Origin: Sphingobium sp. TKS | GTDB lineage: Bacteria; Pseudomonadota; Alphaproteobacteria; Sphingomonadales; Sphingomonadaceae | NCBI RefSeq assembly: GCF_001563265.1 | Contig: NZ_CP005083.1 | Span: 871,001 to 935,000, forward strand | Reading direction: 5' to 3' | DNA length: 64,000 nt | Shown here: piece by piece, positions 1-64,000 of the stretch | Numbering within the stretch: the stretch's first letter is position 1 | How the letters are laid out: each line of letters starts with the position of its first letter | Made by a program: the position numbers and the translations under genes | Notes under the pieces: model-generated | The model's input: the letters and a program-made list of their open reading frames with translations, nothing else | Databases searched by the model: none | Told to the model about the DNA's origin: nothing

Positions 1-3000
1 CCGCCGGGGAGTTGCGGCAGCGGATCCGGGGCGCTCTGATTGCGGACAGCAATCTGTCGGCAGCGCTGGCTGTCGAGAGAGCTTATGTCTCCACCATTCA
101 CGGGCTGGGGCGCCGATTGCTGATCGAGCACGCCTTCGCATCGGGTTCATCTCCGCAGCAGCGTCTGATCGCTGAAGACGAGCAGGACTTGCTGATCCGT
201 CGCTCGATCGAAGAAAATCCTGCATTGAGCGAGCTTTCCCGAAACCTCGCCGCCCTTGGCTATCAAGGAAGCTTCTCCTCGGACCAAACCGCAGAGGACA
301 GCTTCCGCAAGAAGTTGCTCGGCGTCATCGCCTTGCTGCGAACGCTCGGTCCGCGAGGCAGCGATCCGGCGATGGCCGACTTTGTCGAGGCATCCATCCG
401 GACCGGATACGGTGCACCTATCGGCAAATCTGAGACTTTGGCTGCAGCGCTCCAGAAGACTGTCGATGCCTTGCTTCAGGCCTTTCCTCGCTCGCTCGCT
501 GACGATGCTGGTAGTGCCACCGCCAAGACAGCATTCCGCGAGAACTTCCGCGCTCTGAAGCAGGCTCAGCAGCTGCTCGCATCCGGCGGTACAGACTGGC
601 GGCTGTGGCAGAAGCTGCGGGGCCTGCGTCTGTCGATGCGCGGCAATCCGACCCCTGACGGCTACGACGATCTTGCATCTGCGGTCATGCTGGCGGCTGA
701 CAACCTGGTTTTTCACCCCGGACCGCTCGAGGATGCGGTTTCGCATGCGCGCGCTCTCGTCGAAGGCGCACAGTCGGCGATGACGGACTACGAGACCCGA
801 AAACGCGAGCTCGGCGTCATCGACTTTAGCGACATGGTGACCAACGCTGCGCGGATACTCGATGAAAAGCCCGCCGTGCTTGGCGCCATCATGGACGAGG
901 TCGACTGCGTCATTGTCGACGAGTTCCAAGACACCAACCCGATCCAGTTCACCTTTCTGTGGGCGCTGGCCCGCAAGGCCAAACGCGCCTTGATCGTCGG
1001 CGACACCAAGCAGGCGATCATGGGCTTCCAGGGCGCGGATCCGCGACTGACCATCGCCCTTACACAGCAATTTGAAACCAGCCCGCTCGACCGGAACTGG
1101 CGCTCTGATCCGCGCATCATGGCTTTTATGAACGCACTGGGGCCGTGCCTCTTCGGTGAGGACTATACGGCGCTTGCCGCGCAGAATGCCTCGGGACACG
1201 ACACCGCTCTGGAGGTCATCGGGCTGGCCAACAAGCGCGGTGCCCGCTCCGGCGGAAAGCCCCAGCATTTCATCGCTGATCGTCTCCTGTCCCTGCTGAC
1301 GGATGATCGGGTGACCATCGTGGACAGGCATTCCAAGGCCTTGCGCGACCTGGAGCCCCGGGATGTTGCCATCCTGTGCCCGACGCATAGCCACTGCGCG
1401 AGCTATGCCGCCGCGCTGCGGGCCCTGGGCTTGCCGGTCCGCGTTGCAGAAGGAGGCTGGTGGCAAAGCAAGATCGTTCAGGCAGCATGCTTCGCGCTTC
1501 GTTTCGCCGTCGATCCGGCAGACAACCATGCAGCGATCTGCACCGCAACGCTCGGCCCGGGCGCAACGCCGCTCGGCGATGCTCTTGGCGCTCTGGCCCG
1601 GGACGGCCGGATCGAGACACCAGAACTCATGGCATTGCAGGGACTTTGGCCTGACTCGCTTGCGACGCCGGTGGACAGACTGGTCCATCGGGTGATCCAG
1701 GTTGCCGGGCTGCGAGACTGGTGCGACCGGCTTGACGATCCCGCCCAAATGAGAGCGGACCTTCTTCGCTTCGAGGCTGAAGCGGCGGCATTCTTGGATG
1801 CACACCGGGATATGCGCGAAGCCTCAGGTTTCTATGGCCAGAGTGCCAACGTTTTCCTTGGGTGGCTCGAGAACAAGGTCGGCTTGAAGGGTGAGGATCT
1901 CCGTCCGAATCCCGCTGGCGCGGAGGCCGATGGCATCGAGATTGTAACCTGGCACGCCTCGAAGGGGCGGGAGTGGCCGGTCGTGGTCGTTTGCGGCCTC
2001 GATCACAAACTCGACCCGCGCGCCGGCACATTCAGCACAAAGTTTCCAGATTTCGACGATCTCGATCATGTGATCGAACAGGCGACACTTGCCTATGCGC
2101 CTGATTTTGCTGCTCCCGAAGCGACAGCTCGCTTTCTAGACGGACTGTATCCCGAGTGCGAGGAAACAGCGCGCCGATTGCTTTACGTCGCTCTGACCCG
2201 TGCGCGTAATCGCCTGATCATCGAATGGCCGCAGGACGACGACAAGGTTGAGCCGCCACTACCGATCACGGCGCGCCGTCTTTTGAACGACGGCTGTGGC
2301 ATCAAGTTGCAGGGCAATCAGATCACTGTCGGGGCGGCGCACTTCCCGTCGCGCATGACGATTTGTGGCAAGGAGATCCCAGCGTCGTTCGACAGGGAGG
2401 ACAGAGTTCGCCTTGAGAGCAACGATCGAGAACCCAGATTTGCCATTGAAAGGCGAGCTATCGGCCTCATTACCCCAGTCATCAGTCCTTCGCAGGCAAT
2501 GGCCACCACTCGGCCGCTGCCTTTGCAAATTGAGACCCGGCCGATTTCAGCGGGTGTCCGGCTCACCGGATCGGATCTCGCACAGGCAACGGATAAGGGA
2601 ACTGCAGTCCACGAGGCATTGCGGATTTTGCTATGCAGGCCGGATCTGCGGCACAGGGTGGGCCAGCATTGTCGGATCGCCGTGGCTGAAGTCGAGCTGC
2701 TCGCGCAACAGGCGCAAGCTCTCCGGCAGACTCTCACTGAGCTTGGTTATTCGCGCCTGCATATCGAACAGCCAATCGACATCGCTTTGTCTGATGGCGG
2801 ACGCCAAATCATCATCCTCGACCTTATCGCTGAAGGTCCAAACGGCATCATCATCGTCGATCACAAAAGTGGGGCGGTGGCAGACCATGCAAAGCGCTTC
2901 GAAAGCTACTGGCCGCAGTTGGCAGCCTACATCGATGCGGTCGGTACCAAGGGTGAAAAGGCCGTTGATGGTGCTGCCGTTTTTTGGACGGAAACCGGCG

Positions 3001-3038
3001 AGCTGACCATCGGAAGGGATTGCCTGCCGAATGCTTGA
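1..3038 (+). CDS. AddA/UvrD-like helicase-nuclease, 5' end outside window
   Basis: SF1A helicase fused to a RecB-type nuclease, the layout of AddA-like DNA end-processing enzymes. The frame is open to the left edge, so the N-terminus and the Walker A motif lie upstream. Counting from the TTG at position 12, visible motifs are the Walker B/DEXQ box VDEFQDT (about residues 302-308), GDTKQAIMGFQGAD, the arginine-bearing RNWRSDP, VTWHASKGREWP (motif V region) and LLYVALTRARNRL (motif VI). Near the C-terminus IIVDHKSG and the following YWPQLAAY fit a PD-(D/E)XK nuclease (D-x-K and Q-x3-Y). A B-subunit partner would be expected upstream and is not visible. A UvrD-type island helicase is an alternative label. 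The family is certain; the precise role is not. Confidence 0.85.
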   Translation, partial: AGELRQRIRGALIADSNLSAALAVERAYVSTIHGLGRRLLIEHAFASGSSPQQRLIAEDEQDLLIRRSIEENPALSELSRNLAALGYQGSFSSDQTAEDSFRKKLLGVIALLRTLGPRGSDPAMADFVEASIRTGYGAPIGKSETLAAALQKTVDALLQAFPRSLADDAGSATAKTAFRENFRALKQAQQLLASGGTDWRLWQKLRGLRLSMRGNPTPDGYDDLASAVMLAADNLVFHPGPLEDAVSHARALVEGAQSAMTDYETRKRELGVIDFSDMVTNAARILDEKPAVLGAIMDEVDCVIVDEFQDTNPIQFTFLWALARKAKRALIVGDTKQAIMGFQGADPRLTIALTQQFETSPLDRNWRSDPRIMAFMNALGPCLFGEDYTALAAQNASGHDTALEVIGLANKRGARSGGKPQHFIADRLLSLLTDDRVTIVDRHSKALRDLEPRDVAILCPTHSHCASYAAALRALGLPVRVAEGGWWQSKIVQAACFALRFAVDPADNHAAICTATLGPGATPLGDALGALARDGRIETPELMALQGLWPDSLATPVDRLVHRVIQVAGLRDWCDRLDDPAQMRADLLRFEAEAAAFLDAHRDMREASGFYGQSANVFLGWLENKVGLKGEDLRPNPAGAEADGIEIVTWHASKGREWPVVVVCGLDHKLDPRAGTFSTKFPDFDDLDHVIEQATLAYAPDFAAPEATARFLDGLYPECEETARRLLYVALTRARNRLIIEWPQDDDKVEPPLPITARRLLNDGCGIKLQGNQITVGAAHFPSRMTICGKEIPASFDREDRVRLESNDREPRFAIERRAIGLITPVISPSQAMATTRPLPLQIETRPISAGVRLTGSDLAQATDKGTAVHEALRILLCRPDLRHRVGQHCRIAVAEVELLAQQAQALRQTLTELGYSRLHIEQPIDIALSDGGRQIIILDLIAEGPNGIIIVDHKSGAVADHAKRFESYWPQLAAYIDAVGTKGEKAVDGAAVFWTETGELTIGRDCLPNA

Positions 3039-3077
3039 AGCTTGAACTGCGGGCAGGTTGTTTGGGAAGCCGTCACC

Positions 3078-3782
3078 ATGATAAGCGCCTCTGATTTTCA
3101 GTTACACTTTGACCGGTTCCAGCAGCTGATCACTGCGGAGAGCAAGGGGCATCCCTTCATCGATTTCGCGGAAGGGAAAATCGCTGCCTGGGAAGGCTAT
3201 AAGCCAACTTTGCGTAACGCTGCCCTTGGAAAGCTATCCCTCGATGCCTGGTCGCGCGAGACCATCGGGTCTGGTGCGATCGTTCAGCATGCCATCGACA
3301 GTATCGAGATACAGGACAACAAGGCAAATTTGGTCAACAACCTTGTCTTTTGGCAAAACCGATTTGGGCATGCCAATCGAGATCATCGCGTCCTTCTCGA
3401 AGCCCGGACTAACCGCGGTTTGAAGGAAGCGCTCGATACACTTTTCTACGAACTCTATCTGGGAGATCGTGCAGAAGGCGCGGTCTTCGAGGAGCTGGCC
3501 GAACTCACCGGGCGCAAATACCCGCTGATAGCCTATCTCTACTTCCTGAAGGACATGAACCGCTTCATGCCCATTCAGCCAACGGGTTTTGATCGCGCTT
3601 TTGCGGCCATGAACTTAGAGTTTGCGACGCGGCAGCAGTGCTCCTGGGAAAACTACAAGGCGTTCAATGAGATTCTGTTGCAGCTCGTTCCGCTAATTGA
3701 GGAAGCTTGTCAATCGGCGTTCAATCGGGACCCCCTATCGGCGCGCAAAAGGGACCCCCTTGCTGAGATGTTGGGTGGTTGA
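3078..3782 (+). pseudogene. Hypothetical protein truncated by IS21 insertion
   Basis: The ATG at 3078 is the likely start; a frame beginning at 3042 is also open. The genuine coding part ends near 3707, where the IS21 terminus begins with TGT. The last ~25 codons are read out of the IS end and stop at 3782, so the native C-terminus is lost. The helical N-terminal part contains PIQPTGFDRAF and QCSWENYKAFNE, which weakly recall the region ahead of the nuclease domain in some bacterial HNH endonucleases; that is from memory and tentative. It lies 39 bp downstream of the helicase-nuclease on the same strand, so the two may have formed an operon. Confidence 0.6.
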
Positions 3783-3796
3783 TGCTGGGCGCGGTT

Positions 3797-3855
3797 TTCG
3801 CGCTGCTGGCGGCGTAGGGAGGGCGTAGCCCGACCGGAGGCGTCAGCAGCGCGAA
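3797..3855. terminator. Hairpin inside the IS21 left end
   Basis: TTCGCGCTGCTG (3797-3808) pairs perfectly with CAGCAGCGCGAA (3844-3855) across a 35-nt loop, just beyond the 3' end of istB. It may act as a terminator or as protection from outside transcription. It has no T-run, so the function is inferred. Confidence 0.4.
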
Positions 3856-3873
3856 GGCGGTTTTCTGGCTGGG

Positions 3874-4602
3874 TCAGCTGCGGTTTTTGAAGCGCCAGCT
3901 GTCGTTGCCTGTCTCGACGATATCGCAATGGTGGGTGATGCGGTCGAGCAGCGCGGTGGTCATCTTGGGATCGCCGAACACGGTGGGCCACTCGCCGAAG
4001 GCGAGGTTGGTGGTGATGATGACCGAGGTCTGCTCGTAGAGCTTGCTGATCAGGTGGAACAAGAGCTGCCCGCCGGATCGGGCGAACGGCAGATAGCCCA
4101 GTTCATCGAGCACCACGAGATCAAGCCGGCTGAGCTGCGCGGCGATGGCGCCGGCCTTGCCGATGCGGGCTTCTTCCTCGAGCCTGGTGACGAGATCGAC
4201 CGTGTTGAAGTAGCGCCCGCGGGCCCCGGCACGCACGACGCTGGCGGTGATCGCAGTGGCCAGATGGGTCTTGCCGGTCCCTGTGCCGCCGATGAGCACG
4301 ATGTTGCGGCGACCGGGTAGGAACGAACCTGCGTGCAGGGAGCGCACCAGCTCTTCGTTGATCGGGGTGCCCTCGAACGCGAAGGCGTCGAGGTCCTTGA
4401 TTACCGGCAGCTTGGCTGCGGTCATGCGGTAGCGGATCGAGGCGGCATGACGATGCGCGGCTTCGGCGCGCAGCAGGTCGGTCAGGATCTCGTGGGTCGT
4501 GCGCTTGCGCTGCAACCCGGTGGTGACCGCCTCGTCGAAGGCTCCTGCCATGCCCTTGAGGCCGAGTGAGCGCATCGCCTCGATCATCTCATGCCGCTGC
4601 AT
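3874..4602 (-). CDS. istB: IS21 helper ATPase IstB
   Basis: AAA+ ATPase that assists the IstA transposase by selecting target DNA. Walker [10 protein letters not shown] and Walker [11 protein letters not shown] are intact, and the protein begins [10 protein letters not shown] as usual for IstB. The start at 4602 fits family length (242 aa) and overlaps the end of istA by 14 bp, the usual coupled istAB arrangement. A frame extends further upstream within istA but reads as out-of-frame istA sequence. The gene looks intact, but the IS256 element upstream probably separates the pair from its promoter. Confidence 0.93.
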
Positions 4603-6103
4603 GGAGGCCTCGCACCGTATCGTAGCGCGCGCAGTCCGCGATCGGCGGGTGGCTGAGCTTGAGATCGGCGACCACATCCAGGGGGCGCTCGGATGGCGGG
4701 TCCCGGTATCGGGCCAGGATGTTGAGGATCACCTCGTCGCTGACGGCACCGCTATCAAGCGCCTCCCGGATCGCGGCCTCGACCGCTTCCAGGCCATCGG
4801 TCATTACCGATGCCAGCACGCGCACGAAGCGGCGGTCGGCGTCATCACCGCCGCCCAGCTTGCGCCGCAACCGCGTCAGTGCCGGTGGCAGGTCCCACCC
4901 CTGGAAGGGTGCGCCGTTCCGCAAGGCCCCAGGCTTGTGCGCCAGCACTGGCAGGTAATGCCAGGGATTATAGATCGTCCGGTCGCGGCCGAAGTGCCGG
5001 GCATGCTCGGCGATTACCTCGTCGCCTAGGCGCACGACGATGCGGTCGGCATAGGCGCGGACCTGAACGGCCCGCCGCGCCGCCTTGGCCATGACCGAGT
5101 AGCGGTTGCGGTCGAAGCTGATCAGGCACGTGCCGGTCACGGCATGGGTGGTCTCGTGGAAGCCGTCGAAGGGCGCCAGCATCGGCTGCAGGGCTGGCCG
5201 CTCGAGCTCCAGCGCCTCGGCGACGGTCAGCTCCTTCTGCTCGGGATGGGCGTGCGTTGCGGCCCAGCGCAGGCACTCAGCTTCCAGCCACCCGTTGAGC
5301 TCCTCGATGCTGGCAAAGCGCAGGCGAGGCTGGAAGAAGCGGCCCCGGATGGTCTGCACCTGGTGTTCAACCTGACCCTTCTCCCATCCCGCAGCCGGCG
5401 AGCAGGCCGTGGGCTCGACCATGTAATGATCGGACATGACCAGAAAGCGGCGGTTGAACACCCGCTCCTTGCCGACGAACACGGTGGTGACCGCGGTCTT
5501 CATGTTATCGTAGATGCCGCGCAGGGGAACGCCGCCGAAGAAGGCAAAGCCGCGCGCATGGGCGTCGAACACCATCTCCTGCGTCTCGCGCGGATAGGCC
5601 CTGACGTAGACCGCGCGCGACGCGCACAACCGCATCTGCGCCACCTTCACCCGCATCGGCTTGCCCGCGATCTCCACATCCTCGTGGCTCCAGTCGAACT
5701 GGTAGGCCTCGCCTGGCTTGAACATGAGCGGGATGAACGCGGGCGCCCCATCACCCGCATCCTTGCGCCGCGCTTGTGTCCAGCGCCGGGCGTAGCGCCG
5801 GACCGCGTCGTAGGATCCCTCGAACCCCTCACGGCAAAGCAGGTCATGGATCCGCGTCATGCGCAGCCGGTCACGCCGGTGCCGGGCCTCGTTCTCCGTC
5901 AGCAGCACGTCGAGCCGCTCCTGGAACGGCCCAAGCCGGGGCAGGGGTTGAACCGTGCGGCGATAATCGAACGCGCCTTCCGGCGCCCGGATCGCCTTGC
6001 GAACCACCTTGCGCGACAGCCGCAGATCGCGCGCAATCGCCTTGATCGCCTTCCCGCTCGCGTGCTCCCGCCGTATCCGAACAACCGTCTCCACCACCAA
6101 CAT
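4589..6103 (-). CDS. istA: IS21 transposase IstA, start codon at IS256 junction
   Basis: DDE transposase of 504 aa with an N-terminal helix-turn-helix ([16 protein letters not shown]), then the catalytic core: first Asp in [10 protein letters not shown], second Asp in [10 protein letters not shown] and Glu in [14 protein letters not shown]. The start codon at 6103-6101 lies inside the 8-bp target duplication (6101-6108) of the adjacent IS256 element. The reading frame is therefore complete, but its native ribosome-binding site and promoter have been moved to the far side of a 1.4-kb insertion. Expression would now depend on the IS256 end, so this copy may be silent. Confidence 0.92.
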
Positions 6104-6108
6104 CCCGA

Positions 6109-7530
6109 GGTCGCGTCCGTCAAGGTGGTGTAATTTCGGCTGTGGCCGTGGGCCATCGTCAGGCGGCTTTGGCGGTGATGTGTAGGGGCTGATTTTCCTC
6201 CTCGATCATGGGTTGGTTGAGTTCGGCCATGCCTTCGATCTGCATGTATCGGTGCTGGAGCTGCCACTCGTCGTTCTGCTCCATCAGCACAGCCCCGACG
6301 AGGCGGATGATGCTGTCTTCGTTCGGGAAGATTCCGACGACGTCGGCGCGGCGCTTGACCTCCTTGTTGAGCCGCTCGAGCGGATTGGTTGAGTGTAACT
6401 TCGTGCGGTGCTGGGTGGGGAAGCCGGTGTAGGCGAGCACGTCGGTTTCGGCCTCGTCCATGCAGGCGCCGAGCTTGGGCCAACGGGTGCGCAACTGGTC
6501 GGCGACCTGTCGCCAGACCTGCGTTGCGCTTTTCTGATCGGGCTGCAGGAAGACCTGGCGGATCGCGGCGGCGACGACAGTGTTCTGGCCCTTGGGCACA
6601 TAGGACAGGGCATTGCGCATGAAGTGCACCCGGCAGCGCTGCCAGGTGGCGCCCATGACGCGGGTGATCGCGCCCTTGAGGCCCTCGTGAGCATCGGAGA
6701 TGACCAGCTTCACGCCGGTAAGACCGCGCCGAACAAGGTCCTTCAGGAAGTCGGACCAGAAGACCTCCGCTTCCGAGGGGCCGATATGCAGGCCGACGAT
6801 CTCGCGCCGGCCCTCGGTGTTGACGGCCATGGCGATTATTGCGGCAACGCTGATGATCCGCCCGCCTTCGCGTACCTTGAGATAGGTGGCATCGAGCCAG
6901 AGATACGGCCATTCGCCGGTGAGCGGGCGTTTCAGAAAGGCATGGACGCGCTCGTCAATGTCCTTGCAAAGCTTGGAGACGGTGGACTTGGAGATGCCGG
7001 TCATGCCCATGGCCTGGACGAGTTCATCGACCCGCCGGGTGCTGACCCCGCCGATCCACGCTTCCTGGATCACCGCAACCAGCGCTTTCTCGACCATCTT
7101 GCGGGGCTCAAGGAAGCCCGGAAAATAGGACCCAGCACGCAGCTTGGGGATTTTCAGGTTCAGCGTGCCTACCCGGGTATCCAGCGAACGGTCGCGATAG
7201 CCGTTGCGCCAGGTCGCGCGCTCGCTGCTGCGTTCGTGGCGACCCGCGCCGATCAGGCCATCAACGTCGGCCTCCATGATCAGCTGCAGCACGTTCTCGG
7301 CGATGGTGCGCAAAAAATCCGGTTGGCCGCCCTTTGCAGCCAGCTCTTCGATCAGTAATCTGTCCTCGGTCATCGGGAACTCCTCTTCGTCACGGTTGAA
7401 GTGTGCAAACTCCACCATAACGATGAACCCGGTGGCCACCAGCGACGCCGCATTCCGGGGTGGGGCATGCCCCACCCCGGAATACACCATCGCCTACACC
7501 GGAAATTACACCACGAGCGCGGACGCTAAC
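6109..7530 (-). mobile_element. IS256-family element, copy A (1422 bp)
   Basis: Ends are defined by imperfect inverted repeats: GGTCGCGTCCG at 6109 and, read inward from 7530, GTTAGCGTCCG, both followed after five bases by GTGGTGTAATTTC. The direct repeat CATCCCGA lies immediately outside each end (6101-6108 and 7531-7538), an 8-bp target duplication normal for IS256. One transposase is encoded on the minus strand. A palindrome, CCGGGGTGGGGCATG and its complement, lies upstream of the transposase near 7457-7481. Copy B at 22512-23933 has the same length. Confidence 0.93.
6159..7373 (-). CDS. IS256-family (mutator-type) transposase
   Basis: DDE transposase of 404 aa. Catalytic residues are visible in LWLDATYLKV (first D), VISDAHEGLKG (second D) and NPLERLNKEVKRR (E); the C/H region WQRCRVHFMRNAL is typical of the family. 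I start it at 7373 (MTEDRLLIEEL) because GAGGAG sits eight bases upstream. A longer in-frame extension to 7490 runs through the palindromic leader and lacks a good ribosome-binding site. The protein is identical to that of copy B, so one copy is probably a recent transposition product. Confidence 0.94.
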   Translation of the reverse strand: MTEDRLLIEELAAKGGQPDFLRTIAENVLQLIMEADVDGLIGAGRHERSSERATWRNGYRDRSLDTRVGTLNLKIPKLRAGSYFPGFLEPRKMVEKALVAVIQEAWIGGVSTRRVDELVQAMGMTGISKSTVSKLCKDIDERVHAFLKRPLTGEWPYLWLDATYLKVREGGRIISVAAIIAMAVNTEGRREIVGLHIGPSEAEVFWSDFLKDLVRRGLTGVKLVISDAHEGLKGAITRVMGATWQRCRVHFMRNALSYVPKGQNTVVAAAIRQVFLQPDQKSATQVWRQVADQLRTRWPKLGACMDEAETDVLAYTGFPTQHRTKLHSTNPLERLNKEVKRRADVVGIFPNEDSIIRLVGAVLMEQNDEWQLQHRYMQIEGMAELNQPMIEEENQPLHITAKAA

Positions 7531-7645
7531 CATCCCGATCTCACCACCTGGAAAACCAGGCAGCCTGCTACACCATCAGAATGAGGGGTCCCTTTTAGAC
7601 GCCGATCACCCCGCTAACGGGGTCCCTTTTGCACGCCGGTCCACA

Positions 7646-7834
7646 CTTTTGGCGGCAAACTTGGGTGACGATGCCGACACCACAGCTGCTATCACAGGCC
7701 AGTTAGCTGGAGCCCTTTATGGATCCTCGTCCATTCGGCCGTCATGGTTGGAAAAGCTGGCATGGCGCGAGGAAATAGAGGGTCTTGCTCGCAATCTGGC
7801 TTTCCCGACAACCGCGCCGCCGAGCCGGCACTGA
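7646..7834 (+). pseudogene. C-terminal remnant of an ADP-ribosylglycohydrolase
   Basis: Directly right of the IS21 end the plus frame reads LGDDADTTAAITGQLAGALYG followed by WLEKLAWREEIEGLA and a stop. The GDDADTTAAI...GQLAGALYG block is the conserved C-terminal metal-binding signature of ADP-ribosylglycohydrolase (DraG/ARH-like) proteins. Everything N-terminal is absent, replaced by IS21. The broken gene left of the IS is a different protein, so this is not a simple insertion. ADP-ribosyl hydrolases often occur in toxin-antitoxin and defence islands, which fits the context. The stretch 7835-8098 that follows shows no convincing gene. Confidence 0.75.
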
Positions 7835-8098
7835 TCGATCTCAATGATCGAATCGCAGCACAGTTCACCAGTATGAGTTCGGGTGAAATCCGCGATCATC
7901 ATTGCTACAAAGCACGTTTTGCTCCCGAGGCAGTTCGTCCAAACCGACTGCACTCAATCTGCGATCCGCAGAAGCAAGCTGCTTTCTGGTCCAGGCCACG
8001 GACTCGGAAACCCGGAGGTCCTGATCTCCGCAAGTTCTTCCTCACGCCTTGCGACAAAGTTCCTCAAGCGATCCCTGTCATCGAGGAAGGCCAGCCCA

Positions 8099-8680
8099 TC
8101 AGCTTATGAGCGGAAAGCCGTTGATCTCGAGTTCACCACCCAGCGCAATGCGGACCTCTACCGCTGGCCGATCCCGGTCCGATGTTTCAATTGATGGGTC
8201 ATATCGCTGAGACAGATAGTGAAATCGCTGGTTTTCAGATCCCACCCAGTTTCGCTGCGTATCGAGTTTGCCGGCAACGAATGGCCCGTCGACGACAACG
8301 TCTGCGTGAGCCAGCAATTGCTCAACTCCTGGGAGGGCTCGTCGACGAAGCTGATCCAATCGGAATCCCGTGAACAGCATTACCGACAGGTCCTGCAATT
8401 TGCAGAATTGGGCTATCTCGGCGAGTGCCTTCGCTTGGTACGCTGGCTCGCCGCCTAGGAAGGTGACACCTTCAATCGCATGGATTTCGCGTGCCAGCTC
8501 AATCTCGGCGATGATCTCGGTCGATGAAATCACTTGCCGGCGCACAAAGGGTAGCAGCTCTTGGTTGCAGCATCCGGGACAGTCGATGTCGCAACCCTGC
8601 ACCCAAAGCGCGTAGCGCGAGCCCGGCCCTTCGACCGATGTGCACGGGATCCGCTTCGCAACGTTGAGGAAGCAGGTCAT
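8099..8680 (-). CDS. NrdG-like radical SAM protein (operon gene 5)
   Basis: Protein of 193 aa with an N-terminal cluster motif C30-x3-C34-x2-C37 (WVQGCDIDCPGC) and a SAM-contact GGEP at 76-79 (VTFLGGEP). This is the arrangement of anaerobic ribonucleotide reductase activases (NrdG) and related short radical SAM enzymes. By family, it should bind a 4Fe-4S cluster and cleave SAM to a 5'-deoxyadenosyl radical. No NrdD partner is present. It overlaps the preceding AAA+ gene by 4 bp (8677-8680), so its substrate is more likely a component or product of this operon. It could be a glycyl-radical activase, or a peptide- or nucleotide-modifying enzyme; neither is shown by sequence. Confidence 0.85.
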   Translation of the reverse strand: MTCFLNVAKRIPCTSVEGPGSRYALWVQGCDIDCPGCCNQELLPFVRRQVISSTEIIAEIELAREIHAIEGVTFLGGEPAYQAKALAEIAQFCKLQDLSVMLFTGFRLDQLRRRALPGVEQLLAHADVVVDGPFVAGKLDTQRNWVGSENQRFHYLSQRYDPSIETSDRDRPAVEVRIALGGELEINGFPLIS

Positions 8681-10518
8681 ACCACCTCGAGGGATACGCG
8701 GACCGATCCGTCTAGGTCTTGAGCTATGACAAGAGCCTTGCCGATGCAGACGCTTCGATCTGCGACCTCAGTGAACAAGAAATGCGACACCGGGTCGATC
8801 AACCATTTCGTCAAAGCTGTTATTGCGCCGCGCCCGCCCATTGTTGCATCGATTTCGCCAGCTACACTTTCCAAAAACGCGCGTTCATTCGCGATCCGAA
8901 CCGTTCGGATGCCGTACTTGTCCTGCAGTTGTGCTCTGAGAGGGCCGATCTTGCTGCGCAAAATCTCGACCAAGAAGCCCTTATCGCGCACGAAATTGAA
9001 TGCGACGATATTGTCGCCGATCCGGTTCAGCAGCTCTGGTCGTCCCATCTCGCGTACAAAATGGTCTCGCACCCTGCGTTTGAAAGCGGCTCGGGTTTCC
9101 TCGTCACTGGCCGCTGGGTCGATCTCGGCCGCGCCAATATTCGAAGTGAAAATGATGATTGCCTCGGAAAAACTGACCGTTTGTCCGCGGCCATCCGTGA
9201 GACGGCCGTCCTCGAGAATCTGCAGGAACTTATCGAGTATCCGTACGTGGGCTTTCTCAATCTCATCGAAGAGAAGCACGCAAAACGGTCGCTTGCGGAT
9301 CGCATTGGTGAGCTGTCCGCCTTCCTCGTAGCCGACGTAGCCCGGTGGTGCGCCAATCAGCCGCTGATCGCTGTGCTCGTGATTGAACTCGGACATATCG
9401 AAGCGAATGAAGGCTTCCTCATCTCCGAACAGAAATTCAGCGAGAGCCTTGGCCAATTCCGTCTTGCCAACACCGGTCGGCCCTACAAAAAAGAGGGTTC
9501 CCTTGGGCATGCGCTGCCGTTTGGAATGTTGAAGTCCTGCCAGCCCGGTAAAGGCTCGTATCGTAGCCGCAGTGACCTTATCGATGGCGTGAGATTGACC
9601 CTTGACCCGCTCCGCGAGCATTTCCGGCATCGCGAGGAGCTTGTCGCGGCTAAGAGCCTCCCACGCACTTGTTTGAATGCCATGGCGATACAGACTTAGC
9701 AGTTGCTCTGAGGTCAACTCTTCGGTTGCCGCGGATTTACGGGACAATTCTTCAATATTGAGGAGGTCCTGAAACGACATCCCGTCGAGTGCATCGACGA
9801 GATCCTCGTAGGCTACCTGCCCAGGCTTGGGCTGATTCTTCAATTTCCATCCATGGAGCCGATCTCCAAGTAGCATCAGTCGCTCTTCTCGATCAGGCAG
9901 AGGAACAACAACCTCGCGGACATGGGCAGGGCCCGGTAACATTGAGAGCGGAAGTGCCTGTGCGTTCGGCGAAACCAGAATCAGAAGATTGGCTGTCCCC
10001 CTCGCTTCCGTATCAGCCCGTCCGATGATCGCCTTGGCAAGCCGGGCCAGGATATCGCGTTCTGCCTGAGATGGCTGCTGACCAGAAAAGAAGGCAAAAT
10101 TTGCCAGATTGACGACGAACGCTGTTGGCCGATCTGTGCCATCAACCATCGCTGTCAGCATAACCGCAACGAAGTCGTCGATGGTTACGCGGGTCGATTT
10201 GGGTCCGCTGTCGAAATGCTCGTCTGGGGCAATCGCATAGGCAGAGCCTTGCGTTTCAGCCGGTCCTACGGCGCTCGCAAGATCCTCCCATCTGGCCGCA
10301 TCGCGCCCGCTCACCCCCGTCACGAGATCCCACTCGATGACCGTTTCAAACGGACCTTCCCTGAGAGTTTCGGCGACGAGCAGCGGCACACGCTGATATT
10401 CCATCGTCCATGGATTTCTACGCAGATCATGGACTTCGCCGTGGACCACGATGCATGGGACCAGCCCTGCGTGGGTTTCGAGACTGCGCAACCAAACCGG
10501 ACGGTGCACCGTGCTCAT
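8677..10518 (-). CDS. ClpB-like AAA+ ATPase with degenerate first AAA half (operon gene 4)
   Basis: Protein of 613 aa. Residues ~300-613 are a complete ClpA/ClpB D2-type AAA+ module: Walker A GPTGVGKT (346-353), pore loop GYVGYEEGG (393-401), Walker B LLFDEIEKAH (415-424), sensor 1 TSN (458-460), arginine in LLNRI (499) and sensor-2 region MGGRGA (~560). Residues 1-290 have an AAA-like order of strands (TVIEWDLVTG, PTAFVVNLANF, NLLILVSPN, then a lid-like VVPLPDREERLMLLGDRL) but no Walker A, so this half looks inactive. There is no ClpB N-domain and no M-domain coiled coil. A 4-bp overlap on each side couples it to its neighbours. Protein remodelling or unfolding of an operon partner is a reasonable inference; substrate unknown. 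Confidence 0.88.
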   Translation of the reverse strand: MSTVHRPVWLRSLETHAGLVPCIVVHGEVHDLRRNPWTMEYQRVPLLVAETLREGPFETVIEWDLVTGVSGRDAARWEDLASAVGPAETQGSAYAIAPDEHFDSGPKSTRVTIDDFVAVMLTAMVDGTDRPTAFVVNLANFAFFSGQQPSQAERDILARLAKAIIGRADTEARGTANLLILVSPNAQALPLSMLPGPAHVREVVVPLPDREERLMLLGDRLHGWKLKNQPKPGQVAYEDLVDALDGMSFQDLLNIEELSRKSAATEELTSEQLLSLYRHGIQTSAWEALSRDKLLAMPEMLAERVKGQSHAIDKVTAATIRAFTGLAGLQHSKRQRMPKGTLFFVGPTGVGKTELAKALAEFLFGDEEAFIRFDMSEFNHEHSDQRLIGAPPGYVGYEEGGQLTNAIRKRPFCVLLFDEIEKAHVRILDKFLQILEDGRLTDGRGQTVSFSEAIIIFTSNIGAAEIDPAASDEETRAAFKRRVRDHFVREMGRPELLNRIGDNIVAFNFVRDKGFLVEILRSKIGPLRAQLQDKYGIRTVRIANERAFLESVAGEIDATMGGRGAITALTKWLIDPVSHFLFTEVADRSVCIGKALVIAQDLDGSVRVSLEVV

Positions 10519-11708
10519 TTGCTGCGCCCCCCCGCGCTATCGGGCAAACGCTTTTCCGATTTTCCGATCATGTCTGGGTTTTGCCAGGAGATGCTCTCCT
10601 CTCCGAGTTCAATGCCGTAAATATCCTGCAACTTGGGCAAAACCTTATCTGCGTCCTCGAGGCAGGCCTGCCCCTGATAGTGGTCAAATTTGTAGCTCAT
10701 CTCATCCAGCTTCACTCGAAATGCCGCCTGCGCACCCGAGGGACGCTGTGCCTTGATCACCACGGCGCCAGCTTCTCCGCCTTCGAGCTTTGGCTCGGCA
10801 ATAACGAAGCCTGCACTGCGCAACTCGCGTAGTAGTCCGCTGACTACATGCCTTCGAGCAGCTTCCTGTAGGGCGCGATCGTCAGCCGCCTGGCGTATCG
10901 CCGAAAGGTGGTCATCCAGACTTTGCATGTCCATCTGACCGCCAATGACCCGAGACTGCAATTGCCGGATCTCAGCCAATGCCACATCGTCGTGCAGTTG
11001 TGAGAACACGGCCAGTGCGTCTTCCAAGACTGCTTCCATATCGCGCTGCGCCTCTTCGCGTTGTTCAGAAAGCTGCAGTGCTTCGGCTTTCGTTCTGGCG
11101 CTCGCCGTCACCGCCTCGAGGCGGACCTTGAGGTTACTCTGGATTTGATCCAGCTCTTGCAGATTAATCTCACTCCGCTCGATTTCTTGGCGCAATGCCA
11201 TCAGGTCTGACTGGCCGAGATCCCGCTCAACCGGTCCGGCCAATGACAGACGTGCTTGGTGGATCATGGCGAGCAAGTCTTCGCGTACAGCCTGCTCGCG
11301 AACCATTGCCTCTGCGCGAGCATCGCGTTCGAACGCCATTCGGTCCCGTGCGGCGTCACGTTCCGCTTGCAATGCCGCTTCGGTAGCATCTCTCTCGGCT
11401 ACCTGCGCCGTACGACGATTTTCACGTGCCCGCGAGCCAATTGACCGCATCATGGCTGAGAGGCGCTTGTTCTCTTCTCGCGCCGCCTCTGGGTCTTGTA
11501 CAAGCAAGCGTTCGACCTGAGCGAGCACGTCGCGGCAAGCGGCATAGTCGCCTGCAACGTAGATATCCAATTCCTGCGCCCTCAGAGCATCAAGGCGCTC
11601 CCTGTTTTTTGCAGCGAAGGCCTCTGTCGTGCTCCTGACCCGATTGAGATACATTTGCCTGCGTTGACGAGCCTCGATCGCCCAGCGTCGATCCGCGACA
11701 TAGCTCAT
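10515..11708 (-). CDS. Coiled-coil protein of unknown function (operon gene 3)
   Basis: Protein of 397 aa, dominated by long charged heptad-like stretches rich in Ala, Glu, Arg and Gln from about residue 10 to 290 (for example REENKRLSAMMRSIG and RQEIERSEINLQELDQ), then a small globular C-terminal part (residues ~295-375: FVIAEPKLEGGE, FRVKLDEMSYKFDHYQG). There is no signal peptide, membrane segment or recognisable catalytic motif. It may be a scaffold linking the ATPase and the nuclease or helicase. Both ends overlap neighbours by 4 bp (11705-11708 and 10515-10518). I do not recognise the family. Confidence 0.8.
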   Translation of the reverse strand: MSYVADRRWAIEARQRRQMYLNRVRSTTEAFAAKNRERLDALRAQELDIYVAGDYAACRDVLAQVERLLVQDPEAAREENKRLSAMMRSIGSRARENRRTAQVAERDATEAALQAERDAARDRMAFERDARAEAMVREQAVREDLLAMIHQARLSLAGPVERDLGQSDLMALRQEIERSEINLQELDQIQSNLKVRLEAVTASARTKAEALQLSEQREEAQRDMEAVLEDALAVFSQLHDDVALAEIRQLQSRVIGGQMDMQSLDDHLSAIRQAADDRALQEAARRHVVSGLLRELRSAGFVIAEPKLEGGEAGAVVIKAQRPSGAQAAFRVKLDEMSYKFDHYQGQACLEDADKVLPKLQDIYGIELGEESISWQNPDMIGKSEKRLPDSAGGRSK

Positions 11709-13585
11709 TGGTTTACACCTGTTTTGATGCTCTTGGATGCGCTGAGAAAGCTCTTCGCGTTCATCCAGTGGATGCCATAAGGTTTACAGCGCAGCAGGAA
11801 GTCGTGGTCTTCGCTCACGAGAACGACCTCATAGCCTCGCTGTCGGTATGGGATCAGGGCAGCAATAATCGCCCCGTCATTATTCCGATTGTCTCCCGGG
11901 GCGAGCAAGCTGCGATCAGAAAATGGAGCTGTCCAGCGCTCTCGCGGCAATTCATCAATGGCGCGTAGATTGCTGCGGCTGGCGATACGAAACGCTGCGC
12001 TATCAGTCTTTTTCCGCTCGACCTCGGCAGCTACGACCTGCGGGTTCACCAGGAAATCTGTCGGCTGGAGGCTTGCAACGAGTTCACCATTCTGAATGAA
12101 GGACGATGTATCAAAGGCGATTACCCTCGTGCACGACTGCGGGACAGGCGCAATATCTTTGCTGCCTGCTGCAGGCCCGGACATCATGGCCTGTGAGGAA
12201 GGGAAAAGTTCTGCAAATCCAGGATAAGCCGCGCGGAGACGGACCAATCGCTCATCGCTGGGTAGCCTGTCTCGCAAGGTCGCAAGAATCGAAGGAGGAA
12301 GGCTCTTCAGAGCGTTGACGATCCCTATCGTCCATTGCTTCCCATCCAACGGGCTAGCTGGCCTTTCATCCAATCTGCGCCAGAATTCTGCCGGATCGAG
12401 CCAGAACGCTGGCAGGATGGCGATCTCCGGAGAGTCCGAGTACTGGCATTCGGTTTCAAGCGCCTCGACCACATCGCTCCAGGCCGACCCATCCCGTGCG
12501 AAACCGGGTGCGGGCCGGTAAACACCGATATCTGCGTGCAGACCATTCCATGTGACCGGGAGGCGCAAGTATTCTTGCCCTCCATTGGTATAAAAAATTC
12601 CCGAAAGGCCTGAATTATCACTGCGCGGGTACGCGACCTGTCGAGCTCGCTGCGCCGAAGTGCCTTCAAGAAATGACGGTTCAAAGGCTTGCTCTGCCGC
12701 ATCGAGAACGACATGAACAACTGATGGCGGCAAGGCGAGGCTGGCAAGCGCCTGGGCGGGAATGCCGCGTGTCAAAACTAGACCGCTCAGATTGTCCGGT
12801 ACGTTAAGGTCAATCGAAAGGCCCGTGCCTCCCAGCGACGACCAATCGACAGTTGCGCTGGGAGTGCTCGGCAGAAGCCAGGAGCCTCGAACTCGCTGGC
12901 TGAGCCCACGTAGATAGTCGGTCTGCCGGGGATCTTCACATTCGACAGATAGTTCGCCGTCTTGGACGACAAGCCCCGCCGTCACACGCCGCCAGCCATG
13001 ACCAAGCAGTTTCGGGACAGCGGAGTAAAGCTGCACATCGTCGCGCAATTCGCTTCGGAGTTCGCGCTCGACCCAATGCGTGGGCAAATGGGCCAGGAAG
13101 GGTTCGGCCGGTACGCAGAAGTCGCGCACCTCGTTCTCGTCGGGTGCTAGAGTGGCGACGTCGACGATCTCATCTAGAACCGGATCAAAGAATCGCTCTA
13201 TTTTGCGGGCCTGGGCCGCATGGAGGTCGATCATCGGTGACCCGCTTTGACGCGCTTTATCCCCCGCACTTCGTCCTGGGGCGAGGTCAATGATCCGCAG
13301 CGAGGATGGATCGATCCCAACTTCTCCAATCTGATGAACCCGGCCACGTTCGATCAAGTCCTCCAGCACGTCGGGCAAGATTTCTCGGGCACCAGACACC
13401 CCGTAGAGCAGGCGAAAAAGCTCAGGAATGGGCACAGATGCCAGCGCGTTTCCGCTGCGATGAAACTCCAGCACAGCAGCTTCCAAAGCCCTATGGAGTG
13501 GCGTTAATTCCGGAAGGAGACGGTACGATGCCTCCGCCTGAAGGTGCAGGACCGGAAACCAAACAGAAAGTGATCCAAGCCTCAT
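11705..13585 (-). CDS. Large protein with C-terminal PIN-like nuclease domain (operon gene 2)
   Basis: Protein of 626 aa. Residues ~487-615 look like a PIN nuclease: VIAFDTSSFI (Asp492), VVAAEVERKK (Glu521/523), NNDGAIIAAL (Asp570) and VLVSEDHDFLLRC (Asp593/595), the spaced acidic residues that bind metal in PIN RNases, with a CKPYGI strand after the last. The first ~480 residues are not recognised; they are mixed alpha/beta, with VHVVLDAAEQAF and LPVTWNGLHADIGVYRP, and could be an effector-regulating or sensing part. Start at 13585 gives a 4-bp overlap with the helicase gene stop; the end overlaps the coiled-coil gene by 4 bp. The likely activity is RNA cleavage; the target is unknown. Confidence 0.8.
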   Translation of the reverse strand: MRLGSLSVWFPVLHLQAEASYRLLPELTPLHRALEAAVLEFHRSGNALASVPIPELFRLLYGVSGAREILPDVLEDLIERGRVHQIGEVGIDPSSLRIIDLAPGRSAGDKARQSGSPMIDLHAAQARKIERFFDPVLDEIVDVATLAPDENEVRDFCVPAEPFLAHLPTHWVERELRSELRDDVQLYSAVPKLLGHGWRRVTAGLVVQDGELSVECEDPRQTDYLRGLSQRVRGSWLLPSTPSATVDWSSLGGTGLSIDLNVPDNLSGLVLTRGIPAQALASLALPPSVVHVVLDAAEQAFEPSFLEGTSAQRARQVAYPRSDNSGLSGIFYTNGGQEYLRLPVTWNGLHADIGVYRPAPGFARDGSAWSDVVEALETECQYSDSPEIAILPAFWLDPAEFWRRLDERPASPLDGKQWTIGIVNALKSLPPSILATLRDRLPSDERLVRLRAAYPGFAELFPSSQAMMSGPAAGSKDIAPVPQSCTRVIAFDTSSFIQNGELVASLQPTDFLVNPQVVAAEVERKKTDSAAFRIASRSNLRAIDELPRERWTAPFSDRSLLAPGDNRNNDGAIIAALIPYRQRGYEVVLVSEDHDFLLRCKPYGIHWMNAKSFLSASKSIKTGVNQ

Positions 13586-16500
13586 GCGGGGCGATCCCCT
13601 GATCGGCGCGCCCGTGGCCCGAGGATGTCTTGCGCTCGCCAGAGCCCGCCTGCATCCCTGATATCGTCGATGATCTGGCCGTAAACGCGGGTCCGCCGCG
13701 GCGGGCCGCCATCGACAGGCTCGATCGCAACCTCGAAGCTCTCAAACGTCTTTCGCGCACCGATTACGACCAAAAGGTCGCGCGCACGGGAAAATGCGAC
13801 ATTGATTCTCTCGAATTTCGCCGGGTTCGAATTGCGCCCCAAGCGCCCCTTTTGTGGAGATCGGTTACGGACCATGCTGACGATGACGATATCTGCTTCC
13901 TTGCCCTGCAACCGGTCCACAGTCTCGACATCGATCCGTTGCTCATTGAATCGGGAGCCGAGCTTTTCCCGAAGGCTTGCCTGGATCAGGCGCTTCTGAC
14001 GATTGTAGAAGGTCGCTACTGCGATAGTCTTCTTGCGCTGCTCCCTCGCGCAGCCATCGACAATGTCCGCGACTAGTTGGGCAACCAGCCGCGCCTCAAG
14101 TTGGTTGCCGATGCCGCCGTTTTCACTGTCTTCAAAGGCTGGCTTGCCCGCATCATCCTCAGAACTATCAACCCAGAGCGCATGTTGGTGCGGGGACAGA
14201 TAGTGCCCCCCGGTCCGCGAGTGTAGGGTGAGGCCGTGCGTTCGCCAGGACCACTCGGCAGTTTCGTCTGAACCATCCGGGTCGACCAATCCGGATTCCA
14301 ACCGGCCGTCGTAGAAACGGTTGACCAGCGCCATGATCTGCGGGTGCATGCGGTATTGGGTATGCAGCGCGGCCCTGGACTTCGCATCGATTTCGGCGAA
14401 GCCGTCACGGAACAGCGAAGCGGTGGTCAACCGCTCGTACTTGCGAAGCAGTTCGACTTCGCGCTCAAGCGCTTCAGGATCCTCATCTTCGGTCCGCAAT
14501 CTGTCTGATTGCCCGCTTGTCGCGAAATCGAATGTTGGAGGAAGCTGGCGATGATCTCCCACAAGGATGGTCTTGGGCGCCAACAGCATTGGCCGCAGCA
14601 GCTCAAGAGGGGTCGCCTTGCTCACCTCGTCGATGATCACCACGTCGAAGCGCGAGAACCCGGCATCCGAGAGGACACTGAAGTCGGAATTGCAGGTGAT
14701 ACCGATGACGTTGGCGTTGCGGATATATCGCTCCCCCATTCGGTCGGTAGCAGACGGATTTTCTGCCTGATTTTTGGCGTCGAGTACCCATTGATCGAGC
14801 AGCGGCAACCACGCTTTGAGCGGATCAAAGTCGTTAAGGCGAGCCTCCTGCAAGTCGGCATGATTTTGAACAGCGCCAATCGCTGCGGAGAGTTCACTTG
14901 GAACTTGATTCTGGTTGAGAAACCCTTCGATCTCCGACAGCAGTTTTCCAACTTTTTCTCCAACCGCATTCGCACGGCCTTGCGCATCGTCCAGCGACTG
15001 TTGTGCCCGCCGGAGTTGGCTCTCGGCTTGCGCGACAGTTAAAGAATTCTCCTCTTGCCCCTTTCGGTCTGGTTGACGTGACGATGGCAAATCCGGCCAG
15101 TCGGCAAGGACCGCAGTCCTCACCTGCAACATTGCTGTCTCGCGGTGATTATCTTCCGAATTCAATTGAGGCTGGAGTGCGCGAACCCTCTCTTGCACTT
15201 GGCGATTTAGAGCCCCTGGTGAAACATCAAGGCGCACCGCTTTTCCATCAAATTTAGCCAATAACTTGAGGAGATCGGCTGCATCCGCAGCGAGAGCAGG
15301 CAAAAACAGCGATGGATCCCAGTCTGAGGCATGGGCCAAGGCATCATGCGCCATAGCCCACCATTTTATGCGCGCATCGCTCTCCAACTCGCACCCCTCG
15401 CGGTGAAGAAGTTCAGTGAGCCGCTCTTGTGCTGCGCTCAAATCGCGCTCGCGGCGCTGGAGGTCTGATCCAATGGCCGCTCGATCACGCTCGAGCTTCC
15501 GGGCGCGTTCCAGCCAAATCTGCCAATGCTCAACGTCGTCCGCCAGTCCATGGAAAGGATCGCGGACTGCAGCTTCCACGTGATCTGCGGCCAAACGATA
15601 CCAGTCGCCGATCGCTGAAGACTTTTTCTTGTCACCCTCAACCCTGCTTAGCCAAAGAGGGCGAGCCTCAGGATCTTCGATTAATCGCTCAAGTGCATTC
15701 TCAACCGCGAGGTTCGTCTGCGAGGCAATAAGGACCCGTTGTCCAGATCTAACGAAATGCGCGCAGGCCGCCGCAATCATCGTCGTTTTTCCGGTTCCGG
15801 GCGGTCCCTGAATGTAGGCAATTTCGGGAGCCGCAAGCATGACTTCCACCGCACGAGCCTGATCTTCGTTAAGGCGGTACAGGGTGGCAATTCCCGCATT
15901 GAGAAGTCGGCCTGATTTTGCCATCGGCCTCGACACTTGCGAAACATTAAAAATCGACGCCATCAAGTAGGGTGCGGCGGTCAGCCGGCTCCTATGCTTG
16001 CCTCCAGGCGCGAGGAATTGAAGCTGTCTCAGCGCATCTCGGTATCGTGCAATCTGTGTGCGAGCGCCGGCCGCTTCCGACATATTGCGCAATCCGAAAG
16101 ATGCATCGTCAGGGAGTTCCGCTAGAGCTGCCGCATCTCTGACCCCAAGCACAATGCGAACAGATCTGGCTGCGCCATTAGGCCAAGGACAGTGCCTTGA
16201 GATATCGATCGTTGGGTTTTCTTCGACGACTTCGACACTGTCGCATCGAAAACTGCTTGCGGTGCTACCCAACTGTTCTTGAGCGCCCCATTGGAAAAGT
16301 TCCATACGCGGCTGTGAGCCAGCAAACTTCGGCCCGGATGTGAGCATCCGTGCAACCTGCTTAGTCTCGCAGAAGAGGTATCCTTCCCAGATGCGTCCCT
16401 TCCATTCTCCCGGACCAAGAATCGCCGAGGGAGCCCTTCGAAGGATCTGTTCATCGGCCCAGTCAAGGTAGCCGCGCCAGTCACGAAGGCGACCTTCGAG

Positions 16501-18462
16501 CTCAGTCAGCAAGACTGGCGCCGGAGATGCGGCTTGGCCCAGAAGATCTTCCAGAGGGTGCGCGGCTGCCGGAAGCCTGTTCCTGGACGTATGCCGGATC
16601 AATGTAATGACCCGCTCAAACGGGCGCGGCTCGCTGTCGGGAACAAGAGCGGCGTCTAGGAAATAGATGGTGGTATTGCCCGGGGTTCTTTCCTCGTCGT
16701 ATGCGAGGCGGCACAAGACGCAGATCGACATTGCGTCCGGTAACGCGCTTTTCAGTTGGGGAAGAACCTTCGCAGGCCGGAAAAGTGCGAGTGTGCCGCG
16801 CTTCTCTTCCGAGACGACGGACACAAAGAACGCCCGCTCTTCTCCCTCATCGCCAAAAAATTTATCACAAAAATCATCAATGAAGTTCGCCCGATCTTCT
16901 TCGGCCGGCTCATCGGCTTCGAAAGATGAAGCAAGGACTGATGCCAATCTTTCATCGTCCCTGTTCACGTAGCCGGTCTGCGAGCGGCGCTGCAGAAGGA
17001 CTGGCAACGAGGCAAGCGTCAGCGGTTCGTCGCTCGCTCGTCGATAGGCCATGTGGCCCATCGGCGTTGGGTTCCCCAGAGCTTCTTTTTCCCGGAACGA
17101 TGAAGTGGTGGGGTCATAAACCATGCCCGCGCGTGGCGCGCGATCCTGAAGTCGAACACGCCATCTTTGCGCCTCGCTCTCGAGGCCTTCCAGTTGAGCA
17201 TTTTCCTGACGCTCGCAGTCACGAAGGTCATCATTTAGCTTCGCGCGTCGTTTTTCGAGCAAGCATTGCAGCCGCTCTTGCTTGCGCCCAGCGCGAAGAT
17301 GTCGGGAGTTCATCGTGGCAATGCTTGCCTCGATCGCTTCGAGGCTCAGCTGTGCCTTCCTAAGCCGATCATCGAAGTAGGCATCAATGAGTTTACGTTG
17401 CTCATCCTCGTAGCGCGCTTCTTGCAGGGAGATTTCGGATAGCTGCGCGGTGAGACTTGTCGAGATTCCCGCAGACATGCGTTCGATGTCAGAGAGATGT
17501 GCCGCCGCTTCGTTCGAGTCATGCAAGGCAATGTCTGTGAGTTTTTGGCGCACGGAATTTGGCAGTGATGCAAGTTGCCGTTCGTGCGCACGACGGCTTT
17601 CATCAAGCTTCAGATCGAGATTCGTAATCGTCGCCTGGGTCGTGCTCAATCTGCTCTGACATGCCTTCAGGTCTCTCGCGATTTCGTCTTCGCTGCGCGA
17701 AAGTAAGTTCCATGGATTCAGGCGGCGTGCAAGCCAGCCTAGTCCCTCGGCTGATGCTAACTGCGAGGCGCGCGCACGCGCTTCGTTGAGCTCCTTCTTC
17801 AGCTGCGAGAGCTCCCCTTCCGCGGCCAACTGCACATCACGCTGTTCTGCCAAAGAGTGTTGTAACTCTTGCGAAATTTTCCGAAATTTGATTTCGCAAG
17901 CGTCAATTTCCGTAGCAAGCGCATCTCGGTAGGGTTGCGGCTCCAGCCCTGCAATAAGAGACGAAAATAGGGCATCGCTATCGAACTTGCGTGTCGCAAA
18001 GGCCTGTTGCTCGTGGGCAAGCTCGTCACTGCGTTTCAGCAGCGCATCAATCTGACCTTTGCGCCGTTCAATCTCTTTGTCAGCGTCGGTCAAAGCTGCG
18101 TCAGCATGAGCCTTCGCCGTCGCTATTTCCGCTTCAGACCATTGATGTGCCTTGCCCCGTTCGAGAAGGAACCGAAGCTCATTGCGCTCTTCGGTGAGTC
18201 GTCGAACGCTGGCAGCAATCTGTTCACCTTCGCTGACCGTCTGCTCCAAGAAAACGTGCAGCCTGCTGAGCCTGGAATTGGCGCGTTGTTGCAGCTTGGA
18301 CGCAGATAATTGAGCATTATTTCGGACATCTTCCGATCTCTGAGAAAGCGATTGCAGTGCAATTTCGTCGGCTCGGAAAAGGGCGCGAACATGATCAACA
18401 AGGAGGCTTTCAATCCCTTCGGAAAACCGGATCGCTGATGAACTACGGGACTTTTCGATCAA
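13582..18462 (-). CDS. Coiled-coil SF1 helicase, UPF1/DNA2-like (operon gene 1)
   Basis: Protein of 1626 aa. Residues ~30-440 form long coiled coils, 440-860 are an unrecognised globular region, and the rest is an SF1B-type helicase: Walker A QGPPGTGKTT (885-894), SQTNLAVENAL (914-924), Walker B VVIIDEVSKA (1274-1283), GDHRQLPPTFD (motif III, ~1302), TQYRMHPQI (1368-1376), VDRLQGKEADIVIVS (1515-1529) and NVAFSRARDLLVVIG (motif VI, ~1554). A second coiled coil (~985-1020 and 1140-1180) is inserted between motifs Ia and II, as in the DNA2/UPF1 group. It starts at TTG 18462 with GAAGG seven bases upstream, and is first in a five-gene run of 4-bp overlaps. Translocation on RNA or DNA is expected from the family. 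Confidence 0.9.
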   Translation of the reverse strand: MIEKSRSSSAIRFSEGIESLLVDHVRALFRADEIALQSLSQRSEDVRNNAQLSASKLQQRANSRLSRLHVFLEQTVSEGEQIAASVRRLTEERNELRFLLERGKAHQWSEAEIATAKAHADAALTDADKEIERRKGQIDALLKRSDELAHEQQAFATRKFDSDALFSSLIAGLEPQPYRDALATEIDACEIKFRKISQELQHSLAEQRDVQLAAEGELSQLKKELNEARARASQLASAEGLGWLARRLNPWNLLSRSEDEIARDLKACQSRLSTTQATITNLDLKLDESRRAHERQLASLPNSVRQKLTDIALHDSNEAAAHLSDIERMSAGISTSLTAQLSEISLQEARYEDEQRKLIDAYFDDRLRKAQLSLEAIEASIATMNSRHLRAGRKQERLQCLLEKRRAKLNDDLRDCERQENAQLEGLESEAQRWRVRLQDRAPRAGMVYDPTTSSFREKEALGNPTPMGHMAYRRASDEPLTLASLPVLLQRRSQTGYVNRDDERLASVLASSFEADEPAEEDRANFIDDFCDKFFGDEGEERAFFVSVVSEEKRGTLALFRPAKVLPQLKSALPDAMSICVLCRLAYDEERTPGNTTIYFLDAALVPDSEPRPFERVITLIRHTSRNRLPAAAHPLEDLLGQAASPAPVLLTELEGRLRDWRGYLDWADEQILRRAPSAILGPGEWKGRIWEGYLFCETKQVARMLTSGPKFAGSQPRMELFQWGAQEQLGSTASSFRCDSVEVVEENPTIDISRHCPWPNGAARSVRIVLGVRDAAALAELPDDASFGLRNMSEAAGARTQIARYRDALRQLQFLAPGGKHRSRLTAAPYLMASIFNVSQVSRPMAKSGRLLNAGIATLYRLNEDQARAVEVMLAAPEIAYIQGPPGTGKTTMIAAACAHFVRSGQRVLIASQTNLAVENALERLIEDPEARPLWLSRVEGDKKKSSAIGDWYRLAADHVEAAVRDPFHGLADDVEHWQIWLERARKLERDRAAIGSDLQRRERDLSAAQERLTELLHREGCELESDARIKWWAMAHDALAHASDWDPSLFLPALAADAADLLKLLAKFDGKAVRLDVSPGALNRQVQERVRALQPQLNSEDNHRETAMLQVRTAVLADWPDLPSSRQPDRKGQEENSLTVAQAESQLRRAQQSLDDAQGRANAVGEKVGKLLSEIEGFLNQNQVPSELSAAIGAVQNHADLQEARLNDFDPLKAWLPLLDQWVLDAKNQAENPSATDRMGERYIRNANVIGITCNSDFSVLSDAGFSRFDVVIIDEVSKATPLELLRPMLLAPKTILVGDHRQLPPTFDFATSGQSDRLRTEDEDPEALEREVELLRKYERLTTASLFRDGFAEIDAKSRAALHTQYRMHPQIMALVNRFYDGRLESGLVDPDGSDETAEWSWRTHGLTLHSRTGGHYLSPHQHALWVDSSEDDAGKPAFEDSENGGIGNQLEARLVAQLVADIVDGCAREQRKKTIAVATFYNRQKRLIQASLREKLGSRFNEQRIDVETVDRLQGKEADIVIVSMVRNRSPQKGRLGRNSNPAKFERINVAFSRARDLLVVIGARKTFESFEVAIEPVDGGPPRRTRVYGQIIDDIRDAGGLWRAQDILGPRARRSGDRPA

Positions 18463-18614
18463 TTTATTTGCCTTCGCGCTCTGCGCCTGTCGCGCTTACA
18501 TCTAAATTGACCAATTGGATTTTAAAACGCATCGAGTGGCAGCAGTTTACGTTATCCAGATTAAAATTCGGCAACAGGTGTTATCGTAATTTTCGCTCGC
18601 CTCGTCCCGTGCCT
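18463..18614 (-). promoter_or_regulatory. AT-rich leader of the five-gene operon
   Basis: This 152-bp gap is clearly more AT-rich than its surroundings (ATTTTAAAACGC, ATCTAAATTGACC) and lies directly upstream of the helicase start, with the facing gene (18615-19046) transcribed the same way. It is the natural place for the operon promoter. I cannot assign -35/-10 boxes reliably for an alphaproteobacterial promoter. Confidence 0.4.
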
Positions 18615-19046
18615 TTAGCTGTCCTTGAGGCAAGCGGACATGGCAGCGAGATCCGAATCTAGAGCGGCGCGCAAGCCCAAAGCAGCTCGTGTTACATCGA
18701 TGTCGCTGAAACCGTCTGCCATCACCAGGACATGGCCGGCTCCGCCGGCGGGACCCTGATGGTCAGGACAGTCGTAGAGCGCATCCACGGCAGGAATGGC
18801 CCCGACGATTTGATCGACCGAGTCGGCCTGGAAACATAGCTCGGTAGCTCCGCTCCCGAAATCGACGACGACGCACCGCCCGACTGCCTCCAACTCATCG
18901 GCGAGTTGTGCGTAAGTCCAGAAGTCAAACCCATTGAGGGGCGCCAGTGCTGCCTCGAAAGCGGCGTTCCCGTCGAAAATCAGACCCAGGAAACTCGGGA
19001 TCTGCTCTGGTCCTTCGTCATCCGTGTAGTTGTCTGGTTCTATCAA
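18615..19046 (-). CDS. Hypothetical acidic protein
   Basis: Small acidic protein of 143 aa starting at TTG 19046, with a good GGAGG six bases upstream, which supports the start. Visible features are a run of Asp/Glu at the N-terminus (MIEPDNYTDDEGPEQIP) and a middle strand pattern (CVVVDFGSGATELCFQ). No motif, signal peptide or membrane segment is recognised. It lies upstream of the five-gene operon on the same strand, separated by 152 bp, so it could be co-transcribed or independent. Confidence 0.6.
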   Translation of the reverse strand: MIEPDNYTDDEGPEQIPSFLGLIFDGNAAFEAALAPLNGFDFWTYAQLADELEAVGRCVVVDFGSGATELCFQADSVDQIVGAIPAVDALYDCPDHQGPAGGAGHVLVMADGFSDIDVTRAALGLRAALDSDLAAMSACLKDS

Positions 19047-19323
19047 GGGTTGCCTCCAAATGGCCCAGTTTTCGGATGGTCGTTACGGGTCATGCCGACC
19101 GACCGCAAAACGGTCGCCGACCAACTGTCGGACCATTGAGCCACCGCAGCCGCCCATCTGTTCGGGATTGCGGCTCTCGCTTGCCTTCTCGCGCAACGTA
19201 GGCTAGCATCTGGTGGTCATCAAGAGTTGGGTCGACGCCCACACCAACCTGCCGTTCCGGGCAAGGTGGTTTTGCGAAAGCAGATGTGGCCCACATCCGG
19301 GCAACGAAGCGGAAGCTGTGTCG

Positions 19324-19342
19324 ACCCTCCAATCTGGAGGGT
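19324..19342 (+). promoter_or_regulatory. Hairpin sequestering the DUF3293 Shine-Dalgarno
   Basis: ACCCTCC (19324-19330), loop AATCT, GGAGGGT (19336-19342): a perfect 7-bp stem whose 3' arm is the Shine-Dalgarno GGAGG of the gene starting at 19347. Translation should be low unless the stem is opened. The rest of the gap 19047-19323 shows nothing I can assign. Confidence 0.55.
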
Positions 19343-19346
19343 TTCC

Positions 19347-19775
19347 ATGTCCAAGACATCACTCGATCCTACCCTTATTCAGGCCTATCGGCGAACGCGC
19401 TACAGCGCAGATCTGGGCGGTGAGGCCATCGTGCTGCGGATCGATGTGCCTTCTGTAGTGGTGGCCGCCGCGATCCAGGCGAGCAGTTCTCCCGGAGCTG
19501 CCTTCATCACCGCGGAGAATCCCTACAGCAGCCCGAACTCTGCACAGGAGAACGCGGCATCGATGGCGTTGCTGAAAGGTGAACTCGAAGCCCTGGGAGC
19601 CACGGTTTTCGAAGGGGTGGGGCAGGGGGACGACCCCGCTTGGCCTGGTGAGGCGAGCTACCTTGCTCTTGGCCTTTCGCGCGATCAGGCCTGCCTGCTT
19701 GGACGAAAGTACCAGCAAAACGCGATCGTATGGATCGGCGTCCATGGGACGCCCGAGTTGGTTTTGCTGCGCTGA
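19347..19775 (+). CDS. DUF3293 family protein
   Basis: Protein of 142 aa with the DUF3293 pattern: AAFITAENPYSSPNSAQENAA, a middle GATVFEGVGQGDD, EASYLALGLSRDQACLLGRKYQQNAIVWIG. The family is a small cytoplasmic protein of unknown function. Start at 19347 (MSKTSLDPTL) follows GGAGG and conserved length; an upstream in-frame extension to 19227 has no support. It lies 106 bp ahead of metK, with the riboswitch in the gap, so transcription from here may run into the riboswitch. Confidence 0.85.
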   Translation: MSKTSLDPTLIQAYRRTRYSADLGGEAIVLRIDVPSVVVAAAIQASSSPGAAFITAENPYSSPNSAQENAASMALLKGELEALGATVFEGVGQGDDPAWPGEASYLALGLSRDQACLLGRKYQQNAIVWIGVHGTPELVLLR

Positions 19776-19802
19776 CCTGTCGGCCCAGGCATTGATTGGT
19801 TT

Positions 19803-19818
19803 GGCCCGCCCAAGGGCC
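19803..19818 (+). other. Small GC hairpin between DUF3293 and riboswitch
   Basis: GGCCC, loop GCCCAA, GGGCC, directly abutting the riboswitch P1 stem. It may be a weak terminator of the upstream gene or part of an extended P1. No T-run follows. Confidence 0.3.
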
Positions 19819-19876
19819 GGGGGGATTTGTTCCTGATTGCCGCCCCCGACATCGTCAAAGCGGCTAAAACTGGAGA
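19817..19876 (+). ncRNA. SAM-II (SAM-alpha) type riboswitch upstream of metK
   Basis: The leader folds as a SAM-II H-type pseudoknot. P1 is CGGGGG (19818-19823) with CCCCCG (19843-19848). The loop starts GATTTG (19824-19829), continues TTCCTGATTGCCG, and its GCCG (19839-19842) pairs with CGGC (19861-19864), followed by the invariant-looking GCTAAAA (19863-19869). The Shine-Dalgarno TGGAG (19871-19875) sits at the pseudoknot's 3' edge, so SAM binding should hide it and repress translation. The order GATTTG...CC...ATTGC...GCTAAAA matches what I know of SAM-II; the related SAM-V class shares this core. Its place six bases ahead of a SAM synthetase start codon gives direct product feedback. Confidence 0.8.
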
Positions 19877-19881
19877 CTTTT

Positions 19882-21084
19882 ATGTCTGTTTTTGAAGGGT
19901 TGTTCACCTCTGAAGCCGTATCGGCCGGGCATCCTGATAAGCTCTGCGATCAGATTTCGGACGCCGTTCTCGATGCCTTCCTGAGGCTCGATCCCAATGC
20001 CCGAGTCGCTTGCGAGACCTTCGCTGCAAACGACAAAATCATCGTGGCTGGGGAGTTCCGGACCACCCGACCGGAAGACTTTGCCGCGGTTGAGGCAGGA
20101 GCACCTGAGCTGGTTCGCGCTGTCCTGCGCGAGGTAGGCTACGGCCACGAAGCCACTGATATTGATCCAGCTACTTGTGAAATTGAGGTCCGCTTCAATC
20201 GTCAAAGTCCGGAAATCGAGGCGGGAGTCGATGGCGGAGAGGAGACGGGTGCCGGCGATCAGGGCCTCATGTTTGGTCATGCCGTTGCTGAGACCGAACA
20301 CTTCATGCCGCTGGCCTGGTCGCTCGCGACGGATCTTGTCGCTCGCGCCAGTGAGCTTGTGGGGGAGGGGGGCAGCGCGTTGAGGCCTGACGGCAAAGCT
20401 CAGGTCACTGTGCGTTACCGCGAGGGCAAGCCGGTCGGCGTGGAGACGGTCGTGTTGTCATGGCAGCATCAGTTTGAGAGCGAGCTCGAGGCGGTCAGGG
20501 CTCTGCTGCAGGCCGAAGTGATTGACCAGGTCATTCCGTCCCACCTGCGGACCCCTCAGTTCAAGGCGCTCATCAACCCGGCCGGGCCATTCACCGTAGG
20601 CGGGCCCAAGGGTGACACGGGCCTTACCGGACGAAAGATCATCGTCGACACCTACGGCGGCGCTTGCCCCCATGGCGGGGGCGCCTTCTCCGGCAAGGAT
20701 CCAACAAAGGTCGACAGGTCGGCCGCCTATGTCGCAAGGCACATCGCCAAGAATATTGTGGCTGCCCGCTTGGCAAACCGTTGCACCGTTCAGCTGGCCT
20801 ATGCGATCGGTGTCGCCGAGCCTGTGTCGGTGAACGTCGAGACCTACGGAACCGGCACAATTCCCGATGCCGCGCTGGCGACCGCAGTTCGAGCTGCGTG
20901 GGACCTGACACCTGCGGGGATCATCCGCGATCTCGACCTGCTGCGTCCCATCTATTCCGACACTGCCGTGCTCGGCCATTTCGGGCGTTGGCGCTCACCG
21001 GCGCACCATCGCTGGGAGCGCCTCGATAAGGCCGCAGCATTGGCTCACCAACTGTCCCAGGACAGCTTGGAGGCTGTAGGCTGA
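19882..21084 (+). CDS. metK: S-adenosylmethionine synthetase
   Basis: Makes SAM from methionine and ATP. Full length at 400 aa with the family signatures: SAGHPDKLCDQISDA near the N-terminus, GAGDQGLMFG (ATP/Mg site) and the glycine-rich GGACPHGGGAFSGKDPTKVDRSAAY. Start at 19882 follows TGGAG by six bases. Because it sits in an island, it is probably a second copy beside the housekeeping metK (not visible here). Riboswitch control of its own product, and a SAM-using radical enzyme in the nearby operon, suggest it may supply SAM locally; the latter is inference. Confidence 0.95.
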   Translation: MSVFEGLFTSEAVSAGHPDKLCDQISDAVLDAFLRLDPNARVACETFAANDKIIVAGEFRTTRPEDFAAVEAGAPELVRAVLREVGYGHEATDIDPATCEIEVRFNRQSPEIEAGVDGGEETGAGDQGLMFGHAVAETEHFMPLAWSLATDLVARASELVGEGGSALRPDGKAQVTVRYREGKPVGVETVVLSWQHQFESELEAVRALLQAEVIDQVIPSHLRTPQFKALINPAGPFTVGGPKGDTGLTGRKIIVDTYGGACPHGGGAFSGKDPTKVDRSAAYVARHIAKNIVAARLANRCTVQLAYAIGVAEPVSVNVETYGTGTIPDAALATAVRAAWDLTPAGIIRDLDLLRPIYSDTAVLGHFGRWRSPAHHRWERLDKAAALAHQLSQDSLEAVG

Positions 21085-21227
21085 CGCTTGAGAGGCGCGC
21101 GGGTCGAACCTTCGCATCCTCGGTACCGCGATGCCGCGCGCCCTCCTGCGACCTATTTTGTCATAGCTATTGCCTATCGAGCGCCAGCCAGAATGTCCCG
21201 CTTCGTCACTCAACAGGAGAAAAGCCT

Positions 21228-22319
21228 ATTCGCACTTACGTTTGTCCACGCTGCCGGACCAAGTCGGGCGTCAACATCATCTACGGCATGCCGGGCCTAG
21301 ACCTCATTGACCGTTCCGATCGCGGTGAAATCGTGTTGGGCGGGTGCGTCATGGGTAAAGATATGCCTGATCATAGGTGCCGCGATTGCGGCCATGAATG
21401 GCAAATCACTAATCGCTCGGAACGCCTTGGCGGGCAGTCTCTTGCGGGCCACGCCAACGGTAACGCTTTGGCTCTGGTTCTCGACGCGGCAAGCTTCGCC
21501 GCGGACCGGCACCGGCAGCAGCGTCGCAAGGATGTTGATGCTTCGCCCTACATCAACCATCCGCTCGCCCTCGCTCGCATTCTCGCCCTCGAGGCAGGCG
21601 TCTCTGATCCCCAAGTGATTGCCGCCGCGCTCCTTCACGACACGATCGAGGACACGGAAACGTCTCTTGAGGAGCTCGAAACGAGGTTCGGAGCGCTGGT
21701 CGCAAGGATTGTCGCGGAAGTGACCGACGACAAGTCCAAACCCAAGGCGGAGCGCAAACGGCTCCAGGTCGAGAAAGCTGCCACGAAATCGTCCGAAGCC
21801 AAACTGGTGAAGCTTGCGGACAAGATCAGCAACCTTCGGGACATCGTCGCTTCCCCTCCGGCAGATTGGCCGCAGCAGCGGAAGGCTGAGTATTTCGAGT
21901 GGGCGAGGGATGTCGTATCTGGCCTTCGTGGCGTAAGCCCGCAGCTCGAGGTCGCCTTCGACACTATTCACGCGCAGGGCACCGCGCTGTTTGAGTTGCC
22001 ACAGGCACCGGGTTCCGAAGTCTCGACGAGGACGCCGTCAAACTCGAACAAAGGCCATACCTTCATCGTTGAGGATGGTGCAGTTGTGGCTGACTACTAC
22101 CACTTCGGCGCCGACGTCGATTACGAGTTCGCCGTGCAGATCCGCTTCGGTCCGGACGCGCAAGAGCGGCTGGCAGAACTGCTGGTGCTCGCACAGCCGG
22201 TTTCGCCTGACGCACTGGCTGAGGCTCTGCGAGACCGGTTCGGCACCTATTACGCCACTCGTGATTTCGCCGATGAGAATGGCATCAGCTATGAGGCGCG
22301 GCGGGACATGTGGCCATGA
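21228..22319 (+). CDS. Zinc-ribbon/HD-domain hydrolase, RelA/SpoT (MESH1)-like
   Basis: The HD domain is clear: HP in SPYINHPLALARIL, LLHDTIEDTETSLEEL (HD and ED) and KLADKISNLRDI, as in (p)ppGpp hydrolase domains. An N-terminal zinc ribbon is formed by CPRC, LGGC and CRDCGHEW, but the first CPRC lies upstream of the first in-frame ATG (21288). Going upstream, the best start is ATT at 21228, preceded by AGGAG at suitable spacing; no ATG, GTG or TTG is suitable. The C-terminal part contains FIVEDGAVVADYYHFGADVDYEFAVQ and is not recognised. The role may be alarmone or nucleotide hydrolysis. The start is the main uncertainty. Confidence 0.8.
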   Translation: MRTYVCPRCRTKSGVNIIYGMPGLDLIDRSDRGEIVLGGCVMGKDMPDHRCRDCGHEWQITNRSERLGGQSLAGHANGNALALVLDAASFAADRHRQQRRKDVDASPYINHPLALARILALEAGVSDPQVIAAALLHDTIEDTETSLEELETRFGALVARIVAEVTDDKSKPKAERKRLQVEKAATKSSEAKLVKLADKISNLRDIVASPPADWPQQRKAEYFEWARDVVSGLRGVSPQLEVAFDTIHAQGTALFELPQAPGSEVSTRTPSNSNKGHTFIVEDGAVVADYYHFGADVDYEFAVQIRFGPDAQERLAELLVLAQPVSPDALAEALRDRFGTYYATRDFADENGISYEARRDMWP

Positions 22320-22511
22320 GGGGCTGCGATCCTTCCACGCCGTAGCCACATACAAGGAAGCGGACGGGGGTGTAGCTTCGCGGATTCGCAGCTTCAGATG
22401 CACATCTCTGGTCTTGGTTTGGCTCTCAAACCGGTTGGCCGCATGGGAGGTGCACCCCATCGCAAAAGGACCAAAAACGGGGGTATGGGTGGGGGTATTT
22501 CAGGGCTCAGT

Positions 22512-23933
22512 GTTAGCGTCCGCGCTCGTGGTGTAATTTCCGGTGTAGGCGATGGTGTATTCCGGGGTGGGGCATGCCCCACCCCGGAATGCGGCGTCGC
22601 TGGTGGCCACCGGGTTCATCGTTATGGTGGAGTTTGCACACTTCAACCGTGACGAAGAGGAGTTCCCGATGACCGAGGACAGATTACTGATCGAAGAGCT
22701 GGCTGCAAAGGGCGGCCAACCGGATTTTTTGCGCACCATCGCCGAGAACGTGCTGCAGCTGATCATGGAGGCCGACGTTGATGGCCTGATCGGCGCGGGT
22801 CGCCACGAACGCAGCAGCGAGCGCGCGACCTGGCGCAACGGCTATCGCGACCGTTCGCTGGATACCCGGGTAGGCACGCTGAACCTGAAAATCCCCAAGC
22901 TGCGTGCTGGGTCCTATTTTCCGGGCTTCCTTGAGCCCCGCAAGATGGTCGAGAAAGCGCTGGTTGCGGTGATCCAGGAAGCGTGGATCGGCGGGGTCAG
23001 CACCCGGCGGGTCGATGAACTCGTCCAGGCCATGGGCATGACCGGCATCTCCAAGTCCACCGTCTCCAAGCTTTGCAAGGACATTGACGAGCGCGTCCAT
23101 GCCTTTCTGAAACGCCCGCTCACCGGCGAATGGCCGTATCTCTGGCTCGATGCCACCTATCTCAAGGTACGCGAAGGCGGGCGGATCATCAGCGTTGCCG
23201 CAATAATCGCCATGGCCGTCAACACCGAGGGCCGGCGCGAGATCGTCGGCCTGCATATCGGCCCCTCGGAAGCGGAGGTCTTCTGGTCCGACTTCCTGAA
23301 GGACCTTGTTCGGCGCGGTCTTACCGGCGTGAAGCTGGTCATCTCCGATGCTCACGAGGGCCTCAAGGGCGCGATCACCCGCGTCATGGGCGCCACCTGG
23401 CAGCGCTGCCGGGTGCACTTCATGCGCAATGCCCTGTCCTATGTGCCCAAGGGCCAGAACACTGTCGTCGCCGCCGCGATCCGCCAGGTCTTCCTGCAGC
23501 CCGATCAGAAAAGCGCAACGCAGGTCTGGCGACAGGTCGCCGACCAGTTGCGCACCCGTTGGCCCAAGCTCGGCGCCTGCATGGACGAGGCCGAAACCGA
23601 CGTGCTCGCCTACACCGGCTTCCCCACCCAGCACCGCACGAAGTTACACTCAACCAATCCGCTCGAGCGGCTCAACAAGGAGGTCAAGCGCCGCGCCGAC
23701 GTCGTCGGAATCTTCCCGAACGAAGACAGCATCATCCGCCTCGTCGGGGCTGTGCTGATGGAGCAGAACGACGAGTGGCAGCTCCAGCACCGATACATGC
23801 AGATCGAAGGCATGGCCGAACTCAACCAACCCATGATCGAGGAGGAAAATCAGCCCCTACACATCACCGCCAAAGCCGCCTGACGATGGCCCACGGCCAC
23901 AGCCGAAATTACACCACCTTGACGGACGCGACC
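22512..23933 (+). mobile_element. IS256-family element, copy B (1422 bp)
   Basis: Same element as copy A, in opposite orientation. The left end GTTAGCGTCC begins at 22512 and the right end GGACGCGACC ends at 23933. The 9-bp direct repeat GGGCTCAGT flanks it (22503-22511 and 23934-23942). Because this copy and copy A each carry their own duplication, both came in by separate simple insertions. The sequence left of it (22320-22502) holds no gene; two GGGGGTAT repeats lie at 22479-22486 and 22491-22498. Confidence 0.94.
22669..23883 (+). CDS. IS256-family (mutator-type) transposase
   Basis: Identical in protein sequence to the copy A transposase (404 aa), with the same catalytic motifs (LWLDATYLKV, VISDAHEGLKG, NPLERLNKEV) and the same GAGGAG ribosome-binding site ahead of the ATG at 22669. 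It appears fully intact, so this copy should be active if expressed. Confidence 0.94.
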   Translation: MTEDRLLIEELAAKGGQPDFLRTIAENVLQLIMEADVDGLIGAGRHERSSERATWRNGYRDRSLDTRVGTLNLKIPKLRAGSYFPGFLEPRKMVEKALVAVIQEAWIGGVSTRRVDELVQAMGMTGISKSTVSKLCKDIDERVHAFLKRPLTGEWPYLWLDATYLKVREGGRIISVAAIIAMAVNTEGRREIVGLHIGPSEAEVFWSDFLKDLVRRGLTGVKLVISDAHEGLKGAITRVMGATWQRCRVHFMRNALSYVPKGQNTVVAAAIRQVFLQPDQKSATQVWRQVADQLRTRWPKLGACMDEAETDVLAYTGFPTQHRTKLHSTNPLERLNKEVKRRADVVGIFPNEDSIIRLVGAVLMEQNDEWQLQHRYMQIEGMAELNQPMIEEENQPLHITAKAA

Positions 23934-24226
23934 GGGCTCAGTCTTCCGAATATCTCTTTAATACAGTGTGATAAGGTGGTTCTATAGATCCCTCCTCCGC
24001 TACCATCCGCACGCTTCCACAAAAGTCCGCATACCACCGATTTCAAGAGACATGGTATTATGGCCTTTATGGATAGTGCCCGCTACCGTCGGTCGGCTTC
24101 TTCCATGTTAAGGAACTTCGTTCAAAATTATTCAGATGCATCCACTTCTTTCGGGGGCAGTGCTGGGGGCACAAACGCGGCGTATCCGATGTCCAAAGCG
24201 CTAAATGCAAGGTTTGAAGCCTTGAA

Positions 24227-24249
24227 TTCGAATCCCTCCCTCTCCGCCA
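24227..24249 (+). other. tRNA-Ser 3'-end fragment, candidate island attachment site
   Basis: The 23 nt from 24227 contain TTCGAATCCC followed by TCCCTCTCCGCCA, which reads as the T-loop, T-stem 3' arm, acceptor 3' arm and CCA of a tRNA-Ser gene. The matching 5' T-arm is missing (sequence before it is CTTGAA), so this is not a whole tRNA but a scar of the kind left by tRNA-targeting integrases. To its left is island DNA, to its right the carbohydrate locus. The stretch 23943-24226 holds no convincing gene, and no integrase is visible in the window. Confidence 0.6.
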
Positions 24250-24279
24250 CTTTCCTGAGTAATTTCCTAAAGCCGGCGC

Positions 24280-24715
24280 CTAGTCCGGGAACAGCTTGAA
24301 CTCGACAAGCCGGGTCGCCTTGCCGCTTGGCTGGGTCAGGAGCAGGCAGACCTTGCCGGTGCGGACGGCGGGCCAGCGCCCCTCGGCCAGATGGAAGCCG
24401 GTGGCGTCGTTCAGACGGGCATAGGGATGCCGTTGCCAGTCGACATCGCAGGAACTCGGTGGAGATGAAGCCTTCTTCGCCCAGGTCGCGCTGGTGCGCC
24501 CGGAAGAGGGTCCAGCGATAATAATGGACCGCGTCGATCCCGGGGTCGGCGGATTCGAAGAAGGGGATGCGCCGCTCATACCAGGGCGCGTCGTTGCCGA
24601 AGCGCTGGACGGCGATGCGGTGATTGTCCATCGCGGGAGGGGGCAGGGCGGCTCCGGTCGCGATCAGCGTCGCGCCCTGCCAGCAGGGCTTTCGCCAAAG
24701 CGCGTATCTTTCCAC
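24280..24715 (-). pseudogene. Decayed glycoside hydrolase fragment (MGH1-like)
   Basis: Reading the minus strand, one frame gives DNHRIAVQRFGNDAPWYERR followed by IPFFESADPGIDAVHYYRW, typical of the N-terminus of MGH1-like (alpha/alpha-barrel) glycosidases. At about 24455 the frame shifts: the expected STEFL-DDVDW is broken by an apparent loss of two bases, and DVDWQRHPYARLNDATGFHL continues in another frame. After GRW the sequence jumps to a C-terminal-looking VRTGKVCLLLTQPSGKATRL and a stop. So there is a frameshift plus an internal deletion. It lies downstream of the TonB receptor on the same strand and was probably part of the arabinan locus. Confidence 0.6.
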
Positions 24716-24787
24716 TCCCCCTGTCGTCACAAACAAAATGGCGGCCGGTCCGGGGATGGAGAGGGTCCCGGATCGGCCGCCATGGAA

Positions 24788-24819
24788 ATGGGATGCGGTG
24801 AGGAGACACCGCATCCCAT
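24788..24819 (-). terminator. Strong hairpin after the TonB receptor gene
   Basis: ATGGGATGCGGTG (24788-24800) pairs perfectly with CACCGCATCCCAT (24807-24819) around a 6-nt loop, 25 bp beyond the receptor stop. A second inverted repeat (ATGGCGGCCGG... at 24738 with its complement ending 24783) lies next to it. Likely transcription terminator or mRNA 3'-end stabiliser. Confidence 0.6.
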
Positions 24820-24843
24820 CGGGCACTCATTTATCGGCCGCTC

Positions 24844-27681
24844 TCACTTGAACGTGTAGCGGACGCCCAGCGCGAAGGTGCGCGCCAGCAGAGTGGTGCC
24901 GAGGTTGAACTGATCGGGGCCGCCGACATCCTCGAACTTGTAATAGGTCTGCTGCTTCGACTTGGTCAGGTTCACCGCGTCGAAGGTCACGCCCAGACGG
25001 TCGTTGACGTTCCAGGTGAGCTGAAGGTCCAGGCTCTTTTCGGGGTTGCGCCACACGCCGATCGGGTTGGCGAACAGGCGGGCTTCGTTGTTCGCCAGAA
25101 ACTCCTTGCGCCAGATATAGGACAGGCGCGCGCCGATCGGGCCGTTATCATAGGCGAGCGTCGCGTTGTAGCTGAGGTCCGACACGCCGAAGAAGGATGA
25201 GGTGGATTCGCCGGTGACGACGCCCGCCGAGTTGGTTTCCGGAATATTCTGCTTGGAATCCAGTACGGTGACGCTGCCCACGAAGCCCAGGCCATTGAGC
25301 GGTCCCGGCAGGTAGCTGGGGAAATAGGTCAGGCCCAGTTCCAGCCCCTTCAGCACGCCGTTCGATGCGTTGACCGGACGGGTGATGGCGAAATTGTTCG
25401 TCGCGCCGGCGACGATGCCGTTGTTCGGAATATATTCCTGAACCGTCAGCGGCACGACCAGACCCTGAATCTCGCGACGGAAGCCGGTCAGCGTGATGGC
25501 GCTGTTGCGTTCGAAATACCATTCCAGCGCCACGTCGAAATTCTTCGAATGGGTGGGTTTGAGCGTCGCCGTGCCCGCCGTGCCGCTGCCATAGCCGACA
25601 TTGGTGAGGTCGCCGGTCAGGTTGTAATTGGGGTTGATGTCGCTGAAATTCGGACGGCGCAGGGTTTCGCCATAGTTGAAGCGCAGGCGCAGATTGTCGA
25701 AAATCTCGTAGCGCGCGGTGAAGCTGGGCAGGAAGCGGTCCGACCCAGACGACACGCGGGTCTGTGCGCCGCCATTGTAACGGTCGAAGAAATTATAATC
25801 GGTGTCGACCGTCACATAGCGCACGCCCGCCTGCAATTTCAGCGGGCGGCCGAAGATCGACACCTCGCCATCGGCCTGCAGATACATGGCGATGGTGCTT
25901 TCATCGATGTCGAACGTCTTTTGCAGCGCGAGCTGGTCGGATGTCTTCAGGCCATAAAGGCCGCGGACGGTGTCGGCATTGTCATACAGCCAATAGCCAT
26001 TGGCCAGGGTCCAACTGGACGGCACATCGGCGCGGCCCTGATAGAAGTCGGAATTGGTGAAGGCGGCGCCTTCGCCCAGCCCGGTCAGCGTGGTCCGGAC
26101 CAGCGGGCCACCGGCATCCTGGGTACGCACGGCGGTCGACGCCTTGCGCTGGTCGATGCGGATGCCTGCCTTGATCTGGCGCAGAAAGCCTTCGTCCCAG
26201 CTATAATAGCCGTCGAGCGTGCCGGTGATGGCGCTGCCCTTGTCGCGATTGGCATTGTCGTAAAGCTGGGCGACGTTCCAGACGCCGGGATCGGCCAGCA
26301 GGCTGTCATCGTCGAAATGATAGGAAGGGATGCCGCCGCCCGCGTTGAAATCCACGTCGATCGAGTTCGCGACGCGATCCGTCCGCATGGCGAGGAAGGA
26401 GGTCTTCACCTTGCTGGTCTGATAGGCGATGTCACCGATGATCTTGCCGCGATCGCCCAGATCCCATTTGCCGTTCAACGCATAGACGAAGCTGTCGGTG
26501 CTGGTCTTGGTGAAGTCGCCGCTGTTGAAGCCATAGACGCTGTTCGCGGTGCGCGCCTTGACGATGTTGGTGCCGTCATAGAGCGTGGGCGCTTGCGGGT
26601 TGGCCCAATAGTCGACGAAGCTGAATTGCAAGCTGTTGAACGTCTCGCCCCGGAATCCCGCATAGAAGACCTCGGCGGTGTAGACCGAGCTGCTGTTGGG
26701 CGCCCATTGCAGCGCGATGTTGAAGGAGGGGCGCTCGCGCTTGCCGTAGAGATCGGAGCTGAAGGCCGCGTCGCGCGACAGATAATAGGGCGTTTCGACG
26801 CCGTTGACGTCCATCGTCGCGCCGGCCGCCGTCGAAAGGCCGCTGTTGAGGCCGGGATCCCACGCGCCCAGCGCCGGCGCCCGGCCGAATTCTCCGGTGA
26901 TCGGGTCGCGGCCGACCGGGAAGATGCGCTGGAAAGCCGTCAGGCCCGTTCCGGCGGGCGGCGTCATCGTCGCGAAGGGCACGAAGGCGCCTGCCGTTAC
27001 GGTCTGGTCGCGATATTTGGTGCGGCTGTAGCTGCCGTTCACCAATAGGCCGATGTCGCCAATGCCGGTTTCCCAGCGGTCGCTGACCAGCAGCGCCACG
27101 TTCGGATTATAGCTGTCGGCTTGCTCATTGTAGATGCCGCGGGCAAGGCCGGAAATGGCGAAGCCGTTAAAGTCGAACGGGCGCCGGGTTTCGACATCGA
27201 CCTGCCCCGCAAGGCCGGTTTCGATCTGGTCGGCGGAGCGGGTCTTGAACACGTCGACGCGCTTGACGAGGTTGGCCGACACATCCTGCAACTGGAAGGA
27301 CTGGCCGGCGGCGGTGAAGATGTTGCGGCCGTTGAGGGTGGTCAGCGCATCGGGCAGGCCGCGGATCGAGATCGCCGCCGCTTCGCCGCCGGTGCGGTTG
27401 GTGACTTGAATGCCGGTGACGCGCTGGAGCGCCTCGACCACATTATTGTCCGGCAGTTTGCCGACATCTTCCGCAACGATCGAATCGACGATCTGGGTCG
27501 ATTCCTTGCGGACGTTGAGCGCGCCGACGATCGAGGCGCGGACGCCGGTGACGACGATGTCATTGGTTTCGTCCTGCTGCGGGACGGCCTGCGGTGCGGC
27601 CTCAGACTGGGCGTGGGCGGCGCCCGCCAGCATAAGGGCGAGCAGGGATGCAGACGTGAAAGCGACTGGCTTCATGGCCAT
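24844..27681 (-). CDS. TonB-dependent receptor for arabinan oligosaccharides
   Basis: Outer-membrane receptor of 945 aa, of the Xanthomonas/Caulobacter type. It has a signal peptide (MAMKPVAFTSASLLALMLAG, cleavage near AHA-QS), a TonB-box-like NDIVVTGVRAS, and a plug domain (VVEALQRVTGIQVTNRTGGE, ISIRGL, VKRVDVFKTRSADQIETGLAG). A long beta-barrel follows, ending RYTFK. The start at 27681 has GGGGAGG upstream; a longer frame to 27720 lacks one. Substrate is inferred from the neighbouring arabinan-cleaving enzymes. The promoter region carries a motif shared with two other promoters of the locus (27735-27757). Confidence 0.93.
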   Translation of the reverse strand: MAMKPVAFTSASLLALMLAGAAHAQSEAAPQAVPQQDETNDIVVTGVRASIVGALNVRKESTQIVDSIVAEDVGKLPDNNVVEALQRVTGIQVTNRTGGEAAAISIRGLPDALTTLNGRNIFTAAGQSFQLQDVSANLVKRVDVFKTRSADQIETGLAGQVDVETRRPFDFNGFAISGLARGIYNEQADSYNPNVALLVSDRWETGIGDIGLLVNGSYSRTKYRDQTVTAGAFVPFATMTPPAGTGLTAFQRIFPVGRDPITGEFGRAPALGAWDPGLNSGLSTAAGATMDVNGVETPYYLSRDAAFSSDLYGKRERPSFNIALQWAPNSSSVYTAEVFYAGFRGETFNSLQFSFVDYWANPQAPTLYDGTNIVKARTANSVYGFNSGDFTKTSTDSFVYALNGKWDLGDRGKIIGDIAYQTSKVKTSFLAMRTDRVANSIDVDFNAGGGIPSYHFDDDSLLADPGVWNVAQLYDNANRDKGSAITGTLDGYYSWDEGFLRQIKAGIRIDQRKASTAVRTQDAGGPLVRTTLTGLGEGAAFTNSDFYQGRADVPSSWTLANGYWLYDNADTVRGLYGLKTSDQLALQKTFDIDESTIAMYLQADGEVSIFGRPLKLQAGVRYVTVDTDYNFFDRYNGGAQTRVSSGSDRFLPSFTARYEIFDNLRLRFNYGETLRRPNFSDINPNYNLTGDLTNVGYGSGTAGTATLKPTHSKNFDVALEWYFERNSAITLTGFRREIQGLVVPLTVQEYIPNNGIVAGATNNFAITRPVNASNGVLKGLELGLTYFPSYLPGPLNGLGFVGSVTVLDSKQNIPETNSAGVVTGESTSSFFGVSDLSYNATLAYDNGPIGARLSYIWRKEFLANNEARLFANPIGVWRNPEKSLDLQLTWNVNDRLGVTFDAVNLTKSKQQTYYKFEDVGGPDQFNLGTTLLARTFALGVRYTFK

Positions 27682-27734
27682 GGTTGATCCTCCCCTTGGA
27701 GATTTGGGTGCGTTGGGCACTGGAATTACTCAGA

Positions 27735-27757
27735 CTAATTATTTCTCGGAGTAATAG
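27735..27757. promoter_or_regulatory. Putative GntR operator, site A (TonB receptor promoter)
   Basis: AATTATTTCTCGGAGTAATA, about 55-75 bp upstream of the receptor start. It aligns with sites B (34275-34294) and C (36592-36611) around a CGGAGTA core flanked by A/T-rich bases. The rest of the gap 27682-27925 shows nothing further that I can assign. Confidence 0.5.
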
Positions 27758-27925
27758 AAGGCAAGAGGGAATCTGTGCCGCTGCTTAAGAAAAAATATCC
27801 GCTTGTGGCAAATTTGTCTCAGCCCGAAAAATGGAGGTTCATGCGGGATGGCGCCAGCATGAAGAAGCCGTCCCCCGAGAAGGGAGACAGATTTATTCCT
27901 TTTATTTGTCAGACTTAGAAGTGGG

Positions 27926-29350
27926 TCAGTCGGCAATCCAACGCGCAGCAGCGTCGCGGCTGCCGACGAGGCGGACCTGCCCATTCGCCAAGCCGAGCGC
28001 CTTGCCGGTGACGGCGATCGATACGAAGCGGACCGTGCCCGATTTGTCGTCGGGGAATCGGACGAACTGGCTGCGCATCGCGAAGTCGGCGCTGCGGTCG
28101 TCCCTGGTAAGGGCGACGGAACCGTCCCTGGCCGCGACCAGATAATGATCGGGCAGCAATATGGGGGACAACATCACACTCTGCGGCCCCGCACGGCCTG
28201 CGGTCTGGCGGAACTGGGTGGCGGGCAAAGACGGATTGCCCGCGATCAGGCGGGTGCCCTCATGGGCGAGCAGCAGCTTCGGATCGGCGGCGGAGGCAAA
28301 GCGCTCGGGCAGTGGGCCGTTGCCGACGGGGACGCCGAAATCGGGCGCGCCGTCGGCCTTGTAATAGAGGCGTTGGATGCGGGTATGGCGGTCGGGGTTG
28401 AACAGCGGATCGCCCTTGATCGCCGCATAGTCGCGGCCATGATAGACGAGGATGTCGCGGCCTTTTTCGTCCACGGTGAAGCTGTTGTGGCCGGGGCCGT
28501 AGACGCTGGTTTCCTTGCAGGTGGTGAACACCGGCTGCGGCGACTTCACCCAGACATTGGGGTCCATGATGTCGGCATTTTCGTCCGCCGTGAGCAGGCC
28601 GAGGCAATAACGCGCATCGGTGGCGCTGGCCGAATAGGTCATGAACAGGCGGCCGTTGCGGTGGAGGACGGCGGGGGCTTCGGCCACCTTGTAGCCGCCT
28701 ATTTCCCAGTCGAGCGTCGGAATGGTGAGGCGCGTGGCCTTGGCCGCCAGTTTCAGCGGTGATGCCAGCGGGGCGATATAGAGGTTGGAGTTGGTCTCGA
28801 TCCCCGGCTCGCGCTGCGCCCAGGCTAAATAGCGCTGGCCGCAATGGACGAAGCTGGTGGAGTCGAGGTTGAAGCTGTCCCAGGGCGCCTGGAACTGGCC
28901 AAGGACGGTCCATTTGCCGGTCATCGGGTCGGGGCCATCGCAGACCACGGCATAGGTGCGGATACGGAACACATCCTCTCCGCCGCCGCTGGGACCGGCG
29001 GCGAAATATAGGGTCCACCTCCCGTCGATCCTGTGCAGTTCGGGCGCCCAGATGAAGCCCGACAGCGGGCCGGTCTTCTCATGGCGCCAGAGGACGCGTT
29101 CCTCGGCGGTGGTCAGGCCCGCCAGGGTCTTCGATCGGCGCAGGACCAGCCGGTCATATTCGGGGACGGAGCCGGTGAGATAATAATAGCCGTCTTCATG
29201 GCGGAAGACCTGCGCGTCGGCGCGCTGCTTCACCAGCGGGTTGACCGGGACCGGGGCAGGTTGCGCTGGCTGGGCGGCGCGCGCAATGAGTGGTGTTGCG
29301 GACAACGCGGCTGTTCCAGCGAGGAAGTGGCGGCGGTTCATGGGGTTCAT
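27926..29350 (-). CDS. GH43 family glycosidase (arabinan-active)
   Basis: Secreted or periplasmic enzyme of 474 aa, with a Tat/lipobox-free twin-Arg leader (MNRRHFLAGTAALSATPL). The five-bladed GH43 catalytic domain spans ~35-360: base Asp in QRADAQVFRHEDGYYYLTGS, middle Asp in NLDSTSFVHC and acid Glu in VAEAPAVLHRNGRLFMTYS, plus YGPGHNSFTVDEKG. A C-terminal domain follows. Probably releases L-arabinose from arabinan or arabinoxylan side chains. Start at 29350 has AGGAG eight bases upstream. It lies 93 bp after the next GH43 gene and 244 bp before the TonB receptor, all on the minus strand. Confidence 0.88.
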   Translation of the reverse strand: MNPMNRRHFLAGTAALSATPLIARAAQPAQPAPVPVNPLVKQRADAQVFRHEDGYYYLTGSVPEYDRLVLRRSKTLAGLTTAEERVLWRHEKTGPLSGFIWAPELHRIDGRWTLYFAAGPSGGGEDVFRIRTYAVVCDGPDPMTGKWTVLGQFQAPWDSFNLDSTSFVHCGQRYLAWAQREPGIETNSNLYIAPLASPLKLAAKATRLTIPTLDWEIGGYKVAEAPAVLHRNGRLFMTYSASATDARYCLGLLTADENADIMDPNVWVKSPQPVFTTCKETSVYGPGHNSFTVDEKGRDILVYHGRDYAAIKGDPLFNPDRHTRIQRLYYKADGAPDFGVPVGNGPLPERFASAADPKLLLAHEGTRLIAGNPSLPATQFRQTAGRAGPQSVMLSPILLPDHYLVAARDGSVALTRDDRSADFAMRSQFVRFPDDKSGTVRFVSIAVTGKALGLANGQVRLVGSRDAAARWIAD

Positions 29351-29370
29351 TCAAAGCTCTCCTCTTGGGT

Positions 29371-29438
29371 CGCCCTCACCCTTCCGGCGCTTCGCGCCTC
29401 CCTCCCTCTCCCGCTGGGAGAGGGAAAGGGTGAGGGCG
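29371..29438. repeat. Palindromic intergenic repeat (CGCCCTCACCCTT type)
   Basis: CGCCCTCACCCTT (29371-29383) pairs with AAGGGTGAGGGCG (29426-29438); inside are CCCTCTCCC/GGGAGAGGG (29404-29424) and GGCGCTTCGCGCC (29387-29399). It lies between two GH43 genes of one operon. It resembles dispersed palindromic repeats in sphingomonad genomes and may stabilise or process the transcript. Confidence 0.65.
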
Positions 29439-29443
29439 AGTTG

Positions 29444-30457
29444 TCAATAATCTGCAACGGGCCAGCCATCCGCACCCCAGCGAACCGGCGCGATCCTGAG
29501 CGTGGGCGCGCCGTTCGCCTGCTTGTCATAGGCGTGGTAGACGACATACTCCTTGCCATCCCGGTCATGCAGCCAGCCCGCATGGCCGGGGCCGCGCCAG
29601 CGCTGCTGTTCCTGAAGGTCGGCGCGCAGGAAGATGGTGCCGCCGCCCTGCATCATCGGGCTGCCATCCTTGCCCAGATAGGGGCCGGTGATCGCCTTCG
29701 ACCGGCCGATCACGGTATAATAGCTGCTGTTCACGCCCTTGCAGCAATAGTCGTAGGACGCCATCAGCCAATAATAGCCCCCGTGATCAACGATGAACGG
29801 CGCCTCGACCGGAGCCGGACCGCCTGCTGGCGCGGGGCGGCGGGCGATGGAGATCGGCTTTTCGCCGGGATGCAACGGTTTCCCCGTTTTCCTGTTCAGT
29901 TCGAACAGCTTGATGCCGGTCCAGAAGCTGCCAAGCGTCAGCCAGTGGCGGCCTTCGCGGTCGATGACGAAATTGGGGTCGATGGCGTTATAATCGTCCG
30001 CTTTGGTCGACATCACCACCAGCCCCTCGTCGCGCCAGCCATAGTTCGGCGCCTTTGGATCGAGCGTCGGACTGGTGGCGAGGCCGATGGCGGAACGGTT
30101 CGAACCGAAGGTCGAAACCGAATAATAGAGCCGGTAGCGGCCGTTCACGAAACTGATGTCGGGCGCCCACATGCCGTCGCTGCTGGGGATCGCTCTGGTC
30201 GCCCATGCCGGAAGCGCGGTGAAGACCGGATCGCCCGCTGTCCAGTAGATCAGATCCGGCGAGGTGCGGGTTTCGATCAGGCGCTGGCCGTGGCCGGTGC
30301 TGAAGACGTGATAGCTGTCGCCCTCGCGGATGATGACGGGGTCGTGGGTCGGCGTCAGGTCGCCCGTAAGGCGGCTGTTTAGCGTCTCAGCCCCCGCGAT
30401 GCTCGCGCAGGCGAGGAGGGCGAGGCTCGCCATTTTCAACATATTTGACAGCGCCAT
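29444..30457 (-). CDS. Arabinan endo-1,5-alpha-L-arabinosidase (GH43)
   Basis: Protein of 337 aa with a signal peptide (MLKMASLALLACASIAGA). GH43 catalytic triad: Asp in THDPVIIREGDSYHVFSTG, Asp in NAIDPNFVIDREG and Glu in PVEAPFIVDHGGYYWLMAS. SSDGMWAPDISFVNGRYRLY and a YYSV strand match endo-arabinanases. It cuts the 1,5-linked arabinan backbone outside the cytoplasm and supplies oligosaccharides for the TonB receptor. Start at 30457 with an alternative Met five codons in. It is followed by the second GH43 gene and preceded by a GH51 gene on the same strand. Confidence 0.9.
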   Translation of the reverse strand: MALSNMLKMASLALLACASIAGAETLNSRLTGDLTPTHDPVIIREGDSYHVFSTGHGQRLIETRTSPDLIYWTAGDPVFTALPAWATRAIPSSDGMWAPDISFVNGRYRLYYSVSTFGSNRSAIGLATSPTLDPKAPNYGWRDEGLVVMSTKADDYNAIDPNFVIDREGRHWLTLGSFWTGIKLFELNRKTGKPLHPGEKPISIARRPAPAGGPAPVEAPFIVDHGGYYWLMASYDYCCKGVNSSYYTVIGRSKAITGPYLGKDGSPMMQGGGTIFLRADLQEQQRWRGPGHAGWLHDRDGKEYVVYHAYDKQANGAPTLRIAPVRWGADGWPVADY

Positions 30458-30491
30458 GCGGACTCTCTTCGACAGCGGTTCTGGGCGTCAT

Positions 30492-30557
30492 GTGCTCCTG
30501 CGAAGGCAGGAGCCCAGTTCCGCCGTTTCAACTGGGTTCCTGCCTTCGCAGGAACAC
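30492..30557. repeat. 66-bp palindromic repeat, copy 1
   Basis: GTGCTCCTGCGAAGGCAGGA at 30492 leads into a CCCAGTT arm; the complementary arm ends at 30557 (AACTGGGTTCCTGCC then TTCGCAGGAACAC). The whole unit is a long hairpin with nested CTGC-GAAG-GCAG stems. A 66-bp copy with the same left arm lies at 49213-49278. Located between the GH51 and GH43 genes. Confidence 0.75.
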
Positions 30558-30616
30558 GGAACCCCTAAAAAGGATGGAGCGGGCGGCCATTCCACCCTCC
30601 GCCCGCTCCAAGGGCT

Positions 30617-32179
30617 TTATTGCAGTTCCAGCACCACCACCGATTTGGGCGGCAAGGCGACGGTCAGCGTGCCGCCGTTCACCTGCGCGCCGGTGAAGGC
30701 GGCGGGCTTCACCACTTGCGGATCGTCGAAACTGTTGTGCGCATTGATCGCCGGGGCCGTCAGGATGCGGCCCGACACGCTCGCCGCGTTCAACCCATCC
30801 AGCTTCACCGTCACCATGTTGGTCTGGCTGGGGTCGAGGTTCGACAGGCCGACATGGACCTTGCCGTCCTTCCCCTTGACCGCCGAGCCGCTGACGGCGG
30901 GCATCACGAACTTGTCCTTGTGATACCAGGGCGTGTCGATGTCGATCGGCAGCACCGTGGCGTCCTGCCAGGGCTTGTACATTTCGAAGACATGATAGGT
31001 GGGGGTGAGCACCATCTTCTTGCCTTCGGTCAGGATCATCGCCTGAAGCACATTCACCATCTGCGCGATCGCGGTCATGCGCACTCGATCGGCATGTTTG
31101 GCAAAGAGATCGAGGTGGATCGAGGCAATCAGCGCATCGCGCAGCGTGTTCTGCTGGCGCAGGAAGCCCGGATGCGTGCCGGGATCCTGCGTATACCAGG
31201 CGCCCCATTCATCGACCGCCAGGAAGACGCGCTTGTTCGGATCATATTTGTCCATGATCGCGCTGTGCCTGGTGATCAGCTCGTCCATCTTGAGCGCGCC
31301 CGCCAAAGCATCCGCCCAGCCGGTTTCGTCAAAATCGACCGCAGGCGCACGCGGCGGCCAGCCGCCCGCTGGGTGGACATAATAATGCAATGACAGGCCA
31401 TCGAGCCGGTCGCCCGCCACCCGCATCATCGTCTCGGTCCAGTTATAGTCGTCGACATTGGCGCCCGAGGCGATCTTCATGATTTTCGTGCCGCGCGGCG
31501 CCTTCACGAAGGTCGCATAGCGGCGGGTTTCGTCCGCCGCGAATTCCGGCCGCATATTGCCGCCGCAGCCCCACAGCTCATTGCCGACGCCGAAATAGGG
31601 GACGGCCCACGGCTCCTTATGCCCGTTTTTGGCGCGCAGGTCGGCTAGGCTGCCTGCGGGCGCGGTCATATATTCGACCCACTCGGCCATTTCCTGCGGC
31701 GTGCCGTTGCCGACATTGCCCGCAATATAGGCCTGCGCGCCGACCTGACGGAGCAGTTCGAAAAACTCATGGGTGCCGACCGAGTTCGGCTCGGTCACGC
31801 CGCCCCAATGGGTGTTGACCTTGACCGGGCGGTCCTTCTTGGGGCCGATGCCCTCGCGCCAATGATATTCGTCGGCAAAACAGCCGCCCGGCCAGCGGAT
31901 GATCGGCACGGACAGATTGCGCAGCGCCGCGACCACATCGTTGCGGAAGCCGTTGGTGTTGGGGATCGACCTGTCATTGCCGACCCACAGGCCGCCATAA
32001 ATGCCGTTGCCCAGATGCTCGGCAAACTGGGTGAAGATCGCCTTGTCATAGGTTGGGCCGGGCTTGTCGGCATGGATCGTCGCCATCGTCGGCTTGCCAT
32101 CGGTCTGGGCCTGTGCGCCGGTGAGCGCGGTGGCGCAGAGCAGAAGCGCGGCAGTCGTGCGGCGCAGGGCTTTCAACAT
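30617..32179 (-). CDS. Alpha-L-arabinofuranosidase (GH51)
   Basis: Protein of 520 aa with an N-terminal signal peptide (ALRRTTAALLLCATALTGAQA), so exported, unlike many GH51 enzymes. The (beta/alpha)8 domain shows the GH51 landmarks: FAEHLGNGIYGGLWVG, IRWPGGCFADEYHWREGIG, acid/base Glu in GVGNELWGCGG and nucleophile Glu in LAVDEWGAWY. A C-terminal beta-sandwich ends SVVVLELQ. It removes terminal arabinofuranosyl residues. The start is 32179, after GGGAGAGAGGA. The sequence before it in frame belongs to the dehydrogenase gene. It is 17 bp downstream of that gene: same operon. Confidence 0.94.
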   Translation of the reverse strand: MLKALRRTTAALLLCATALTGAQAQTDGKPTMATIHADKPGPTYDKAIFTQFAEHLGNGIYGGLWVGNDRSIPNTNGFRNDVVAALRNLSVPIIRWPGGCFADEYHWREGIGPKKDRPVKVNTHWGGVTEPNSVGTHEFFELLRQVGAQAYIAGNVGNGTPQEMAEWVEYMTAPAGSLADLRAKNGHKEPWAVPYFGVGNELWGCGGNMRPEFAADETRRYATFVKAPRGTKIMKIASGANVDDYNWTETMMRVAGDRLDGLSLHYYVHPAGGWPPRAPAVDFDETGWADALAGALKMDELITRHSAIMDKYDPNKRVFLAVDEWGAWYTQDPGTHPGFLRQQNTLRDALIASIHLDLFAKHADRVRMTAIAQMVNVLQAMILTEGKKMVLTPTYHVFEMYKPWQDATVLPIDIDTPWYHKDKFVMPAVSGSAVKGKDGKVHVGLSNLDPSQTNMVTVKLDGLNAASVSGRILTAPAINAHNSFDDPQVVKPAAFTGAQVNGGTLTVALPPKSVVVLELQ

Positions 32180-32196
32180 TCCTCTCTCCCTTGAGA

Positions 32197-33123
32197 TTAG
32201 TCGTAAAAGGCGTTGGTCGTTTCGCGCCGACCGCGCAGGAAGGCATCGGCAACCAGCCGCAGCGGGGCTGTGTCCACATCGCTCCGTCCGCCCCGAATCA
32301 GCGTGGCGAAGCGGCTGTAGAGGCCCGCATATTCGATATCCTCGCCATGCTCGGTGCCGCTGGGCAGCGACAGCACGGCGCCGCCTTGGCTCAGCTTCAG
32401 CATGCCTGCATCGGTTTCGACGATGATGTCCCAGCTTTGTGGGCCGGTCTGGCGCCAGTCGAGGTCCATGTGGATGTCCGCGCCCGCCGTGTCGCGAAAG
32501 ACGATATCGGCGGCGATCGGCGCGGCGCGATTTTCGGGCAGCACCAGCGTCGCCTGCCTCAGAAAGAAGGGGCGCGGCAGGATATGGGTGACGATGGAGA
32601 GCGCATTGATCCCCGGATCGAATACGCCCAACCCGCCCGGTTCCCAGATCCATGCCTGCCCCGGATGCCAGACGCGCACATCCTCGCGCCAGACAATGGA
32701 CACTTTTTCGATCTTCCGTTCGGCCAGCCATGCGCGAGCCGGAGCTACGCCCGCAGCAAAGCGCGAATGCCACGCCGCGAACAGGCTGACGCCAACCTTG
32801 TCCGCCTGTGCTTCGAGCGCGGCCACTTCGGCCAGCGTGGCGCCGGGCGGCTTTTCGAGGAACAGGTGGATGCCCCGCGCCAAGGCCTGCGACGCCAGCT
32901 CGTACCGAACCTGCGGCGGGGTGCAGAGCGCGATGGCGTCGACCGCCGGTCCCTCCGCCAGCAAAGCGTCGAGGCTGGCGAGATGCGGCACGCCGTCGAG
33001 CCCCGCATCCTGCGGGCTGACGGTCGCGGCGAGGCTGAAGGCACTGTTGCCCCGGATCGCGGGGACATGCTGGTCCCGCGCGATCTTGCCGATGCCGACG
33101 ATAGCGATGCGGATCGGATCCAT
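32197..33123 (-). CDS. Gfo/Idh/MocA family aldose (L-arabinose/D-galactose) 1-dehydrogenase
   Basis: Oxidoreductase of 308 aa: Rossmann fold IRIAIVGIGKIARDQHVPAI for NAD(P), EKPPGATLAEVAAL (catalytic-lysine EKP motif) and a C-terminal alpha/beta domain with GVFDPGINALSIVTHIL. Gfo/Idh/MocA enzymes of this type oxidise L-arabinose or D-galactose to the lactone, the first step of the oxidative arabinose pathway; that fits the lactonase and mutarotase nearby. It is 4 bp from the end of the GguC/AraD1 gene upstream and 17 bp from the GH51 gene, in one minus-strand operon. Sugar specificity cannot be read from sequence. Confidence 0.88.
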   Translation of the reverse strand: MDPIRIAIVGIGKIARDQHVPAIRGNSAFSLAATVSPQDAGLDGVPHLASLDALLAEGPAVDAIALCTPPQVRYELASQALARGIHLFLEKPPGATLAEVAALEAQADKVGVSLFAAWHSRFAAGVAPARAWLAERKIEKVSIVWREDVRVWHPGQAWIWEPGGLGVFDPGINALSIVTHILPRPFFLRQATLVLPENRAAPIAADIVFRDTAGADIHMDLDWRQTGPQSWDIIVETDAGMLKLSQGGAVLSLPSGTEHGEDIEYAGLYSRFATLIRGGRSDVDTAPLRLVADAFLRGRRETTNAFYD

Positions 33124-33127
33124 CGCC

Positions 33128-34120
33128 TTAGAGGACTTGGACCGTCACTTCGACCGGCGCGGCGCGCTTGAGCGGATTACGCACCGGCAGGGTGAAGGGC
33201 GCGGCGAGGATTTCGAACACATCGCCTTCCTGTGTCGCCACGCCGTCGGTGAAGGACAGGGTAGCCGTGCCGAAGAAATGGACATGCACATCACCGGGGC
33301 GGCGGAACAGCTCATATTTGAAATGATGATGTTCGAGGTTGCTCAGGCTGTGCGACATATTGCCCTCGCCCGAGAGGAAGGGCTTTTCCCAGATCGTTTC
33401 GCCATTGCGCAGGATGCGGCTGCTGCCCTCGATATGCTCCGGCGCGGGGCCGACCAGCAGTTCCGGGCCAAGCGACGCCTGACGCAATTTGGAGTGGGCA
33501 AGCCAGAGATAATTGTGCCGCTCGGTCACATGGTCGCTGAACTCATTGGCGAGCGCGAGGCCGAGGCGATAGGGTTGGCCATTAGGACCGATGATGTAGA
33601 TGCCCGCGATTTCCGGCTCCTCGCCGCCATCCTGGGCGAAGGCGGGCATGGTCAGCGGATCGGTCGGGCCGACAAGCTGCGAACCGTCGCCCTTGTAGAA
33701 CCATTCGGGTTGCTGACCGACGGCGCCGGGGGTGGGCTTGCCGCCTTCCAGACCTTCCAGGAACATGCGCATCGAATCGGTCTTGGTCTCGGCGGAGGCG
33801 GCCTCGCGGTGCATCTTGTCGCGGCCTTCGGCGGAACCGAGGTGCGTCAGGCCGGTCCCGGTCAGTTGCACATGCGCGGCGTCCTCATGGTCGATCGGCG
33901 CGAGCAGGCGGCCAGCCTCATATTCCGCGGCGATGTCGACGGCGTCGCCCTTGGCGGTGGCGGCGACGATTTCGGTCAGCGAAACGCCCTTGGCGATGGC
34001 GTCCAGCGCCAGGGCGCGGATGGTCTCAACACCGACAAGAAAATGCGCCGCATCGCCTTGGGCAGCGATGACGGAACGGGCACCGCTGTCGGCACGGTGC
34101 TGCAACAGGCGCAAAGTCAT
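33128..34120 (-). CDS. AraD1/GguC family protein (FAH-like, putative 2-keto-3-deoxy-L-arabonate dehydratase)
   Basis: Protein of 330 aa, of the GguC/AraD1 branch of the fumarylacetoacetate-hydrolase fold. Seen: DSMRMFLEGLEGGKPTPGAVG, QPEWFYKGDGSQLVG, EIAGIYIIGPNGQPYRLGLALANEFSDH (the conserved G-N-x-x-D/E core) and DVHVHFFGTATLSF. In oxidative arabinose degradation such proteins are proposed to dehydrate 2-keto-3-deoxy-L-arabonate to 2-ketoglutarate semialdehyde. Start at 34120 follows GGGAGGAG; the frame runs further to 34171 without a ribosome site. First gene of the minus-strand operon, facing the GntR regulator across a 249-bp gap with operator-like site B. Confidence 0.85.
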   Translation of the reverse strand: MTLRLLQHRADSGARSVIAAQGDAAHFLVGVETIRALALDAIAKGVSLTEIVAATAKGDAVDIAAEYEAGRLLAPIDHEDAAHVQLTGTGLTHLGSAEGRDKMHREAASAETKTDSMRMFLEGLEGGKPTPGAVGQQPEWFYKGDGSQLVGPTDPLTMPAFAQDGGEEPEIAGIYIIGPNGQPYRLGLALANEFSDHVTERHNYLWLAHSKLRQASLGPELLVGPAPEHIEGSSRILRNGETIWEKPFLSGEGNMSHSLSNLEHHHFKYELFRRPGDVHVHFFGTATLSFTDGVATQEGDVFEILAAPFTLPVRNPLKRAAPVEVTVQVL

Positions 34121-34274
34121 GAAAAAATCTCCTCCCGCGCGCCTCTGCCGGCGCTGGCTAAATTTCATCAAAAGGTCGAATTGTCAGTCATTTCATGCGC
34201 GCAAGATTGTCACGCGCCATCCCGCCTGCCCCGGCGGTTCGAAAGACGGGGCTTTATCCGTCCTGTGAATCTCC

Positions 34275-34294
34275 TTATTACTCCGACATATTAC
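34275..34294. promoter_or_regulatory. Putative GntR operator, site B
   Basis: TTATTACTCCGACATATTAC in the divergent region between the AraD1/GguC operon (minus) and the GntR gene (plus), about 75 bp before the regulator start. Its complement aligns with sites A and C, sharing a TATGTCGGAGTA-like core. It could control both directions, giving autoregulation. Confidence 0.55.
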
Positions 34295-34369
34295 AGGAAG
34301 TCGGGGAAGGCAATGATTGTGTTTCGCCTTGCCCGATCGACTGCTAAGAAGGCGGTCGGAGGAGCAAGA

Positions 34370-35134
34370 ATGGCTGATGAAAAGCGGCTCTTGAAGGGAG
34401 CTGGCGGGGGCGAAGCGGGTACAGCCAAGGAGGCTCGTGGGCCCGGCAGGCGGCTGCATGGCGCCATTGCGCACAAGTTGGGGACGGCGATCTTGTCCGG
34501 CCAATATGCGCCGGGCGACGTGCTCTCGGGCGAAGTCGCCTTTGCCGAGGAACTGGAAGTGTCGCGCAGCGCCTATCGCGAGGCGATTCAGGTGCTGACC
34601 GCCAAGGGGCTGGTGGAAAGCCGGCCCAAAGCGGGGACGCGGGTGTTGCCGCGCAACCGCTGGAACCTGCTCGATCCCGAAGTGCTGGCCTGGGCCTTTG
34701 CCGGTGAGCCGGATGTGCAGTTCGTCCGCGACCTGTTCGAATTGCGCGCCATTGTCGAACCGGCGGCGGCGCGGCTGGCGGCGACGCGGCGGACCAAGGA
34801 TGACATCAGGCTGATGAAGGACGCGCTGGCCGCGATGCGCCGCCATACGCTGGCGACCGAGGCCGGGCGGGCGGCGGACCGCGATTTCCACAATGCGATA
34901 TTGAACGCGACCGGCAATGATGCGCTGCAGACGCTGTCGGCCAGCATCGGCGCCGCGGTCAACTGGACGACCCAGTTCAAGCAACGCTCCCGCGCCCTGC
35001 CGCGCAATCCGATCCCCGACCATGTGCGCGTGTTCGACGCCATCGCGGCGGGCGACGCGGCGGCGGCGGCCGAGGCGATGGGGGTGCTGGTCGACCTCGC
35101 GCTGGAGGATACGGCGAGCGCGATGGCGCGGTGA
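34370..35134 (+). CDS. FadR/GntR family transcriptional regulator
   Basis: Regulator of 254 aa: a winged helix (residues ~30-95, AIAHKLGTAILSGQYAPGDV, ELEVSRSAYREAIQVLTAKG and VESRPKAGTRVLPR) and a C-terminal FCD ligand-binding domain (~110-245, FVRDLFELRAIVEPAAARLA, DRDFHNAILNATGND, PDHVRVFDAIAAGD). The FCD His/Asp residues usually bind a metal and a sugar acid. It begins at ATG 34370 after GGAGGAG. It lies between the arabinose operon and the transporter, so an arabinose-derived acid is a sensible inducer. A longer in-frame reading upstream has no gene character. Confidence 0.92.
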   Translation: MADEKRLLKGAGGGEAGTAKEARGPGRRLHGAIAHKLGTAILSGQYAPGDVLSGEVAFAEELEVSRSAYREAIQVLTAKGLVESRPKAGTRVLPRNRWNLLDPEVLAWAFAGEPDVQFVRDLFELRAIVEPAAARLAATRRTKDDIRLMKDALAAMRRHTLATEAGRAADRDFHNAILNATGNDALQTLSASIGAAVNWTTQFKQRSRALPRNPIPDHVRVFDAIAAGDAAAAAEAMGVLVDLALEDTASAMAR

Positions 35135-35231
35135 AACAGGCCGCCATGCTTCTGCCGTCGCAGGAGCACGGAGCTTAAAAAAACCGGAGCAGGGTGTCCG
35201 CTCCGGCCTTTTCCATTGGCTCAAGACAGCT

Positions 35232-36536
35232 TCAAGCCAAATGCTGATCCGGCAGCGCGTGGGTCGGCTTCGACCCCCACAGCGCGTAGAACAGGATGTA
35301 AAGCTCGCACACCGCCGTCAGCAGGAAGCTGGTCTGCAACCCGAAATGGTCGGCCAGATACCCCTGCACCACCACCAGCGCGCCCCCGGCGATCGCCATG
35401 ATCAACAGGCCCGATCCTTCTTCCGTCAGCGGCCCCAGCCCCTTGATGCCAAGGGTGAAGATCGTCGGGAACATGATCGAGTGGAACAGGCCCACCAGGA
35501 TCAGCGACCACATGGCGACCGGCCCATGGGCAAAGACGGTGGTTATCATCACGATGAACGCGCCGATCGAGAAAGCCGCCAGCACCTTGCCCGCGTCGAA
35601 GCGCTGCATGATCGCGCTGCCGGCAAAGCGGCCGACCATCATCCCGCCCCAGAGGAAGGTCAGGTAACGGCCCGCCTGCTCATGGGTGAGGTTGGCGATG
35701 CTGGGCTGGCTGACGAAGTTCACGAACAGATTGGCAACGCCGATTTCCGCGATCAGATAGATGAAGATCGCGGGAATGCCGAACACCAGATTGCGATGCG
35801 ACCAGAGCGAGAGACGCTTGCGTTCCTCCTTGGCAAGCCGCGAGGTGGAGGTGCCCATGTCGGGCAGCGGGAAGCGCGCGATCACCACGGCCAGCACGAC
35901 CAGCACGACGGCCACCAGCGCATAGGGCAGGACCACGGACTGGGCGTCGGCCAGGCGTTCGGCCTGGGTCAGCACGATTTCGCCCTGCGCCGTGCCGCCC
36001 TTCGACCGGCCGAGGATCAGATAGGCGCCGAACATCGGAGCCAGCATGGTGCCCGCAGAGTTCATCGCCTGCACCAGATTGAGCCGCGAGGAGGCGGTTT
36101 CGGGCTTGCCGACCACCGCGACATAGGGGTTCGCCGCGACCTGGAGCAGCGTGATGCCGCTGGCGATGACGAACAGCATGACCAAAGTCACGCCATAGGA
36201 GGGGATGGACGCGGCCAGCATCATGCCCAGCGCGCCCGCCGCCATGATCAGCAGGCCCGTCACCATCGACCTCTTGTAACCGATCCGCTCGATCAGCTTG
36301 GCCGACGGGATGGAGGCGAAGAAATAAGCGATGAACCACACCGATTCGATCAGCGTCGTCTGGGTGTAGCTGAGTTCGAACACGCTGCGCAGATGCGGCA
36401 GCAGCGTGTTGTTGATGACGGTGATGAAGCCCCACATGAAGAAGAGGCTGGCGAGCAGCGTCAGGGCAGGGCCGTAGCGCGTGCCGGGATTATAGGCCGC
36501 GGTGGGCGCGGCTGCAGAGGAAACGGGTCCTGCCAT
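35232..36536 (-). CDS. FucP/GluP-type sugar MFS transporter
   Basis: Inner-membrane permease of 434 aa with about 12 hydrophobic segments, beginning PALTLLASLFFMWGFITVIN. The FucP/GluP group signatures are visible: TLLPHLRSVFELSYTQ, ANPYVAVVGKPETASSRLNL and FGAYLILG. Takes up monosaccharides (arabinose by context) with protons. Start at 36536; the divergent mutarotase gene starts at 36652 and the gap holds operator-like site C. Confidence 0.92.
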   Translation of the reverse strand: MAGPVSSAAAPTAAYNPGTRYGPALTLLASLFFMWGFITVINNTLLPHLRSVFELSYTQTTLIESVWFIAYFFASIPSAKLIERIGYKRSMVTGLLIMAAGALGMMLAASIPSYGVTLVMLFVIASGITLLQVAANPYVAVVGKPETASSRLNLVQAMNSAGTMLAPMFGAYLILGRSKGGTAQGEIVLTQAERLADAQSVVLPYALVAVVLVVLAVVIARFPLPDMGTSTSRLAKEERKRLSLWSHRNLVFGIPAIFIYLIAEIGVANLFVNFVSQPSIANLTHEQAGRYLTFLWGGMMVGRFAGSAIMQRFDAGKVLAAFSIGAFIVMITTVFAHGPVAMWSLILVGLFHSIMFPTIFTLGIKGLGPLTEEGSGLLIMAIAGGALVVVQGYLADHFGLQTSFLLTAVCELYILFYALWGSKPTHALPDQHLA

Positions 36537-36591
36537 TCATCCTTCTCCGGAAGTGTCGAAACGGAGCGCCGCCGGAACAGGGTTGCGTCCG

Positions 36592-36611
36592 ATTATTATG
36601 TAGGAGTATAT
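36592..36611. promoter_or_regulatory. Putative GntR operator, site C
   Basis: ATTATTATGTAGGAGTATAT between the divergent transporter (minus, starts 36536) and mutarotase (plus, starts 36652) genes. Matches site B complement at TAT-TATGT-GGAGTA positions. Well placed to control both genes. Confidence 0.5.
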
Positions 36612-36651
36612 CCCCGTCCGCGGCGCGTCAATGGCGTCGGGGAGGAACTGC

Positions 36652-37809
36652 ATGCGAAAGGCCTTTATGAAAAGATCAGTCTTGGCAACGTTGTCATACG
36701 GCAGCCTCCTCATGATGACAAGCACCGCGGCTCTTGCGGCGGAAGCGGGCCGCGCCCCCGCCGGCAAGCTGGCCGACGGCACCGCGATCGAGGCGATCAC
36801 GCTCAAAAATGCGCAGGGCGTGTCGGCCACCATTCTGACCTATGGCGCGACGTTGCAGAAGCTGGCCGGGCCGGACCGCAGCGGGAAAGTGGCCGACGTG
36901 CTGCTGGGCTATGACGATCTGGCCGGCTATGTCGACCATCCCAATTATTTCGGCGTCACCGTGGGCCGTTATGCCAATCGCATCGCGGGCGGCAAGTTCA
37001 CGCTGGACGGCAAGAGCTATCAGTTGCCGCTCAACGACAAGGTCAATTCACTGCACGGCGGCGGCAAGGGTTTCGACAAGCAGGCGTGGAAGGTCGTGTC
37101 GCTGAAAAGCGGGCCGACCGCCACGCTGGTCCTGTCGCTGACCAGCCCGGACGGCGATTCGGGCTATCCGGGGCAGCTCGACGCCACCGTCACCTATACG
37201 CTGGACGAGGCGGGCAATCTGGGCATCGCCTTCGACGCGAAGACCAGCAAGCCGACCATCGTCAACATGACCAACCACGCCATCTTCAATCTGGCGGGCG
37301 AAGGATCGGCGGATGGGGCGCTCGGCCATATGCTGACCATCCCGGCCAAGGCCTTCACCCCGGTCGACGCGAACCTGATCCCGACCGGCGAATTGCAGCC
37401 GGTGGAAGGAAGCGTATTCGATTTCCGCGCACCCCGCCGCGTGGCGGACGGCATTCGCGACGGCCGCGATGCGCAGATCGTCGCCGGGCGCGGCTATGAC
37501 CATAATTTCGCGCTGGACAAGGGCGCGACCAAAACGCCCGGATTGGCGGCGCGGCTGGAAGACCCGGCTTCGGGCCGCGTGCTGGAGGTGCTGACCACGG
37601 AACCCGGCGTGCAATTCTACGCAGGCAATTTCCTCGACGGCACGCTGGTCGGCAAGCAGGGGCACCTTTACCGCATGGGCGACGGCATCGCGCTGGAGCC
37701 GCAGAAATTCCCGAACTCGCCCAACCAGCCGCAATTCCTGTCGGCGCGGGTCGACCCCGGCAAACCTTATCATCACCAGATGATCTATCGCCTGTCGGTC
37801 CAGCGCTGA
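36652..37809 (+). CDS. galM: Aldose 1-epimerase (galactose mutarotase family)
   Basis: Protein of 385 aa. N-terminal signal-like segment (SVLATLSYGSLLMMTSTAAL, then AAEA), so probably periplasmic. GalM fold landmarks: VTVGRYANRIAGGKFTLDG, NSLHGGGKGFDKQ, IVNMTNHAIFNLAG (catalytic His) and VLTTEPGVQFYAGN (catalytic Glu). Interconverts sugar anomers, feeding the dehydrogenase or transporter. Start at 36652 follows GGGGAGGAAC. The lactonase gene follows after 10 bp, so the two form an operon. Confidence 0.93.
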   Translation: MRKAFMKRSVLATLSYGSLLMMTSTAALAAEAGRAPAGKLADGTAIEAITLKNAQGVSATILTYGATLQKLAGPDRSGKVADVLLGYDDLAGYVDHPNYFGVTVGRYANRIAGGKFTLDGKSYQLPLNDKVNSLHGGGKGFDKQAWKVVSLKSGPTATLVLSLTSPDGDSGYPGQLDATVTYTLDEAGNLGIAFDAKTSKPTIVNMTNHAIFNLAGEGSADGALGHMLTIPAKAFTPVDANLIPTGELQPVEGSVFDFRAPRRVADGIRDGRDAQIVAGRGYDHNFALDKGATKTPGLAARLEDPASGRVLEVLTTEPGVQFYAGNFLDGTLVGKQGHLYRMGDGIALEPQKFPNSPNQPQFLSARVDPGKPYHHQMIYRLSVQR

Positions 37810-37819
37810 GGGGCTGACC

Positions 37820-38677
37820 ATGGCTGAATGGCGTAAGATCGAGCGCGAGGCGCGAGACACGCTGGGCGAAGGGACGCTGTGGTCCGCGCGGGAGAATGCG
37901 GTCTACTGGACCGATATTCTTGGCAAAGCGCTCAACCGGCTGTCGCTTGATGATGGCGCCATTCAGCGCTGGGCCATGCCCGAACCGCTCGGCTGGGTGG
38001 TCGAGCGAGCGGGCGGCGGCTTCATCGGCGGGTTCCAGAGCGGCTTTGCCCGGATCGCGCTCGATCCGCTGGCGATCACGCCCCTGGGCGACCCAGAGCC
38101 GCATCTGCCCGGCAGCCGCATGAATGACGGCAAGGCGGACGCCAGCGGCGCCATCTGGTGCGGCACCATGGATATGGCGGAAGAGCGGGATGTGGGGGCG
38201 CTTTACCGGCTCGATCCCGATGGGAACTGGGCGGTGATGGACAGCGGCTATCGCGTGCCCAATGGACCGGCTTTCTCGCCCTGCGGCCAGTGGCTCTACC
38301 ATAGCGATACGGCCAGGCGGCAGATGTACCGCTTCGCCCGGACGGCCGAGGGTGGCTTGACCGATCGCCAGCCTTTCATCCGCTTTGCCGAAGAAGACGG
38401 CTATCCCGACGGCATGACCGTGGATGCGCAAGGGCATCTCTGGGTCGCGCATTGGGGCGGCGGACGGATCAGCCGCTTCACGCCCGAAGGGAAGCTGGAC
38501 CGGTCGATCGCCCTACCCGCCAAGCAGGTGACGAACATCTGCTTCGCCGGGGAGAGGCTGGACCGGATGTTCGTCAGCTCGGCGGCGACCGGCTTGCCCG
38601 AGAGCGAATATGATGGGGCGTTTTTTGAGGTCTTCCCCCGCGTGCAGGGCCTGCCGACTTATCCATATGCGGGTTAG
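37820..38677 (+). CDS. SMP-30/gluconolactonase family sugar lactonase
   Basis: Six-bladed propeller of 285 aa. Metal ligands as in the family: Glu in DTLGEGTLWSA, Asn in SRMNDGKADASGAIW, Asn in YRVPNGPAFSPCG and Asp in YPDGMTVDAQGHLWVAHWGG. It hydrolyses the aldonolactone formed by the dehydrogenase (L-arabinonolactone by context) to the acid. Cytoplasmic (no signal). It directly follows the mutarotase gene. Arabonate dehydratase and ketoglutarate-semialdehyde dehydrogenase, the missing pathway steps, are not in this window. Confidence 0.9.
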   Translation: MAEWRKIEREARDTLGEGTLWSARENAVYWTDILGKALNRLSLDDGAIQRWAMPEPLGWVVERAGGGFIGGFQSGFARIALDPLAITPLGDPEPHLPGSRMNDGKADASGAIWCGTMDMAEERDVGALYRLDPDGNWAVMDSGYRVPNGPAFSPCGQWLYHSDTARRQMYRFARTAEGGLTDRQPFIRFAEEDGYPDGMTVDAQGHLWVAHWGGGRISRFTPEGKLDRSIALPAKQVTNICFAGERLDRMFVSSAATGLPESEYDGAFFEVFPRVQGLPTYPYAG

Positions 38678-38740
38678 GTGCAGGCTGCTAGCGACCATTC
38701 ATGGCCATTCGCTTCTTACGCTGCGCCGCCCGAAAGCGGC

Positions 38741-39046
38741 CTATCGGCTAGTAAATCGACGCCGGAGTTTTTCAGCGACTAAAACGGCCAGGACGGCAGG
38801 TAATCCGCCGACAAGACAGCCTATTGCAACCCAGAGTGCGAGCATGACAAGCATAACAGCGAACATGCCTAGATGCTCCCACGCCGACATTCTCCATGGC
38901 TGCATGAAGATCACGCCCAATACGTAGGAGAGCAAAAACGGTGAGCGGAAGCCGGGGCTGGGTTTTGACAGGATGCTTGCGCCAACAATCCACACGGCCG
39001 TAACGACCGCAGCGAGCGGAGTCAGCAGGAAGCCGGAGAAATCCAT
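38741..39046 (-). CDS. Small membrane protein, unknown function
   Basis: Protein of 101 aa with three hydrophobic segments (FLLTPLAAVVTAVWIVGASI; SPFLLSYVLGVIFM; LGMFAVMLVMLALWVAIGCLVGG) and a basic tail (AEKLRRRFTSR). No family recognised. It is isolated between the lactonase and the LacI gene; base use is less GC-biased than neighbours. Confidence 0.55.
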   Translation of the reverse strand: MDFSGFLLTPLAAVVTAVWIVGASILSKPSPGFRSPFLLSYVLGVIFMQPWRMSAWEHLGMFAVMLVMLALWVAIGCLVGGLPAVLAVLVAEKLRRRFTSR

Positions 39047-39110
39047 GGCCGTATTCTAGCGTCAGCTTTCTCTACTTTCCAGCATGTAAGCCGCCAGTCC
39101 GCCTTCCACC

Positions 39111-40100
39111 CTAAACCGGCGCCGGCCCAGAACTATCCCGCCGCACCAGAGTAAAGTCGAACTGCGGCGCATCTGCCGGGCCGCCTGCCAAGGCATCGAT
39201 CACCGCGCTGCCCATCGCCTCCAGCGGCTGGCTGACGGTGGTGAGCGGCGGCCAGGCGGTGAGGCCGGCGGGCGTGTCGTCGAAACCGACGACCGACAGC
39301 TCTGCCGGCACGCGCAATTTCAGCCGATGCGCGACGGTCAGCGCGCCGAGCGCCATATCGTCATTGGTGGCGAAGATAGCGGTCGGGCGGTCGCTTCGGA
39401 TCAGCAGATGCTCGCCTGCCTTGATCCCTGACTCGAAATCGAACGCGCCTTCCACGAACAATGCTTCATCCAGCGGCAGGTCCGCCGCGGCCAGACCGTC
39501 GCGAAAGCCCTCGACACGCTGCATGGCGGCCTTGTGGCTGGCGGGCGGGGTGATAACGCCGACGCGGCGATGGCCAAGGCCGATCAGATGATCCGCGATC
39601 ATCCGCCCCCCCGCGCGTTCGGGCGTCGGGATGTTGAAGCTTTCCGCCATCACCGATCCGGCGATGCGGGCGCAGGGCAGCTTCAGTTCGGACAGGCGCT
39701 GGAGCAAGGGCGCGTCGTCGGACAGCGGCGGCACCAGGAAGACGCCATCGGGCCGCAGCGCTGCGACCAGCCGGTCGAGAATGGCGAACCGCTCCTCGCC
39801 CGCCAGCGGCATCGGTTCGACCACCAGATGATAGCCCAGATCCCGGCACCGGCTCGCCGCGCCCGACTGGATGCCGCTATTATAGGAGGGGGCCGGGTTG
39901 TTGTAGAGGAAGGCGATCATGAAGGAGCGGCCGCCCGCCAGCCGCCGCGCCGACTGGTTGGGCCGGTATCCGAGCTGGCGGATCGCGGCTGTCACCCGCT
40001 CCCGCAGCTCCTCGCTGACATTGGGCGCCTTGTTGACCACGCGGGACACGGTCTTGATCGATACGCCGGCCAGCGCCGCGACGTCATGGATGCTGGGCAT
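39111..40100 (-). CDS. LacI family transcriptional regulator
   Basis: Protein of 329 aa: N-terminal HTH and hinge (IHDVAALAGVSIKTVSRVVN, GYRPNQSARRLAGGRS) followed by a periplasmic-binding-like effector domain (RPTAIFATNDDMALGALTVA, LSVVGFDDTPAG). Represses sugar genes until an inducer binds. I start at 40100 (MPSIHDV) from family alignment; 40148 is in frame too, and neither has a strong ribosome site. A 12-bp perfect palindrome of LacI-operator type (40310-40321) lies upstream. Its present targets are unclear, since the sequence beyond is repeats and IS110. Confidence 0.88.
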   Translation of the reverse strand: MPSIHDVAALAGVSIKTVSRVVNKAPNVSEELRERVTAAIRQLGYRPNQSARRLAGGRSFMIAFLYNNPAPSYNSGIQSGAASRCRDLGYHLVVEPMPLAGEERFAILDRLVAALRPDGVFLVPPLSDDAPLLQRLSELKLPCARIAGSVMAESFNIPTPERAGGRMIADHLIGLGHRRVGVITPPASHKAAMQRVEGFRDGLAAADLPLDEALFVEGAFDFESGIKAGEHLLIRSDRPTAIFATNDDMALGALTVAHRLKLRVPAELSVVGFDDTPAGLTAWPPLTTVSQPLEAMGSAVIDALAGGPADAPQFDFTLVRRDSSGPAPV

Positions 40101-40309
40101 CAGCGGCGATGCGGGGAGCGAAGGACGAGCATCCGCCGCTCTTGCCATGGAAGGCTGGGCAAGGAAACAACGTTTACCCGCGACAGCGCCCTGCCCGCTC
40201 CTCCTATTTCGTGCGGGAAGCGTAAATATCGCAGCATCCCAGAAAATGCTCGCGAGGCGCATGGAAAGAAAGGCCTTGATCGACCCTCGGCAAAAGGTTA
40301 GAGCGTTGA

Positions 40310-40321
40310 GACAACGTTGTC
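40310..40321. promoter_or_regulatory. LacI-type operator palindrome
   Basis: GACAACGTTGTC, a perfect 12-bp palindrome with the central CG typical of LacI-family operators, about 210 bp upstream of the regulator start. CAACGTTGTCATAC also occurs inside galM (from about 36682), which may be chance. Probable autoregulatory site, or a leftover of a lost promoter. Confidence 0.5.
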
Positions 40322-40407
40322 ATACTCTCCAAGCAAGGCAACGGCTGTCATCCCGGGCGGCGGTCGGATGAACTGCACGCGTCAGGCCATCGTCCGGGAT
40401 GCGCTTT

Positions 40408-40590
40408 TCTAGAGCAGAATCCGACCCGATTGCATCGGATCGGCTGCTCTAGACCTTTGTTTTGCCGCGTTTTCCGAGTCAGCAGATGATTGGCTTCGCC
40501 GAACTGCCGTTTCTATCTGCTTAGAAAACGCTCTAGTTCTTTGTTGTCGCATCGTTCTTGGCGCAAAACCGGTTCCCACTTTTGCGCTCG
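40408..40590. repeat. Mosaic of alphaproteobacterial intergenic palindromes
   Basis: TCTAGAGCAG (40408-40417) pairs with CTGCTCTAGA (40444-40453), with ATCCGA/TCGGAT inside. At the other end GCGCAAAA (40561-40568) pairs with TTTTGCGC (40580-40587) around CCGGTTCCCAC. Such units are dispersed widely in alphaproteobacterial intergenic DNA. No gene is present in 40101-40803. Confidence 0.6.
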
Positions 40591-40619
40591 ATGCTTGTCT
40601 TATGACATTGTTGTCCGTT

Positions 40620-40803
40620 TGGGTCAGGATGAGATGCCCGTTCCGGGGTGGCCACCCCGGAACGGGTGGAAGGGGACGGATCGCGCATCGATGCCGGTCG
40701 ATCAGGGACCGGGTTAGAGTTGGATCGCCCCTTTCTTTTCCTTCAGGCCCGAACGGATACCGGGGCTTTGTGGCCCGGATGACAAGCATGGGACACGGAA
40801 AAG
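40620..40803 (+). ncRNA. Candidate bridge RNA region of the IS110 element
   Basis: IS110-group elements encode a structured bridge RNA between the left end and the transposase, whose loops pair with target and donor DNA. This 180-nt noncoding stretch has the right position and length. It contains a perfect palindrome (40637-40666, CCCGTTCCGGGGTGG and its complement) that would form a long 5' stem, then shorter complementary pieces. Loop assignments cannot be made without a covariance model. Confidence 0.45.
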
Positions 40804-41745
40804 ATGAGCAATGATCTACCACAAACCCTTGGCATCGACATCTCCAAAGCAACACTCGATTGCCATGCCCACCCTGCCTCAGCTGCCCGGCAGTTCCCCA
40901 ATACCACCAAGGGCCACAAGGCGCTGATCGCATGGCTCGAACAATGGACAGTCGCGCAAATCGCCTATGAAGCAACGGGAACTTACCATCGTGCAATAGA
41001 ACAGGCGCTCGCTCACATACCCTGCGTCAGGCTCAATCCCGAACGAGCCAGGCGCTTTGCTCAGGCCACCGGCACCCTCGCCAAGACCGACCGCATCGAT
41101 GCCGCCCTGCTGGCCCGCATGGCAGCCACCGTGCAACCTCCCATCAGGCCAGCGCCATGTGCAAATCAGGTGCTGCTGGCCGAACTCATCAATGCCCGCG
41201 ACGGACTAGTTCGGGATCGTACTGCACTCAAGAACCGAGATCAGAAACTCACCATTCCTTTCCTGAAGCGCCAGTGCAGGCAGCGCCTCGACCAGATCGC
41301 ACGCCATATCGAAGCACTCGATGCTGAAATCGCCCAGATCATCGCTGCTGATCCGGCTCTGGTCCGCCGCCATAACATCCTCACCAGCATCGATGGCCTC
41401 GGAACGCTGACCGCCAATCAACTCATCGCCATCATGCCCGAACTCGGCAGCCTTGATAACAAACAGGCCGCATCACTCGCCGGTCTCGCTCCTGTCGCCA
41501 GACAGTCCGGCCAGTGGAAAGGCAAGAGCTTCATTCGAGGCGGCCGCGCAAACGTCCGCAAAGCCCTCTATATGCCTGCCCTCGTCGCTGCCCGCTTCAA
41601 CCCCAATCTCAAGGCAAAATATCGACAACTCATCGCCGGCGGAAAACCACCAAAACTCGCCATCACTGCCGTCATGAGAAAGCTCATCGTCACCGCAAAT
41701 GCCCTGCTCAAGGCAGATCGCATCTGGCGCAAATCACTCGCTTGA
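40804..41745 (+). CDS. IS110-family RNA-guided transposase
   Basis: Protein of 313 aa. N-terminal RuvC-like DEDD domain: GIDISKATLD (D), YEATGTYH (E) and TDRIDAALLARMA (D, D). The C-terminal Tnp domain shows ILTSIDGLGTLTANQLIAIM, a helix-hairpin-helix, and ASLAGLAPVARQSGQWKG with the candidate catalytic serine, then RGGRANVRKALYM. It looks intact. The upstream noncoding region probably encodes its guide RNA. Confidence 0.95.
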   Translation: MSNDLPQTLGIDISKATLDCHAHPASAARQFPNTTKGHKALIAWLEQWTVAQIAYEATGTYHRAIEQALAHIPCVRLNPERARRFAQATGTLAKTDRIDAALLARMAATVQPPIRPAPCANQVLLAELINARDGLVRDRTALKNRDQKLTIPFLKRQCRQRLDQIARHIEALDAEIAQIIAADPALVRRHNILTSIDGLGTLTANQLIAIMPELGSLDNKQAASLAGLAPVARQSGQWKGKSFIRGGRANVRKALYMPALVAARFNPNLKAKYRQLIAGGKPPKLAITAVMRKLIVTANALLKADRIWRKSLA

Positions 41746-41759
41746 CCATCACGGATACT

Positions 41760-43082
41760 CTATGGTCGCAGCAGGGTCAGCATGACCCGCAGGCCGGGGC
41801 CATTCTCCGCCAGCGTCACGCCGCCATGGTGCAGCCGCGCCACCGCTTCCACGAGCGACAGGCCCAACCCCGATCCGGGCTTGCCCCGCGCCGGGTCGAG
41901 CCGGCCGAAGCGTTTGAGCGCGGCGGCATGGCTTTCCGCCGGGATGCCGGGGCCGTTATCGGCCACGCAAATCAGCAAATGACCGTCCTCCAGCGCGGCG
42001 CTCAGGTCGATGCGGTCGCCGCCCTCCGCATAATGAAGCGCATTTTCGATGAGATTGGCGAGCGACTGGCTCACCAGTTCGCGATGGAGCGGAAAGACCA
42101 GCGATTCAGGCGCGGAAACGGTCAGCGCAAAGCCGCTATCCTCCACCAGCGGGCCATAGATTTCGCCCACGTCGCGCAGCAATTCCCCGACATGGGTGTC
42201 GCGCCGCTGATCGCCGCCAAAGCCCGCCTCGGTCCGGCTGATCAGCAGCGCCGTGGTCAGCATGGAGCGCAGCGTCTGCGCCTCATGATGCACCTTTTCC
42301 AACGCATCGAGCGCGATGTCGTCGCGCGTCTGGGCGCTGGCCTGTTCGACGACGGAGATCAGGCGCGTCACCGGCGACTTGAGGTCATGGGCCAACCCGT
42401 CGGTCATCATCCGGAGCTGCGTGACCAGCGTGTCGATCCGCTCCAGCATGGCGTTGATCGATGCCCCAAGCCGGTCGAAGGCGTCGCCGCTACCGTCTGT
42501 CGGCACCCGCCGGTCGAGCGCGCCCACCGCGACATCATTGGCGGTCTGCGCGATGTCGGACACTTGCCGCGCCAATATGCGGCCCAGCATGATGGCGATG
42601 CCCAGCGCCAGCACCAGGCTCATGATGAAGGCGACGCTCAGCGCCTCCTCATAGATGCGCGCCAGTTGCAGGCTGTTGGAAATGACCATGCCGGTCAGCA
42701 ATTGCCCGCCGCCCTTCAGCTTCACGGGGATGACGCCGATCGGCTCCGGCTCGTCGCGGCCGATGCGGTAGAGCGATATGATCCGCCAGCGTCCGTCGGC
42801 GGACAGGCTGGCGGGCCAGGCGCCCAGATTGCCGCTGACCGGGCGCCCCGCCGCATCGGTCTGCAGCAGCACGGCGCGTTCCCCCTCCACACCGCGGAAG
42901 CGGCGCGCGATTTCGCTGCGCAGGGCCGCCGCGCCGCCGCTTCGATGGAGGGCGAGCAGGTCGTCGCGGGTATCCTCCACCGCCTGCTGGTCGGCGGCGA
43001 CGACGGTGCGCTGGCTCGCCTGCTGGACGAACAGCAGCACGCCGCCCGTCACCAGGAACTGGCAGAGGAAGGCCAGGCCCAC
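41760..43082 (-). CDS. Sensor histidine kinase
   Basis: Inner-membrane kinase of 440 aa: TM1 at ~1-20 (LCQFLVTGGVLLFV), periplasmic sensor ~21-145, TM2 ~146-167, HAMP, DHp with the phosphorylated His232 in LAHDLKSPVTRL, and HATPase motifs (NLIENALHYA, VADNGPGIP, GSGLGLSLVEAV). Start at GTG 43082 is uncertain: the frame is open to 43199 and reads SRRWFAFARSTIGRF upstream, which may be the real N-terminus, but no normal start codon is present there. Pairs with the response regulator directly upstream. Its 3' end abuts the IS110 element. Confidence 0.92.
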   Translation of the reverse strand: MGLAFLCQFLVTGGVLLFVQQASQRTVVAADQQAVEDTRDDLLALHRSGGAAALRSEIARRFRGVEGERAVLLQTDAAGRPVSGNLGAWPASLSADGRWRIISLYRIGRDEPEPIGVIPVKLKGGGQLLTGMVISNSLQLARIYEEALSVAFIMSLVLALGIAIMLGRILARQVSDIAQTANDVAVGALDRRVPTDGSGDAFDRLGASINAMLERIDTLVTQLRMMTDGLAHDLKSPVTRLISVVEQASAQTRDDIALDALEKVHHEAQTLRSMLTTALLISRTEAGFGGDQRRDTHVGELLRDVGEIYGPLVEDSGFALTVSAPESLVFPLHRELVSQSLANLIENALHYAEGGDRIDLSAALEDGHLLICVADNGPGIPAESHAAALKRFGRLDPARGKPGSGLGLSLVEAVARLHHGGVTLAENGPGLRVMLTLLRP

Positions 43083-43196
43083 GAACCGCCCGATGGTCGA
43101 GCGGGCAAAGGCGAACCAGCGGCGGGAGGGGAGGTTTTTAGCGATTGCTCCTTGGGCTCCTAGCCATGACGTAACACTAATGGCAAACGATCCGCC

Positions 43197-43895
43197 CTAA
43201 TTCTCCGGCCCCAGCCGATACCCCATGCCGCGCACCGTATGCAGCAGCGGCCTGGAACCACCGGCCTCGCCGCCTTCGTCCAGCTTGCGGCGCAGGCGGC
43301 TGACATGCACGTCGATGACGTTCGTACCCGGATCGAAATGATAATCCCACACCCCTTCCAGCAGCATGGTGCGCGTCACCACCTGATCGGGATGGCGCAG
43401 GAAGAATTCCAGCAGGCGGAACTCGCGCGGTTGCAGGTCGATGGTGCGCGATCCCCGCTTCACCCGGCGGGAGAGCAGGTCCATCTCCAGATCCTCATGG
43501 CGCAAATTGGTGACGACCGCGCTGCCGCTGCCACCCCGGCGCAGCAGCAACTGCACGCGGGCCAGTAACTCGGCAAAGGCGAAGGGTTTCACCAGATAAT
43601 CGTCGGCGCCGTTGGTCAACCCTTCCACCCGGTCCTCCGGCGTGCCAAGCGCGGACAGGATGATGACCGGCGTCTCGATCCCCGCGGCGCGCAGCGCCTT
43701 CAGCATCGCCATGCCGTCCATCGCCGGCATCATCCGGTCGAGGATGATCGCGCCATAGCTGCCGTCGCTCGCCAGGAACAGGCCGTCGCGGCCATTGTCC
43801 GCCTGGTCGACGGTGAAGCCCGCCTCGCTCATGCCCTTGGCGACATAGGCGGCGGTGGCGGCGTCATCCTCCACCACCAATATCTTGTGGCTCAT
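43197..43895 (-). CDS. OmpR-family response regulator
   Basis: Protein of 232 aa: a receiver domain with acidic pocket D10/D11, phospho-acceptor Asp53 (AIILDRMMPAMDG) and Lys in DDYLVKPFAF; a C-terminal winged helix (IDLQPREFRLLEFFLRHPDQ, NVIDVHVSRLRRKLDEG, VRGMGYRLG). Start at 43895 follows AGGGGGAC and overlaps the PDZ gene stop by 4 bp. Forms one operon with the histidine kinase downstream and probably senses an envelope or metal signal. Confidence 0.94.
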   Translation of the reverse strand: MSHKILVVEDDAATAAYVAKGMSEAGFTVDQADNGRDGLFLASDGSYGAIILDRMMPAMDGMAMLKALRAAGIETPVIILSALGTPEDRVEGLTNGADDYLVKPFAFAELLARVQLLLRRGGSGSAVVTNLRHEDLEMDLLSRRVKRGSRTIDLQPREFRLLEFFLRHPDQVVTRTMLLEGVWDYHFDPGTNVIDVHVSRLRRKLDEGGEAGGSRPLLHTVRGMGYRLGPEN

Positions 43896-44293
43896 CGTCC
43901 CCCTTCCGGCCGGTCCAGCATCACCACGCGCATGTGATCCGCATGTTTCAGCCCCAACGCTATCCGTGGCTGGGGATGGTGTAACAGATAGGCGCTGGCC
44001 TGATCCAGCGAACTGATCGGCGTGCCGTTCAGGCTGACCACGCCGTCCCCGACGCTGATGCCCAGCCGTGCCGCCTGGCCATCGGTTTCCATGCTGGTGA
44101 CGATGACGCCGGGATGACCGTCCGTCAGGGTCACGCCGGGCAGGGCGCGGGCCTTGGCCGCGGCCGCTTCGAAATGGCCGTCCGTGGCGCGGCGCAGGTG
44201 CAGGAAGAAGGCGCCGCTCATCAGCAGCGCGCACAGGGCAAGCCCGGCCAGCAGCAATCCGGTGGCGTTCCTGTCGATCGAGCGCTTTGCCAT
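43892..44293 (-). CDS. Membrane-anchored PDZ-domain protein
   Basis: Protein of 133 aa: one N-terminal membrane anchor (ATGLLLAGLALCALLMSGAF) and a periplasmic PDZ-like domain (~60-125) with GVIVTSMETDGQAARLGISV, GDGVVSLNGTPISSLDQASA, as in the type found in HtrA or GspC proteins. No protease domain. It overlaps the response-regulator gene by 4 bp, so it is co-produced with the two-component system and may present a ligand or modulate the kinase. An upstream start at 44317 is also possible. Confidence 0.75.
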   Translation of the reverse strand: MAKRSIDRNATGLLLAGLALCALLMSGAFFLHLRRATDGHFEAAAAKARALPGVTLTDGHPGVIVTSMETDGQAARLGISVGDGVVSLNGTPISSLDQASAYLLHHPQPRIALGLKHADHMRVVMLDRPEGGR

Positions 44294-44320
44294 CCGCCTC
44301 ACTCCCCCGTCTCGCAAGGG

Positions 44321-44355
44321 CCGGGGAAGGATGTCGGGAGTCCATCCTTCCCCGG
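44321..44355 (-). terminator. Strong hairpin between His-rich gene and PDZ gene
   Basis: CCGGGGAAGGATG (44321-44333) pairs perfectly with CATCCTTCCCCGG (44343-44355), loop 9 nt. It lies just beyond the stop of the His-rich gene, in a position to terminate most transcripts or set unequal expression of the downstream two-component genes. No T-run. Confidence 0.55.
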
Positions 44356-44366
44356 ATGTGCTGACG

Positions 44367-44651
44367 TCAGGACGATTTCGGCGCGGGCCTGGCCTTCATG
44401 GCGTGATGGGCGGCATGGGTCATGTGATGCGGCCGGTGATGCGCTGCCATCTTGCGATGATGGGAGATTTTGCGATGGGACGGGCGCATGGCGGCGTGGT
44501 GCATCATGTCGTGCGATGAGCCCATGCATTCGTCCGTCACGCTTTTCGAGCAGGGCGGATAGGATTTGGGCGCGCTGGGGGCAGGCTGTGCCATGGCGCC
44601 CGTGCCCAGGCCCAGCCCCAGGGCGACGAGAGGGAAGATCAGATATTTCAT
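44367..44651 (-). CDS. Small secreted histidine/methionine-rich protein
   Basis: Protein of 94 aa: signal peptide (KYLIFPLVALGLGLGTGAMA-Q), two cysteines (YPPCSKSVTDEC), then a His/Met-rich tail (SSHDMMHHAAM, SHRKISHHRKMAAHHRPHH). This composition suggests periplasmic binding of a soft or transition metal such as copper, which is inference. It is the first gene before the PDZ/response regulator/kinase genes on the same strand, and could be the target or sensor accessory of that system. Confidence 0.75.
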   Translation of the reverse strand: MKYLIFPLVALGLGLGTGAMAQPAPSAPKSYPPCSKSVTDECMGSSHDMMHHAAMRPSHRKISHHRKMAAHHRPHHMTHAAHHAMKARPAPKSS

Positions 44652-44748
44652 GGATCGTCTCCTTCACTTTCCGGCGGCATGACATCTGCCTTTCTGCCGC
44701 CGGATGAAGGATGATGCTCATGGGGAGCCAAGTCATGTTAAGCTTTGT

Positions 44749-47700
44749 TCATGCCCCGGACGGAACGGGCGCGACGGCGACCCGCCCGGTCCGCTCCAGC
44801 TTACCCCAGCCCACGACCCAGCCGCCAATGGCCGAGGCGATGGCCCGCACCACCACCCAATACATGATCTGGCGATAGACGAAGCGCTGCGCGACCAGCA
44901 GATGCGGCGGATAACCCACGTCGCGATTGTCGAGCGCATAGGCGACCCAGCCGCAGAGCACGTCGATGCTGGTGAAGGCCAGCCAGTAAAGCCCCATGGT
45001 CCACACGTCGTTGCTGGTCTGCGCCCAGCCATGCTGATGCACCCGGACGATGGTGCCGATGATCGAGGTGACGAGCGCCAGATCGATGAGGGGAGAGATG
45101 GCGGCGAACAATATCTGGAACAGCCAGGCTTGCGGCAAACCGACCAGAGCAAGCCCCGTGGGCCGCCGATCGCGCAGGATGCGGCGATGCTTCCACAGGC
45201 ATTGCAGCGTGCCGAACGCCCAGCGATAGCGTTGCTTGGCGAGCGTCCTGAAGCTTTCGGGCGCTTCGGTCCAGGCGACGGCTTCGGGATCGTAGGTGAC
45301 GCGCCAGCCTGCGCGCTGGATCGCGATGGTCAGATCCTGATCCTCCGCCAGCGTATTTTCGGGATAGCCGCCCACCGCGTCCAGCGCCGCCCGCCGCCAC
45401 GCGCCGACCGCGCCCGGCACGACCGTCATGGCGTCGAATCCGGCCAGGGCGCGGCGCTCCAGATTCTGCGCGGTGATATATTCGACCGCCTGCCAGCGGG
45501 TGACGAGGTTGACCCGATTGCCGACCCGCGCATCGCCCGCGACAGCGCCGATGGCCGGATCAGCGAACCAGCGGGCAAGGCGGGTTATGGTCCACGGCTC
45601 GAACTGGGTATCGGCGTCGAGGGCGATGACGATCTCGCCCGTGGCCTCGCGCAAGGCCCGGTTGAGCGCCGCCGCCTTGCCGCCATTGGGGAGCGTCAGC
45701 AGCGTCACGCGGGGATCGCCGGCAAAGGCCTGCGCGACGATGGCGCTGGTCGCATCCTTCGATCCATCGTCCGCGACGATCAGTTGCAGCGCCGGATAGT
45801 CGCTGGCCAGCACGCGGCGGACCGAGGTTTCGATGACCCGCGCCTCATTATAGGCGGGGATGATGACCGAAACGGTCGGCTGATATTCCGGCGGCACAGG
45901 CCGTCCCCGCCGCGCCTGGAACCAGGCGAGCAGCGTCATCAGCACCGCCCGCGCCAGCCCCAGCGAGATCGCGACATAGAAAATCCAGCCAAGCAGCGCG
46001 GAAAGCGCCGCCAGAACCACGAACACGGCGACATCCACGCGCACCGCCAGCAGGTCGCTGGCCTTGACCAGCGGCATGGCGGCCTGCGCGGGAAGCCCGG
46101 CAAGCTGCGACACCGGCACGAAGCGATAACCCTCCGCCCTCAACTGCGCGATGATCCGGGGCAGCGCCTCCACCGTCTGCGACCGTTCGCCGCCGCCATC
46201 GTGCAGCAGGATGACATTTTCCGATCGGTCGGCGCTGTTCGAATGCACCTGATCGATCACCTGCCGCACGATCGCGTCGGTCCCGGGGCGCTGCCAGTCA
46301 TTGGGATCGACGTGCAGGCCGACCACCGTATAACCCAGCTTCTGCGCCGCCAGCGCCGGTTCCAGTTCGTCCGCCGTGGTCGGCTCCGCATCCCCGAAAT
46401 AGGGGGCGCGGAACAGCCGCATGCTGTGCCCGGTATAGGCCTGCACCAGCCGCTGCGTGGCGTTGAGCTGCAACCGGGTCGGCTCCTCGGACCAGGTGGC
46501 GAGGTTGGGGTGGTCGTAGGTGTGGTTGCCGATCTCATCCCCGTCCGCGACGATCCGTTGCAGCAGCCCCGGATGTTCCAGCGCATTTTCCCCGATCACG
46601 AAGAAGGTCGCGGGCGTATGCATCTGCTCCAGCACTTTCAGGATTTTCGGCGTCCAGTCCGCATCCGGCCCGTCGTCGAAGGTCAGCGCCAGCATCTTCG
46701 GATGCTGCGCGCCGGTGCGCTGTACCTGATAGGGCGTTGGCAGCGCATCATAGTTTTCATGCTCGATCGCCCCCTGCGGCCCGAAGGCGACGGCGCGATG
46801 GCCCTCCGTCGGCGTGGCGGTGATCCGCAATATCTCGCCCGCCCCCTCGACATCGGTGCTGAGCATACTCGTTACGATACTCAGGTTCGGGCGGCCGCCA
46901 TTGCGCCAGGCGGTCAGGTCCGCCCAGATGCCGGGGTCTTCGCTGCCCAGCCGCCACAAGGCGACGCTCTGGATGCCGAGGCGCTTCAGCACCAGCAGTT
47001 CGTTCCAGCTCGCGGCGGCGTCCAGCATCCAGATCTGGTGGCGCTGCCCCGCCTCGTCATAGGCGAAGCCCGCATTGCCGCTGGCCGCGTCGTAAAGCGG
47101 GCGCGCATCGCTGTCATGCGCGGCGAGCCAGGCTTCGTCCAGCGATAGCGCATCGGCGGTGCTGCGGCCTTCGGCGCCATGCCAGTCATAGGCATAGCTG
47201 CCGAGCGCGACGATGATGTGATTGGCGCCGATCTCGTGCAAGGCGATCTCCGCCTGCCGCGCGAACCAGCCCTGCGCGGCGATCGGACCGGGCTCGCCGC
47301 CCTGCCAATGCTGGTCGTAATCCATCAGGATCACCCGGTCGGCCACGGCGGCGAAGCGGGCGAGCGGCCAGCCTTCCTCGCCGGCGGGCACGGTCAGCGC
47401 GATTTTCGTGCCATGGGGCATGGCGGCGCGCAGCATGTGGAGGAAGCGCAGATAGCCGGGCATGGCGCTGCCCGGCAGCGATTCGAAGTCCATGACCATG
47501 CCGGCCTCATGGCGGCGCGCGACATAAGCGCCGAGCTGCCGGGCGAGCGCCTGCGCGGCGGCGGGATCGCGCAGCAGTTGCGCCGCGCCCGCGCCGTCCC
47601 AGCTTTCCTTGCCGATATTCTGCACCATCGGCAGCACCTTGGGCGGACGGGGCATGGCGGCGATCATGCGGTCGAACGCCGGATCGGTCGCGACATGGAT

Positions 47701-48078
47701 CGGCTTGCCGGGGCCGGGCACGGCGATCAGCGCGGGCACCACCCAGTCGAGCTGTCCGACATGGCGGCGCAGCGACGCAATGCTGCTTTCTTCGCCGGGA
47801 ACGTAGAAGCCGACATTCAGCGGCCGGGCCTGGACCTGATGCTTGCCCCAATGCGGCAGCCATTTGGCGATGTCCCGGCGCAGGGTGGAGATGCCCGACA
47901 GGCGCGCCGCATGGGGCTGAGGAAGCGGCAGGGCGAGATCGCGCTCCGACGGCACGGCGACCAGCGTGGTGGCAAAGGCGATGGCGGCGAGCAGGATCGA
48001 AAGCAATCCGCCCGCCAGCAGGCGCCGCGCCCAAAGCCCCCTGCGGCCGGTGGGATCGAAGAAGATCGGTCTGCTCAT
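44749..48078 (-). CDS. GH18-like / NodB deacetylase / GT2 glycosyltransferase fusion
   Basis: Trifunctional membrane protein of 1109 aa. An N-terminal TM (~20-42) precedes a GH18-like domain (~85-390) with the catalytic-type strand GMVMDFESLPG (D197, E199) and ILMDYDQHW. A NodB polysaccharide deacetylase (~455-665) follows, with TFDDGPD (466-472) and metal ligands HTYDH (519-523). Then come TM segments (~680-720) and a GT2 processive glycosyltransferase (~735-1000) with SVIIPAYNEAR, ALDADTQFEP, AEDQDLT (911-917) and QRYRW (949-953). C-terminal TM helices end the protein. It likely builds and trims an N-acetylglucosamine-type polysaccharide, resembling PgaC plus PgaB activities in one chain. 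Single gene; product inferred. Confidence 0.9.
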   Translation of the reverse strand: MSRPIFFDPTGRRGLWARRLLAGGLLSILLAAIAFATTLVAVPSERDLALPLPQPHAARLSGISTLRRDIAKWLPHWGKHQVQARPLNVGFYVPGEESSIASLRRHVGQLDWVVPALIAVPGPGKPIHVATDPAFDRMIAAMPRPPKVLPMVQNIGKESWDGAGAAQLLRDPAAAQALARQLGAYVARRHEAGMVMDFESLPGSAMPGYLRFLHMLRAAMPHGTKIALTVPAGEEGWPLARFAAVADRVILMDYDQHWQGGEPGPIAAQGWFARQAEIALHEIGANHIIVALGSYAYDWHGAEGRSTADALSLDEAWLAAHDSDARPLYDAASGNAGFAYDEAGQRHQIWMLDAAASWNELLVLKRLGIQSVALWRLGSEDPGIWADLTAWRNGGRPNLSIVTSMLSTDVEGAGEILRITATPTEGHRAVAFGPQGAIEHENYDALPTPYQVQRTGAQHPKMLALTFDDGPDADWTPKILKVLEQMHTPATFFVIGENALEHPGLLQRIVADGDEIGNHTYDHPNLATWSEEPTRLQLNATQRLVQAYTGHSMRLFRAPYFGDAEPTTADELEPALAAQKLGYTVVGLHVDPNDWQRPGTDAIVRQVIDQVHSNSADRSENVILLHDGGGERSQTVEALPRIIAQLRAEGYRFVPVSQLAGLPAQAAMPLVKASDLLAVRVDVAVFVVLAALSALLGWIFYVAISLGLARAVLMTLLAWFQARRGRPVPPEYQPTVSVIIPAYNEARVIETSVRRVLASDYPALQLIVADDGSKDATSAIVAQAFAGDPRVTLLTLPNGGKAAALNRALREATGEIVIALDADTQFEPWTITRLARWFADPAIGAVAGDARVGNRVNLVTRWQAVEYITAQNLERRALAGFDAMTVVPGAVGAWRRAALDAVGGYPENTLAEDQDLTIAIQRAGWRVTYDPEAVAWTEAPESFRTLAKQRYRWAFGTLQCLWKHRRILRDRRPTGLALVGLPQAWLFQILFAAISPLIDLALVTSIIGTIVRVHQHGWAQTSNDVWTMGLYWLAFTSIDVLCGWVAYALDNRDVGYPPHLLVAQRFVYRQIMYWVVVRAIASAIGGWVVGWGKLERTGRVAVAPVPSGA

Positions 48079-48299
48079 GGTTCGCGCTGTCGCCCTGTTT
48101 TAGGGGTCCGCCTTTACGCGCCAGGCCTTGCCGGGCCGATGAGCCGTTCATGAAATATTGGTCATGATCGGGAGTGGGGGAGGATTTTATGTCCGCCCAA
48201 TCAAGCTTTTCTACCCCCTCGATCAGCAAAGCTTGAAAGACAAATCTCTACCTGCAAACTAGATAAGAAGCCGTCTCGATTCGGCAGGGGAGAGGACAG
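48079..48299. other. Noncoding gap
   Basis: Promoter region for the GH18-NodB-GT2 gene (minus) and possibly the small gene at 48300 (plus). I see no repeats or clear operators. Confidence 0.3.
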
Positions 48300-48479
48300 A
48301 TGGAATGGCGCTCGGCAATCGGTCGGCATTGGGGTCGCTGGAGCGACGCCATGAAGCGTGAATTGCTGCGGGAGCCGGACCGCGTCCTGATCGATCGCGG
48401 GCCTGACGCCGTCGCGCTCATGCAGGACAACGCCAGCGATAGGGCGGAGATTTTGGAACCGTCGCTCGATCTGCGGTGA
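48300..48479 (+). CDS. Small conserved-looking protein (59 aa)
   Basis: ATG at 48300 after GGGGAGAGGACAG, reading MEWRSAIGRHWGRW, then KRELLREPDRVLIDRGPDAV and ending in TGA at 48479. Coherent composition and a good ribosome-binding site suggest a real small gene. No family recognised. A frame on the opposite strand covers the same DNA and looks like a shadow. Confidence 0.45.
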   Translation: MEWRSAIGRHWGRWSDAMKRELLREPDRVLIDRGPDAVALMQDNASDRAEILEPSLDLR

Positions 48480-48582
48480 AAATGCTCTAACGGGCTTGTC
48501 CTTCCCGACTCCGCTTCCGATATCGCGGCCATCGTCCGGACGGCTTTCGCGCCGCTCCATCCATGGATTTCAGGGAGATATT

Positions 48583-49176
48583 ATGTCAGCCACCGCCCGC
48601 GCCGTGACCCGCGCCGTCGAACCGCTTTTCCTTGACCGCTGGTCGCCGCGCGCCTTCGATTCCTCCGTGATCCCGCAGGAGGATCTGGACACCATCTTCG
48701 ACGCCACCCGTTGGGCGCCCTCCGCCTTCAACTATCAGCCCTGGCGCCTGCTCTACGCCACCCGCGACAGCGCCGACTGGAACCGCTTTCTGGGCGTGCT
48801 GCTGCCCTTCAACCAGAGCTGGGTGCAGAATGCCTCGGCGCTGGTCTACATCCTGTCCGACACGCTGATCGCCGCGCCGGGTTCGGAAGAGGCCAAGCCC
48901 TCGCACAGCCACAGCTTCGACGCGGGCGCGGCCTGGGCGCTGCTGGCGTTGCAGGCGACGCGGCTCGGCTATCACAGCCACGCCATGACCGGCGTCGATT
49001 TCGACAAGGCGCGGGTGGAACTGGGCGTGCCCGACCGTTTCCGCATCGAAGCCGCCGTCGCGATCGGCCGCATCGCGGACAAGGCGATCCTGCCCGAAGC
49101 GCTCCAGTCACGCGAAGCGCCGAGCGGCCGCAAGGATATCGCGGAGTTCGTCACGGCGGGCAATTTCCCGGCGTAA
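48583..49176 (+). CDS. Nitroreductase family protein
   Basis: FMN-dependent oxidoreductase of 197 aa. N-terminal SPRAFDSSVIPQEDLDTIFDA and APSAFNYQPWRLLYATR are the nitroreductase FMN-binding pattern; the C-terminal EAAVAIGRIADK completes the fold. Expected to reduce nitro or quinone compounds with NAD(P)H. Start at 48583 after GGGAG. Stands alone; a 66-bp palindromic repeat lies after it. Confidence 0.92.
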   Translation: MSATARAVTRAVEPLFLDRWSPRAFDSSVIPQEDLDTIFDATRWAPSAFNYQPWRLLYATRDSADWNRFLGVLLPFNQSWVQNASALVYILSDTLIAAPGSEEAKPSHSHSFDAGAAWALLALQATRLGYHSHAMTGVDFDKARVELGVPDRFRIEAAVAIGRIADKAILPEALQSREAPSGRKDIAEFVTAGNFPA

Positions 49177-49212
49177 GGCGGGATAGAGTCGCTTAAATCT
49201 TATTTGCACACC

Positions 49213-49278
49213 GTGCTCCTGCGAAGGCAGGAGCCCAGTTCCAACGTCTGATCTGGGTTCCCGCCTCCGCAGGAACGC
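49213..49278. repeat. 66-bp palindromic repeat, copy 2
   Basis: GTGCTCCTGCGAAGGCAGGA at 49213 with the complementary arm ending 49278 (CTGGGTTCCCGCC then TCCGCAGGAAC). Same length and left arm as copy 1 at 30492-30557, with a few changes in the right arm. A half copy (TGCTTCTGCCGTCGCAGGAG) appears near 35147. Located between convergent nitroreductase and anti-sigma genes. Confidence 0.75.
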
Positions 49279-49301
49279 GGTGCTGCATGAAGCCCCCCCC
49301 C

Positions 49302-50036
49302 TCAAATCCGCGCCAGCGCCTCCGCCGTCGCGTCCATCGTCCCCGGCTCCTGATCGCCGGTCAGGGCGTAGGACATGTCGCCGCGCCGCCAATAGGCCAC
49401 CGATTGCCTGCCCTCCCGCACCGCATCGGGATGTTCGGGCGCGGCGGTTTTTTCATGCACGGCGAAGATCGTCATCCTGTGCCCCGCATCGGTGCGCACC
49501 GCCATCAGCAGCGCGGGAGCCTTGTCGGTCGGGAATAGCTGGACGTCGGTGACATGCCAGTCGTCGGGCAGTTGCGGCATGGCGATGCGGGTGTTGAGCG
49601 CGACTTCCCGCGCATCGAAGCGGGGCGCTTCGATCTGCGAATTCATGTCGGCGCGCAGCATCGCGATCCGGTGCGAGGCGACCGCATAGCTGACATAGGC
49701 AGGCGGGCGTTCGAAGCCCACCATCCACACGGCAAAGGCCGCCGCCAGCCCCGATGTCGCCAGGCCCATCGGCATCATCCGGCGCCAGCGGCTTTTCGGC
49801 GGGTGCGCCAATCGTTCGGCCATTTCCGCCAGACCGGCAGGCACCGGCCGGCCGTCCTGCGTCAGCATGCAAAGCCCGCTGCGGACGCTGAGGTCGCCCA
49901 TGACCCGGGCGGCAAGGTCGGGCTGATGCGAGAGATGGGTTTCGACGACGAAGCGCCGCTCCACATCCAGCTCGCCGTCGACATAGGCGTCAATCTCCTG
50001 ATCGGTAATTTTCAGATCGGTTGGGCGATCAGTCAT
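49302..50036 (-). CDS. Transmembrane anti-sigma factor
   Basis: Protein of 244 aa. An N-terminal cytoplasmic anti-sigma domain (TDQEIDAYVDGELDVERRFV, VETHLSHQPDLAARV) precedes one TM (~93-107, MGLATSGLAAAFAVWMVGF) and a periplasmic C-terminal sensor part. It holds the partner sigma factor at the membrane until a stress signal arrives. Overlaps the sigma gene by 8 bp (50029-50036), so they are translationally coupled. Confidence 0.88.
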   Translation of the reverse strand: MTDRPTDLKITDQEIDAYVDGELDVERRFVVETHLSHQPDLAARVMGDLSVRSGLCMLTQDGRPVPAGLAEMAERLAHPPKSRWRRMMPMGLATSGLAAAFAVWMVGFERPPAYVSYAVASHRIAMLRADMNSQIEAPRFDAREVALNTRIAMPQLPDDWHVTDVQLFPTDKAPALLMAVRTDAGHRMTIFAVHEKTAAPEHPDAVREGRQSVAYWRRGDMSYALTGDQEPGTMDATAEALARI

Positions 50037-50553
50037 CGCTTCCTCCTATCAGCCGGAGGCCAGCTCCACCCGGCTGCCCCTGTTCCCTTTCTCTCAATGC
50101 CGCGCGCGCCCGCGCCAGCCGCGACATCACCGTGCCCACCGGCACGCCCAGGGTTTCCGCCGCCTGCTGGTAGCTGAAACCCTCTATCGCCGTCAGGTGC
50201 AGCACGGCGCGATGATGTTCGGACAAGGCGGCAAACTGCCGCGCAATCTGGACCAGCCGGGCATGTTCCTCCTGCCCCGGCTCCAGCCGGTCGACCAGCG
50301 TTTCGGCAAAGCGGCTGTTGCGCCGCGCCTCCGCCGCCTCGCGCCGCTTGGCGGAGAAGAAGACATTATGGACGATCGCGAGCAGCCAGCGGCGGCGGTT
50401 GCGGTCGGGCTGGAACGTCTCCTGCCGCTCGATGGCGCGGACGAGGGCGTCCTGCACCACATCGTCGGCCTCCTGATCGTCGCGGGTCAGCGACCGGGCA
50501 TAGCGCCGCATCGCGGCCAGATCGTCCCTGATGTCTGAACCGTCGTCCATCAT
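50029..50553 (-). CDS. ECF-type RNA polymerase sigma factor
   Basis: Sigma factor of 174 aa: region 2 (AMRRYARSLTRDDQEADDVV, QDALVRAIERQETF, NRRRWLLAIVHNVF) and region 4 (LSEHHRAVLHLTAIEGFSYQ, AETLGVPVGTVMSRLARAR). Starts at one of two adjacent ATGs (50553 or 50550). Followed by its anti-sigma gene; the GT4 gene ends 7 bp before it, so all three genes probably form one operon. Confidence 0.93.
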   Translation of the reverse strand: MMDDGSDIRDDLAAMRRYARSLTRDDQEADDVVQDALVRAIERQETFQPDRNRRRWLLAIVHNVFFSAKRREAAEARRNSRFAETLVDRLEPGQEEHARLVQIARQFAALSEHHRAVLHLTAIEGFSYQQAAETLGVPVGTVMSRLARARAALREREQGQPGGAGLRLIGGSDD

Positions 50554-50560
50554 CCTGCTG

Positions 50561-51802
50561 TCATGCCGCCCAGGCCGCCGGGGTGGCAAGCGGCATGTGC
50601 AACGCCTCGGCATAGCTGCGCGCCACATCCTCCAGCACATCGTCCCAGGTGAAGCGCGCCGCCGCCTCGGCCGCCGCAGTGCCCAGCGCGGCGCGGCGAT
50701 GCGGCTGGCGGACCAAACCGGCAACCGCCGCCGCATAGGCTCCGACATCCTTGGGCGGCACCAGCAGGCCGGTGCGCCCTTCGGTTATCAGGGCCGACGC
50801 GCTGGGCACATTGGCGGAGACGATGGCGAGGCCCGATGCCATCGCCTCCAGATTGACGTTGCCGAAGGCTTCCGTGACCGAGGGGTTGATGAGGATGTCG
50901 GCGCTGGCGACGGCGCGGCCCAAAGCCTCGCCCGACAAATGGCCCATGAAGGTGGCGTTGGGCAGCCGTTCGGCCAGCCAGCCCCGCGCCGGTCCCTCCC
51001 CGACGATCAAGGGCCGGACGGCCAGCCCCTGCGCCCGGACGGCGTCGATGGTTTCGGCAAAGATGCGCAGACCCTTTTCCAGCACCAGCCGGCCGAAGAA
51101 CAGCGGCACCATATCCTCCGCATCATAGCCGAGGCTGGACCGCAAAGCCTGATCGCGCAGCGCCGGGCGGAAACAGGTGGGGTCGATGCCGCGCCCCCAC
51201 AGGGCGACGCGCCCGGTTCCGAGCCGGGCCTCCATGTCCCGCGCGATCGGCCAGGTGGGACAGAGAATCCGGTCGCAATCGCCATAGAAGCGGTCGAGAT
51301 AGCGCTCCACCGGCCCGCGCAGGAAGGACAGGCGGTAATAGTCGAGATAGGTTTCGAAGCGGGTGTGCAGGCTGGCGACCACCGGAATGCCTTGTGCGCG
51401 GGCATGTTTCTGCGCCTGCCGCCCCAGCAGGTCGGGGGCCGAGAGATGGACGATGTCGGGCGCGAACGCCTCAAAATCCTGCCGGGTGGCGGGAGGGAAA
51501 CCCAGCGCGACGCGATATTCGGGACGGCCGGGAATGCTGATCGATCGGACGGAGCGCACATCGCCCACCGACTCGAACGCCTTGCGCGGCGCGGTGGGCG
51601 AATAGATGCGCACCTGCGCCCGCACGCGATGCAGCAGATAGGCGACCAGCCGGTTGAGCGCCTGATTGGCGCCATCGCGCACGCAATCATAATTGCCGGA
51701 AAACAGCGCGACACGCAGCGGACGGCCCAGCGCGCCCGTCAGCGCGAGGCGGGATTCGGGAAGGCGCATATGGTCGGCGCGAAGGTCGGCGGCGTTGTTC
51801 AT
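50561..51802 (-). CDS. GT4-family glycosyltransferase
   Basis: GT-B glycosyltransferase of 413 aa: N-terminal glycine-rich LRVALFSGNYDCVRDGANQA, middle DIVHLSAPDLLGRQA and VVASLHTRFETYLDYY; C-terminal donor domain LFFGRLVLEKGLRIFAETID, EGPARGWLAERLP and the E-x7-E motif EAFGNVNLEAMASG. Similar to GT4 enzymes that glycosylate membrane lipids. Start at 51802. Lies 7 bp upstream of the sigma-factor gene on the same strand, so it may be under the same envelope-stress control. Confidence 0.88.
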   Translation of the reverse strand: MNNAADLRADHMRLPESRLALTGALGRPLRVALFSGNYDCVRDGANQALNRLVAYLLHRVRAQVRIYSPTAPRKAFESVGDVRSVRSISIPGRPEYRVALGFPPATRQDFEAFAPDIVHLSAPDLLGRQAQKHARAQGIPVVASLHTRFETYLDYYRLSFLRGPVERYLDRFYGDCDRILCPTWPIARDMEARLGTGRVALWGRGIDPTCFRPALRDQALRSSLGYDAEDMVPLFFGRLVLEKGLRIFAETIDAVRAQGLAVRPLIVGEGPARGWLAERLPNATFMGHLSGEALGRAVASADILINPSVTEAFGNVNLEAMASGLAIVSANVPSASALITEGRTGLLVPPKDVGAYAAAVAGLVRQPHRRAALGTAAAEAAARFTWDDVLEDVARSYAEALHMPLATPAAWAA

Positions 51803-51874
51803 GCCCGGTATACGCGGGGCGGGGGCGGTCTATTCCCTCCGGATGCGGGGCGTTTACAGGAAAATGACCGACGC

Positions 51875-52140
51875 TAGGCCGTAAACTCATGAATGTCGCG
51901 TTCGAGGCGCCAAAATGGCGAACATATCGGGCCGAAATGCGCGCCGCGAAGGTTGGACACCTTTGCAAGCGCATTTTGGTTCGAGATGGAAGCCATTTTG
52001 GCGTCCTGCGGATTTGACCAAAAAGGCCCATCCCGGCGTCGAGAGGGCTTGAAATATCGACATATTCCTGCGCCCTCTCTCCTTGTGCTGGGCCTTTTTG
52101 CCTCAAACCTCGAGCGCGACATTAATGAGTTTACGGCCTA
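51875..52140. mobile_element. MITE-like element with ~33-bp inverted repeats
   Basis: A 266-bp unit bounded by TAGGCCGTAAACTCAT (51875) and its complement ATGAGTTTACGGCCTA (ending 52140). The similarity continues imperfectly inward (AATGTCGCG-TTCGAGG and CCTCGAGCGCGACATT). A second inner inverted repeat (GGCGCCAAAATGGC near 51911 and GCCATTTTGGCG near 51999) folds the middle. No transposase is encoded. The TA at each tip could be a target duplication of IS630/Tc1-mariner type. Because of the symmetry, near-mirror frames on both strands begin MSRSR and end EFTA; they are by-products, not genes. Confidence 0.7.
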
Positions 52141-52150
52141 GATTGAAGAT

Positions 52151-52909
52151 GTGACTCGGCTCCGACCTCGCTTCATTCTGGCGCTCGCATTCCTGGCGGC
52201 GCTGCTCGCGGGCGCTGCCGCCTATTGCCGCTATCTCGGCTATCCGAACGGACGGGTCTTCACCGTCGTTCCGGCTACGACACCAGGGGAGGGCGGCACC
52301 GTAGCGGTCTTCTTCTCCGGCGATATGGGGTTCAATGCGGGCATGGGGCCAGTGATCGCCGGTCATATGGCGCAGGGCGGTCTGCCGGTGCTGGGCTTCA
52401 ATTCTCTGACCGCCTTCGCCCGCCGCCAATCGCCGGAGGAAAGCGGCAAGCTGGTGGAGCAGGCGGCCCGCCGCGCCCTGGCCCTGCCCGGCGCGCGCAG
52501 GCTGGTGCTGGCCGGGCAATCCTTCGGCGCGAACATGCTGCTCGCCGGGCTGGAACGCCTGCCGCCTTCGCTGCGCGCCCGGATAGCCATGGTCGCGCTG
52601 ATCGTGCCCGCCGACACCATGCTGTTCCGCGCAACGCCGGGCGGGGTGTTCGACTTTGGCGACGACGGCCCGGCCGCGCCCGCCGCCCATGCGCTCGACT
52701 GGGCGCCGGTGATCTGCATCCACGGTCTGGCGGAGAGCGGCAGCCTCTGCCCCGGCTGGCGCCAGTCCAATGTCCGCATCATCGGCTTGCCCGGCGGCCA
52801 TTTCCTGCGCGACGACAGCGCGCTGGTGGCGGCAACCCTGCTCCGCGCCCTGCCAACCGCCCCGAACATTGCCAAAAGTTCAGACAGAGCAGAGCCTCCC
52901 GCAATCTGA
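52151..52909 (+). CDS. VirJ-like alpha/beta hydrolase (short)
   Basis: Protein of 252 aa with an N-terminal TM or signal anchor (FILALAFLAALLAGAAAYC). VirJ/AcvB-type domain: VAVFFSGDMGFNAGMGPVIA (the S-G-D-x-G loop), LVLAGQSFGANMLLAGLERL (nucleophile Ser in GQSFG) and the late His in IIGLPGGHFLRDD. By family, a periplasmic hydrolase related to lysyl-phosphatidylglycerol hydrolases. Begins 10 bp after the MITE-like element, so its native promoter may have been displaced. Start at 52151 has only a weak ribosome site. Confidence 0.82.
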   Translation: MTRLRPRFILALAFLAALLAGAAAYCRYLGYPNGRVFTVVPATTPGEGGTVAVFFSGDMGFNAGMGPVIAGHMAQGGLPVLGFNSLTAFARRQSPEESGKLVEQAARRALALPGARRLVLAGQSFGANMLLAGLERLPPSLRARIAMVALIVPADTMLFRATPGGVFDFGDDGPAAPAAHALDWAPVICIHGLAESGSLCPGWRQSNVRIIGLPGGHFLRDDSALVAATLLRALPTAPNIAKSSDRAEPPAI

Positions 52910-52952
52910 AAGGGTCCAGAAGCGGTGATCGTTCCGGGGAAGGATGGGTCAT

Positions 52953-53384
52953 ATGGCGATGGGGAGGCTTTGGGCAGCGCTGGCGCTTCTGGCTACGGCC
53001 GCAAATGTGCCGGTCCCTCAGCCCGAAGGCCGACAACCCCAAGGATTGTGGCTCGGCCCGCATAATAATGTCGCCGTGCGCACCGGACCCTGCGGCGACC
53101 GGCTGTGCGGCTGGATCGTCTGGGCCGACCGCGAAGCGCAGGCCGATGCGCGCGACGGCGGCACAGCCCGGCTGGTCGGCACCGAATTGCTGGAAGACTA
53201 TCGCGCCGAGGGCAAGGGACAATGGCGCGGCACCGTCTTCGTCCCCGATCTGGGCCGCCGCTTCAGTTCGCAGATCAGCCAGCTTTCGCCGGGCCAGTTG
53301 CGGGTCAAGGGCTGCATATTGGGCGGTCTGATCTGCAAGTCGCAGCTCTGGACCCGGATCGAGCGGTTGCCGGGGCAGTCATGA
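52953..53384 (+). CDS. DUF2147 secreted protein
   Basis: Protein of 143 aa with a signal peptide (MAMGRLWAALALLATAANVP) and the DUF2147 pattern: GLWLGPHNNVAVRTGPCGDRL then CGWIVWA, LVGTELLEDYR, WRGTVFVPDLGR and LRVKGCILGGLICKSQLW with paired cysteines. Periplasmic, function unknown; often found near lipid or envelope genes. Start at 52953 rather than 52944 because GGAAGG is then correctly spaced. It overlaps acvB by 4 bp. Confidence 0.85.
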   Translation: MAMGRLWAALALLATAANVPVPQPEGRQPQGLWLGPHNNVAVRTGPCGDRLCGWIVWADREAQADARDGGTARLVGTELLEDYRAEGKGQWRGTVFVPDLGRRFSSQISQLSPGQLRVKGCILGGLICKSQLWTRIERLPGQS

Positions 53385-54802
53385 TCGATTTTCGCCACGC
53401 CCGTCTCTGGTTGATACCCGGCCTGCTGGCGGGGGCGGGCTTGCTGCTGTCGACCGTCAACGTAATGAACCCGGCGCGGGCGGCGGCCGATCCTGTGCCC
53501 GGCGCGACGGGACCGATCGCGGAAAGCCGCTACAGCCTTCCGCCCATGGGGCTAATCGCAGTCTACCGGCCCGCGGGCGTGCCGAACGGAGTGGTGCTGG
53601 CGCTCTCAGGCAGCAATGGCTGGGACGATGACAGCGCCGACACCGCCCGCGCCCTGGCGGCGCGGGGCGCGCTGGTGGCGGGCATCTCCACCCCCTCCTT
53701 TCTGACGGCGTTGCAGGCTTCGCACCGCTGCATCAATCCCAATTACGGCATCATCGCCCTGGCTCGCGACCTGCAACACCGGCTGGCGCTGCCCATGTAC
53801 AGCAAGCCGATCCTGATCGGCCGGGGCGAAGGGGCGGCGCTCGCCTATGCGACGCTCGCCGCCGGACCCAATGGCGCGTACAAGGCGGTGTTCTCGCAGG
53901 ACTTCACGCCGCTTCTGGACGGTGGCCGGTCCTGGTGCCGGTCGGGCAGCCTGAAGGTCGCCGCCATCGCTCGTCCCCATCATGGCTTCGCCTTCGCCCC
54001 CAGCCGCCGACTCCCTTCGCCCTGGATCGCGCTGGCCGAAGCCCCGCGCCCCGCATTGCAGCGCTTCGTCGCCCGCACCGGCAGCGGCAGGCTGGTAACC
54101 GTCGCGAGGGGAGAGGGGGAGGTCGCGCTGCTCTCCCAGATTCGGCCTTTCCTCGCCGCGCCACCCGCCGATGCCGCGCTGCCCACCGGATTGCCGCTGA
54201 ACATCGTCACCGACGCCGCCGCGCCGCGCACCGACATGATGGCGGTCATCTATTCGGGCGACGGCGGCTGGGTCGGGCTGGACAAGGATGTGGCGGGCCA
54301 GCTCGCCCAAGCGGGCATCCCCGTCGTCGGCGTGGACAGCCTGTCCTATTTCTGGAGCGAGCGCACGCCCCACGGCGCCGCCCGCGATCTCAGCGCCATC
54401 ATCCGGGGCTATTCCCGCCATTGGCGGCGGCCCCGCGTCCTGCTGGTCGGCTACAGCTTCGGCGCGGATGTGCTGCCCTATATCGTCGGCGGCCTGCCCG
54501 CGCCCCAGCGCGCTCAGGTGCGGCGTCTCTCGCTGCTGGGCCTCAGCCCCAGCGCCGATTTCCAGTTTCACATGAGTAGCTGGCTGAACATGGATTCGAA
54601 CCGCCAATATCCGACCATTCCCGCCATAGCGCGGCTGCGCGGCCTGCCCATGCTCTGCGTGCGCGGAACGCTGGAAAATGACAGCGCCTGCCCCTCCATC
54701 CCCCAAGGATTGGCGCAGATGGTGGTCGTGCCCGGCGGCCATCATTTCGACCGCAACGCCCCGCTGCTGGTGACTCATATGCTCAAGGGGCTGACGATAT
54801 GA
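53381..54802 (+). CDS. acvB: AcvB-type virulence protein, lysyl-phosphatidylglycerol hydrolase
   Basis: Protein of 473 aa with a signal segment (RLWLIPGLLAGAGLLLSTVN). N-terminal hydrolase-like half (residues ~60-230, GVVLALSGSNGWDDDSADTA) and C-terminal VirJ domain (~280-470) with VIYSGDGGWVGLDKDVAGQL, LLVGYSFGADVLPYIVGGLP (Ser nucleophile) and VVPGGHHFDRNAP (His). In Agrobacterium and Rhizobium, AcvB/AtvA acts with LpiA/MprF and degrades lysyl-phosphatidylglycerol in the periplasm. It overlaps the neighbouring genes by 4 bp on both sides, including mprF. Confidence 0.9.
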   Translation: MIDFRHARLWLIPGLLAGAGLLLSTVNVMNPARAAADPVPGATGPIAESRYSLPPMGLIAVYRPAGVPNGVVLALSGSNGWDDDSADTARALAARGALVAGISTPSFLTALQASHRCINPNYGIIALARDLQHRLALPMYSKPILIGRGEGAALAYATLAAGPNGAYKAVFSQDFTPLLDGGRSWCRSGSLKVAAIARPHHGFAFAPSRRLPSPWIALAEAPRPALQRFVARTGSGRLVTVARGEGEVALLSQIRPFLAAPPADAALPTGLPLNIVTDAAAPRTDMMAVIYSGDGGWVGLDKDVAGQLAQAGIPVVGVDSLSYFWSERTPHGAARDLSAIIRGYSRHWRRPRVLLVGYSFGADVLPYIVGGLPAPQRAQVRRLSLLGLSPSADFQFHMSSWLNMDSNRQYPTIPAIARLRGLPMLCVRGTLENDSACPSIPQGLAQMVVVPGGHHFDRNAPLLVTHMLKGLTI

Positions 54803-57456
54803 TCCTGGTCGAACGGATCAAGGCCTGGAAAGCGCCGCTGACGGTCGCCGTCACGCTGGCAGTGGCGGCGCTGGGGCTGGTGACGCTGCACGGCCTGCTG
54901 GCGGAGGTGCGGCTGAAGGATATTCGCCATGCCGTGCACCTGATCGCGGGCTGGCGGCTGGCCGGGGCGCTGGCGCTGACGGCGGCGAGCTATGTCGCGC
55001 TCACCTTCTACGACTATGTCGCGCTGCGGATCGTCGGGCGGCCCTTGCCGTGGCGGACGGCGGCACTCGCCTCCTTCTGCAGTTACACGCTCAGCCATAA
55101 TCTGGGCCTGTCGCTGCTGACCGGCGGGTCGGCGCGCTACCGCATCTACACCGCTGCTGGCCTTGAGGGCGGCGACATTGCGCGCATCATCGCCTCGGCG
55201 GGCCTGTCCTTCTGGGGCGGGGTGTTTGTGCTGGCGGGCGCACTGATGCTGGTCCATCCGGCGGATATCGGCATCATGGGATGGACGATCGGCATGCCGT
55301 TGCAAAGGCTGGCGGGCGGGGCGATCCTGATCCTGACGATGGCGGCGCTGTTCGTCCTTGGCCCCGGCCGCGCACCGCGCCTGTTCGGCTGGAGGCTGGC
55401 GTTGCCGACCAGGACGCAGGCGGCCGCCCAGATCGGCGTCGCCAGCATCGACCTCGCCGCCGCCAGCGCCGCGCTGTTCATCCTGGTGCCGGGCATCGCA
55501 CCGGCGCTCTATCCCACGCTGTTCCTGGCCTATGCGCTGGCGATCATCGTCACTTTGGTCAGCCATGTGCCCGGAGGCCTCGGCATATTCGAGGCGGTGA
55601 TCCTCGCCGCCCTGCCCGATGTGGACAGGCCCAGCCTGCTGGCGGCGCTGATCGCCTATCGCCTGATCTATTATCTGATCCCCTTGCTGCTGGGCGTCAT
55701 CGCCATCGCCCTGCATGAAGGCAATAGCTGGCGCCATCCCGTCAGCCGGGTGCTGGATGGGGCACAGGCGGCTGCATCCGGCATGGCGCCGGTCATGCTG
55801 TCGCTGCTGGTGGCGGTGGGCGGCGTGATCCTGCTGATTTCCGGCGCCTTGCCCGCGATCCAGCACCGCATGCACATCGTCACCGACTGGCTGCCGCTGA
55901 CCTTCGTAGAGGCGTCCCACTTCGCCGCGAGCATCATCGGCACGCTGCTGATCCTGCTGGCATCGGGCCTCTATCGCAGGCTCGACGCCGCCTTCTGGAT
56001 GACCCGAGCGCTGCTGCTGGCGGGCGCGCTCTTCTCGCTGATCAAGGGACTGGACTATGAGGAAGCGAGCGCGCTGCTCCTCATCGCCGCGCTGCTGCAA
56101 TGGACGCGGGGCGCCTTCTACCGCCGCACCAGCTTCACTGCCGAAGCGCTGACCCCCGCCTGGATCGCGACGCTGGCGGTGGCGGTCGGCCTGTCGATCT
56201 GGATCGGCTTTTTCGCCTATAAGCATGTCGATTATCAGAACGACATATGGTGGCATTTCGGCCCGCACGCCAACGCCGCCCGCTTCCTGCGCGCAGGCCT
56301 CGCGAGCGCGGTGCTGGCGGTCGGCGCCGCCTTCTGGCGCATGTTCCGCCCCGCGACCGCGCCCCTGCATGTCGACCGCCCCTCCACCGCCTTCAGCGCG
56401 GACGCTTTGGCGCTGGCTGAGCGGACCGACGCCTTCCTTGCGACCACCGGCGACAAGCTGTTCCTGACCTCCGACACTGGCCGGGCCTTCGTCATGTATC
56501 AGGTGCAGGGGCATAGCTGGATCGTCATGGGCGACCCTGTCGGAGACCGGACGGAATGGCCCGACCTGCTCTGGCAATTGCGCGAGATGGCGGATGCCGA
56601 ACAGGGCCGCCTGCTGCTCTATCAACTGAGCCTCGACGCCCTGCCGCTGGCGATCGACCTGGGTTTCGCCATCGTCAAATATGGCGAGGAGGCCCGCGTC
56701 GACCTGCATCATTTCACGCTGGAGGGGCCGGACGCCAAGCCGCTGCGCTATGCCGAACGCCGCGCCATGCGCGAAGGCGCGATCTTTGAGATCGTGCCCG
56801 CGCCCGCCGTCCCGCCGTTGCTGGAGGAACTGGAGGCGATTTCCGACGAATGGCTCACCGCCAAGGGCCATGGCGAAAAGGCGTTCAGCGTCGGCCGCTT
56901 CGACCCGGCCTATATCGCGGCCTGCGATTGCGCCCTCGTCCGGCAGGATGGGCGCATCGTCGCCTTCGCCAATATCTGGGCGACCGCCAATCGCCGCGAG
57001 TTATCGGTCGACCTGATGCGCCATGCGACGCAAATGCCCTATGGCGCGATGGACTTCCTGTTCATCCGCCTGATGCAATGGGCGCGCAGCCAAGGCTATG
57101 ACTGGTTCACCCTGGGCCTGGCCCCGCTTTCGGGCATAGAGGCGCGGCGTCTCTCGCCCTTCTGGGCCAAGGCGGGCGCCTTCTTCTTCCGCCATGGCGA
57201 GAGCTTCTACGGCTTTGAGGGGCTGCGCGCCTATAAGGACAAATATGCCCCCCGCTGGGAGCCGCGCTTCATCGCCGGGCCGCGCGGCATCTCCCTGTCC
57301 CGCGGGATGATCGACCTGCAAAAGCTGGTCGGCGGCGGACCGGGAAGCGCGGCGACACGGACAAGGCGGCGCAGGCCGGTTGCATCGCCTGCGGTGGGAT
57401 TGAACGATGGGAACGACGCGTTGTCGGAGCCTCTGGCGTCGATGGGCGTGGGTTGA
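54799..57456 (+). CDS. mprF: Lysyl-phosphatidylglycerol synthase/flippase
   Basis: Protein of 885 aa. About 14 TM segments in residues ~15-540 (flippase, including GLVTLHGLLAEVRLKDIRHA and SHVPGGLGIFEAVILAAL) are followed by a cytoplasmic GNAT-like synthase domain (~560-850: SWIVMGDPVGDRTEWPDLLW, QLSLDALPLAIDLGFAIVKY and the C-terminal SLSRGMIDLQKLVGG). It adds lysine from Lys-tRNA to phosphatidylglycerol and flips the product, lowering surface charge against cationic peptides and acid. Overlaps acvB by 4 bp: the lpiA-acvB pair in reverse order. Confidence 0.93.
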   Translation: MILVERIKAWKAPLTVAVTLAVAALGLVTLHGLLAEVRLKDIRHAVHLIAGWRLAGALALTAASYVALTFYDYVALRIVGRPLPWRTAALASFCSYTLSHNLGLSLLTGGSARYRIYTAAGLEGGDIARIIASAGLSFWGGVFVLAGALMLVHPADIGIMGWTIGMPLQRLAGGAILILTMAALFVLGPGRAPRLFGWRLALPTRTQAAAQIGVASIDLAAASAALFILVPGIAPALYPTLFLAYALAIIVTLVSHVPGGLGIFEAVILAALPDVDRPSLLAALIAYRLIYYLIPLLLGVIAIALHEGNSWRHPVSRVLDGAQAAASGMAPVMLSLLVAVGGVILLISGALPAIQHRMHIVTDWLPLTFVEASHFAASIIGTLLILLASGLYRRLDAAFWMTRALLLAGALFSLIKGLDYEEASALLLIAALLQWTRGAFYRRTSFTAEALTPAWIATLAVAVGLSIWIGFFAYKHVDYQNDIWWHFGPHANAARFLRAGLASAVLAVGAAFWRMFRPATAPLHVDRPSTAFSADALALAERTDAFLATTGDKLFLTSDTGRAFVMYQVQGHSWIVMGDPVGDRTEWPDLLWQLREMADAEQGRLLLYQLSLDALPLAIDLGFAIVKYGEEARVDLHHFTLEGPDAKPLRYAERRAMREGAIFEIVPAPAVPPLLEELEAISDEWLTAKGHGEKAFSVGRFDPAYIAACDCALVRQDGRIVAFANIWATANRRELSVDLMRHATQMPYGAMDFLFIRLMQWARSQGYDWFTLGLAPLSGIEARRLSPFWAKAGAFFFRHGESFYGFEGLRAYKDKYAPRWEPRFIAGPRGISLSRGMIDLQKLVGGGPGSAATRTRRRRPVASPAVGLNDGNDALSEPLASMGVG

Positions 57457-57568
57457 GATTTTCGGTGGAGCGAGCCGGAATTGAGCGACGCTAAAAGGGT
57501 GGATTGGCGACAGTCCGGTTCTGGGAGCCGAGTGCGAATTCCTGCCGAGATATGTCCAGCATCACGTC

Positions 57569-58108
57569 CTATGGCGTATCAGTCGCAGTTTTCATGATCT
57601 TAGGAAAGCTAAACCCCACGTAATCGATGATTCCTTGTTCTCGAACGGAAAGGGCAATTTGCATTTGCTTTTTACCATCGCGGGCGGCTTTTGCATCATT
57701 CAAAGAAAATTCACAGACTAAAATGAATTTATCAGGTTCAAGTTTAGTGATAAACTGGCATGATATTAAACGAATATCTCTGAATTCTGAATAGATAATC
57801 CGTGAACTATCCTTAATGCCTTTCAATCCTGATTGACTGGAAAAATCATTTTTACCATTTTTATAATTGATGGTTGATCTTTCATCGATATATTTTTCGA
57901 TGCTTCCCCAGTTTTGCATCGTGAAATCATGGCTAAATCTCTTAGCGACGTCACAGTTGAGGACATCCATTCGATCACAGAACGAAGTCGATAAAAAGAC
58001 CGGAGGCTTGGGTTGGGCGCGAACACACTCTACGGGAAGAACTGAAGCGGCCCCATATATCAACAGCCCTAGGTTGGCCCCGATTATTGCTTTGCCTCTA
58101 TAAGCCAT
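57569..58108 (-). CDS. Hypothetical exported protein, low GC
   Basis: Protein of 179 aa, starting at 58108 (MAYRGKAIIGA) after AGGA with an N-terminal signal-like segment ending near CVRA. The mature part has SFCDRMDVLNCDVAKRFSHD and a SRIIYSEFRDIRLISCQFIT strand pattern, reminiscent of small NTF2-like periplasmic proteins. Base composition is much more AT-rich than its neighbours, a sign of horizontal transfer. No family recognised. Confidence 0.65.
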   Translation of the reverse strand: MAYRGKAIIGANLGLLIYGAASVLPVECVRAQPKPPVFLSTSFCDRMDVLNCDVAKRFSHDFTMQNWGSIEKYIDERSTINYKNGKNDFSSQSGLKGIKDSSRIIYSEFRDIRLISCQFITKLEPDKFILVCEFSLNDAKAARDGKKQMQIALSVREQGIIDYVGFSFPKIMKTATDTP

Positions 58109-58282
58109 TCGAATAATCCTAAATCTCCAAACCGACATCTGCTTTCGGGGAATATGACTGTCAATCTGGATGGCCATTTCTGGTCGCCAGCAGCCATGCC
58201 CAAACCCCACCCCAAAAACGGTGAGGCCCGGTCCTGCTAGCGCAGGCCGAGCCTCATTCCCTCTCCAAACTGATGAACGGGA

Positions 58283-58627
58283 TCAGCCGTCGTAATCGCC
58301 GCCGATATTCTGGTTGCGCGGCGGCGCGGCGGCGGTCAGGCGCAGAGCCTCCGCCGACTGGGCGATCGAACCGATTTCGTCCGGCGTATCGTCGTCGTCG
58401 ATCTGCACCTTCTGCAGCGAAGCGACGAGCGAATCATGCAGATCGACCGGCAGGACGGTTTCCTCCGCGATCTCGCGCAGGGCGACGACGGGGTTTTTGT
58501 CGCGGTCGCGGTCCAGAGTCAGCTCTGCGCCGCCCGAAATCTCGCGGGCGCGCTGCGCGGCAAGCAGGACGAGGTCAAAACGGTTGGTAACCTTGTCGAC
58601 GCAATCTTCGACGGTAACGCGGGCCAA
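58283..58627 (-). CDS. rpoZ: RNA polymerase omega subunit, TTG start
   Basis: Protein of 114 aa beginning (M)[20 protein letters not shown] and [20 protein letters not shown], the omega-subunit signature; it stabilises assembly of RNA polymerase. No ATG fits: the start is TTG at 58627, with AGGAG seven bases upstream, in agreement with the conserved N-terminus. A long frame continues upstream to 60013 through the opposite-strand gene and is not coding. Divergent from the phospholipase D gene. Confidence 0.93.
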
Positions 58628-58747
58628 ACGGGCGCTCCTGAACCAAGAGAAATCGTGAAAGGCGCGCCTAACAGCGCCCGCATCAAGAGTCAATGAAAAG
58701 CCCATAAAGTCGTGGCCAGCCGCCCCAAATGCGGGCATGAACGGAGC

Positions 58748-59950
58748 ATGGCAAGCATCGGGCAGGCAGAGCCGCGGCGTGGCGAGGAGCAGATCGGCCT
58801 GTCGCTGCACGCCAACCGCCTGCGCGTGATCGAGGCGGGACCGGCGCTGCGGCAGGCGCTGGTCGACCTGATCGACGGCGCGCATGAGAGCCTCAAGCTC
58901 TATTATTACATCTTCGCCGCGGACGGCAGCGGGCAGTTGATCCTCGACCGGCTGGTCGCGGCGCGGGCGCGGGGAGTGGCGGTCACGCTGATGATCGATG
59001 CCTTCGGATCGGGGGCCACGCCGCTCGCCTTTTTCGATCCGCTGGCGGCGGCGGGCGGGCATTTCGGCCGCTTCGGCGCGCGCCGCTCGATGCGCTATCT
59101 GATCCGCAATCATCAGAAACTGGCGATTGCCGACGACCGACGGCTGCTGATGGGCGGCTTCAATGTCGAGGACGGCTATTTCGGGATTCCGGCGGAGGAT
59201 TGCTGGCACGACATCGGGCTGCTGGTGGAAGGGCCGCAGGTGCAGGCGATGGCGAGCTGGTATGGCCAGCTCTGGCGCTGGGTTTCGACGCGCAAGCAGC
59301 GTTTCCGCACGCTGCGCCGCATGGTGCGCAACTGGCACAGCCCCCTCCACAGCGTTGCGGGCGAGCCGATGCGCTGGGTGATCGGCGGCCCGACCCGGCG
59401 GCTCAGCCCCTGGGCGCAACTGGTGAAGCATGATCTGGAGCGGGCGCGGCGGCTCGACATGGTGGCGGCCTATTTTTCCCCGGGCCGGGGGATGCTGAAA
59501 CGCCTCGCTTATGCGGCGCGGTGGAAGGGGTCGCGCCTGGTCCTGCCCTCCCGGTCCGACAATGGCGCCACCGTCGCGGCGGCGCGGCTGCTCTACGGCC
59601 CCCTGCTCAAGCGCGGGGTGGAGATATGGGAATATCAGCCCTGCAAGCTGCATATGAAGCTGATCGTGGTGGACGACGCGGTCTATATCGGCTCGGCCAA
59701 TTTCGACATGCGCAGCCTGTTCCTCAACCTGGAGATCATGCTGCGGGTGGAGGATGCGGGCTTTGCTGAAGCGATGCGCGCCTTCATCGACCGGCGCGTC
59801 GAGCAAAGCCGGCAGATCACGCTGGCGACACACCGCGCCCAGCGCAGCCTGCCGACCCTGATCAAACAGTGGATCAGCTATTTCCTGGTCGGCGTGCTGG
59901 ATTACACCGTGACCCGCCGCCTCAACTTCCGCAATCCGGACGCCGATTAG
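58748..59950 (+). CDS. Phospholipase D/cardiolipin synthase family protein
   Basis: Protein of 400 aa with two HxK motifs: [21 protein letters not shown] and [20 protein letters not shown], spaced as in cardiolipin synthases; the N-terminal [20 protein letters not shown] matches the family. No N-terminal TM pair, so it is like the ClsB/C type. Condenses phospholipids to cardiolipin at the inner membrane. Start taken at 58748 (MASIGQ); 58712 (GTG) is in frame too. Confidence 0.9.
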
Positions 59951-60262
59951 GGCGGGGGGAGTAAGCCGGTGGCGGGCCACGCCCGATGAGGATGGGCACT
60001 TTACCTTCGCCATAGCACTACCCTAGAGCCGCCGGGAGATGCCAACTATCGTCTATTGGCGCCGTCTCGCGCCGCTCGATCTACGAACCCGACAATGGCT
60101 TAGCCGACGTTTCGACGAGTCGGGTTCTGGGCGATGCACGAACCCGCTGCGCGGGAGGGGTGCTCGGGAACAGGTTAAGGCCCAGGCGGTAGGCAGGTCC
60201 TGAGTTGAGGGCGGTAGGGCGCGAGCAGACCATCGAGGTTCCTTCAACTGAGGAGCCTCACG

Positions 60263-61165
60263 ATGACCGACCTCATACCCGTTGTCCCCCATAGCCCGCT
60301 GCGCCAGCGCCTCATCGACGACATGACCTTGCGCCGCTTCTCGCGCGAGACGCAGCGCAACTATCTCCGGGACGTTGGGCGGTTCGCGACCTGGCTGGGA
60401 CGTTCGCCGCATACAGCCACGGCGGAAGATGTCCGCCGGTTCCAGATCGAGCAGCAGGATGCTGGCGTGCCGGTGCCGACGATGAACAGCGTGGTGGGAG
60501 CGCTACGGTTCTTCTTCACCCATACGCTCGACCGACCTGAGCTCGCCCGCAAGCTGGTTCGGACCGCTCACATCCGCAAGATACCGGTGGTCCTGTCCCT
60601 TGAGGAGATGAAACGGCTCCTCGAAGCCACCACGTGCCTGAAGCACCAGGCGGCATTGTCCGTGGCTTATGGCGCGGGCCTGCGCGTATCGGAGGTCTCA
60701 GCGCTCAAGGTGAGCGATGTCGACAGCAAGCGCATGCTGCTGCGCATCGAGCGTGGCAAGGGCGGGCGCTATCGCAACGCCATGCTTCCCGAGGGGCTTC
60801 TCCTGCTGCTTAGGGACTGGTGGCGTGCTGGTCGCCAGCAAGGCATCATGCGAGAAAATGGCTGGCTCTTTCCGGGGCAAAACGCCCAGGTGCCGCTGAG
60901 CACGCGGCAACTCTATCGTGTCGTCGTCGAGGCGGCTCTGGCGGCCGACATCAACAAGCGTGTCGGCATGCACACCTTGCGGCACAGCTTTGCGACCCAC
61001 CTGCTCGAAGACGGTGTCGATATCCGCGTCATCCAGGCGCTGCTCGGCCATGCCAAGCTCAACACCACCGCCTTTTACACGCGCGTCGCCACCAAGACGG
61101 TGCGCTCCATCACCAGTCCACTCGACAAGCTGCTGCTGCCGTCTGGAGCCGCAACGGACGGCTGA
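60263..61165 (+). CDS. Tyrosine recombinase of IS91-type element
   Basis: Protein of 300 aa. N-terminal SAM-like core-binding domain (~10-95) and catalytic domain with all key residues: Arg in AYGAGLRVSEVSALK, Lys in ERGKGGRYRN, HxxR in HTLRHSFATHLLEDGVD, HAKLNTTAFYTRV (His and nucleophile Tyr). Start at 60263 after GAGGAG. Co-encoded just 5 bp upstream of the IS91 transposase, a common pairing in proteobacteria; the recombinase may resolve or integrate transposition intermediates. Confidence 0.92.
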   Translation: MTDLIPVVPHSPLRQRLIDDMTLRRFSRETQRNYLRDVGRFATWLGRSPHTATAEDVRRFQIEQQDAGVPVPTMNSVVGALRFFFTHTLDRPELARKLVRTAHIRKIPVVLSLEEMKRLLEATTCLKHQAALSVAYGAGLRVSEVSALKVSDVDSKRMLLRIERGKGGRYRNAMLPEGLLLLLRDWWRAGRQQGIMRENGWLFPGQNAQVPLSTRQLYRVVVEAALAADINKRVGMHTLRHSFATHLLEDGVDIRVIQALLGHAKLNTTAFYTRVATKTVRSITSPLDKLLLPSGAATDG

Positions 61166-61170
61166 GCCAG

Positions 61171-62364
61171 GTGCGGACCTCGCTCGAGGTCGCCGACATC
61201 TTCAGGAGTGCGGGCCCGGCATATCGCAGCGCGCGCGCCGGTCATCTGAGCTTGCACCAGCTGAAGATCATGTCGGCGGTTGAATATTGTCGTACGTCAG
61301 CGATGGGCGGGCATGTGGAAGCCTGCACAGACTGTGGTCATTGGCGCATCGCCTATAATAGCTGTCGCAACCGGCACTGCCCAAAGTGCCAAAGCGCAGC
61401 CGCACGCACATGGCTGGCCGAGCGCGAAGCCGACCTGCTGCCGGTCGGCTATTTCCATGTCGTCTTCACCCTTCCCGCTGAGGTCGCTTCCATCGCGCTG
61501 CAGAACAAGAGGGAGCTCTACGACCTGCTGTTTCGTGCCGCATCTCAAACCATGCAAACCATCGCTGCTGACCCAAAACACCTCGGCGCGCGCATCGGCA
61601 TCACGGCGGTGCTCCACAGCTGGGGTTCAGCCCTGACCCACCATCCGCATATCCACATGATAGTGCCCGGAGGCGGGCTCTCGCTCGACGGCGAACGTTG
61701 GATCTCAGCCCGCCCGGCGTTCCTGCTACCCGTGCGCGTATTGGGAGCTCTTTTCCGCCGCCTGTTCCTGACGCGGCTCCTCGATCTCCACCAGGCCGGC
61801 AAGCTTGGCTTCTTCGGCGGTATGGCACATCTCGCCGACCGCCGGGCTTTCCTGCGTCACCTGTCTCCGGTGCGAAAGAAGCGCTGGGTGGTCTATGCCA
61901 AGCCACCCTTTGCCGGTCCCGAAGCGGTACTCGCCTATTTGTCGCGCTACATCCACCGCGTGGCCATTTCGAACAGCCGGCTTCTCGCCTTCGACGGGGA
62001 CAAGGTCGTCTTCCGCTACAAAGACTACCGCCGCAACGGCACAGACCGGCAACAGGTCATGACGCTTGCCGCCGAGGAGTTCATTCGCCGCTTCCTGCTG
62101 CACGACCTGCCCAGAGGCTTCCATCGTATCCGTCATTACGGCCTGCTCGCCAGCGGTGCTCGAAGGGAGAATCTCGAACGGGCTCGCCGCCTGCTGGGGA
62201 CGGAGCCACCCGCCGCCGAAGAAATGCCGCCGGACGCTTCAGGCTCATGTCCGCCATGCCCATGCTGCGGTGGCAACATGGTCATCATCGAGACCTTTGA
62301 GCGACGGTATCACCCACGCGGACCGCCATCTCCGCCGGCGCCCACCGGGAGAACAACGTCGTGA
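61171..62364 (+). CDS. IS91-family rolling-circle (HUH) transposase
   Basis: Protein of 397 aa. An N-terminal zinc finger (CTDCGHW, CRNRHCPKCQ) precedes the HUH motif LTHHPHIHMIVPGGG and the tyrosine-bearing YLSRYIHRVAISNSRLL. A C-terminal CPCCGGNM finger follows. Nicks DNA and drives rolling-circle transposition. Starts at GTG 61171, directly after the recombinase stop. Looks intact. Confidence 0.92.
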   Translation: MRTSLEVADIFRSAGPAYRSARAGHLSLHQLKIMSAVEYCRTSAMGGHVEACTDCGHWRIAYNSCRNRHCPKCQSAAARTWLAEREADLLPVGYFHVVFTLPAEVASIALQNKRELYDLLFRAASQTMQTIAADPKHLGARIGITAVLHSWGSALTHHPHIHMIVPGGGLSLDGERWISARPAFLLPVRVLGALFRRLFLTRLLDLHQAGKLGFFGGMAHLADRRAFLRHLSPVRKKRWVVYAKPPFAGPEAVLAYLSRYIHRVAISNSRLLAFDGDKVVFRYKDYRRNGTDRQQVMTLAAEEFIRRFLLHDLPRGFHRIRHYGLLASGARRENLERARRLLGTEPPAAEEMPPDASGSCPPCPCCGGNMVIIETFERRYHPRGPPSPPAPTGRTTS

Positions 62365-63082
62365 CCCGGCGCGGCATATCGTTTCCACCCTCCGAAGGCC
62401 TTGTGCTCCGGAGGACCGCTACGCTCGTGCCTCGTCACCCGAAAAGCAGACGAAGTCGCCTCATAAGCGGACCGTCTTCATTGAGACGACCGTCAGAGGT
62501 GCTCAAAAACCGCCGGTCTGCTTTCGATACCGTCCACTTTGGGGCAGACATCCATCACCCCAAGGCTCGCGCAAAACGCAAATCCCCATAGATCACGCGC
62601 GGGAACCGCGGGTTCGGGCACCGTCGACTTTCTGACGCCTCACGGCGTCTGAAACTCTCAACGATTGCGGACAGGCAGACTTCCGTCAGGCGACTAGCGG
62701 AAGCAGACGGCGCGCGACGCGGCACACCTTTTCCAAAAAAATCGTGTATGTCCGGGAAGTTTGGGCCGATGCCCGCATACGCCGAATGCGTCGCAGTGCT
62801 CCGGGAAGACCGCCAGCCTGCGTGCGGGTATGTCGGGCGAAAGTCTGACTGGCCGTTAGTTTCGCTTGCGTCTCCATTGCTTGAGACGGCTAGAGAGAAA
62901 AAGTCGGGGGAGTGAGCAATTGATCGAGGGCACGAAAGTTGGCGCGGTTTGCTGGCGAGACGATAACGGCAATCCTGCGCTTCGACGATCCCTTGGGTTC
63001 ATCAAAACGCAATACGCGCTGTCTTTTGATTTTCCACCGAGATTCCAGTAAGATGAGCCAGTGATCTTTGGAGTGCAAAGCC
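62365..63082. other. IS91 right flank and unassigned DNA
   Basis: To ~62640 this is probably the IS91 end, with the hairpins described there. The rest (62640-63082) has no convincing gene. A minus frame at 62686-62877 (METQAKLTASQTFARHTRTQ) has no known similarity to me and I do not call it. Confidence 0.35.
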
Positions 63083-63391
63083 ATGTCGCAAGGTAAGACA
63101 ATCATCGTCTTGATCGTCACTTTGGCGATCGGTTTCGCGGGCGGATTCATCTTGCGGCCTGTCATCTCGCCATCGCCTGCAACCGTCGTCGCCAGTGCGC
63201 TGACACCCATGTCACCGGCATCGAGCGAGGCGCGCGGGACAAAGTATTTCATGGCGCATCTCGACGAAGCGCGACAGGTCGTGGCCGGATGCCGCGACGG
63301 CTCGGTGCGCGGCGGCGAATGCGCCAATGCCGAGGAAGCGATTATCAAGGTCGATGCCCAGGAGCGCCGCAGACGGTTCTTGGGTAATTGA
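63083..63391 (+). CDS. Small membrane protein, entry-exclusion (EexN)-like
   Basis: Protein of 102 aa with an N-terminal membrane anchor (IIVLIVTLAIGFAGGFILRP) and a short periplasmic domain with two cysteines in VAGCRDGSVRGGECANAEEA, a pattern I associate with small proteins near conjugation genes (EexN/Trb-type). Start at 63083 after GGAGTG. If correct it marks plasmid- or ICE-derived DNA right of the IS91 element. The assignment is by pattern memory only. Confidence 0.55.
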   Translation: MSQGKTIIVLIVTLAIGFAGGFILRPVISPSPATVVASALTPMSPASSEARGTKYFMAHLDEARQVVAGCRDGSVRGGECANAEEAIIKVDAQERRRRFLGN

Positions 63392-63560
63392 CCCTAGCCG
63401 GACGGCTCAGCCCTTGGTATCATGGCGGTGGGAGAGCCCCGGTCGCTCGCCATAAACTTCGCCAGCATCGGCGAAGCGAGCTTTTCGGGAGGAATGGCGT
63501 CCCCGCCGGTCTCGGCCGCGAGCGCAGCGGCGTAACTGTTTCCCTCCCCCACAGGGATCT

Positions 63561-63977
63561 TTGATTACAGCTTCCGGAGGCCGGGGACGTGGCATCGCTA
63601 TCGACGGTCGCCAATGTGCACAGCTGCGGCTGGCCTCGATCGAGGCGGACGCCGCGGTGCCTATCGTGCCGGGTCGCCTTAGCCTTATGCGCGCTGGGCT
63701 ATTACGATCGGTCTTCGATGATCGAACGACGTTCGCAAACCTGCTGACGGGCGTGACGCGCGACGGCGTCGCCAATCGGACGATGATCGCTGATCCTCGC
63801 AGCCGCTTCAAATCGATTAGCGGCGAGTTGCGGGTGACGCGCAGCTTCATCGAAGGACGGCGGCTGCACGTCATCCACCTCTCAGCGCGCGGGCGCGATT
63901 TGCGGCAACAATATTCCGGCTCGGCGGTGATCGACTACGGCCCAACCCGGATCGGGGAGCAGGCCGGTCGAGCCTGA
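63561..63977 (+). CDS. Doubtful hypothetical protein
   Basis: An open frame of 138 aa from a TTG, containing FANLLTGVTRDGVANRTMIA and VTRSFIEGRRLHVIHLSARG. Composition is Arg-rich and there is no good ribosome site; an opposite-strand frame (63407-63874) is similarly long. I cannot choose between them with confidence and recognise neither. Included because no other gene is offered for this stretch. Confidence 0.25.
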   Translation: MITASGGRGRGIAIDGRQCAQLRLASIEADAAVPIVPGRLSLMRAGLLRSVFDDRTTFANLLTGVTRDGVANRTMIADPRSRFKSISGELRVTRSFIEGRRLHVIHLSARGRDLRQQYSGSAVIDYGPTRIGEQAGRA

Positions 63978-64000
63978 ATTCTCTTTCACCGAGCGAATCT

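Follow-up and report, generated by a model that had tools for sequence, protein, structure and literature searches.

A conserved five-gene unit combining a UPF1-like helicase, a PIN protein and an AAA+–radical SAM pair in Sphingobium sp. TKS, a candidate mobile defence system

The window, that is, the whole 64,000-nucleotide stretch of Sphingobium sp. TKS DNA analysed here, contains five ORFs (8099-18462, minus strand) that constitute a genuine, conserved unit. As described in the initial annotation, they form a fully overlapping operon, in which all four gene junctions consist of a 4-base overlap, ATGA. A search for promoter-like sites found none, compared with 3.5 expected by chance. The five genes, their domains and the neighbouring elements are as follows.

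13582..18462, minus strand: gene 1, 1626 aa, TTG start, UPF1/SMUBP2-like SF1 helicase
13738..15873, minus strand: SF1 helicase core of gene 1, residues 864-1575
11705..13585, minus strand: gene 2, 626 aa, PIN protein
11729..12133, minus strand: PIN RNase domain of gene 2, residues 485-619
10515..11708, minus strand: gene 3, 397 aa, helical scaffold with a small C-terminal alpha/beta domain
10572..10928, minus strand: conserved C-terminal region of gene 3, residues 261-379, with W.NPD at its end
8677..10518, minus strand: gene 4, 613 aa, two-tier AAA+ ATPase
9679..10518, minus strand: N-terminal half of gene 4 (residues 1-280), in which the Walker A motif GK[ST] is absent
8755..9645, minus strand: ClpB D2-type AAA module of gene 4, residues 292-588, with GPTGVGKT and LLFDEIEK
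8099..8680, minus strand: gene 5, 193 aa, NrdG-like radical SAM enzyme
8570..8593, minus strand: radical SAM cluster motif of gene 5, C30xxxC34xxC37
12..3038: ORF with UvrD helicase and PD-(D/E)XK domains
3874..6103: IstB/IS21 ORF and rve/Mu-type transposase ORF
6109..7530 and 22512..23933: two identical IS256/Mutator-type copies in inverted orientation

IS copies flank the operon on either side. A composite transposon bounded by the two inverted IS256-type copies was rejected, as their target duplications differ, being CATCCCGA for the left copy and GGGCTCAGT for the right copy. Because each copy has its own target duplication, the two represent separate insertions, and the idea that an IS-rich island is the vehicle of the operon is unsupported. 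The UvrD and PD-(D/E)XK ORF corresponds to the AddA-like helicase of the initial annotation. The ADP-ribosylglycohydrolase remnant reported nearby was recovered in the ORF at 7460-7834 as a C-terminal match to PF03747 (E 1e-9, covering positions 252-285 of the 287 in the profile). The tRNA-end scar was not confirmed in a scan for whole tRNAs, of which ARAGORN found none in the window. The operon has a SAM synthetase gene, metK (19837-21084), 1.4 kb away, and a further metK-like match is present elsewhere in the genome. This extra SAM synthetase was left out of the system because a SAM-I/IV riboswitch precedes it and no metK is listed, in gene tables that are incomplete, beside the four opened plasmid loci of branch B (one of the three branches described below) or the Leisingera locus.

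In gene 1, Pfam places an AAA_11/AAA_12 SF1 helicase at residues 864-1570, with GPPGTGKT as motif I, DEVSKA as motif II, VGDHRQLPP as motif III and NVAFSRARD as motif VI; motifs I and III are identical in all ten aligned loci. The PDB matches include SMUBP-2, DNA2 and UPF1, and on the basis of these motifs and relatives gene 1 is classified as a UPF1/SMUBP2-like SF1 helicase. Its long N-terminal region is confined to branch A. An in-frame stop splits the Citreicella helicase into two pieces, and this locus was therefore omitted from the profile sets, the identity ranges and the helicase dN/dS.

Gene 2 gives a PIN_4 match at residues 491-607 (Pfam), and both the fold and the acidic residues Asp492, Glu521, Glu523, Asp570, Asp593 and Asp595, which are invariant in 41/41 aligned homologues, identify this part as a PIN domain. 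Its best fold match is human SMG6, and the closest solved structures include the nonsense-mediated decay (NMD) factors SMG6, SMG5 and Nmd4 with Upf1. Together with the PDB matches of the helicase, this makes the likeness to UPF1-SMG6 noted earlier stronger than expected. The structural matches span the PIN part only and not the long N-terminal region of 480 residues. A match of gene 2 to FADD was weak (E 0.033) and was taken as chance. An intact PIN domain ends gene 2 in branches A and B. In branch C no PIN was detected, and gene 2 of that branch has no Pfam, PADLOC or PDB match; tentatively, it may carry a HEPN-like motif, RNSLIH at residue 686, of an Rx4-6H type that also occurs in 3.9% of shuffles.

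Gene 3 belongs to no Pfam family. Since it is nearly all long helix up to residue 298 in the AlphaFold model, its original designation as a coiled coil is a fair one. Of the 47 invariant columns in an alignment from nine loci, 34 fall in residues 261-379, and the best hit in a fold search with the C-terminal domain, RnlA, was not significant (E 0.099). In gene 4, which gives an AAA_2 match at residues 338-500 (Pfam), the N-terminal Walker A is missing in 33/33 sequences, and residues 1-280 are probably a degenerate AAA module. The D2 Walker motifs are conserved across relatives, and the C-terminal module is predicted to be an active ClpB D2-type ATPase.

Gene 5 (Fer4_12/Radical_SAM in Pfam) possesses the CxxxCxxC and GGE motifs of the radical SAM superfamily, both invariant in 10/10 aligned loci. 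It is NrdG-like in sequence and has CxxxCxxC in common with the glycyl-radical activases. However, it scores under the curated cut-off of the NrdG model TIGR02491 (E 3.8e-28; 98.4 bits versus 126.1) and carries a GCCN signature. No glycyl-radical family was found in the five proteins (Pfam) and no conserved RVxGY-type motif in the operon; candidate motif matches, scattered over four proteins, were rejected as a glycyl-radical partner because they are not conserved between loci. With neither the equivalog score nor the partner, gene 5 was not assigned to the class III RNR/glycyl-radical activases.

Of the loci opened, 11 have an unambiguous relative of gene 2 or gene 3, the window included, and all 11 carry the full set in a single order, namely helicase, gene 2, coiled coil, ClpB-like AAA and NrdG-like radical SAM enzyme, which bears out the expectation of one conserved unit. 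These loci form three branches and come from Alpha-, Beta- and Gammaproteobacteria and from one contig of unknown host; profile comparison showed each of the five genes in branch A to be homologous to its branch B counterpart. The alignments demonstrate a conserved five-gene unit whose catalytic motifs are intact. The overlaps are not universal: the Acinetobacter relative has intergenic gaps of 27-62 bases instead, and because some relatives lack overlaps, the suggestion that the proteins are made in fixed ratio as one complex is unsupported. In three roseobacter loci, dN/dS is below 0.4 for every gene (helicase 0.37, PIN 0.33, AAA 0.03-0.10), which at the codon level demonstrates purifying selection on these copies; the AAA evolves slowly, and the helicase and PIN protein faster.

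The distribution agrees with the mobile and defence-related surroundings described initially, as 8/11 loci are on plasmids or adjoin recombinases. The repABC genes are close to the operon in Leisingera and Tropicibacter, four further copies (branch B, opened loci) are on plasmids, the Aromatoleum copy is on a 1.35-Mb contig with three phage-integrase-family ORFs nearby, and two serine-recombinase ORFs are near the copy on the contig of locus L124. Some copies have defence or anti-restriction genes nearby (BrxF, a type I specificity subunit with ArdA, DarT and a TIR protein), these being raw occurrences. Among 72,556 plasmid records, ten carry the scaffold protein, and the AAA protein directly adjoins it in all ten; six of these are related Moellerella plasmids, of which one was opened and five are known from search matches. 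Further AAA records from this search, from Caballeronia and from other Rhizobium, lie outside the 11-locus set, as do the metagenome proteins.

Elsewhere, one marginal scaffold match besides that of the window was obtained (G194; 70 residues, E 9e-4), and its 3.2-kb locus matches none of the five family models. In viral contigs, none of 39 stretches matching the PIN pattern encodes a PIN relative, the AAA scan was flooded by generic ClpB modules (at least 80 loci), and of 37 radical SAM loci only L127, on the same contig as L124, is accompanied by the other four genes. In 5426 E. coli genomes, no match reached 80% coverage of the AAA gene from Moellerella. In the AAA tree, proteins from Planctomycetota, Synergistota and other metagenomes cluster with branch A and leave branch B outside; since they fall inside the five-gene side, many phyla may harbour the full system.

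As had been anticipated, the set corresponds to no named defence system: no PADLOC 2.0.0 or NCBIfam 20.0 model covers it, it was not found described in the open-licence literature, and we regard it as an unnamed system. With PADLOC and Pfam matches listed to E 0.1, no signature gene of BREX, DISARM, Druantia, Zorya, Hachiman, Wadjet or Dnd appeared, in line with the initial annotation, except for a match of JetC (Wadjet) to the coiled coil at E 0.085. The operon has a UPF1/COG1112-like SF1 helicase in common with Mokosh (MkoA/MkoB, with the fusion MkoC; PDLC03920/03921/03924). MkoA is the best PADLOC match of gene 1 (E 9.9e-98) and of its Photobacterium homologue (E 7.9e-93), but the match to gene 1 covers only profile positions 565-1099 of 1112, the second half, which is the helicase part. 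The second gene or fusion of Mokosh is a PLD-family nuclease, and none of the five window proteins has a PLD domain at E 0.1 (Pfam); conversely, the PIN, scaffold, AAA and radical SAM proteins are not Mokosh components. With Dodola the operon shares a ClpB-like AAA, the DolB match of gene 4 being partial and restricted to the AAA core (E 2.1e-19). No other shared gene was found, and no DolA match is listed for the five proteins in PADLOC, whose library presumably includes a DolA model.

The UPF1-SMG6 and Upf1-Nmd4 pairs of eukaryotic NMD are also among the closest known systems. A further likeness is to the FtsH ternary vWA-MoxR conflict systems, which have an AAA with an inactive first and an active second domain and include a radical SAM gene in one subset (PMC7159879); the paper also notes SF1 helicases alongside PIN domains among the effectors of the systems that it covers. 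Gene 4 has a similar layout; in contrast, the AAA described in the paper is FtsH-type with vWA and MoxR partners, whereas the active module of the operon is ClpB D2-type. The five operon proteins have no vWA or MoxR match in Pfam. A Rhizobium operon (L019), which L106-L108 resemble by BLAST, has the same kind of AAA and NrdG-like radical SAM pair with an SF1 helicase, its AAA being 34% identical. It differs in that a kinase, DUF4011, the SF1 helicase and an MTES_1575 restriction-type nuclease are fused in one protein (Pfam, Rhizobium only), whose helicase matches PADLOC PDC-S37, and the operons of this type have no PIN or gene 3 match. AAA–radical SAM pairs serve kinase/DUF4011 helicases as well.

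From this anatomy and distribution we infer a role in defence, and we put the chances about evenly that the operon is a mostly plasmid- or element-borne system acting against phages or competing mobile elements. In the proposed mechanism, the UPF1-like helicase would act as a sensor that binds foreign single-stranded nucleic acid, probably RNA, and tracks along it. Gene 2 would be the adaptor and effector bearing the RNase, a PIN domain in branches A and B and perhaps a HEPN domain in branch C, and gene 3 would serve as the helical scaffold. Gene 4, with its degenerate and active ClpB-type modules, could remodel the complex and thereby release the RNase or switch it on, and gene 5 may modify a partner protein or a nucleotide by radical chemistry, which would license or arm the complex; this role of gene 5 is the least certain step. 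Activation could then lead to cutting of invader and/or host RNA and to clearance or dormancy. Several observations count against defence. The system is very rare, occurring in 1/397 family genomes and 1/385 class genomes, both being the window's own; no phage record carries the scaffold; PADLOC gave nothing for 6 of 10 scanned proteins, 8 of the ten having been picked from plasmid and genome flanks; DNA2 and SMUBP-2 indicate that UPF1-like helicases work on DNA too; and stress, RNA quality-control or plasmid roles are also compatible with the anatomy. Mesomycoplasma hyorhinis has pieces of a helicase and of an AAA relative 4 kb apart, and the scaffold and radical SAM enzyme were not detected there; this could reflect decay, or a system able to work without some of its parts, and counts against the mechanism as proposed.

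The RNA-decay likeness of the PIN part and the presence of UPF1 among the helicase matches would also suit a mobile RNA quality-control or stress module resembling UPF1-SMG6, in which the helicase and PIN protein clear stalled or damaged RNA and the AAA and radical SAM enzyme repair or recycle trapped proteins. Also in favour of this reading, the ClpB-type module is of a disaggregase kind and the set bears no system name. We nevertheless consider this account unlikely, though worth keeping in view, as the operon is patchy, often plasmid-borne and missing in nearly all relatives, unlike a housekeeping pathway, its helicase and PIN protein evolve faster than the AAA, and gene 2 of branch C has no detected PIN. 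Defence directed at DNA, of the Mokosh or DUF4011-helicase type, would have the helicase unwind invader DNA while gene 2 cuts single-stranded DNA or R-loops. The MkoA and DNA2 matches and the Rhizobium pairing of AAA and radical SAM enzyme with a helicase–nuclease protein favour this possibility, but it seems rather doubtful, given that the five window proteins have no PLD or restriction-nuclease domain (Pfam) and the PIN part is nearest to RNA-decay PIN domains.

Toxin-antitoxin pairs often contain PIN domains, and the repABC genes near the Leisingera and Tropicibacter copies, with four more opened plasmids, could point to a maintenance module for plasmids or elements (addiction or anti-competition) rather than an anti-phage system. 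Such a module is improbable, as a set of five large genes, two ATPases and a radical enzyme among their products, would cost far more than a toxin-antitoxin pair, and a copy is also found by integrase-family ORFs on the Aromatoleum contig, which may itself be a plasmid. Chance neighbourhood in an IS-rich region, to which the IS copies on both sides might have pointed, is refuted by the gene order kept in every opened locus of the three branches.

As a more specific form of the defence reading, one that we offer tentatively and regard as possible rather than probable, the operon may be a bacterial counterpart of UPF1-SMG6 used as immunity. An RNA-patrolling helicase would be combined with an RNase arm open to exchange (PIN, possibly HEPN) and with a two-tier AAA unfoldase, and a radical SAM enzyme coupled to the unfoldase would chemically arm the complex, making it a radical-gated immune switch; the full system may span many phyla. 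Should the operon confer immunity, a UPF1-like helicase together with an SMG6-like PIN domain would form the basis of a further multi-gene defence directed at RNA, one in which a radical SAM enzyme is linked to a protein unfoldase. The nuclease arm has possibly been exchanged around a slowly evolving AAA with its radical SAM partner, which suggests a regulatory engine common to several systems.

Five genes on the minus strand of the window (8099..18462) form a unit that, as far as the search tools show, has no existing name. Their reading frames, their limits and the 4-bp stop/start overlap at each junction (ATGA at four of four) are as the initial annotation described them. In Pfam, gene 1 is a UPF1-like SF1 helicase, gene 2 has a PIN_4 domain, gene 4 a ClpB-type AAA_2 module and gene 5 a Fer4_12/radical SAM domain; the 397-aa product of gene 3, here termed the scaffold, has no Pfam family. 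In NCBIfam, gene 4 is related to ClpB (TIGR03346) through the second half of both proteins and gene 5 to NrdG, each under the curated cut-off. The top PADLOC match of the helicase is MkoA, followed more weakly by MkoC, PDC-S37, Hhe, AbiO, Nhi and other helicases. Against the same collection, the AAA protein gives partial AAA matches only, the radical SAM protein a weak viperin match (E 3e-4), the scaffold LmuB and JetC only, both at E above 0.01, and the PIN protein none.

The nearest printed logic is that of the FtsH ternary conflict systems, which in Kaur et al. 2020 have one inactive and one active AAA domain; some of them also include a radical SAM gene, for which a peptide effector is the proposed substrate. 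SF1 helicases are also noted there to accompany PIN effectors (PMC7159879). However, the FtsH ternary systems have vWA and MoxR components, both of which are absent from the five-gene operon by Pfam. The five-gene set is not described in the accessible parts of a BREX survey (PMC12839542), a Dnd survey (PMC10853773), an archaeal dark-matter paper (PMC4158269) or DefensePredictor (PMC13092281).

Protein searches (5.8 billion proteins; best 7994 candidates scored) gave at least 44 relatives of the PIN protein, including the window's own, and, under the same limit, at least 59 of the scaffold. A pattern scan of GTDB species genomes located four PIN loci, in Tabrizicola soli, Aromatoleum anaerobium, Citreicella sp. 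and Tropicibacter alexandrii, and the plasmid collection added that of Leisingera thetidis. All five keep the window's gene order and all five genes, with an in-frame stop interrupting the Citreicella helicase. With Citreicella left out, the four remaining loci of this group (branch A, to which the window belongs) are identical to the window at 52-60% for the helicase, 49-59% for PIN, 63-66% for the scaffold, 78-84% for AAA and 69-76% for SAM. The scaffold served as a specific probe for plasmids and matched 10 of 72,556 records, namely Leisingera, six Moellerella plasmids, Polaromonas pPNAP02, Photobacterium toruni and Acinetobacter sp. WCHA55. All 10 belong to the 14 records with a single place spanning 80% or more of the AAA protein, and in every one of the 10 this place lies next to the scaffold. 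The order helicase, PIN, scaffold, AAA, 4Fe-4S protein was found in all five opened plasmids (Leisingera and four others).

The plasmid loci other than Leisingera form branch B, which is far from the window, with identities of 30-33% for the scaffold, 44-47% for AAA, 41-48% for SAM and 33-38% for the helicase over 431-521 aligned columns; BLAST aligns the PIN proteins over short stretches only. Profile comparison shows that all five proteins are homologous between branches A and B. The alignment of the PIN protein spans 594 columns (probability 98.8, E 5e-17). Since that of the helicase (E 1e-103) starts only at column 583, the branch A helicase carries about 580 extra columns at its N-terminus. 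Overlaps of 4 bases occur at junctions in many loci, not all; the Acinetobacter genes are separated by 27-62 bases.

Conservation of the five proteins as a set, the check proposed in the initial annotation, was borne out. The five positions stand in the same order in 11 of 11 opened loci that carry a clear relative of gene 2 or of gene 3 (the window; Tabrizicola, Aromatoleum, Citreicella, Tropicibacter and Leisingera; Polaromonas, Moellerella, Photobacterium and Acinetobacter; L124, a viral-database locus). Since these loci were located via PIN or scaffold proteins, the count is silent on loci that lost both. A likely case of such a locus is L020, in Mesomycoplasma hyorhinis NCTC10121 (2938-10340), where helicase pieces (up to E 4e-59) are followed 4 kb on by AAA pieces on the same strand (E 5e-61; 49% identical to the L124 AAA over part), still fragmented when read with code 4. 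PIN, scaffold and SAM matches are absent there at E 0.01, and L020 is likely a decayed relative of the operon.

L124 (IMG/VR contig IMGVR_UViG_3300040971_000289) represents a third branch, C. On its contig, a pair of serine-recombinase ORFs and an HTH ORF come first, then the same five positions, and its helicase, AAA, SAM and scaffold end match joint A and B profiles at probability 99-100. Pfam did not detect PIN in its gene 2 (L124:7341-9497), which aligns to the PIN family only weakly and only at its N-terminus (best probability 10.7), so that its homology rests on position. The protein ends in FRKTRNSLIHP, read here as containing a HEPN motif of the RN-x3-H form. Because such a motif arises in 3.9% of shuffles of this protein, and family and structure libraries gave no support for HEPN, exchange of a PIN for a HEPN effector in branch C is put forward as a hypothesis.

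Among the three roseobacter loci (Leisingera, Tropicibacter, Citreicella), no gene reaches a dN/dS of 0.4 in any pair; the values are 0.03-0.10 for AAA, 0.08-0.33 for SAM (noisy, with few changes), 0.14-0.22 for the scaffold, 0.33 for PIN and 0.37 for the helicase (one pair). Together with the identity gradient, these values suggest a conserved engine (AAA; SAM less clearly) and a front end, helicase and PIN, that changes faster, as expected if these two meet a variable target.

The AAA-radical SAM pair also occurs with other partners. In Rhizobium (L019:8506-18602), it accompanies a 452-aa protein and a giant kinase/DUF4011/SF1 helicase/MTES_1575 nuclease protein, the helicase of which matches PADLOC PDC-S37; BLAST relatives of the giant protein stand with the pairs of loci L106, L107 and L108, and in Aristaeella the pair is found with kinases, FHA and a DUF4011 protein. 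Overall, a SAM gene adjoins the AAA relative in six of nine other loci (L017, L019, L106, L107, L108, L110), the other three being Geminocystis (SAM 9 kb away), L109 (a 10-kb contig) and the decayed L020. Another radical SAM-AAA pairing, with an AAA of another type, is seen on the IMG/VR contig L125 (9995-12234), where a radical SAM ORF 43% identical to gene 5 directly precedes a 536-aa AAA ATPase (PF00004). In a FastTree tree of 33 AAA proteins, one side (support 0.91) comprises the AAA proteins of the 11 five-gene loci together with 15 proteins from metagenomes. The kinase/FHA and other types make up the opposite side (support 1.0). The position of L124 is uncertain (0.34). Nine of the 15 group with branch A, with branch B outside (0.99), some named Pirellulaceae, Thermogutta, Synergistales and Proteobacteria MAG, which predicts that five-gene operons would be found in those phyla.

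The following features lie near the operon in the window:
6109-7530 and 22512-23933, two identical IS256/Mutator-type copies of 1422 bases in inverted orientation
7460-7834, plus strand, ADP-ribosylglycohydrolase C-terminal remnant (PF03747, E 1e-9) between an IS copy and the operon end
19212-19318, SAM-I/IV riboswitch
19212-21084, this riboswitch with a DUF3293 ORF and a metK gene

Each IS copy has its own target duplication (CATCCCGA; GGGCTCAGT), and a third identical transposase lies elsewhere in the genome, at C1:782350-783678. A further metK-like match is present in the genome at C1:1464783, and the position of a SAM synthetase gene next to a radical SAM operon may be a coincidence. The stretch 24844-40262, with a TonB receptor, two GH43 enzymes, an alpha-L-arabinofuranosidase C-terminal domain and MFS and LacI-type genes, is probably a plant-polysaccharide utilisation cluster adjoining the operon region.

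The operon is rare, and its settings are often mobile. Only the window's own genome has the PIN protein among 397 genomes of the family and the radical SAM protein (E 1e-40) among 385 of the class; 299 phylum genomes gave the window's scaffold and one marginal match for which no support was found. Of 398 phylum genomes, five others have an AAA relative at E 1e-75 or better, with no PIN or scaffold match in any of the five stretches. Mobile settings were found in 8 of the 11 opened loci, namely Leisingera and Tropicibacter (both with repABC genes), Aromatoleum (three adjoining phage-integrase-family ORFs), L124 and the four other plasmids. Since dS among the Leisingera, Tropicibacter and Citreicella loci is only 0.02-0.16, copies have moved between genera recently.

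Genes of defence or anti-restriction lie near some copies (a raw occurrence, uncorrected for background): BrxF together with a WYL protein; ArdA and PDC-S26 with a type I specificity subunit; DarT; and a TIR protein. PADLOC gave no match for 6 of the 10 proteins scanned with it. The best reading, at roughly even probability, is defence through an effector that cuts RNA. RNA quality control, proposed beside abortive infection in the initial annotation for this UPF1-like helicase and PIN protein, is an alternative, as is defence directed at DNA. The role of the radical SAM enzyme is the most interesting experimental question.
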